From Desmodus rotundus (Eukaryota > Chordata > Mammalia > Chiroptera > Phyllostomidae): a stretch of 64,000 nucleotides of DNA. This document shows, piece after piece, positions 1-64,000 of this stretch; the first letter of the stretch is position 1, and each line of letters begins with the position of its first letter. The position numbers and the translations under genes were made by a program. The stretch lies in assembly GCF_022682495.2 (NCBI RefSeq), contig NC_071389.1:105131951-105195950 (forward strand), given 5' to 3'. Below the pieces are notes generated by a model that was given only the letters and a program-made list of their open reading frames with translations, was not told the DNA's origin and ran no database searches.

Positions 1-1650
1 GAAGAAACCCTGCATTGGAAGAAAGCTGGTAAATATCTCTTTTTTCTAGTAAGTTTATGATAATGCTTTTACCATTCAACCATTCACCAAATATTTATTC
101 AGCATCTATAAGGCACTATGAAGAAAAACAAGGTCACTGTCTTCCTGAGCCGTACAATTCAAAGAGAGGAAATAAGCAAATAAGATAATTGTAGATTGTG
201 GTATATATTGTAAAGGAAATAAACAGGTAACAACAGAGTAGTCAGGAGGTGCATTATATAATATGGGCAAGGAAGACTTAATCTTCCTGAGGAAATGAGG
301 ATGCTTTTGACAGCAAATAACAGAGACCCCTAATTGAAGTTGGCTTGAACAGTAAAGAAATTTTTAAGTTCATATAACTTAAGCCTAGAGGTAGGGTTGG
401 TCTCAGGACTGGCTTAAACCCTAGACTCCAACTTCTACCCAACTTCTCTTCAGGTGTCTCATAATGATGGACCCTACACACTCACCTACTCCAAAAAAAT
501 AGTTAAGGCGGACTGATTAAATAAAAGGGGCCTACAAAAATGAATAACCCCGACTCCTAACATGCTAGGAATGCCTACTAACATAACTAAATGTTTTATT
601 TATATCTAATCCTTCCAAATTCCCAACAAGATGGATCTCCATTTTATAGATGAGGAAACTGAGGGCCACAGAATTTGAAGATTGCATAGCTATTACCTAC
701 TAATGACATGTTTAGTGGTTTACATACATTTTTTTTACATGCACCTTATGAAGTGGAACACAGGAAGACTTAAGAATTTCTCAGGGTCACACAGCTGGCA
801 AGTTAGTTAAGTGTATATAGTCAAGATTCAAGCCATGAAGTCCAACTCCAGGAGGGCCAGTGCTCTTGCAGGCTGCACTATTGAGTACATCACTATTGCC
901 CGAGGATTTAAACCTGATCCAAATCCATCAGGCTCCAACGACCAAGAACAAACAGTTCCTTTCTCTTTTCTGCACAGCTTTCCTCACATAGAACGTGGGA
1001 CGCACACCTTCCAAAAATCTCAAAGTTCTACTTCTGTTCAAAAATGCTATGAGTCCACGAATTTTAATATAAGGTTTTGATATGCAAAAAAAGTGGTGGT
1101 GGGGAGGGGTTTTGTAAGGCATAACCAAAATAATTTCACCTTTAGATAGCTACTATTATTGTCCCCATTTTAAAGGTGAGTTAAGTGCAGCAATTGATTA
1201 AGCAGCTGGTTTAAGTGCTAGGCCATCCATTTATATCATAAACCGAGCCTTTTAGTCTCGTTTCTGACTTTATCAAAGATTTGGCATACTTTCCAGGATT
1301 TAGGTTTTTGTGACTTTAGGTTACTTCTAACCTAACTAGTTACACGCGTTTGAACTGAGCTTGCAGTTCTATGAGCCTGAAGGAGAGTGAGGCAGAAGAT
1401 ACCAGGCAAACTTAAAGACAAAGAAGGGTATGAAAGACCTGATAACAGCACCGGAGTTCTACCTTTTTTTCTTTTCATAACTTTTGACTGAAAAGTTAAC
1501 AGGAACATCGCTTTTCAGGACAAACAAATGGGGTTTCCGATCAAACAAATAAATCGTTATCAAACAATCTATGGCTAGGAGCGGCAGGGCAGGGCGGCAC
1601 AAGGTCTGTGCAAGACGTACCAAAAACAGGCAGCCAAGTGTTACCGCAGA
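1..1650. other. Upstream flank of HSPH1, no gene seen
   Basis: No coding exon is recognised. At about 70-240 there is sequence resembling an old interspersed repeat with a feeding-and-growth-type 'caaatatttattcagc' core. At about 630-830 there is a MIR-like SINE: 'gatgaggaaactgagg' followed later by 'ggtcacacagctgg'. The remainder is ordinary AT-rich mammalian intergenic DNA. Confidence 0.5.
625..825 (+). repeat. MIR-like ancient SINE
   Basis: The sequence contains the MIR core landmarks 'gatgaggaaactgagg' and 'ggtcacacagctggcaagtta' in the right order, separated by diverged sequence. This is an old tRNA-derived mammalian SINE. The boundaries are approximate. Confidence 0.5.
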
Positions 1651-1909
1651 CAGACTTCCAAATCGCGCCACATCCAAAAATGTTTTAAAGGAAGGAAAAA
1701 CAAAACCTGACATTTTATTCCAAATACCTGCCGACTGATGAATACGCGAACATTTAACACAAACCCCGTGCTTATTACTCGCGGTGGAAACGGATATCCC
1801 TTCTCCATAATCAACCAATTGTGGGATAATACAGACCACTAGCGACACGAACACAAAACGACCAAACACGCGACTCAACACAGAAAACGCGCAAATGCAA
1901 TGGAGGAAA

Positions 1910-2035
1910 GCGGGCTCTCGCGAGAGTTCCTCAAGACAAAGCCGGGTCCCAGCACGAACTGCTGCCAAGACTACAGGTTCCAGCATGCAAGGCACACGCC
2001 GACTCCCAGCAGGACTACATTTCCCAACGTGCTGG
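1910..2035. promoter_or_regulatory. Upstream promoter-like cluster: TCTCGCGAGA palindrome and two ZNF143-type sites
   Basis: A perfect palindrome CTCTCGCGAGAG lies at 1915-1926. Two matches to the ZNF143/THAP11 SBS motif follow: ACTACAGGTTCCAGCATGC at 1970-1988 and ACTACATTTCCCA at 2014-2026. Both motif classes are known from CpG-island, often bidirectional, mammalian promoters. They lie about 680-790 bp before the HSPH1 start codon, so they may belong to a distal or divergent promoter. The motif matches are seen directly; function is inferred. Confidence 0.6.
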
Positions 2036-2262
2036 CCTAATAACTGGCCGGCACTCTCAGCGTTAGGGGGTGTCATGTTAGAGTCTAGGAGTCGGACAGT
2101 ACTACCCACGAATAAACGACGAAGGTGACGATTTTTCGAATCACTCTTCGTAGCCCGTAAGATTAACAGCAAGTAGCCTAGGGCTGGGCTGGGGGACCGG
2201 AGGGCGTGGGCGGGTGGCCTGCTGGGCTGAGCCAATAGCGCGGGAGCGGCCCTCCTGCCGCC

Positions 2263-2475
2263 ATGGCAACGGCGGTCATTTTCCCCCCCACCTCCACAGG
2301 GACTAGGGCCCCATTGGGTGGAGTTTTTCGAGAAGGCTCGAGAAGAAGGAAGCGGAAGTGGCACGTGGAGGGGCCGGTGGAGGCGCCGGTGAGTAAATGC
2401 CGCAGATTCTGGAAAGTTCTGATCGGTGCGATACATAAGGCTGAGGAGTTGAGCCCTCCCCTTTTGGGTCGGTAG
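2263..2475 (+). other. Upstream ORF with strong Kozak context, 70 codons
   Basis: An ATG at 2263 sits in an optimal context (GCCGCCATGG) and opens a 70-codon frame that ends 228 bp before the HSPH1 start. At 2388-2390 the frame meets a consensus splice donor (GCCG|GTGAGTAA), so it could be a translated uORF or the coding start of an alternative first exon. The peptide is basic (a run of R/K residues near residues 26-33) and is not recognised. It could be a chance frame in GC-rich DNA. Confidence 0.3.
2327..2344 (+). promoter_or_regulatory. HSPH1: Heat-shock element (HSF1 site)
   Basis: TTCGAGAAGGCTCGAGAA contains four alternating 5-bp units (TTC-GAA-CTC-GAA with 2-bp spacers), one unit carrying a single mismatch. 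HSPH1 is a known HSF1-induced gene, so this is the likely heat-shock control site. Confidence 0.8.
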
Positions 2476-2637
2476 TTGGGCGCCAAGCGTGGAGTCAGCC
2501 TTTGCAGGTCCGGGAAGTCACTGAAACGGCCAGCGGCGATTTGGCGCTGCCTGCCTCTGGGTGAGCCTTCTGCGAACCGCCACGGTCCCCGAGAAGCCGG
2601 GGCGCCCGATTGACAGAGGACCGGCCGGACCCCGTGA

Positions 2638-24537
<21,900 letters not shown>

Positions 24538-24567
24538 ATAACGTTAAATTGGCTTTGTCCTTCAATT

Positions 24568-24573
24568 AATAAA
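24568..24573 (+). terminator. HSPH1: Proximal polyadenylation signal of HSPH1
   Basis: AATAAA 31 bp after the stop codon, followed by a U-rich stretch. It would give a very short 3' UTR. Confidence 0.5.
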
Positions 24574-25170
24574 ATTTTTGCCATAGTAAGTGACTCTATG
24601 TAACATACTGAGACTATTTATATTTTCTTTTTTAAGGATGTTTAGAATTTTTGTGTAGTATATGGAAGAAGAAAAAGCTTAAGTCTGTAGTCTTTATGAT
24701 CCTAAAAGGGAAAATTGCCTTGGTAACTTTCAGATTCCTGTGGAATTGTGAATTCATACTAAGCTCTGTGCAGTATTACCATTCGCATCAGTGAAGATGA
24801 AATTGACTTGTCTTTTGAAGAAGCTAAAACAAACTGTACTGCTTGTTCAAGAGGGCTGTGGGTAAAATTTGTTCCTGCCAAGGTAGTTTTCTTGCAACTT
24901 GCTCTCCATTTCAGCATGTGTGTGGATGTTTATAAACAAGACAGTCGGATTTCACAAGGGCTTTCTAAAATTCTGTCCAATAGGAGAAGATTTTTTGCTT
25001 TGATATTAAAATTTATTGAGTAATGCAAATGCTAGTGAAATGTGTTAGCAGCATGCAGAACAAATCTTCAGATATCTCTCATTACACAGTGCACTGTCGT
25101 GAAGATGTCAAGCAGAAGAGATGTGGGTTCTTTGTGTTACTGGTGTTGTGAAGCCTTTTATGAGCTTTAA

Positions 25171-25176
25171 AATAAA
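25171..25176 (+). terminator. HSPH1: Distal polyadenylation signal of HSPH1
   Basis: Canonical AATAAA, followed by the T/GT-rich 'gttcatcttacggtgtcat'. It matches the position of the main human site. Confidence 0.85.
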
Positions 25177-25294
25177 GTTCATCTTACGGTGTCATTTCTA
25201 AATGGTTTTGTCACTGACTTAAAAATGGGGTGCGGTGGAGTGCCCTAAACTTACTGAAAAAATGAAGTCACTGTGAAAACAAGTATTTTCTGCT

Positions 25295-25830
25295 CCTTTA
25301 TATGAGGGGGGGTGCCCCCCAAAATGGAATCTATAAAAAATTGTGTATTATTATCCTGTTCAAACTTCAGTCACCTTCAAAGTACTCTCTATTTGATGCA
25401 GTACACCTTTTAAAACATTTTTTTCCACTGCTCAAAACAGTTTTTGATCTCAATTTTGATGCCCTTTAGTGCTTCTGCCATTTTTCATTTCAACTCTTCC
25501 ACATCACATGTTTCCCTTTGAGGACATTATTCATCCAGGAAAACAAAAGAAAGTCGCTTGGGGGGGCGGGTATCAGGTGACTAAGGAGGGTAGAATGTGG
25601 GGTCCTGCTGCTTTGGTCCGAAACTGCTGAATGTTCAGTGGGGTAGGTGCAGTAATGAATCACCCATCACAAAATGGGCAAATGTGTTGAGTCTTCAAAA
25701 AAAATTCACCAAAGCCAAACAGCCTTTCATAACATTGCCAGCTGGCACCCTGAGACAGATGGGTTTGTAGAGCATTTCACCTAGCAGGGGATTCCTGTAC
25801 TACAAGGGGCCTGCCCTGCCAGAGATAATT
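25295..25830 (-). pseudogene. Degenerate mariner transposase (C-terminal half)
   Basis: Translated on the minus strand, fragments in changing frames resemble the mariner DDE transposase: a region like PHSTLLSHLIPAPQATFF where mariners have the PYSPDLAPCDFFLFP motif, and later CFEQWKK followed by stops. Many stops and frame changes make it long dead. It lies about 100 bp beyond the HSPH1 polyadenylation site. Confidence 0.65.
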
Positions 25831-25849
25831 ACGTTTTTGAGGCGTGCCC

Positions 25850-26570
25850 CTCTTTTGTGTTATTTTCTAAACAAATGACTCTCCTGATAGAAATCATATA
25901 TGGGTTACATTTAAAATTTTAAGAATACAAATGAATACAATTTATAATCCATCCCCTAGAAAAAAGTACTGACTCCTGTTGCATAGTCCTTCAAGCCTTC
26001 TAACGGGGTGTGTGTCAGTGCACGCAGAACATTGCAGTGTTGTGTAGACTGCTTTTTAACTGTTCCAGGCAAGGACGTGAAGGAATACAGGGATGGGCAA
26101 AGTGGCTTTACAGTTTGCATGGAAAAAGGCAGATTATGGTTATTACAGTAGCTTTATTGACTACCTGGCTTTGCCCACCGTGAATAATCAGGTATTAAAA
26201 CTTCACAGCTGTGCTGTTCCATCAACTTGACTGTTTTTAACCAATGCCAATGTTTTAGGTGTTTAGGGATTTAGGTGTTCACCGGGTTTTTGCTATTCTA
26301 AGTAATGCTGCAATAAACCTTACCTGGTGGTTTTCTAAGGAGGAAATTGAAGTAGCGTTGGGGCTCATTTGAGGAAAAGACAATAGGGGGGATAGCAAGT
26401 ATTCACACTGCCCACTAAGATGCAATAGTTCCTGCTCAAGTGGAGGCCAACTTTCCCTCACCAAGGGGCGACTAATGTTTTTAACTGTTGCCAGCCTGTA
26501 TTACTGTCTACCATTTAGCTACTGTGTACCAGGTATTTCACGTGATTAGTCATGGGAAGCATCAGAGTTG
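25850..26570 (-). mobile_element. Antisense L1-derived fragments interrupted by a MITE
   Basis: 'aagtaatgctgcaataaacc' near 26305 and preceding AT-rich sequence resemble the 3' part of old L1 elements in reverse orientation. The mariner-like MITE at 26088-26182 lies inside. Confidence 0.35.
26088..26182. mobile_element. Second mariner-like MITE copy
   Basis: The left end CAGGGATGGGCAAAGTGGCT and the inverted right end (tttgcccaccgtg) match the terminal repeats of the intron 5 element (10084-10190) with several substitutions. Length is about 95 bp. Confidence 0.6.
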
Positions 26571-26574
26571 GGAA

Positions 26575-26812
26575 CAAATGGAGATCACATGGGGGGTATC
26601 AGTGGGGAGGGGGAGGGAGGGAATGGGGGAAAGGTACAGGAAATAAGCATAAATGGTAAGTACAAAATAGGGGAAGGTTAAGAGTAGTATGGGAAATGGA
26701 GAAGCCAAAGAACTTAGATGTATGACCCATGGACATGAACTAAGGGGGAGGGATACCGTTGGGAGGATAAAGGGGAGAAAAAGTGGGACAACTGTAATAG
26801 CAAACGAGCATT
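26575..26812 (+). mobile_element. 5'-truncated HAL1 (half-LINE) 3' end
   Basis: The sequence from 'aaatggagatcacatgg' to 'gggacaactgtaatagca' is the same 3' UTR as in the two long HAL1 copies at 47.2-49.1 and 50.3-52.3 kb. No coding part remains. Confidence 0.75.
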
Positions 26813-26814
26813 TA

Positions 26815-27526
26815 AATGTTAACGCCCGCACTCCAAGCAGCCCTTCTGCACTCAGTGACGTCTTCATTCATGTGTCTGCTGTTTTAAATTTGATCACATC
26901 TTTGTATTTCATGAACTGAATATTTTACTCATTCTCATTTGTTGATTTTTATATAAAATGTTAAGGATCTTAACCATTTGTCAATACTCAAAACATTTGT
27001 CCCACTTTGTAATTTAACTGTTTTACCATTTAGAAGCCTTGAATTATGTAATTTGTCTCTCAGTTTTTCTTAGCCTCTCTAATGCACGCTAGTACATACT
27101 CAGTGGATGTTCTGTACCTGTGAGAGGTAAGGATAGGTTAGGCTTCTGTGTACAGTTGGGAGGCTCACAAAAAAAAAGATTTTTTAAAAGTATCCATGAG
27201 AAACCAATTTTTTCTACCCCAAAATAGTACCTGATAATAGTGGGGGTAATACCAATCTGGCCTAAACCAGTTTATTTTTATTAAAGGTTAGAAATTTTTG
27301 ATAGCCTTATTTTTCTGTAAAGATAAAACTATTTCAAAAAGTGGCTCAACTGACTATAGTTTACAGACCTCAGAATTGCATTTTTGGATGTAGGACTAAA
27401 AACATTGACTATTTTATAATATTAATATTGGTTTACACAATTGTAATATATATAGACCAATTTGGATAAATGCTCTGACAAAGCATTGAATTTTATATTA
27501 ACTTTCACATAAATTGTCACTTTATG
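26815..27526. other. Unassigned intergenic sequence
   Basis: No exon, RNA gene or clear repeat is recognised. It is AT-rich and probably contains decayed L1. Confidence 0.4.
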
Positions 27527-27732
27527 GCCCTGGCTGGTGTGGCCCAGTGGGTTGAGTGCCAGCCTGTGAACCAAACGGTTGCCAGTTTCAGGGCACATGC
27601 CTGGGTTGTGGGCCAGGTCCCCAGTTAGAGGCATGTGAAAGGCAACCAATCAATGTATCTCTCATACATTGATGTTTCTCTCCCTCTATCCCTCCCTTCC
27701 CCTCTCTCTAAAAGTAAATAAAATCTATTAAA
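27527..27732 (+). mobile_element. VES-type SINE
   Basis: A clear tRNA-derived head (GCCCTGGCTGGTGTGGCCCA, then gtgggttgagtgcc), the second-half motif 'gggcacatgcctgggttg', a C/T-rich stretch and a (A)-rich tail. The target-site duplication of about 16 bp (aaattgtcactttatg / aaattgtcacttcatg) differs at one base. Confidence 0.92.
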
Positions 27733-28617
27733 AAATTGTCACTTCATGACAATACCTCTAAATGTCTAGCCATTTTAGTTAACAATGAACAGAATCAAAC
27801 CTTGAATCTAGTTCATGACCACTAATTATATCGAGCAATGACTTTCTTGGGTTAAAATCCCTAATGCTTCCTTGATTTTTTTTTTTTTTTTGTCCTTGAT
27901 GCTATTGAACATTACTTTCTGAAAGGTCAAAGAATAAGCTTCAACTGCTGTTGTCAGTGACCCATTTTTATCAGCAGCCTCAAGATGATTTTCCAACATT
28001 ACTACTTGTCAGTGTATATCCAGGCTTCTCTCTGCTTGTGATACTTGTGGATGAATATGTCATGATATAATCAGCACAAAACAATACTATGCTTTTGTGG
28101 GGAGATTGAATCTTAGTATTTAGAGAGCACTTTCATTTCTCAGTGTTCAGTTTGGTGGGTTAAGCTCTCCTAGTGGGCAGGGACATAAGCTGTGCTGCTG
28201 CTGTGGCAAAGGTGTCACAGTTCTCTCTTGGAGACATAGCTTTGCTGGCCTTGGATGCTTCCTAAAATATAGCCAGTTAAAATTAGCTAGAGGCTGTGTT
28301 TGCATGTGGTTGGTGAATATAAGCATGTGTGACATGATTTGAAAGCTCTAGTCCAGGGTAATTAGCTTTTCCAGCCACTGATGGTTTTACTTTCTCAGAA
28401 GTGCTGTAGTATAGTGTGGTCCCCTTACTCTTACTCTACCTCAGGACAGGTGGCAGATTTGAGGGGAGAAGAAGATTGGTTTCACATCTTAGGGTCCAGA
28501 ATGTGCTGCCCCCACCCCCACCCCAAGCACTATGGTTTTTAGGCAGGTCAACGTGTCTGAACCTCCATCTCATCCAAGTGTAGATAACATGACCTTGGCT
28601 GACCGCTGTGGATTCCA

Positions 28618-28770
28618 CTGGGACAAGGTTTCTCAACCTCAGCACTATTGACATTTTGGGTGCAGGTGTGGGTGGGGGCACTGCCTCTGCCTGTTTGGCC
28701 TCTACTTTCTAGGTGCCCTTATTGTGACCACCAAAAATGATCCCTGCACCTTGAAAAACCCTGCTCTAGG
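28618..28770 (+). mobile_element. MER5A-like hAT-Charlie MITE
   Basis: 'tttctcaacctcagcactat' with 'tgacattttggg', 'ggcctctac' and 'gtgaccaccaaaaatg' match the well-known non-autonomous MER5 layout. Confidence 0.75.
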
Positions 28771-30149
28771 GAAAGTGATTTTGAACCTCAAAAGTATACA
28801 GGAAGAAAGAGAAGTAAATGCCTTAATGCCTTTCAGTGACCCTGCGCGTGCTCAGGGCTCTCACTCAGGTTTCAGAGTAATCCTTAAGATATTACTCCCT
28901 GTTCTACAAGTGGAAAAATGGGACAGAAATCTGACCAAGTTCAAAGGTCAAATCAGAACATGAATCTGACAGACTCCAAAGCCTCTCCTCTCTTAGCAGA
29001 GTGGCAAAAGTTAGCATGCACTGACCAAGGTGTAAAAAAACCTGTTGTCATTGAGAATTCTGTAAGAGGACTCAAAATCTGTTCTCTGAAATTATTCATA
29101 AAACTCAGCCCTCAGGTGATGAGTGTGGACAAGTAAGTCACGCACAGAGCCCCACGGAGGACTGGTTGCCCTCATGACCCCCCAAGGCACCCTGAATTAC
29201 ACGCACCCTCTTCTTAGTTTCAGCCTCACCTGCTCACGTGGGAGGACAGAGGCTCAGTTGTGTTGTTGTGTTTATAGCCCAAGTGCCTGCTGTTTCCTAC
29301 TTGCGACCCTCCTGAAGATCTCAGCTGCCACTGAGAACTGACCATATGCCAGCCAGAATCTGTTAGCCCACAGTGAATTTCAAATCCCATTCTTCACACA
29401 AACTAAAGTTACATGACACAAAGACCTCTGGAAGAGCAGAGTTGGAGACAGATGTCCACAGGCAGCCATTCAGGTTTCGGTTTGCTTCACGGTGGCTGGG
29501 GGCCTTCACAGGCCAGTGGGACCAGCTCTGGACTGGGGTGCGCACAGATCACATCCCTGATCAGTGCATCGGTTCCTACACAGGCTAATAATGATGCTTT
29601 GTTTCAAAAGGAGAGGTAGGGGTGGCACAGCATTTTTGTCAAACAAGCACAGCTGTCACTCAGACTAAGGCTGTTCTGCTGTTGGCTTGGGGAGCTCTGG
29701 GCTTCTTGAAGAGGGAAAGAGGGTCCCTGCTGATAGTGATGAGCCCCTTCTCAGAAGCACAGAGGTGGTGGAGCAGGGCTGTGACTGCCGGTGGGGAAGG
29801 AGTGACTGCCAGGGGGTCACTGGGCACCCCATAATCTGTTTCCCTACCATAGCAGCACCCCCCAACATTCTACCCTCAAATGTACAAATGTGTGCACCAA
29901 CACACAGCTCATCTCATGCCACGCGTACGACATGTACACACATGCACACTTCCCCACACATACCACCCAGTCCCACCTCCCACCCCCTCACCTGTCACCT
30001 CCTCCTGCCCAGGCCTCCCTCTCCCCAGGAATCCCAGCCAAACCTCCTGAAAGCTTCCTGTTAGCTTCCAGGGGAACTCCCTGTATGTCTCTCTTGTAGT
30101 AAAGCATAACTTTCTCATGACCTGTTGGTAGTTTGCTCTCCCACTAGAC
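28771..30149. other. Intergenic stretch without recognised gene
   Basis: Several overlapping short ORFs exist on both strands, but none shows splice context or a recognisable domain. A CA-rich patch (about 29880-29960) is low complexity. The right end, from about 30130, begins an L2 fragment. Confidence 0.4.
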
Positions 30150-30450
30150 CAGGGGTGTCAAACTCATTTTCACTGGGGGCCACATCAGCCTCAAGGTTGC
30201 CTTCAAAGGGCCGAATGTAGAGTTCCTTGCCCCTAGTTAAGGAGTAGTTCCATTTATACAGTCCTAAAATTACATTTGGCCCTTTGAAGGCAACTGCAAG
30301 GCTGATGTGGCCCCGGTGAAAGTGAGTTTGACCCCCTGCCCTAGACTGTGTGCTACTTGAGGACAGGAATGGTTTCTTAATCCTATTTGTTTCCAGGGCT
30401 TTGCATAGAGCCTGACACATAAACGAAATGTTAACTAAATGAACAGACAA
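30130..30450 (+). repeat. L2 fragment split by a hAT-type MITE
   Basis: 'ctctcccactagac' on the left and 'ctagactgtgtgctacttga' with 'cctgacacataaacgaaatg' on the right form one L2 3' end, interrupted at 30150-30338. Confidence 0.55.
30150..30338. mobile_element. hAT-type MITE, copy 1
   Basis: 189 bp with long imperfect terminal inverted repeats: left CAGGGGTGTCAAACTCATTT, right the complement ending GTTTGACCCCCTG, extending inward through 'gccttcaaagggccgaatgt' and its inverse. Flanking 8-mers CACTAGAC and CCCTAGAC differ at one base, consistent with an 8-bp hAT target duplication inside an L2. Confidence 0.85.
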
Positions 30451-30515
30451 AGTAATTAATAGGTAGGCACTGACCAGATCCCACATTCTTGAGAGGAAAA
30501 CCTTAGTGTCTATTT

Positions 30516-30860
30516 GTCTGCTGTGGCTTCTGTAAGAATAACAACATACTGGGTGGCTTAAAACAGAAATTTATTGTCACAGACCTGGAGGCCACAAGCC
30601 TGAAATCAAGGTGTTGGCAGGGTCACTCTGTCTCTGTGGGCTCCAGGGGAGGGTCCTTCCTGCCTCATCCTAGTTTCCAGTGGCTCCAGGTATCCCGTGG
30701 CTTGTGGCCACATCTTGTCTGTTCTTCATACCCCTTTACCCCTATGTGCCCTGACACCTCCTTTTGTCTCTCTCTCACTAGGACACTGGATAGCATTTAG
30801 GGCCCTCCTGAAACTCCGGGTGATCTCACCTCACGGTCCTGAACTCAGCACACCTGCACT
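30516..30860 (-). mobile_element. Ancient LTR (MaLR-like), antisense
   Basis: 'atactgggtggcttaaaac' with 'agaaatttattgtcacag' and 'ctggaggccacaagcctg' are the reverse of the 3' part of the same LTR family present at 32120-32420 and 41276-41648. The family assignment to MaLR/ERVL is tentative. Confidence 0.55.
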
Positions 30861-30999
30861 TCCCACCCAGCTCACACTCACAGCTTCCAGGGATCTTTTG
30901 GGGCATGCCCAGCCCACTATCAGGCTCTGTCAGGGGCAAGAAAAAAAATGCTGCCTACATCTTCCTTGCAATGTTGCTTTGCTGTTGTTTAGGAAAACT

Positions 31000-32120
31000 A
31001 AACCAGTAATTTAAAATGCATAAGCCTTTTCTCTGATGATAGTAAAGATGCACACAAATGACATCTTTCTTTAGGAGAGTCTCCATGACAACAGGGAGAA
31101 GTAAGAGGGGAGCCACATTTCAGGATGGGTTATAAGGGAAGATGCCCTAAGTCAAACCAGCCTAATTATTTCAGACGAGATCTAAACCACAAAATGTCCT
31201 AGTTGGGGTCTGGAGACTGAGAAGAGGGGAGGGCAGGCCCAGATTTAACCTGAGCTCAGAAAGGGCAGGGGTGGTATGAGGGATAGCCGGTAGATGACCT
31301 TAGGGAGGTGCCCTGGTGTAGTCTAGCCTACTACTAGCCTTCCAATATGACAGACTCGTCTCCAGGGTTTAGAAGAATGTTCTTGCCTCATCCTGAATCT
31401 CAGAGGGACCTGGCCAACCTTCCAGAAGTTGTGGCCAGTCTCCCCTGAGCACCTGGAATGGAGAAAAGACCCCAGTCCCTCCTTAATGGATCCCTACCTT
31501 TTACCAAAGCATCTCAAAGAGGCAAACAAATCATGCTGTGAGGGGTAGCCCAGCAGTACTACTCTGATCACCCTACACAGGAAGAGAGGAGACAGTCTTG
31601 TTCCTCTAGCACCACTGATTAGAGACCAGGGTCTTGACTAGACTTCCTTACTCAAGTCAGGGTCACTCACTCCAGGCTTGGCAGCCTCCCGGTGGTAAGA
31701 ATTGGGTAGGCAGGGGGAAGGCTCTGCTCACTCTCAAAACCTGTAGTAACCCAGCTCAGCTCACTGGAACTTTTGGAGGGACTACCTGGCACCTCAGCTA
31801 ACAATAAAATGGCTCCATTTTATTTGCTGGCTCCATTTGCCGTTGTTCCTTGTTACTTGTCTCCCTCTGAGATCTCACCCAGGAGAAGGGGTTACTGGCA
31901 AGACAAATTCAGACTCTCCTGGGGCCCCTGCTCCAAATCTCATCCAGTCTCACCCTTCTTGCTACCTTCCCACCCACATTCTCCTCATGGATAGCCAGCG
32001 AAGTCTCATGCTGTCCTTTAGGTATGAAGAGAAAGAGGGCAGATACAGGACCCCAGAGACATCAATCCCAGACTTAGCTCTGCCACCCTCTTGCTAATAA
32101 ATCTGAACTAGTTACCTCTT
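31000..32120. other. Intergenic stretch without recognised gene
   Basis: No splice-flanked exon or domain is seen on either strand. Sequence is of ordinary composition. Confidence 0.4.
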
Positions 32121-32420
32121 TGTTATGGACTGAATGTTGGCACCCCCACCTGAAGTTATGTGTTGGAGCCCTAATTCCAATATGATGGTATTTGGAGGTG
32201 GGGTCTTTGGGGGTGATTAAGTTCAGATGGGGTCATGAGAGTGAAGTCCCCCTGATAGAATTAGCCGCCCTCTCTGCCATGTGAGGACATAGCAAGAAGG
32301 CTGCCATCTGCCAGCCAAATTGACAGCACCTTGATCTCAGAACTGTGAGAAAAAAACGTGTTTTGCTTAAGATACCCAGTCTGTGGTATTTTGTTTCAGC
32401 AGCTAAGCTGACAAACACAA
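32120..32420 (+). mobile_element. Ancient solo LTR (MaLR-like)
   Basis: Starts 'tatggactgaatgttggcac' and ends near 'tctgtggtattttgtttcag', with 'gtgaggacatagcaagaagg' and 'cagaactgtgag' inside. This is the usual layout of this old LTR family. Confidence 0.6.
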
Positions 32421-35400
32421 TCCCTGTGCTTCAGTTTCCTTTTATGTTCATCAGATGGAGCCAGCCAACTCCTAGGCTTCCCAGAGGCAAGATCTGGGAC
32501 CAGGAGAGCTCCTGGGTGCCAGTTTCCTCATCTGCAAATTGAGAGGATTAGTGTCTGTCTCATGGGAACTTTGGGAGGGGGAACTGAAAGCAGAGATGTG
32601 GTTGCTCTTTAAAAACTTTAAAAGCGGAAGAAGTTCACTGTTAAATAAAAGACTTCTATAGAATGAATTTGATACCTTAATCAAATTCATTGTAGGTGAA
32701 AGAGCATTCCCCACAGTAGGTTCTTTAGAACACTCATCCTACCAGTTGCATCTTGAGAAAGGGGTTCTCTGGTCAAGCAAGCTTGGGAAACTGATCTTTT
32801 CCTGGGGTTTTACCAGGAACTTGGGAAGAGTGAGGGCTCAGAGAAATACTGGGGTAAATAGGCCCATCTAACTGTCTTGTATCCAGCATTTTCCAGACTT
32901 ATTTCTTCAGAGAACTGAGGGTAATGTTGGAATCAAACTGGGCCTATCCTGATGGACAGAAGAGCAGGCGAGAAAAGCAGGATTCTGGATTTGGAAGTGG
33001 GAAGGATTGGGGAGGGGCAGAAAGAAAGGCTGGGTCAAAAAGAAGTCAGGCGTTTCCCTGCTTCCCTCATTTTCTTTCAACAAGGCTGGACCAATTGGAT
33101 GTGGCACCTAGAGGTACTTGAAAGTCTGTTTGTCATGATTTATGAGATGGGTTTTGTTTTGAATGCCACTGACTTCAGATAATGGCATTAGTTCCTCAAG
33201 GGATTATTTCATGGAGGAAACATTGTCCTCAGCAAAGCGGCACGAATGCAGAGTTTTCAGTTTAAAATAGCGCCAAGTGGGCAGGCTGGACCCCAAGGAT
33301 TCAACTCTAAATGTTATGGTTCAAAAATCAAGGATTAAAAATGAATACTTCATTAAAATAGAGATAAATCCACTGTGGAACAGTTTATAAAAAGCAAGGT
33401 GGATGAGTTAGGCTGATTGCTTAAGAGGCTCAGAGATTCAAAGACAGAGGGGCTCACTCAGTCTTTTGGGGGAACAAACTGCCCCCCGCCCCACGGTTGA
33501 GGAAACTAAGGCTCAGAATATAAAGACGGGCTCTGGGTCATCAGCCAGTTAGTGGCAGAGCTGGGACTGTTTTTTTTCTGTGCCTCTGGTGCCTGGGTTC
33601 AGTGGGAAGGAGAAAACTCAGAATTCAAACCCTGGTGAAGAAGGAAGGAAAGGAGGGAGGGAGGGAGACTCAGTCTGATAGTCTAGGACCACGGGAATCA
33701 GTCGTCTGACCTTAGGAGATGTACAGAGGTTTGTCTGCGTACCCTGCACCCTTCACGTCTCTTGGTGACTCTTGAGGACAGCAGGGCCCAGGCACACCCA
33801 TGGATCCAGAACAGCAGCCGTTTTTAAAGGAACCAGGCCCCCGCCCTCCACTGGTTGGGCTGAGATAAGTACTGACCCAGGATACAGCAGCAAGCCCCCT
33901 TGCTAGTGAGAGAACTAAAAGTCAGTCTCTTTGTAGAGCGCAATACAAATTAAACCTGGAAATGGTTGTGGCCACATTTCCTGCCATGTGGACAGAACTG
34001 ATCTGCAGAGAGGGAACAGACAGCCCATGGGCCACAGATGGAAGGACAGTCTGGATAATGTTAAGTTCCTGGTCAGTTTTTCCCTCAGTTCCACAAGCCG
34101 GTACTTTTCTCATTTTACCTAATCCTGTTAACTTGGGTTTCCTCACTGGTGTGGGGCTTTTCCAACAGCACCAGCTAGAGGTGCCGAGGTCTGGACTCAT
34201 GGCTGAGTGGGTCAGAAAAATCTCAGGGGACAATCAGGCAACTTAACCAGAAAGCAGAACAACTTCTCCCTTCAGAGCTGTTGGAGATATTGCTGTGTGG
34301 AATGTCAGTCATGGGGGGGCAGAGGGCAGGGGGATTAGGCTCCTGAAAAGTGTCCGGTGAGGATCCACCGTTCTTGGCACGGGGTGGTCAGTCAAGAGGA
34401 CTGAGGCCGCAGGGGCCTTGAGTGTGACATTAAAGGACTCTGAAACGTGAAAGGGGCAGCATCTCCCTTAATATTTGGGAGGTCCTGGGCAGGAGAACAA
34501 ATGAAAACCCAGTCTTTAAAAGTGAGCTATCAAGTTAACAAAGTGTTAAATACAGCAGTCAACAGATGGTGAGTGTTCCACCCTCCTACCCTGGTCACTC
34601 CATAGGGCCTTGGAAGGCCAGTTTGGGTGTAGAATTTGGGGGGTCCTCATAGTTCCAAAGTAAATAGGATTCCTACATCCAGCCGCCCCCTCCCTTCCCC
34701 ACCCCTGGTTTCTTCTTGCACCACGGGGACCTTCCTGTCCATGTGCGCACCCCACCAGCATGTCCAATATCTGCCCAGCAAGCCCCTGCCCCTAGCCACC
34801 TCGCTGGGGTGGGACTGTGTGGTCCCTCCCTGGATGGAGGGATCAGGAGAATGCTGCATAGGCTCTGGGCACAAACTCTGCATGTCCTACAGTGTTGTCT
34901 ACAAGGGGGTGGACACTGCTCCCTGATCCTGCAGACCCTTTGCCCTGTGGGGTGGGTCATGGCCAAGACAGTGCTCCCCGGCCCAGGACTAAGAAGGTAC
35001 TACTGGTCATGGCCTGACAAAAGGGTGGGTGAGCAGACCCAGGAATGTGCTGGATTCAAGGGTCAGGAGACTGCCCAGCTGTGCAGTTGTGGGCTCTGTA
35101 CTTCAAAATCTTTATTGGCAAAATGATGGCTTTGGATGAGAAGTAGAGAGTTACAGCCCAGGGATTGGGGCCAAAACAAGGTATGAATTTTGAATTCTCT
35201 GGCTATGTGATTTGGGGCAGAGTACTTAATCTGTCTGAGGATGTTCTCACCTGTGAACCAGGGGTGTACTCTCCCTGGGTTGCTTCAAGGGTCAAGTGAT
35301 GCCCTTGAAGGTTAGCATAGTCAGTACTCTGTGCCCGGCAGCTGTGACACAAGGCTTTACTTTGGAATGTTGGGATCTGATAGCTTTAAATGGCTCTGGG

Positions 35401-36342
35401 TTTTCTTGTGTCATTGACTTAACTGTTACCATCAGCAAGTCACTTAACTGCCCAAGGTTCGGTTTGCTTGTTGGTGAAATGGGGTAACAAAGACATCTCT
35501 ACATAGGGGTCTTATTAGGGATAAATGAGCTAAGCTCATAAGCAAGGTTTGCCTGGCACAAAGTAAACTTACAAAACTCAGTGATTTTTTTTTTTTTTTA
35601 CACCAAGAGCCCTTTTTCTCACTGATGTCCTCAGCTCACCTGTGGTCGGGGCTGTGGTTGATACTCTGGGTGGTAGAGCTACTCCTGGGCTGTGCCTGTA
35701 GCCCATAGGCTTTCTGCTCTCTTCACCCAAACAAGTATTGGGTTCTGAGGAAGAAAATCCTCGACTACAATTTGTTTGCTTAAATTAAAGCTCTAATTGA
35801 TTTGGGAAGAGGCCTGTGTCAGTTGAAATCCTTCTGTGCTCCATTGTTCTCTGGCCCATCAGGCAAAGCCACACCCCAGTCAGAGCCCTTGATGGTCAGG
35901 GAAGAAGGAACTGCAGCCTGGGGGCTTCAGAACTCAGACAAGGAAGCTGTTGTAGGATCCCTATATCTTCCTGCAGCTTCTCTTCACTCTGTTCCTTGTG
36001 TGAGGAAATTTAAATTGACCAAATCTGAGCCAATAATAGACAAATCCGGCTTCTCCCTCAGAGCTGACAGGCAGGCCACCTCATGGTGCTGGAGGGTCTG
36101 TTGCACACTGAGCCACCCCAGCCTGGGTGTTGTTCAGGGGGCAGGGGCTGTTCCCGTGGTGGCCTCGGAAAGAACCAGAGAAGGAGTAAGCCACACTTGG
36201 TGGCTCCATCCTGCTTCCTGTTTAGATGTAAGCCCCCAAAGAGAACATGGTCCTCCCCGCCCCACCATTGCAGGATGGTTTCCATGGCAAAAGCATACAC
36301 ACTGATCCCTTCCACTTGATGCTCTGTCTCCAACTCTTTCCT
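32421..36342. other. Intergenic stretch with scattered MIR-type repeats
   Basis: MIR-like cores are visible at about 33490-33590 (gaggaaactaaggctcag ... gttagtggcagagctggg), 35190-35310 and 35390-35560 (agcaagtcacttaactgccc). A short G/A-rich stretch lies at 33640-33670. No exon is recognised; the overlapping ORFs at 34.6-35.1 kb run on several frames of GC-rich sequence and have no domain. Confidence 0.45.
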
Positions 36343-36359
36343 CCTTCCTGTTCATTTCT

Positions 36360-36573
36360 TTTTTAATTAAGATTTTATTTAATGACTTTCTAGACAGAAG
36401 GGAAGGGATGGAGAGAGAGAGGGAGAGAAACATCAATGTGTGGTTGCCTCTTGCGTGTCCCATACTGGGGACCTGATCTGCAACCCAGGCATGTGCCCTG
36501 ACTGGGAATTGAACCAGCAACCCTTTGCTTCAGAGGCCAGCGCTCAATCCACTGAGCCACACCATCCAGGGCC
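36360..36573 (-). mobile_element. VES-type SINE
   Basis: Minus-strand copy: tRNA head at the right (gagccacaccatccagggc), 'gggaattgaaccagcaacc' B-box region, G/A-rich tail at the left. A 17-bp target duplication 'ccttcctgttcatttct' (36343-36359, 36574-36590) is perfect, so the insertion is fairly recent. Confidence 0.93.
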
Positions 36574-36769
36574 CCTTCCTGTTCATTTCTAAACACCTTG
36601 GAAAGCCATCTACTCCCACCCTTCAAACCCCTCCCTTTCACAGTCCAGTCCTTGTCACTGTCACCCCTCCCCCACCCTCCAACTCTGTGCCAGCCACCAT
36701 AACCAGTCACAGTTCCCAGAACCTCTCCTGTATCTTCAGCTTAGGAGCTATGCCTCATGCTCTGCTTTC

Positions 36770-36905
36770 TTTCTCTTTAATTTTTAATTGTGGTAAGATG
36801 CACGTAACATAAATGTACCAACTTAACTACTTTCAAGTGTCAGTTCTGTGACATTAAGTACATTCACATTGCTGTAAAACCATCACCACCATCCATGTCC
36901 TGAAC
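36770..36905 (-). mobile_element. Antisense L1 3'-end fragment
   Basis: 'tttaattgtggtaagatgca', 'cattaagtacattcacattg' and 'accatcaccaccatccatg' are hallmark pieces of an old L1 3' end in reverse. Confidence 0.6.
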
Positions 36906-37450
36906 TTGTTGATTGGACCCAAGAAGGCCAGTGTGGGGCCTAGGGAAACAACCCCCACAAAATGGAGAGGCATTTCTTCTTCACCCATTTCTCTGCAGAA
37001 CCAGTATGGCCAGTGAAGGGAGACCAGGTCACATAGGGCCTTCCTGGTCCCAGTCCTACCCAGCTCTGCGACCCTAGGGCCTGACTCCACCCATGCTCTC
37101 AGCAGGTCACAGAGCTTGCACAGAGCTCCTGCAGGGGGGCAATCCTGACTGTGTCGACCTTGAGGACAGCAACATCAGCCACAGAGCTCAAAGCAAAGAA
37201 CCTGAGAGGATGGCCCTTGACTGCATGGGATGACCAGATAAAACTGGGTCTCCCTGGAGTGTCCTGAGTCATACAGACAGCAGATTAACTGGTGAGATGT
37301 GAATTGTGACCTCAGTATACTCACAGGCTTGGGGGCTTAGGGACAAGTGACTCATGAAGATGACGCAGTGGCCTAGGACACCTCAGCCAGGAAAAACTGT
37401 CTTGTGTCAGGAGGACCCTTGCCTTGATTGGACTTTTTTTTTAGGTTAAC

Positions 37451-37548
37451 CTGCCAGTGCCAAATGCATATGAACAATTTACATCTTCTTCCACCTCAGC
37501 TTCAAGGATGCTGTCTTCTGGAGGGTGAGGGGTAGAGGCCTTTTCAGT
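37451..37548 (-). other. Candidate spliced exon, acidic (possible WD-repeat gene 3' exon)
   Basis: On the minus strand a strong acceptor (ctgcttcttcttcttccag|) precedes a 98-nt open frame that ends at CAG|GTTAAC. The frame encodes an acidic peptide (EDSILEAEVEEDVN) without recognised homology. It lies downstream, in transcription direction, of the WD-repeat exons and could be a C-terminal exon of that gene. No homology supports this; it may be chance. Confidence 0.3.
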
Positions 37549-38198
37549 CTGGAAGAAGAAGAAGCAGATATGGGAATGAGAACTCATGGTCACACAGATG
37601 ACAGGGAACAAGAATAACTCGTCAGTTACATGAATTTTCCATGTTAGAACAAGGCCCAGGGAGGCTGAATCTATGGATACAAGAGCTTTTCCTCCTTGAA
37701 TTTCCAACTACCTACTCACTGGGCTGTTTTCCAGGTGGATGGTTTTCTACATCCAGTCAGCTTATTTTGTTGGGGTTGTTCCTGATGCTGCCATCCTGGC
37801 AGAATTGCTACTGACACCAGAATCCAATCGATGTGTTCTGTTTCCCAAACAGATATTCAGAGAAACAACATTTTTCCAGCTGGACCAAAACTTTAAGATC
37901 ACACCCCTCATTTTATAGATTGAACAGAAATGATTGCAGGAGGTCACACGACTGACTAAGGAGAACTTGAGAGGAAAACTCAGGTGACCCTGACTCACAA
38001 CCAGCCCTGCAAACACCTTATTCTGTAACTTCCCAGTTTGGATTCCCACTAGGTGGCCTAGGGACACTATGCAGGGGCTAATTTCTTTCTTTTTTTTTGC
38101 ATATTTTTCTTGGAAGGAACTTATAGATTATTTCCTGGGGTACTTGTAGTCAAATTGGACAGAAAAATAAACATAGAAACCCCTAACGGTTTCCTTAC

Positions 38199-38389
38199 CA
38201 GGGGTGTCAAACTCATTTTCACCAGGGGCCACATCAGCCTTGCAGTTGCCTTCGAAGGGCCGAAATAATTTTAGGACTCTATACATGTAACTACTCCTTA
38301 ACTGTTAAGGAGTTGAAATTATATTCAGCCTTTTGAAGGCAATCGCAAGGCTGATGTGGCCCCCAGTGAAAATGAATTTGACACCCCTG
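38199..38389. mobile_element. hAT-type MITE, copy 2
   Basis: 191 bp, the same family as 30150-30338, with better-preserved termini (CAGGGGTGTCAAACTCATTT ... GACACCCCTG). The flanks share CCTTAC directly next to both termini. Confidence 0.85.
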
Positions 38390-39358
38390 CCTTACACACC
38401 ATCAAGCTCACTCATGAAATCTAATGTCTCACCCTCATTCACCCTTGAAGAGCGGACATTACACAAGTTATGTTTTGATTTTGTTGAACTGGGCATTCTC
38501 CCTCCCCCTTACCGTCCCCTTCCCCTCCTTGCTCCTTTCTCTCTTCCCCACCACCTGGCCCTCCCTCACTCCCTGCTCCTACACCTGCACTGGCAGTCTG
38601 CTGCTCTCTCAGACCAGTCCTTGTGGGGCAGCTTCCAGCCCAGGCTTTCATGCAGGTCAGCACATTCCCTGCTCTGCCCTCATCTCTTTCCGCCCCTGTC
38701 CCCAGTGTTTTTGTTTTCCAAATTGTGGGCCTATCAAAATTAATGAACTCATTTACTTTCTCTACATCAAATGCACACAGAAATTATTACATTTCTAAAT
38801 GGGCCAACAGTGCTGTGTGGTGCTGTGACCACATGTGAGTCTCCTGAGAGCTGCTGGAGCCCCTCTTTATAACCTCGGGAATGCTTTTGAGAGCTTGACC
38901 GTGGAAATGTGAGAGGCCTCCTGACAAAACAGAGGTGTCCTTGATCTGTACTTGTCTGGTCCCTTTATTTTCTACTTGGAGCATGTCTGGGGCTGTACGC
39001 AGAAGCCAGTGGCAAGGTTCTGCCATGTGATCAGTATTCTAGGAGTCTGCCAAGGAAAAACCTCAGAGACATTATTTTGCTGGCAGAGCAGGTGTCCTGC
39101 TATGAGTTGTAACATAACCAGTGAGCAATAGCTCATGAAATGACCTTCTTTTCCATTTATTAAAGTGCAAGCATTTCTTGGAAATCCATATATTTCACTG
39201 AACTCTAAATCAAGACTCCATCTACCAGGGCCCCCTCAAAGCCTCTTATTCCAATTTTGACTTTCATTGATTTCGGCACTAAACCCATCATTTCTTCCTT
39301 TAGCTCATTAGGAAGCCCAGCTTTTAAATGTACTTCTGGGGCAGGCAATTAGACAGAC
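38390..39358. other. Intergenic stretch without recognised gene
   Basis: C/T-rich sequence (38500-38700) creates overlapping ORFs in several frames, but no domain or splice pair is seen. Confidence 0.4.
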
Positions 39359-40195
39359 ATGAGCAGAGGAAAGATGATGGGCCAGGTACAGAAGGTCACC
39401 AGGGCGGAAAGCCCCAGGTACCTAGCATCGAGCAAAACTAGGAAAGAAAAGGCCCTCCCCCCCAGACTAACCTTTCCTCTCCTAGCATATCGCTTGTCCT
39501 GTGGATTAGATCCCCTGACCTTTCATATCACTGGTCATGGGGTTCGGACCCTCCCCTGACCTTTTCTCCCCTGGCATAGTGCTAGTCATGAGGTAGACCC
39601 CCTTAGAGGATAAACAAGGGTCATGAGAATAGCCAATAAGCATTAAGCCCCCAGGACAATGAGGTTCTGACTCACTTCACAGACATTTAGGCCTCAGTCA
39701 TGTTTCATCTCCAGGCCCCGGAAAGCAGCAAAACCAGACTAGCAATCTTAACTGATTTGCGCATCAGCAGCACTGACTAGTGACTGCCTGCCCTGACACC
39801 TGCCAGTCAGTGGAGATCAGGACCCTGAATGGACATACCTGGAAAGTTGATAAATATTCTATTAAGACCCTCCCTTAGCACCTCCCCTAAAATCCCTGCT
39901 CTTAAAAGCCTGTAGGACAGAGGACCCAGAGCTCTCTCCCTCCAGAGAGCAGGCTATAGCCTTCCCCACCCACACACTTCTTCCCCCTCCAGGCACATTA
40001 CTTTTACCTTCCTCTCTCCTAAGCTCCAAGGGCCCTTCTTTTGCCTCTGTAACTTATTTACTAAACCCATTTCTTCTACAGCTCACTTCTACCTCTGTGA
40101 CTTTCTAAATAAATTTTCTCTTATAGTTTGAGTCTTGGCTCTGAATTGTTTCCTAGCCAGAACTCAGGTACCGAGGTTGCTGAACCAGGTCTAAC
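39359..40195 (+). mobile_element. Probable solo LTR of an endogenous retrovirus (class I-like)
   Basis: A TG start near 39359, a TATA-like 'cttaaaagcctgtagg' near 39902, AATAAA near 40107 and an end near 'ggtctaaca', followed by 'cctggtgcc', which resembles the start of a primer-binding site. No gag, pol or env sequence follows, so it is only an LTR. Family not named. Confidence 0.45.
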
Positions 40196-41275
40196 ACCTG
40201 GTGCCATTCTCACCTCCACCAACAGTTCTTGATGGTGTTTGTGCTGGAAGTTGAAATTTCAGTGGCTGTGTCTTTTGGATGTGGCAGTTGGGTTGAGCAT
40301 GGGACTGAGCCTCCTGGTATCCCAAGGTGATGGACAAAAAACAACCTTTTTGTTGGCCAAAAGGAGGACAAAGTTAAGTGACGCTGGGAGATAAGCCCCC
40401 ACAGCCCACAGCAAGCCCTCCTGTCCCTGGTCAGTGGTGTGATTGTGGGACACACTGTTATTCTGGGCCATGCCTTGACACTTCAGGCTGTGGGCCTTTA
40501 TTCCATGCTGACCTTCCTGCAAGCGACAAAGTCAACACAGGTGCCTTGGATGTGCCTGAAGCAACCTTGGCAGTGGTCTTTTCCTTCCCCGCATTGTTGT
40601 GCTCCTCCTCACCTGTGTGCATAGCAGGAACACCTCTGTCCAGCACTAGATGAGCAGGCAGGCTCCGGGGATATGTCAGAATGTCCTAGGGCACTCTAGG
40701 GTGGCTCCAGGAGGCAGGAGTGAAAATATCCCAGAGGCTTACTCTGGGATAAGGTCCATGGAAAAAGAGAGATAAATTAATAAATAGTAAGCATAGGATG
40801 GAAGGTAACCTGTCTTCTAATCAAAGCAGAGCTTTGCTAGGTCTTAATCCTACCTAGGTCAAGGATTCTATAGATCTTTGAGAAACAATTCCAGCACAAC
40901 TCGTCCTGGAGAAGCAAGCCTGGAATGCCTCCTACAAAATGCATCACTTGCTGAATAAGCTACTCAATAGCTACTCAGAATACACAGTAGAGATTTAAAA
41001 CAGTTCTAGCAACTGCTTCAAGGAACATGAGCTAGGAAGACCAGATACCCTGCTGAAACAGGTACAGAGTCTCTCTGAGCATTAAGCCAGGCAGCCCACT
41101 CAGGCTAGACCTTTCCCACCATACAGCAGCCCCAGTCTTGAATTGTTCTCATCAAGATAGGACTTTGGGGTAACACATTTCCTTACCAAACTCATTGCCT
41201 TCAATCTAGCTGAGTTCTCTAAGTTTAAATACCTTTGATTTTGCTAATGTTTGTGAAAGTAAGATGACTTTATCA
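40196..41275. other. Intergenic stretch without recognised gene
   Basis: No supported exon. Overlapping ORFs at 40.2-40.65 kb occur on both strands of the same sequence without homology. Confidence 0.4.
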
Positions 41276-41648
41276 TATGGACTGAATTATCTCTCCTCTA
41301 CCCCTCCCCCACAAATTCATATGTTGAATCCTTAACCTCCAATGTGACTATATTTGGAGATGGGGCCTTTAAGGAGATAATTAAGGTTGAAGGGTAGAGC
41401 CTGATCTGATAGAACTGGGGTCCTGATAAGAAGAGACACCAGAGAGCCCTCTTCAGTCATGGGAGGACACCGCAGGAAAGCTGCAGTCTGCAGTCCAGGA
41501 AAGGCCCTGGCCAGAACCTGACCATGCTGGTGTCCTGATCTCAGAATTCCCGTCGCCAGAACTACTCACATGTGACAAATAAAGTCCTGTTGTTTAAGCT
41601 GCTGAGTCTATGGTATTTTGTTATGGCAGCCGGCACAGACTAACACAC
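41276..41648 (+). mobile_element. Ancient solo LTR (MaLR-like), second + copy
   Basis: 'atatggactgaattatctct', 'acaaattcatatgttgaatc', AATAAA near 41578 and the terminal 'tatggtattttgttatggca' follow the same order as the LTR at 32120-32420. Confidence 0.65.
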
Positions 41649-43399
41649 TTGACCTCAGAAAGTTCACAGTTCACTGGATGCTCCATCTGAGGCCCTGTCC
41701 TGAGGCTGAGATGCTGGCCAGATGGGTGTTCCATACCCATGTACTCCCTGTTTGTGCTTCGAGGCGCACATTGTGGTCAAGGGGGCACGGCAGCACAACC
41801 TTGGCTTCTTCTGTGAGCTCCAAACTCATGAGACGAAAGGGAGGAGAGAGGCTCTGAGGCTACTCCAGCATGAAAAGTTCATTGGATCTACGTCTTACTA
41901 CTCCATTAATTGAAATTAATCTTCTGAATTATTCTTGGTACCGTTCTCTACCTCCCTCCTACCACACCGCACACCTTCCACAACCCAGCGTACAGCCCCT
42001 GAAAGTCAAACAAGACGTACTGGAAACTGTCTGGTGGACAGTAGGTCTGGGGGAAAGACCAAGAGATTGAAAAGAAACTTTCGGCCACCGCTCACATCCT
42101 GGCCTTAGCACTGCCTCCTTTCAACTCTAGTGAAATTATCTTAAACTTACTCAGCTTCCAAACTTACACTGAAGTACCTGATCCATTCAAGGACAATAAT
42201 CATGTCTTTACAAGAAAAATGAAGACTTCCCATCTTTCCCTTTGCCCTGTGCAGGCTACATGCATGTCTCGTTTAAGCCCCAGCAGAATAACACTGTTTT
42301 CTTCTTCTGGCTAAGTCAGAGGGCCTCAGAGAGGATCCATTTGACCAAAGCTGTGGAAAGTATTTTAATTCTAAAATGGACTTTAACTCACCATGTCACT
42401 CTGCTGATGTGGGCTCACCAGCATGTCACATCAAAATCAAAGGAAAGAATACACCTGAGCATGAGGGAGACTAACCCCGTGATACTGGAGGCCGTGTCAC
42501 AGTCCCTGCAGGATGGGGTCAGGTCTGATGAGTGTCCAGCAAGGAGAGAGGTACTGGGGTGGCAAATCATCAGCCTTGAGACATTAATTTGGTGAATGAG
42601 CATCAAGCACCTACTATGTGCAGGAGTCCATGCCAGGTCCAAAGACATGTAAAAGGGCACCTGTGCAAGGTGTGTTCACCATGGTTTCCTTCAACGCTTA
42701 GGGTTTGGCAATCATGGAGGAGTGTGCAAGTATCAAAATGATTTAAAATAGCCTGGTAAAAGCTACACTCCCAGTACTTGACCTAAAGACCAATGCAAGG
42801 CAGCTCATTCTTATTTTTAAATTATAATTTCTCTCACTTCAGCATTTACACTTCCATTGTGGTGGAGCAGGAAATGGTGACTGAAGGCAAGTACGTGAAT
42901 ATTTACCTCTAAATTGGCTTTATAGAAATGTATTTAATGGAATGTTATCTAGGCATTTAAGTATGCTAAATATTAAATATGCTAAATAGACCTAAATACA
43001 CTTATTTGGAAAGTTATCTAGGAGATACAAAGAAAAATGCAAGTCCTTAAAATTATATACTGTGTGTGTGTATGAGTCCCTATCTATACATATATATACA
43101 TACATGTGCATGGAAACTTTCTGTGTAGAAATTGAAATTCATGAACATTGTTACTAGGAGGCAGAAGTGGCAAATTAGGCTGTAGAGTGGGATCACAGAA
43201 ACAACTACTATTTTTTATTTTCTATTCTTATATGCTGTTTGATTTTTTTCCCTAAAAATGAGCACTTTCACAATGGATTAAAAGGGTTTTAAAGTTATTA
43301 ATGTATTTTTGTTATTACCAAAGAATTATATATCCAGAAAAGCTAATGAACAATTTCAAAAAATGAATAAAACATAATGTTATCTACAGAGAGGTTTGT
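41649..43399. other. Intergenic stretch without certain gene
   Basis: Contains a possible decayed WD exon near 42392-42440 (minus), listed separately, and microsatellite-like TG/TA sequence around 43050-43100. Otherwise nothing is recognised. Confidence 0.4.
42392..42445 (-). pseudogene. Possible further WD-repeat exon remnant with a TGA
   Basis: On the minus strand the frame reads TCW, stop, AHISRVT and then meets the donor ATG|GTGAGT. WDR49-type proteins have a W-R-A-H...V-T motif after the blade found at 44032-44168, so the TGA (42415-42417) would sit where Arg (CGA) is expected. The acceptor and the reading phase to the preceding exon are not resolved. Speculative. Confidence 0.3.
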
Positions 43400-43935
43400 T
43401 AAAACCTTAGTGAATATCTTTCTAGATTTTCAGCCGTCCACATACTTCTTTGTTTTAACAAAGATATACTCATACTGTAATTCTGTTTTGTGATCTGATT
43501 TTTTTCACTTAACAACTTTTTCATGAAAAGTTTTCTTATGAAATAATTTTCATATACAGCATCATTGTTTAATGACTCAGTGATATTCCAATATAGTACC
43601 ATCATATATTTAATCAACTCCTTTTATGTTGGACATCTAGGTTGTCTCTAGCCATCTACTATCTCTCTTATAAACAATGTGTCATTTCACAACCTTATAA
43701 CTACATATTTGTATAGTTTTTATTATTTCTTTCAGCCAAATCCTTAGAAGTAGACTTGCTGGTTTGAAGCTCTAAATACATACTGTCAGCTTGCCCTTCA
43801 TGTAGTATGCACCAATTAACTTGCTATTCAAGAGTGTGTGCCTGTTCATTCTCCTGTGTCCTTGCCAACACTGAATACTTTCATGAAAATATTTGTCTCT
43901 AAATCCATTCTTAAAACATTTAAGAGACCCCCTTC
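43400..43935 (-). mobile_element. Antisense old L1 fragment
   Basis: AT-rich sequence with 'tgttggacatctaggttgtc', 'cttagaagtagacttgctgg' and 'gtccttgccaacactgaata' in the order of a reversed L1 3' region. Confidence 0.5.
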
Positions 43936-44031
43936 TCACTGGCACAATTATTTTTTACCAATCAGAATATTAAACTAAAACTGAGGCTATGCCCAGCCAG
44001 GTATTTAACATGATGAAGAACTATTGCCTAC

Positions 44032-44168
44032 TCTTGGGAGCCTGTAGCTCTGGTCCCCACAGGCTGTAGTCCTTGGTGTCATAGATACACACAAAACCTT
44101 CCTAGTGAGCCACGTAGGCTAGGGCATCTCCTGCTGTCACTACTATGCCGCTGACTTGGGCTTTGTTC
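44032..44168 (-). pseudogene. WD-repeat exon with in-frame TAG
   Basis: 137 nt between TTTTAGTCTAG| and AAGA|GTAGGC on the minus strand. It encodes a WD blade: IVVTAGDALAYVAH, stop, EGFVCIYDTKDYSLWGPE. The TAG (44102-44104) falls where relatives have a Gln- or Arg-type residue, consistent with a single CAG-to-TAG change. The first base completes a codon left by the exon at 44933-44990. Confidence 0.7.
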
Positions 44169-44194
44169 CTAGACTAAAAGACATGCCCATCTGA

Positions 44195-44702
44195 CACACA
44201 CACATACATACACACACATGGCCCATCTGTGTTTCTCTTTCTCTCTCTTCTCTCTCTTTCTCTCTCTCACCCACACACAGCCCATCTCACACACACATAC
44301 ACAAGACCCATCTCTCTCACACACACATGGCCTATCTCACACACACACACACAAGGCCCATCTCATACACACACACAAGGCCCATCTCATACACACACAC
44401 AAGACCCATCTCACACACACACATGGCCTATCTCACACACACACACACAAGGCCCATCTCATACACACACACAAGACCCATCTCACACACACACATGGCC
44501 TATCTCACACACACACACAAGGCCCATCTCATACACACACACAAGACCCATCTCACACACACACATGGCCTATCTCACACACACACACAAGGCCCATCTC
44601 ACATACACACACAAGACCCATCTCACACACACACACACACAGGGCCCATCTCACACACATACACAAGGCCTATCTCACATACACACACACAGGGCCCATT
44701 CA
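44195..44702. repeat. CA-rich minisatellite with higher-order units
   Basis: About 500 bp of (CA)n interrupted every 24-28 bp by GGCCCATCTC, GACCCATCTC or GGCCTATCTC. The three variants recur in fixed order: 'atggcctatctc' starts at 44327, 44423, 44495 and 44565, giving a roughly 70-72 bp higher-order unit. No stop occurs in any + frame, which produces long spurious ORFs. It directly abuts the WD exon acceptor. Confidence 0.9.
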
Positions 44703-44932
44703 CAGATGAAGCTCACCTGTCAGACAATGGCAAGTGAAACACTGTAACTTATCTATGGTAAGAACCAGACTCTGTATGTATTAATCTCCAGTAAATAGAA
44801 ATGCTGTGCAGATAAATAAAGATAAGAACTTGGAGACTGGCAGAATCTCCAGGTCACACAGCCAGGTTGGTATCAAAGAAAATCAAAAGAACCTTAAGTA
44901 TGAAAGTTATTTCCATCAACTGCCCAACTTAC

Positions 44933-44990
44933 AGGAGTGAAGTTTGCAACAAGACTGGTCCCACCGATAGCCTCCAGAAGGTGATAGAGC
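44933..44990 (-). pseudogene. WD-repeat exon
   Basis: 58 nt between a strong acceptor (ctcctctgctgccaccccag|) and a perfect donor (ACTCCT|GTAAGT). It encodes GSITFWRLSVGPVLLQTSLL, a WD strand-c/d segment ending in a Trp. The entry phase fits the exon at 45217-45312 and the exit phase fits that at 44032-44168. Confidence 0.7.
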
Positions 44991-45216
44991 CTGGGGTGGC
45001 AGCAGAGGAGGGCCCTGGGATGTTGGCACTTGGAGGCGGTGGCTGAGCTCCTGGGGCTGAGTGAGCCAGGGCTCAGAGTAGAGAGAATGAACAGCCAGAG
45101 GGAAATGGCAGAGTGAGCGGAAGGAAGCTATAAATGCTGAGGGACCCTCCTCCCAAAACAGAGCCTAGAATGGCCTATCTGAGAAGGAGCAGCACAATGC
45201 GTGGGCCCATTGTCAC

Positions 45217-45312
45217 CTTAGGGTCCACTGGCCACCAGGGAAGCAGCAGCTGACTCCAACTTGGCCACCCAAGTCTTCAGAAAGGTAAGACAGATAACAC
45301 TTAGATCTGGGC
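45217..45312 (-). pseudogene. WD-repeat exon with in-frame TAA
   Basis: 96 nt between CTTCTGTCACCAG| and CTAAG|GTGACA on the minus strand. It encodes LSVICLTFLKTWVAK and AAASLVASGP followed by TAA (45218-45220) just before the donor. Related proteins, as I recall them, have Arg there (SGPRG). The phase fits 57985-58089 upstream. Confidence 0.7.
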
Positions 45313-47150
45313 CTGGTGACAGAAGAGAGATTTTGTTGTACTCCCCATGGAACTCACAGCTTTCTCTGGCTTCTGGTGCAGCTGCCCATGTGTCACAGCA
45401 CCGCCCTAAGGCTGGACATGCTGTACACTTCAGGGCATGTGGCCTCTGGTTAAGAACCAGCCCAGCCTGGCTGGGATCACAAAGTCAGATGTGAAGGCTA
45501 CTAGCCTCAGCATTGCTTCAGCACCCCAGGACTTTTGGAGAAAGACAGGGATTGGGAAGTTGGTGTGGACTTGAGGGAGGGGCTGAGAGACCTGGGAAAA
45601 CCAAGCAGGAAGGACGTGGGCTTAGCTTGGGACCCTCTGGGTCCTTCTCAAGATGTCCCACTCTCTAGGAATTTCTGGATTGAAATGAAGATAGTTAACC
45701 TTTAGGTCACTTTTAACATTTTTTAAGATGTAAAGTCATGTGACATCACAAGGTATTAGATTATTAGTCCCACATCAGATGAGGAAATGGAGACTTAGAA
45801 AATGGTTCAAGGCCATAAAGATGCTCATCCTTTCATTCCCTTGTTTTTTATTGGCATTGGTCAAATCTCTAGTAGGATCTAGGCATCAGGCTGAGTGCTG
45901 TGGAAAGAAGGGGAAACAGAGAGCCAAACCAAACCAAAAAGAACTACCCCGAAAGAATGGGAAAGGTGCTGCTGGTACATAGAGGAGGGGCTTTATTGTG
46001 TGTGGAGAAGGCAAGGGTGAAAGAGGTCTTTCCAAGGGGAAGGACCAGCAATGGATATAGAATCTCAAAAGGTGGGTTGGGCACTGGGCAGTGAAGGCCA
46101 TGCTAGGAAGCATTGATGTTAAACCTTGATCTTCATAACAGAGTTAAGTGTTGAAAGAACTTCTGAAACCATATCCCTATCTCCCCAGTCTCTACTCTTC
46201 CTGCCCAGACCATCAGCACCATCCACACAGGGGCCACATGTGTCCTTTTTAGCATTTACCTCTAATCCTATCACAGTGCTTACTTGGTATGCAGAGTCCC
46301 AATATTTGTTGTTGAATAAAAATCCTAAAAACCTACCTAGATGCAAACCTCCAAAAGCCAAGGGAATGTTGCTACTTGGATATTGGAAGTCTCTCCTTAT
46401 TATACCCTTCTTGTTTCTGCAGGCTCTGGGGGTACATGCCCAACTGGAGGTGAAGCCAATGGCCCCATGTCAATAAGGAGTGATATAAATAATGGGGTTG
46501 GTGCTGGAATAGACACAAGAGGTACACTCTCAGATCTTACCACCATGGGGACATTCATGAGTCAGGCTATTAACCATTTAACAATATTTATTTTGGCTTG
46601 ACTCTGTGCCTGGCATAGTGTTGTGCACTGAGGAAGCCACAGTGGGCATGGCTGGCTAAGGCCCTGCCCTCAAGTGGACGATGATCACGGCCAGGATGAT
46701 TTGCTAAAGGACACTTTCTGTGCTAAGCACTTGCTCAATATTCCCATATTTAATCATCACAACAACCCCAGGTAGACATTTTGCTCCTGATTTTATAGAG
46801 ACTGTAACCCTGAGACTGTGGTTTAGAAATAAATGTATTGCAAAGTCCCACAGCTAATAGATGGAGGAGCTGAGATTCAAATCTAGATGTGTTTGCATCC
46901 AAAGCCCTCTTGATATTGGGCTCTGTTGTTGTCTTTGGGGGACTGAGGATTCTCAGAGGCAGGTGAGAGGGCCACTCACATGGCAATGTGGCTCCTGCCT
47001 TGGTTCTCAGACCCAGTGTCCTCCCTGATGCCTGGGATGCACCACTAGTTATCTGGGCCGTTTTCTTACTTCTGGGTTATTAAGCTCTGGGGTCACTGAC
47101 GTATGGAACAGAGTGAGGGGGAGTAAATGAGGGGTAGGCACACAGAGCAA
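45313..47150. other. Intron-like or intergenic stretch with old repeats
   Basis: Contains old repeats near 46560-46680 (caatatttattttggcttga ... 'gccctgccctcaagtgg') and a MIR-like core at 46730-46890 (aagtcccacagctaatagat ... 'ggagctgagattcaaat'). No further exon could be identified. Confidence 0.4.
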
Positions 47151-47182
47151 AGATAAATTCCCTTCACTAAGAATAAAATACC

Positions 47183-49066
47183 ATGAAGATGTAGGTGTAG
47201 GTAGATATGCTTTGCTTCCTCACACAACCAAAGGAAAGATAACAACCAATTTAAAAACAAAAAACAACCAGAACTGCCAAGAAATTGAACTGTATGGAAG
47301 TCCAACAACCAAGGAGATAAAGAAGAAACATTCATCCAGCCAGGTAGGAGGGGTGGAGACGGAGAACTTGGGCAGAGAGGACACACAGCAAGGCAGCGAG
47401 TGGCAGACTAGGAGGTCCCATATTTGTATGTGGATAAACCGGGTGGGACAACTGGGGAGTGAGACAGACTGCACAACACAGGGTTCCAGCGTGGGGAAAT
47501 AAAGCCTCAAAACCTCTGACTGAGGAAATCTGTGGGGGCTGTGGCGGTGGGAGAAACTCCCAGCCTTATAGGAGAGTTTGCTGAATAGACACTCAGGGTC
47601 CTAGAATGTACACAAACCCACCCTCCTGGGAATCAGCACCAGAAAGGCCCAATTTGCTTGTGGGTAGCAGGGAAAGTGACTTGAAAGCCAGCTGAGAACC
47701 AAGCACATTGCAATGTTCTCTCCCTGACCCCGCCCCCACATACAGTGCCACAAAACAGCAACAGTGGGGTGCCCTGCCCTGGAGAATACCTAAGGCTCTA
47801 CCCCTTACAACGTAATAGGTGCACTGAGAAAAAGAAATATGGCCCAAATGAAAGAAAAGGTCAAAACTCCAAAAAAATAACTAAGTGATGAGGAGATAGC
47901 CAACCTATCAGACGCAGATTTCAAAACAATGATAATCAGGATGCTCAGAAAAGGTTGAGTACAGCTGAAAAATAAAGAAATGAAGGCTATAAAAAGTGAA
48001 ATAAAGAAAAATACACAAGGAACCAACAGTGAAAAGAAGGAAACCAGGACTCAAATCAATGATTTGGAAAAAAAGAAATAAATAAAGATTCAACCAGAAT
48101 AAAATGAAGAAACGAGAATTCAAAAAAAAAAAAATGAGGCGAGGCTTAGGAACCTCTGGGACAACTTTAAATGTTCCAACATCAGAATCATAGGAGTGCC
48201 AGAAGAAGAATAGGAAGAACAAAAAATTGAAAACTTATTTGAAAAAATAATGGAGAACTTCCCCAGTCTGGTGAAGAAACTAGACATGCCAGTCCAGGAA
48301 GCTCAGAGAGTCCCAAAGAAGTTGGATCCAAGGAAGCACATACCAAGGCACATCAGAATTACATCACTCAAGACTAAAGATAAGGAAAGAATCTTAAAAG
48401 CAGCAATAGAAAAGGAGAGAGTTACCTACACAAGAGATCCCATAACATTGTCAGCTGATTTCTCAAAAGAAATCTTAGAGGCAAGAAGGGGCTGGAAAGA
48501 AGTATTCCAAGTCATGAAAGGCAAGGGCCTACATCCAAGATTGCTCTATCCAGCAAAGCTATCGTTTAGAATAGAAGGGCAGATAAAGTGCTTCCCAGAT
48601 AAGGTCAAGTTAAAGGACTTCATCATCACCAAGCTTTTATTATGTGAAATATTAAAGGGACTTATCTAAGAAAAAGAAGAAGATCAAAACTATGAAGAGT
48701 AAAATGATAGTAAACTCACAACTATCAACACATGAACCTAAAACAAAAACAAACTAAGTAAACAACCAGAACGGGAACAGAATCACAGAAATGGAGATCA
48801 CATGGAGGGTCATCAGTGGGAAGGAGGAGAGGGCAGAATGGGGTAAAAAGGTACAGGGAATAAGAAGCGTAATTTGTAGGCATAAAATAGACAGGGGGAG
48901 GTTAAGAATAGTATAGGAAATGGAGGAGCCAAAGAACTTACATGTATGACCCATGGACATGAACTAAGGGGGGAATACTGATGGGAGGGGGTACAGGGTG
49001 AAGGGGAATAAAAGGGGAAAAATGGGACAACTGTAATAGCATAATCAATCAAATGTACTTAAAAAA
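47183..49066 (+). mobile_element. HAL1 (half-LINE), copy 1, older
   Basis: 1884 bp flanked by the duplication 'aataaaatacc' (47172-47182, 49067-49077). It has the 5' UTR, an L1-like ORF1 and the HAL1 3' UTR, and no ORF2. ORF1 has several stops; the longest remnant, 48250-48669, keeps the C-terminal domain (139 aa, e.g. EKERVTYTRDPITLSADFSK). Confidence 0.85.
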
Positions 49067-49968
49067 AATAAAATACCTTAACCAAAGAGGTGAAAGACTT
49101 ATAAAATGAAAACTACAAAGCACTCCTGAAAGAAAGATAAAAATAAATGGAAACACATCTCATGTACACAGATTGGAACACTTAATATTTTTTAAATGTT
49201 AATACTACCCTAAGTGAGCTACAGATTCAGTGCAATCTGTCTAAATTTAATAACATTTTTTGCAGAAATAAAAAAAATCCATCCTAAAATTCATATGGAA
49301 TCTCAGGAGTCCCTGGATAGACAAAACAATTTGAAAATGAAGAACAACACTAGAGGACTCACACTTCCTGGTTTCAAAACTTGCTACAATGATACAGTAA
49401 TCAAAACAGTGTGGTGTTGGCATAAAGACAGACATGCAAACCAATGGAATAGAATAGAGTGCCCCAAAATAAACCCTCACATACATGGTCAAGTGGTTTT
49501 TGACAAAGGCGCCAAGACCATTCAATAAGGAAAGGACCATCTCTTCAATGAATAGTGCTGGGGAAACTGAACATTCACATGGAAAAGAATGACGTTTGAC
49601 CCTTAACTGGCACTGTATACAAAAATTAACTCAAAGCAGATCAAGGACCTAAATATAAGACCTAAAACAAACTATTCTTAGAAGAAAACATAGAAGAAAA
49701 CTTCACAACATTGGATTTGGCAATGATTTCTTGTCTATGACACAGGCAACAAAAAAAAAAAAAGCAAATTGGACTTTATTAAAATTTTTTAAATTTGTGT
49801 ATCAATAGACACTCTCCACAGAGTAAAAAGATGACCCACAGAATAAGAGCAAATATTTACAAATAATATATCTGATAAGGGATCAATATCCAAAATATAT
49901 AGAAAACTTGTAAAACTCAACACAAAGAACAAACAGCCCTATTCAGAAATGGGCAAAAAACTTGAATA

Positions 49969-50193
49969 TGTCCTGGCTGGTGTGGCTTAGTTAGTTGGAG
50001 CATCATCCTATACACCAAAAGGTTGGGGGTTTGATTTCTGGTCAGGGCACATACCTAGGTTGCAGATTTGACCCCCAGTTGGGGCGCAAATGGGAGGCAA
50101 CCAATCAAAGTTTCTCTCTTACATCAACATTTCTCTCTCTCTCTCTCTCCCTCCCTCCCTCATCAATAAACTTAAAAAAAATTTTTTTAAAGG
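49969..50193 (+). mobile_element. VES-type SINE inserted in L1
   Basis: Head TGTCCTGGCTGGTGTGGCTT, 'ggtcagggcacatacctagg', a (TC)n tract and an A-rich tail. Flanked by the 9-bp duplication 'acttgaata' (49960-49968, 50194-50202). Confidence 0.9.
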
Positions 50194-50288
50194 ACTTGAA
50201 TAAGCATTTCTCCAAGAAGATATACAAATGGCCATTAAGTACAAGAAAAGATGTTCAACATCACTAATCATTAAGAAAATGCAAATCA

Positions 50289-52291
50289 GGAGAACCAAGA
50301 TGGTGGCGTAGGTAGACACACTGCGCCTCCTCGCACAACCAGAACTGACAGAAAATCGAACAGCAAGGAAGTCCGACACCAAGTAGATAAAAAAGAAACA
50401 TACATCCAGACTGGTAGGAGGGGCAGAGACTGGCACGCGGTCGGAGAGGACTCGGGTTGCCGTGGCAGGACCTAGACTGGCGGAGTGTGGGACCAACAGG
50501 GCAGACAGTCTGACCACTAGCAGACCCTGCGGCCCACATTCACGCAGATAAACCTAGAGGGCCAGACTCAGAGTGGCGGAGAACGGGGCAGGCAGAGTGG
50601 CGGGTAGCACCCCACGGCCCCACATTCGTGCACAGATAAACCAGGACGAACGGCAGGGAGTGAAGCAGACTGCGTAACCCAGGGCTCCAGCGCGGGGGGA
50701 AATAAAGCCTCAAACCTCTGATTGAGAATGCCTGTGGAGGTTGGGGCAACAGCAGGAGAGACTACCAGCCACACAGGAGAGGTCGTTGGAAAGACCCACA
50801 GGGGCCTAGAGTGTGCACAGGCCCACCCACTCGGGAACCAGCACCAGAGGGGCCCAGTTTGATTGTGAGTAGCAGAGCGAAAGATTGAAATCCGGTGGAG
50901 TGGACACCATTGCTCCCTCTCCGCCCCTCCCCCACGTACAGCATCACAGTGCAGCCACCAGCGTTACCCCGCCCCGGGAACACCTAAGGCTCCACCTCTT
51001 AAAGTAACAGATGCACCAAGACAAAAAAAAAAAAAAAATGGCCCAAATGACAGAACACTTCAAAGCTCCAGAAAAAATACAACTAAGCGAGGAAGAGATA
51101 GCCAACCTATCGGATGCACAGTTCAAAACACTGGTTATTAAGACGCTCACAGAATTGGTTGAATTTGTTCGAAAACCAGATGAAAAAATGAAGCCTATGC
51201 TAAGAGAAACAAGGGAAAATGTACAGGGAACCAATAGTGATGCGAAGGAAACTGGGACTCAAATCAATGGTGTGGACCAGAAGGAAGAAAGAACCATCCA
51301 ACCAGAAAAGAATGAAGAAACAAGAATTCAGATAAATGAGGAGAGGCTTAGGAACCTCCAGGACATCTTGAAACGTTCCAACATCTGAATTATAGGGGTG
51401 CCAGAAGGAGAAGAGGACGAACAAACAATTGAAAACTTCTTTGAACAAATAATGAAGGAGAACTTCCCTAATCTGGCAAAGGAAATGGACTTCCAGGAAG
51501 TCCAGGAAGTTCAGAGAGTCCCAAAAAAGCTGGACCCAAGGAGGAACATACCAAGGCACATCATAATTACATTCCCCAAGATTAAACAGAAGGAGAGAAT
51601 CTTAGAAGCAGCAAGAGAAAAGGACACAGTTACCTACAAAGGGGTTCCCATAAGACTGTCAGCTGATTTCTCCAAAGAGACCTTACAGGCAAGAAGGGAC
51701 TGGCAAGAAGTATTCCAAGTCATGAAAGGCAAGAACCTACATCCAAGATTACTGTATCCAGCAAAGGTATCATTTAGAATGAAAGGGCAGATAAAGCGCT
51801 TCTCAGATAAGGTCAAGTTAAAGGAGTTCATCATCACCAAGCCATTATTATATGAAATGTTAAAGGGAGTTACCTAAGAAAAAGAAGATAAAAAATATGA
51901 ACAGTAAAGATGACAGCAAACTCACAGTTATGAACAACCACACCTAAAACAAAAACAAAAGAAAACTAAGCAAACAACTAGAACAGAAACAGAACCACAG
52001 AAATGGAGATCACATGGAGGGTTATCAATAGGGGAGTGGGAGGGGGAGAGAGGGGGGAAAGGTACAGAGAATAAATAGCATAAATGATAGGTGGAAAATA
52101 GACAGGGGGAGGCTAAGAATAGTGTAGGAAATGTAGAAGCCAAAGAACTTATAAATATGACCCATGGACATGAACTATAGGAGGGGAATGTGGGAGGGAG
52201 GGGGTGGGCAGGATGGAGTTGAGTGAAGGGGCAGAAATGGGACAACTGTAATAGCATAATCAATAGATATATCAAAAAAAAGAAAAAAAAT
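50289..52291 (+). mobile_element. HAL1 (half-LINE), copy 2, full length and young-looking
   Basis: 2003 bp flanked by a perfect 15-bp target duplication 'agaaaatgcaaatca' (50274-50288, 52292-52306). Layout: GC-rich 5' UTR beginning near 'agaaccaagatggtggcg', ORF1 at 51011-51877, and a purine-rich 3' UTR ending 'gggacaactgtaatagcata' plus an A-rich tail. There is no ORF2, so mobilisation must have used L1 machinery in trans. Confidence 0.9.
51011..51877 (+). pseudogene. HAL1 ORF1 (L1 ORF1p-like RNA-binding protein), one internal stop
   Basis: A 289-codon frame is open except for one TGA at 51386-51388, which separates a 125-aa N-terminal part (coiled-coil-like, ending RLRNLQDILKRSNI) from a C-terminal part containing the L1 ORF1p RRM and C-terminal domain (GVPEGEEDEQTIENFF, RIPRHIIITFPK-like). 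Both parts are in the same frame, so only this stop breaks the reading frame. A CGA-to-TGA change by CpG decay is a likely cause. Confidence 0.8.
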
Positions 52292-53068
52292 AGAAAATGC
52301 AAATCAAACCACAATGAGATACCACTTCAGACCATTAGAAAGGTAATTATAAAACAAACTAAGAAAGAGAACATAACAAGTATTGGTACAGATATACGGA
52401 AATCAGAACCCTGTTCACTACCGGGGGGAATGTAAAATGATTCAGCCACTGTGGAAAACAGCATGGAAGTTCCTTGAAAAGTTAAAAATAGAATTAACAT
52501 ATGATTCAGCAATTTCACTTCTGAATGTATACCCAAACAAAGAATTAAAGCAGGGTATCAAAAAGATGTTTGTACACCCATGTCATAGCAGCATTACTCA
52601 CAATAGCTAAAATTTGGAAGTAACCCAGTGTCCACCAATTGATGAATGGATAGCCAAATGGTGATTTATACATACAATGGAATATTATTCAGCCTTAAAT
52701 GGAAGGAAATTCTGATATATGTTACAACATGGATGAAAGTTGAGGATGCCATGCAAAGTGAAATAAAACAATCACAAAAAGACAAATACTGTGTGATTCT
52801 ACTTATGTGAAGTACTTAGAGTCAAACTCACAGAGACAGAAAGAAAATGTAATAGTGGTTGCCAGGAGCTGAGGAAAAGGGAAAACGGGGAGTTATAGTT
52901 TAGTAGGTATCAGCTTCTGTTGTACAAGATGAAAAGAGTTATGGGCATAGATGGTGAAGGCTGCACAACAATGTGAGTGCACTTAATACCATTGACTTGT
53001 GCACTTAAAAATAATTAGGATAATCTTTATGTTATGTGTATTTTATTTACCACATTAAAAAAAGAAGA

Positions 53069-53690
53069 AAAAGGCTTAGTTTCTCAGGTAGCTCACTGAT
53101 TTCCTGGATTTTAGCCTGGTTGAAATCTCTTGGTCTCTCTCACTCTTGAATTCCTCCTCCTTAATGTGGGGGAAGAAGTTAACAATCCCCAATGTAATGA
53201 ACAGTGAAGCTAAAATGCTGAAAAGTTGGCAAGAAGAACCTGTTTCTAGCTCATCTGGCTTTGCTTGCACAATTGCCTTTCTCAGTTCCCCTCTCTATGG
53301 AGAATGACTTCAGAATTGTCCAGATGGTTTTGCAAGTACAAAGGTGACTTCTTCACCAGCCCCATGGAAAGACCACTGTGTCCTGATCTGACCTTCAAGA
53401 AGAGCCTGTACTGTTGTTCCTGGAAGAATGAGGAACTTTCACAAATTTCCATCCCATTTTTGCAATTTTTGCAATGCAGACATGAATTCTTGGTAGCTAT
53501 GGCTGGCTGAGCATTTTTGGAGCAGAAAAGCAGTTTCTCAAAACCAGCCATCACATAAGTTTAAGTAGAAAATGCTGCTGCAAATACGGTTTTAAGTGAG
53601 AGCTGCTGGCTTAAAGGTCGACGTTGCATTCTTGGCTGGTGATTTTATTGTTATTTTAATGGCAATGAAAATAAACCTTTCGGTTGGGCC
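53069..53690. other. Unassigned stretch with a long open frame on the minus strand
   Basis: On the minus strand 53282-53554 (90 aa, Cys-rich: LHCKNCKNG) and 53076-53270 (64 aa, LFSILASLFITLGIVNFFPH) are two adjacent open frames in different phases. I recognise no family. It could be an old frameshifted retrocopy or chance. Confidence 0.3.
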
Positions 53691-53706
53691 CTCCCTAGCT
53701 GCAGAG

Positions 53707-54750
<1,044 letters not shown>

Positions 54751-56450
54751 CCTGACAGGAGCTGAGGCCTCCTGCCAGGTGACTACTAGTCCATCCATAC
54801 TGCTTCGTTGATAAGGACAGCAGACTCAAAGCACTAGTATTGCACACAGCACTTAATGGACTGGACTCTTGCCACGGTCCTGGAGGCAAGTGTTTGGAGC
54901 GAGGCAGGGTGGTTGGCACTCCATTCCCATTTGGAGGAGCTTCGTACCCTTGCCTCTGTGCCCAGCACCTTCCTTTTCTACCCGTCTAAAGTCCTGCATT
55001 CAATGTGTGGAGTTCCAGCTTCTGGTTATCATTATGGCTGTGTGTGTCAGTTGGTCAGCCTCAGGATGTTTGTGTACATGTGGCTTTCAGCCTTATCTCC
55101 TACAACCTCTGTGCCTCAGCCTGAGAGAGAGGAGATGCTCTTGGATGCCCACTACATCAGGGCTGCAGGGCCAGAGCTATCCTGACCTCTAGGTCAGTCA
55201 GCTTCCTTCAGGTTTCACAAAGTTAGGCTCTAGGCTGGGTAGGAATGGCTGCTGGGACACTAATGAGGAAAGTGAGAAGGCTTGCTTTGAAAGTGTACAG
55301 AGCTTCCTGAGAGAAAAGTAGACAGGTTCCAACTTGGACATTCATGCTCAAGTCATACATAGAACAGAGCTTTGAGACACAAGAGCCAAGGATTGTGCAT
55401 AAGTTTCAAATTGCAGACACATACAGCTTTGCTCTTTTAGCACCAGCTCTTGTTCCCTGTGCTGGGTACCCAAGTCCTAGCAGTGTCATCTCTCAGTTCT
55501 AGGGTGCACACCTCTGTGTGGACTTTTGTGTATGTGTGCATGCTTGCACAGATGAATTTTCATACTGGCCTGCCTCTCTTCTTACCAAGTTTCTCTGCTG
55601 CCTAACCCTGTCCAGTGGGACATACAGTGAAAACCCCAGAGCAGTACTGCTTGACCTAACCTAAAGATTTTCAACTCAGTTTTAACCATTGAATGTTGGC
55701 CAAGTCTCACTGCAACCTGCCTAAGGCTGACTGGCTAGCCTCTTCTGTCCAGGCTACATCCTTGAGGAGCTTCCTTGCTGAGCAGAAAAAAATGGGGTCC
55801 AGCTTAGGCAGCTAACTCACCACCTGTCATCCACCTTATGGCAACGATAAAAATGTTGCCTTGTCTCTTCAAGTCAGTACCTTTGCCAGACCCCACTGTA
55901 ATGTTCCACAACACCCTCAGAAGTCAGGGCAAGTGGTGGATCACAGAAGCATATTTTCCTTTTCTGTTCATAGCTACTCATGGGAACCCCTCTCAGGGCT
56001 GCAGCCTAACAACTGGGCAGCTGTGCACTGCACAATTTGAAGAGCCATCACTCACATCCATTCAGTAGATGTGGGGCATGTGGAATTGGGCAGTATGGTG
56101 ATCCTGTCTTGTCACCTCCACTTCCACCTTCATGCCCCTTCTCTTCAGAAGGAAAGAGGATTTGGAGTCTCTAGGTTTATACTTTTCTTCTTTCTTTTGC
56201 CTTTTTTCTTTTTCTGACAAAAGTTTACTTCTAGTGTCTGATCTATGGCTCTTACCCCCAAAGCTGTTTATAGTTATAGTGCACTGGTGGACAGAGAGGG
56301 TGTGTGTGTGTGTGTACCTGTGTGAATTTTGGGAAGGGGTGTTTATTTTTAGTACTCCATTCTGGGGTTCTCTGGTGCAGTGTGTGTGCACAAACATGGT
56401 ACCTTCTCAAGAGTAGTTCTTTCAAATATAGTCATTGCTGGGAAAAAAAG
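54751..56450 (+). pseudogene. HIF1AN: HIF1AN pseudogene, 3'-UTR-derived part
   Basis: Sequence directly after the stop resembles the HIF1AN 3' UTR ('cttaatggactggactcttg', 'gttggcactccattcc', 'taaagtcctgcattcaatgt'). It continues without a clear break to an A-rich run near 56440-56465 (gggaaaaaaagaaaataaaag), which may be the remnant poly(A). The exact 3' limit is uncertain. Confidence 0.6.
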
Positions 56451-56465
56451 AAAATAAAAGAAACT

Positions 56466-57980
56466 TTAGAAGGAAATGCCACCCTTTTCCCCCAAAGATC
56501 TCAGAAAGAGCTTTAAAGCAAAATCTTTTTTTTATATAGTGAAGGAGAATAGGAATAGACAAGATAATAAGTCTCCAGGTAAAAATTTCTTTTTAAACCT
56601 GTGTGTCCACTGGTTTCAAGTTCTAACCAGTGTCTCTTAAGCACAGCAAGGCTAATTGCATGGCTGTATCATTATCCTACCTGTGTTGGGCATGTACATC
56701 TCATCTCAACCTAGACTGTGAGCCTCCTGAGGGCACCACCAGACTTCACATTTCTCTAGTCTCCTCTACCCATCTCCCATAGGGATGAACCCACAGGAGA
56801 GGCTTGAAGATAGTTTCTGGTGGAATGAGCCACTAGAGCTTTTCCTTGGGTGGTAAATTATCACATGCCTAAAGCAGGAGACGGTAACCTGGGGCACATG
56901 GCTCCCTAAGGGTTTGGGCTTCAGGAGATGTAAGGATTCTCCAATTTTATGCAAAAATTCCCAAGGCCTTGTGTTTCCCTGTCAGGTTCTATGGGGGTGA
57001 GGCAGTGGGTCCCTGGCTGATGGCAGGGACCCTGAGTGTTGGCAGACTGCCACTTGGGAAGAATGAATGGCCTTGGAGTTTGGAGACAGGGAGAGAAGTG
57101 GTAGGAAGCCTGTTGGGCTGCTGCAGTTGTAGCTGGTTTTCCAATCCAGCACAGCCAGCAATGAGACTGATAGATAGATGATCCTCCATATGACTTCTAT
57201 GTGTATTTTTCAGAAGGTTCAAGTCTTGGAGAAAGGTGTGATTACCAACCAGCACCTAGCACTGGGCCTAGACAATAGCAGGGGCTCATCACTACTTTTG
57301 GAATGAATAGTGAATGAATGGATCCATGATCACATTAGCAGAGAGAAAGGACCTTGAAGAAATGGGACCAGGACAGAATACTTGGGAAGGTTGGAGTGGG
57401 AGGGCGGGGAAATTTTTGCAATGCATATACAAATATTGAAGAGTAAGACAGACCCAGGTCAGGGGTATAGGGGATTTGAGCAATGTGAGGACCCTAGAAG
57501 CTGGGAGCCACCAAAAGGGGTTGATGATGAAGTGGCATAAAGATTTGTGAGTCACACAGATGAATGACATATCAGGATATGATGTCTGATCTGGGTTTGT
57601 GGGGAGGTTTGCTAGCTGGTGGGAAGGAGCACTTGGGTGGTGGTATTGAAAACAAAGGAGGAAAATCAGTGCTGTGAGAGCTGTGTACTGACAAAGCCCA
57701 AGAGACTCAGCAGGGGAGAGAGATTTTCAGGTGGGCAGTAGGTGAGAATAGGGCTCCTAGAGGTGGCAAGCTGACCCATGAGATGGGCTTTGATGAACAG
57801 GTGCCCACAGATGTGGATGAGCAAGTGAAACTCTTAAACTCCCTCCCAGCTTTGGGAATCTTCATCCTTCAAGTTAAACCTGAATCCAACCATTTCAGAA
57901 CTGAGGATCCTTTAGACAACTGGCCAGGAGTCCACACTTGCTGGGGCCTGTGCAGAGTGGCCACAGAGCCTGCCCCTTAC
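56466..57980. other. Intergenic or intronic stretch with L2-type fragments
   Basis: L2-like pieces at about 56690-56770 (ctagactgtgagcctcctga) and 57245-57310 (ctagcactgggcctagac ... gaatgaatggatc). No exon is recognised. Confidence 0.4.
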
Positions 57981-57984
57981 CTAC

Positions 57985-58089
57985 CTTCGCTATCTTCTGC
58001 TCCATCAAGGGGTCTCAATGTATTCAGCTTGCAGTACATGCGGCCTGAGATGACATTCCAAATGATAATCTCCCCACTGTGGCTAGAGG
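57985..58089 (-). pseudogene. WD-repeat exon (best preserved)
   Basis: 105 nt on the minus strand between a good acceptor (ttttcttcttgcag|) and GAAG|GTAGGT. It encodes SSHSGEIIIWNVISGRMYCK and then LRPLDGAEDSE, a classic WD blade (Gly-Glu-Ile...Trp-Asn) of the WDR49/WDR64 type. No stop. An alternative donor four bases on (GTAAGG) exists, but only the first keeps phase with the exon at 45217-45312. Confidence 0.8.
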
Positions 58090-58620
58090 CTGCAAGAAGA
58101 AAAGGTGGTCATTGAGCCCCATAGAGGATGTCCTCATTCTGCCCATGGTTCTGAGAAAGAAGAGACAGTGAGGAACAGCATAAGAAATCGAATCCCCAAA
58201 CATTCACAGCAAACTTCCTTTCATGTCACCTCTATGACAGAAGAGGCAGAGGGGTTCCCCCTTCTGTGATTGCTCACACCAAGGATTCACCTGGAACCGG
58301 TGGCCCAGAGGACCAGGAGCATTTCTCCATGTAGGAGTCCATGTGCAGATCACCCAGAGAGGTGCTGCATCTCCTTGGGTCAGTTTCATCACCCTCCCCA
58401 GGGGAGTGCTACTCCTAGCAGCTTCTTTATCTCCCATACTGCAGGCAAACAAATTATTTACAAGGAGCCCTCTTTGGGGATGAAATGCCAATGTAAATTG
58501 GACAATGGAACCGAAGCTCTGGTGCATTGGCTTGGTTTCCCAGCAGCCCGGAGCTAAACTCTAGGAGTGGTATCCCCTGACTCTCTTCCTAGGCTACCCA
58601 TCTGCCCCACTGTGGCTTAC
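58090..58620. other. Intron of the WD-repeat locus, no further exon seen
   Basis: A 107-codon open frame on the minus strand (58204-58527) has no WD motif and does not connect in phase with the flanking exons. Confidence 0.4.
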
Positions 58621-58676
58621 ATGTGGCATTAGGAACCGAAACACCTATGCTCCTGCAAAGATTTTCAGATAAGGAT
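58621..58676 (-). pseudogene. Probable WD-repeat exon
   Basis: 56 nt between acceptor ttcttatctttcttaaag| and donor CCACAT|GTAAGC on the minus strand. It encodes SLSENLCRSIGVSVPNAT, which aligns without gaps to the segment preceding the S-S-x-x-G-E blade in WDR49-type proteins, and its exit phase (one base) matches 57985-58089. No stop. Shorter and less conserved than the others. Confidence 0.5.
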
Positions 58677-61600
58677 CTTTAAGAAAGATAAGAAACCAAA
58701 ATGATTTTTTTTTGACAGGTGCTGTAGAGTTTGAATTGTCCCTGGGTATTGTCCTTTCAACTTTCTCACTGGATATAGTTTCTATGTGAAGTGAATTGGC
58801 TTCTCTTGCACTGGAAATGTGCCCTTTCTCCCTTGCCCTCATATACTCCCCAAGGAGCACATTTGAAGACCTAACATGTTCTTCTGCTTGAAAGCAGCTG
58901 TGAAGGTGGCATTGGACGATTGTTGGAAAAGGGAAGGTCAGTGGCTCTCTCCTTCCCACAATCTCTGCCACCAACCCTGCCTCCTTCACAGTCTGTGAGC
59001 ACTGATGTCTGCATTCCTCCTCCTGTGCCTCCCACTGCCTACACGGTGAGGTGGACATGCCTTAGCATGACTCTGGAGCTCTAACTGAACTTTCTGTCCT
59101 AATTTCCTCTTGTAGCTGGTGCTCTAGCTCCTCAAACTTACGTAGACCCTCCAACCAACTTGCTTCTCCTGCTTCCAGATGTGGCTTATGCCCTTCTCCT
59201 CATCTAGATGCCTGTCCCTACCTTGGCCTACTGAAAAATCCTAATCATATTAATATCCTTTAACATGTTACAGCAATGTTAGTAGTTCCAACCCTTGTGC
59301 TTCTCCGCAATTTATATGTTATTATGTCATCTCTCATGTTGTGTGGTTATTATTTTCTTAGTTTATATTCTTGCAGTCTGTCAGAATCTAGGCCAGAAAC
59401 CACATTTTATTTCTGTTTGTATCCTGTGTATCCATCCACTAAGCATGGCACTGTGAAAGTGTTTGAGAAATATGTGTTGAACAATTTGATAACTGAATGA
59501 ATAAATATTTGGATGAACTAACACTTCACTGATTCTTGCATGACTTTCGTCCTTGTGATGGCCATGCTTCCCTGAGGTATTTTCTGCATTTCATTCAACA
59601 TTCACTAATCTGCAAGTGCCATGAAGGCACAGACCGTTTTGCTCATCACTGCATCTTCAGAGAAGAACATATCCTTGACCCACAATAGGCATTGGACAAA
59701 TGCTTGTTGAATGAACATATATTTATTGAGCTTGAATATATATCTATAACCCAGGCACTGGGTTGGGTCCTGGGAATACCATAGAGTTTGTGTTCTAGTG
59801 ACTTGTGTTTTTGGAATATTTATGGGTAGCATTAGATAGGGTGGTACAGAGGTAGATGGCACAGTCACCTTTTTTTAAACACTTATCTCATTGTCTTGGT
59901 AGCCAGACAGTTTTGAGGGAGGTCATTCCGTCTTGGGAAGCTGTAGGAAGTTGGGGCCATTTTAAGTGCTGATGAGAATCACAAGAAGTCCCCTGATTGT
60001 GAGGCCGCAGAATATCTTTTCCTAGGCTCCCTGGCCACCCAAAGATGGCACAGCGAACAAGCACAATGTTGCATGACAGGCAGAAACAGGAAGTGGATTT
60101 CTCTTTGAGGAAAGTCACACCCACAACATCCTGGGTTGCCCTGCCTATGGTACGGGACTTCTGGCAGGATTCATGGACAGCTGCATGGATTTGCTTCTGT
60201 GATCTCACACCCCAACCCAAACCCGGGTCCATCCTTCTCCTTGGAGCGAAAGTGGCTGCCTATATGTCAGTGCACCTGGCTCTACCTGGACTCCAGGTGT
60301 GAATCTGCCACAGCAGAGGCTTTTGAGATGCTTGTGGCCACTCAAGGCAGGACTAGGAGAGTCAGGGTATGCCTCTGAGTGAAGGAGACCCTTGTCATAT
60401 GCCACTGTTTGGGTTGAGAGCCAGATCATGGACCAAGGCTCACCAGGTCATCCTGCCAGTGTGGCCACGACTTTCAGCAGTGATGAAAGTCACATGGTGC
60501 ATCCTGTTCCAAAGCCAAACAACAGACATACAAGCAGCGAAATGAACTGCCAGTATGCTTGAAACTTCAGAGAGAAGGCATTGGCATGTTGTAGGACTTG
60601 CCCCTCACCCCACCAGTGATGCAGATTTTCAAAATGTCAAAGCAAATTTCCCTAGTGCCGGTGGGAATAAAAAGCAATCCATTCCTGACACCTGGGTGAT
60701 TGCATTGCAGCAAATTATATGTCAACTGACAAGCTCCCCGTGGATGCGTGAATGGTCCAACACCTTTGCGTTCATAATAAGACTCATAACTGTTGCATGT
60801 GCAAAACAAAAGCCATCACTTTCAGAACCTGTGATACCAAAGGACAAATTCAAAGCCACAACTTCTCAGGTAGTCATCTCTAATCATCTAGGATGCAAAG
60901 CTCAGACTGTGCATTAAATAAAGAATTTTTGATGCTTAAAGACTTTCAGAAATTCATGACAATTCTGCATAGAAGGCAAGGGACATAGAATGCCACCAGT
61001 AGATTTAAACGTGGCTGCAGTCAGCATTTTTGTTTCCCTGTCTCTTTATCTCCTGCTCCAACTCTAAGCCACTAATAAAAAGGAGTTTCTTTCCATAGAG
61101 ATGCTGATGGATGTCATTTTATCTTCTCTTTCCATTTCAAGAGGGAATAGGGCATAAAGACAAGGCAAGGAGAAGAAGGAAGAAACTCAGGGGCTGAACA
61201 ATGACAGAATGAGTGCCCTTCAGTAGAGGAGGGTATATGAGATAGGCCAGGAACCCCTGCAGTCCAGTAGGAGGGAAAATGGTCAGCCAGTGCAAAGGGG
61301 AAGAAAACCAGGCAAGGTCTGGAGAGCTACAGAAGTCAAGCACAGTCTGCTTTGGATTCCTAGGGATCGACTTTTCTGCCCTCATAGCTTTTTTAGCTAG
61401 TACTTTGTTATATTGTGAGTTTATAATAAGAAATATATATTTGGTCTTCATCCCCATTTCTGGCTCAGAGCTCCTAAAAACCTTGGAATTTCCTATGTGA
61501 TAAGAGCATGGAAGCTCCACATCCCTTCCCACATAGCTCACCCTATGCATCCTTTCCATCTGCTGTTCCTGAATTATATCCTTTTAATTAAACTGGTGAT

Positions 61601-62226
61601 CTAGGAGATAAAATGTTTCTCTGAGTTCTGTGAGCTGCTCCAGCAAATTCATCAAACCCAAGGAGGGATCATGGGAACCTCCTATCTCTATATAGTCAGT
61701 TGCTGAGGAGCACAGGTGACAACCTGAGCTTTTGACTGGCATATGAAGTGGGGAAGGGGCAGTTTTGTGAGCCTGAACCCTTAAACTGTGGGATCTGATG
61801 TTATCTCCAGGTAGATAGTGTCGGAGTTGAGTTGACTGTAGGGCAACCAGCTGGTATTTGAGAACTGCTTGCTGGTGTGGGGATCCCTCATCCCAGAGTT
61901 GGGTGCAGAGTCATTAGACTTCTTCCCATAGAAGAGAAATAGAAGGAAGAAACTGAAACAAAGAAGGTAAAAAGGTGTTTTAAAGGAAAGAAGGAAGAAA
62001 AGACGGTATGAAAAAATGTAGGGAGGGAGGACACTCCTTTGTTTATATCATAGCTTGACTTATACCAGATAGCAGAGGCATAAAGAATTTCTCCAAAACA
62101 GGTTTCTTAAAGGGAAAAGAATGATGTGTATGGGGAGGAGGGGGGAGGGAGAAGAGGAGGAGGAGGGGAACAATATAAATCTGAAGCAGGATTTTGAAAT
62201 ATCATAATTTTGTATATTTCACTTAC
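58677..62226. other. Intron of the WD-repeat locus with L2 fragments
   Basis: L2 3'-end pieces at about 59385-59515 (ttgaacaatttgataactgaa) and 59600-59780 (caagtgccatgaaggcacag, aatgcttgttgaatgaac). A missing exon linking the blade at 62227-62268 to that at 58621-58676 is expected here but was not found. Confidence 0.4.
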
Positions 62227-62268
62227 AACATGTTTGTTCTTCTGTCCCATCCAACAGTGATGACATAT
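62227..62268 (-). pseudogene. WD-repeat exon (WD motif YVITVGWDRR)
   Basis: On the minus strand ttattctag| precedes 42 nt that end at ATGTT|GTAAGT. It encodes YVITVGWDRRTNM, a textbook end of a WD blade (Gly-Trp-Asp-Arg). The upstream sequence stays open in frame for some codons, so the exon may start further 5'. No stop within it. Confidence 0.6.
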
Positions 62269-64000
62269 CTAGAATAATACCAATGGTTACATTTCCATAC
62301 TTGGGCTTACCATCTGTTTAACTTCTGCATGGAGTCAGTACTTTGGCCCAACATTGCCATGTCCAGGTGATCAAAAAAGAGAGCAAGAAAACACTTCTGT
62401 TTGTGAAGAACAAGATAAAATATGATTTGATAAATTAGGGTTAGTGTTTTAACTGGTGCTTAAAGGATCAGGAAACAGACACAAGACACCTTGGGATCCC
62501 CAAGGTCCTCAGGTGCTACCTCATGAGCAGCTGACTTCCTTGGGGTCACTTCTAGGGGCATTCTTGAACCATGGAGGCAAGGACAAACAAACAAACTGAT
62601 CAAAAATTGTTTTTACCCTTTTAGTGCTCGGGAGGGAACTTGCTGGATTTTTATTCTTTGACTTATGGTTGCTGTATTTAATTAGTCTAGACTGTGATTT
62701 ATACCTTCCTAAAGCATTTGGGGGAGAGACACAGTGCTCCCTATTTCTAAACAGTCATCAAAATATGCAGAGGATGGCTTCCAATATTCAGGAAGAGGCT
62801 TGCTGCCTAAATCACCATCTGGGGGCAACCTGGGTCCTCAGGAGTTCCTCGACATATTTCCTTTTGGGCAATGCCCTTCACTGTCTTGGTGTCCTTCTTC
62901 AGGACAAACTTTGTATCAAAAAATGTGCCCCACTAAACACCACTCTTATATTTAAGCTGAATATAACTCACTTATTTTGGTTCACCTCCAAGTAGGTATA
63001 ATCTCAGACTACACTTGGCTTTTTGTCTAGAAAGACAACATTATCAACATTATTTTAAATGTTTCTCAGTTGGTCTTGAGTCAGTTTAGGCATATTGACT
63101 TAATCCAACTGATGATTAGAAAAAACTTAGGACTTTCTTCCTAGTTTTCAGACCACAGGCAGGTGATTTTGAAGCCTTCAAAGACCTGCTGATTTTCTTC
63201 CACCCTTGTTGCCCAAAAGGGCTGGAGCTGCCCTTGCCGAGCTGCAGGAAGGGGCTCCCCATCTCCTGATGGGTCCCTACAAAGAGCTCAGCACTCACTG
63301 AGCGAGTGAATGAACACATGAATGCAAGCAGGTGGAAGGCAGGTCTGAGAACTACACACGCATTCCTTTGAGTAAAGTTTGTCTTTTTTACTTGCACTTT
63401 GTTTATATTCTGACAGTGGAAGAATGTTTGCCTCTTACCTTCCTCATAGACAGAACTGTGCACATTTCGTCAAGAACAGACATAGCAAGTGAACAAAAGA
63501 AGTAGGTAGAATAAGTAGCCTTGAAAAAAATTACAATATCACACATAAGAGACTAGCTTTTAGTTTGTTCACCTACATTTTAATTTATATGATGTTTAAA
63601 ATGTTTAGAAAAGTGAAGCTCTTTTGACAAATCAGGTAGAAACCAGGCAGTGAAGAAACAAATGCTAGAGGCATAGCCAGGAGCACATTCCTTTATGCCA
63701 AATACATTCCTCCCACGTAGAAGTTCATTGTCATTGGTAATGAAATGCCAGAGAAAAAGCATTGTTTACGTGCATCCTATATTCTACATCCTTTGATTTT
63801 TTTATATGTGACAACAAATGCTTAATTGTGCATCACTACTTTGTGGGGACCCTTTGTAGGAAGTGACTTGTCAGGTCTCAGGGTGTATAGACAAGGCTTG
63901 CTGTTGTAGTGCCATATTTTCAGACAGCCATCTCTGCCTCTGGTCCCCAAAATAGGAAACAGGGTCTCCTGTTAGATGGCAGGTAAGGGATCACCTGCCC
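62269..64000. other. Right flank, no supported feature
   Basis: Further 5' exons of the WD-repeat locus would lie here, but none is recognised. Open frames at 62624-62995 (+) and 63116-63463 (-) have no homology or splice support. Confidence 0.4.

What the first reader, a model, noticed from the sequence alone, without database searches (positions are those of the whole stretch)
44032..62268. A decaying WD-repeat gene (WDR95-like) downstream of HSPH1 in a bat
Six minus-strand exons with WD motifs and splice sites lie over 18 kb, and the last five keep compatible reading phases, which is very unlikely by chance. Two carry in-frame stops, so the gene looks like a unitary pseudogene. By recollection the human copy (WDR95P) is also a pseudogene. 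If so, loss occurred in both lineages, either independently or from a shared relaxed state.
Basis: partly seen in the sequence, partly recalled or inferred. Interest (0 to 1): 0.75.

Follow-up and report, generated by a model that had tools for sequence, protein, structure and literature searches.

The report
Dead WDR95 gene beside HSPH1
This is the broken remains of WDR95, an old vertebrate WD-repeat gene whose relatives serve sperm tails and cilia; it is an ordinary lost gene, but probably one that several mammals, people included, have also lost.

Summary
The six exons are real minus-strand exons of WDR95 (also named CFAP337-like or WDR49-like), and they are the middle of a larger relic. 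Orthologous proteins align in order over about 116 kb, from ~152.3 kb (88 kb right of the window) to 35.9 kb; 12 coding pieces lie wholly in the window and one crosses its edge. The chain scores 979; 12 controls score 136-166.

I count ten premature stops (eight in the window), five frameshifts, a 79-nt interruption and two apparently lost acceptors. Invariant columns are changed in 24 of 127 cases, against 0-9 of 106-129 in each of 22 placental orthologues. Every genome match of 49% identity or more lies here. Order: HSPH1(+), WDR95 pseudogene(-), TEX26(-).

Human WDR95P also sits beside HSPH1 (PMC7890067); male mice with a partial Wdr95 deletion are fertile (PMC13253961). No bat or primate name appears in two fully listed protein searches (38 and 95 hits, overlapping), and eight mammalian models are labelled LOW QUALITY, so repeated loss is likely but not shown at DNA level. 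Best reading: an old unitary pseudogene, a new member of a known kind. Redundancy with WDR64 or WDR49 is inferred as the reason.

The parts
63867..64000 (-). WDR95 pseudo-exon A (whole: ext 64137-63867, cut by window end); 79 nt (64029-63951) break the frame: an insertion, or a mini-intron whose AG acceptor is lost
   Evidence: ref aa 532-595
62972..63026 (-). WDR95 pseudo-exon B; in-frame stop at 63006 (Cys in 28 of 30 relatives)
   Evidence: the TGA at 62970 is the splice donor GTGAGT, not a stop
62227..62268 (-).
   Evidence: ref aa ~614-625
60444..60503 (-).
   Evidence: ref aa 628-647
57985..58150 (-).
   Evidence: ref aa 648-703
45217..45312 (-).
   Evidence: ref aa 703-734
44933..44990 (-).
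   Evidence: ref aa 735-754
44032..44173 (-).
   Evidence: ref aa 755-802
42394..42432 (-). WDR95 pseudo-exon I; stop at 42417; no AG acceptor at the expected place
   Evidence: ref aa 802-814
41743..41826 (-). WDR95 pseudo-exon J; 1-nt deletion near 41762
   Evidence: ref aa 815-842
40566..40757 (-). WDR95 pseudo-exon K; stop at 40688; no AG acceptor at the expected place
   Evidence: ref aa 845-909
37447..37551 (-). WDR95 pseudo-exon L
   Evidence: ref aa 909-943
35943..36127 (-). WDR95 last pseudo-exon M; stop at 35986 close to the normal end, possible frameshift 35962
   Evidence: ref aa 955-1016
11650..11895 (+). HSPH1 exon piece, neighbour used as synteny anchor
   Evidence: Heat shock protein 105 kDa (6gfa_A), E 7e-49

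Best explanation
The locus is the old, unprocessed unitary pseudogene of WDR95, which I take to be a third mammalian CFAP337-type gene beside WDR49 and WDR64. Shown: WDR95 coding pieces in order and orientation between HSPH1 and TEX26, broken along the gene, at one place in the assembly, with conserved positions changed far more often than in orthologues. [quoted passage not shown] Its role overlapped with WDR64 or WDR49, so a first inactivating mutation was tolerated and the rest accumulated neutrally. From about 0.08-0.09 substitutions per site I put the loss very roughly at 20-75 million years ago, centre 30-45 (substitution rate recalled).
For: Orthologues align colinearly, score 979 versus 136-166. 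Ten stops and five frameshifts. Invariant columns changed 24 of 127, versus 0-9 of 106-129 in 22 placental orthologues left out in turn, pooled 58 of 2622. The bat tip has the longest branch of 33 taxa (0.331) and falls inside placental WDR95. Matches of >=49% identity are all this locus; the rest of the 34 are 40% or less. HSPH1 and TEX26 flank it; five TEX26 pieces show no stop. Male mice with a 25,302-bp Wdr95 deletion are fertile.
Against: No RNA data. The indel count (five or six) is lower than I would expect for that many substitutions, so the loss may be younger than the stops suggest, or some indels hide in unaligned ends. N-terminal exons are better kept (179 of 241 residues identical to the reference, 8 of 62 conserved columns changed). 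The mouse deletion left part of the coding region, so dispensability is not fully shown. Redundancy rests on paralogy, not on data from this species.
Confidence: 0.95

Rival explanations
1. The gene still works through alternative splicing or a shortened protein, for example one that keeps only the N-terminal exons.
For: N-terminal pieces are better conserved (179 of 241 identical to the reference), and seven of the first eight pieces carry no stop or frameshift.
Against: The stop at 135055 (ref residue 120) truncates early. Lesions are spread over the later exons, so I see no splice path that keeps a propeller. Conserved columns are changed well above orthologues.
Confidence: 0.03
2. The relic is WDR49 or WDR64, or a duplicate of a live gene, rather than WDR95.
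For: Many databases name the orthologues 'WD repeat-containing protein 49-like' or '64-like'. True WDR49 and WDR64 sequences were not in hand for a tree.
Against: Synteny beside HSPH1 and TEX26 fits WDR95P. Entries named WDR95 are among the hits. Solved WDR64 is only a distant relative of the family (129.6 bits). No genome match above 40% identity outside the locus.
Confidence: 0.02
3. The stops and shifts are assembly errors in an intact gene.
For: Not examined at read level.
Against: Lesions are dispersed over 100 kb. The neighbouring TEX26 pieces in the same contig show no stop. Amino-acid change at conserved sites is not expected from such errors.
Confidence: 0.01

Closest known systems
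Human WDR95P (13q12.3, beside HSPH1)
   Same: Same gene and neighbour; named as a pseudogene (PMC7890067, one table passage; PMC13253961 passages: Wdr95 'not found in human genomes')
   Different: Another lineage; whether any lesion is shared could not be tested
Mouse Wdr95
   Same: Coding orthologue of this gene, male-reproductive-organ enriched (PMC13253961 passages)
   Different: A coding gene in mouse, although males with a partial deletion are fertile; here the gene is dead
WDR64 (sperm) and WDR49 (other motile cilia)
   Same: Same CFAP337 type by inference; WDR64 is the best solved-structure match of the family (9fqr_No) and is described as a sperm-specific paralogue of WDR49 (PMC11779644 passages)
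   Different: Different loci; 40% identity or less to WDR95 in this genome

Membership tests
WDR95 (CFAP337-like) orthologue | Best sequence match to WDR95 proteins over most of the length | tested here: met
   640 of 881 mapped residues identical to the placental reference of 1016
WDR95 (CFAP337-like) orthologue | Exons in gene order on one strand | tested here: met
   chain 979 vs 136-166 in 12 controls
WDR95 (CFAP337-like) orthologue | Synteny beside HSPH1 and TEX26 | tested here: met
   HSPH1; TEX26 via a fused hamster model
WDR95 (CFAP337-like) orthologue | WD40 repeats | tested here: met
   WD40 PF00400 34.9 bits against cut-off 27 in the read-through middle part
WDR95 (CFAP337-like) orthologue | N-terminal EF-hand region | tested here: inconclusive
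   EF-hand PF13499 is precomputed for non-mammalian relatives and not among the families shown for P0040, P0003 and P0044; the bat N-terminus was not scanned
Unitary pseudogene | Inactivating lesions | tested here: met
   10 stops, 5 frameshifts, 2 apparent acceptor losses
Unitary pseudogene | No functional copy elsewhere in the genome | tested here: met
   one assembly, 34 matches of 50 scored candidates
Unitary pseudogene | Introns and original locus kept (not a retrocopy) | tested here: met
Unitary pseudogene | Loss of purifying selection | tested here: met
   24 of 127 vs at most 9 of 116
Unitary pseudogene | No protein made | not testable with these tools
   no RNA or protein data
WDR49 or WDR64 copy | Closest to WDR49 or WDR64 rather than WDR95 | tested here: not met
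   indirect, no tree with true WDR49 and WDR64

The most novel reading that the evidence does not exclude
WDR95, a ciliary-type gene with relatives listed from sharks to opossums, has been lost independently many times in placental mammals, including early in bats and in primates. Gene-loss screens that start from human genes would miss it, since the human reference has no intact copy. Its testis transcription unit may outlive the protein because the mouse gene hosts intronic piRNA clusters (PMC13253961).
Probability: 0.45. Interest if true: 0.5.

Novelty: new member of a known kind. Interest (0 to 1): 0.32.

Why it matters
It adds a well-mapped loss of a gene from a sperm-axoneme family, with a gene-wide lesion list against which other bats can be compared. 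With human WDR95P, fertile mice carrying a Wdr95 deletion and eight LOW QUALITY models in other mammals, it suggests a serially lost gene. Such a case allows a test of whether WDR64 and WDR49 made WDR95 redundant, or whether loss follows changes in sperm form. It also points to a blind spot of human-anchored gene-loss surveys.

Tried and rejected
A generic WD40 profile built from eight genome loci did not separate the exons from noise (pieces at 83.5 and 63.9 kb appear in the list with weak scores). Short motifs recalled from WDR49 and WDR64 found nothing. PDB searches with single exon pieces gave mostly generic WD proteins, with WDR64 at E 0.1. A genome search with one 30-residue piece found only itself. 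The 'stop' at 62970 reported by the aligner was rejected because it is the splice donor. The two stops inside the 79-nt interruption were not counted. A first count of changed invariant columns, 30 of 132, included frame-shifted ends and that false stop; the trimmed recount is 24 of 127, or 22-23 of 117-126 without stops or piece ends, and the age estimate was lowered to fit.

Independent versus shared loss with primates was not decided: no DNA of other mammals is held here. How well bats are represented in the protein database was not controlled; each row stands for a 90% cluster named by one member. The dating uses recalled rates (about 2 to 2.7e-9 per site per year) and my own arithmetic. 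For the invariant-column test I used 22 placental and 8 other orthologues of 129 proteins then in hand, leaving out LOW QUALITY models and many fragments.

No paper on loss of WDR95 was seen in the searches 'WDR95' (15 papers, titles and abstract starts), '4930434E21Rik' (1 paper) and 'WDR64/WDR49/pseudogene/gene loss' (10 of 3,439 listed). The old name 4930434E21Rik is recalled. PMC2864566, on human unitary pseudogenes, held none of the six terms asked in its main text. A search for 'piRNA cluster' with 'Hsph1' listed two papers, neither opened.
Full report
Where it lies. The window is G000:C3:105131951-105195950. 'ext' positions below continue the window numbering past 64000 into the next 100 kb and a further 100 kb of the same contig. 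An 82-residue plus-strand piece at 11650-11895 is Heat shock protein 105 kDa (HSPH1, E 7e-49).

What was found. A first query of four minus-strand exon pieces returned 38 proteins, all with mammalian names, many called WDR49-like, CFAP337-like or 'WD repeat-containing protein on Y chromosome-like'. A search with the meerkat protein P0003 gave 517 matches at E <= 1e-20, of which 120 were listed, from sharks to mammals. A third, with the read-through bat piece (X at breaks), gave 95, all listed, from the 7995 candidates scored. Several entries there are named WD40 repeat domain 95 (Nannospalax, Vombatus, Cricetulus, Amphiprion, Stegastes, Gadus).

The gene model. A placental reference (Fukomys N-terminus plus consensus, 1016 aa) aligned by tblastn falls in one colinear minus-strand chain of 27 pieces from ext 152316 to 35972, extended to 35943 by a frameshift-aware alignment. 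The same chaining scored 979.4 for the true case and 136.0-166.3 for 12 controls: the plus strand, reversed DNA on both strands, eight shuffled proteins and one reversed protein.

Lesions. In-frame stops: 135055, 83570, 63006, 60476, 58111, 45220, 44104, 42417, 40688, 35986 (and, for 45220; the last is near the normal end). At 58111 all 30 aligned relatives have Cys; at 63006, 28 of 30 have Cys; at 42417, 27 of 30 have Arg. Frameshifts: +1 at 83531 and -1 at 81658; an 8-nt tandem duplication near 73805; and 1-nt deletions near 44972 and 41762 (read by eye). A 79-nt interruption at 64029-63951 is either an insertion or a mini-intron with a lost acceptor. Pieces I and K lack an AG at the expected acceptor. 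A possible shift at 35962 is left open.

Relaxed selection. Of 127 mapped columns invariant in the other sequences (at least 15 of 30 present), the bat differs at 24 (18.9%; one of them a stop). For 22 placental orthologues, each left out in turn over the same mapped positions, the counts run from 0 to 9 of 106-129, pooled 58 of 2622; the highest are pig 9 of 116 and buffalo 7 of 118 (which replaces 30 of 132). In a FastTree of 33 taxa the bat piece falls among placental WDR95 beside the horse, with the longest tip (0.331); support values were not examined. My arithmetic turns 18.9%, less a 2% background, into about 0.08 substitutions per site; ten stops in about 900 codons give about 0.09. 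At recalled rates that is very roughly 20-75 million years, centre 30-45. The few indels do not fit an old age as well.

One copy. In the whole genome, P0003 gave 34 matches from 50 scored candidates. Every match of 49% identity or more lies in C3:105167919-105266924; all others are 40% or lower. Two of these, on C2 at 29.88 and 29.90 Mb, look by recollection like WDR49 exons.

Neighbours. A hamster model that fuses C13orf26 (TEX26) and WDR95 (P0145) aligned its TEX26 half to five pieces at ext 194824-178114, minus strand, without stops, just upstream of the pseudogene. That C13orf26 is TEX26 is recalled. In human, WDR95P lies next to HSPH1 at chr13 31.66-31.69 Mb (PMC7890067, one table passage).

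Function of the intact gene. The best solved relative of the family is WDR64 (9fqr_No, 129.6 bits). [quoted passage not shown] WDR95 is not mentioned there. PMC13253961 (passages) reports male-reproductive-organ-enriched mouse Wdr95, absence from the human genome, normal fertility after a 25,302-bp deletion that left part of the coding region (10.2 +/- 1.5 pups per litter, P 0.11 against wild type), and piRNA clusters in introns of Wdr27 and Wdr95. I infer redundancy with WDR64 or WDR49 as the reason loss was tolerated; this is not shown.

How widespread the loss is. Among 38 of 38 listed and 95 of 95 listed (overlapping) hits, none is named as a bat or a primate; one of the 95 (P0139) has no name. 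Of only 120 of 517 were seen, also without a bat or primate name (one, P0086, unnamed). How well bats are represented in that database was not controlled. Eight of the 169 proteins seen are labelled LOW QUALITY PROTEIN: Lycaon, Zalophus, Dama, Equus, Erethizon, Lagenorhynchus, Odocoileus and Globicephala. That this label marks models with mended stops or shifts is recalled. Repeated loss is therefore likely but rests on names and absence, not on compared lesions.

Verdict. Ordinary in kind; its interest lies in the repeated-loss pattern.

Noticed in passing
window 48214-48666 and 51389-51874, plus strand: Two LINE-1 ORF1 relics (Pfam Transposase_22 and Tnp_22_dsRBD) sit inside the 12.7-kb intron between exons E and F and run opposite to the pseudogene. 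The frame 51008-51385 beside the second gave no Pfam match.
   Followed up: partly
window 44261-44704: A CA-rich tandem array (24-base unit, 17.8 copies) lies about 90 bases upstream of exon H on the pseudogene's strand.
   Followed up: partly
window 1462-2517, minus strand: A 352-residue stop-free frame to the left of HSPH1, near its likely promoter; may be composition only.
   Followed up: no
P0145 (Cricetulus), P0035 (Tupaia): Public gene models fuse C13orf26, or a protein named ribosomal L6, with WDR95, so database names for this gene are unreliable.
   Followed up: partly
P0022 (Sus), P0080 (Bubalus): Pig and buffalo WDR95 models show raised change at invariant columns (9 of 116 and 7 of 118), a hint of relaxed selection there too.
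   Followed up: no
C2:29879222-29904774 of the own genome: Two open WD exons resembling WDR49 by recollection, so a paralogue seems present.
   Followed up: partly
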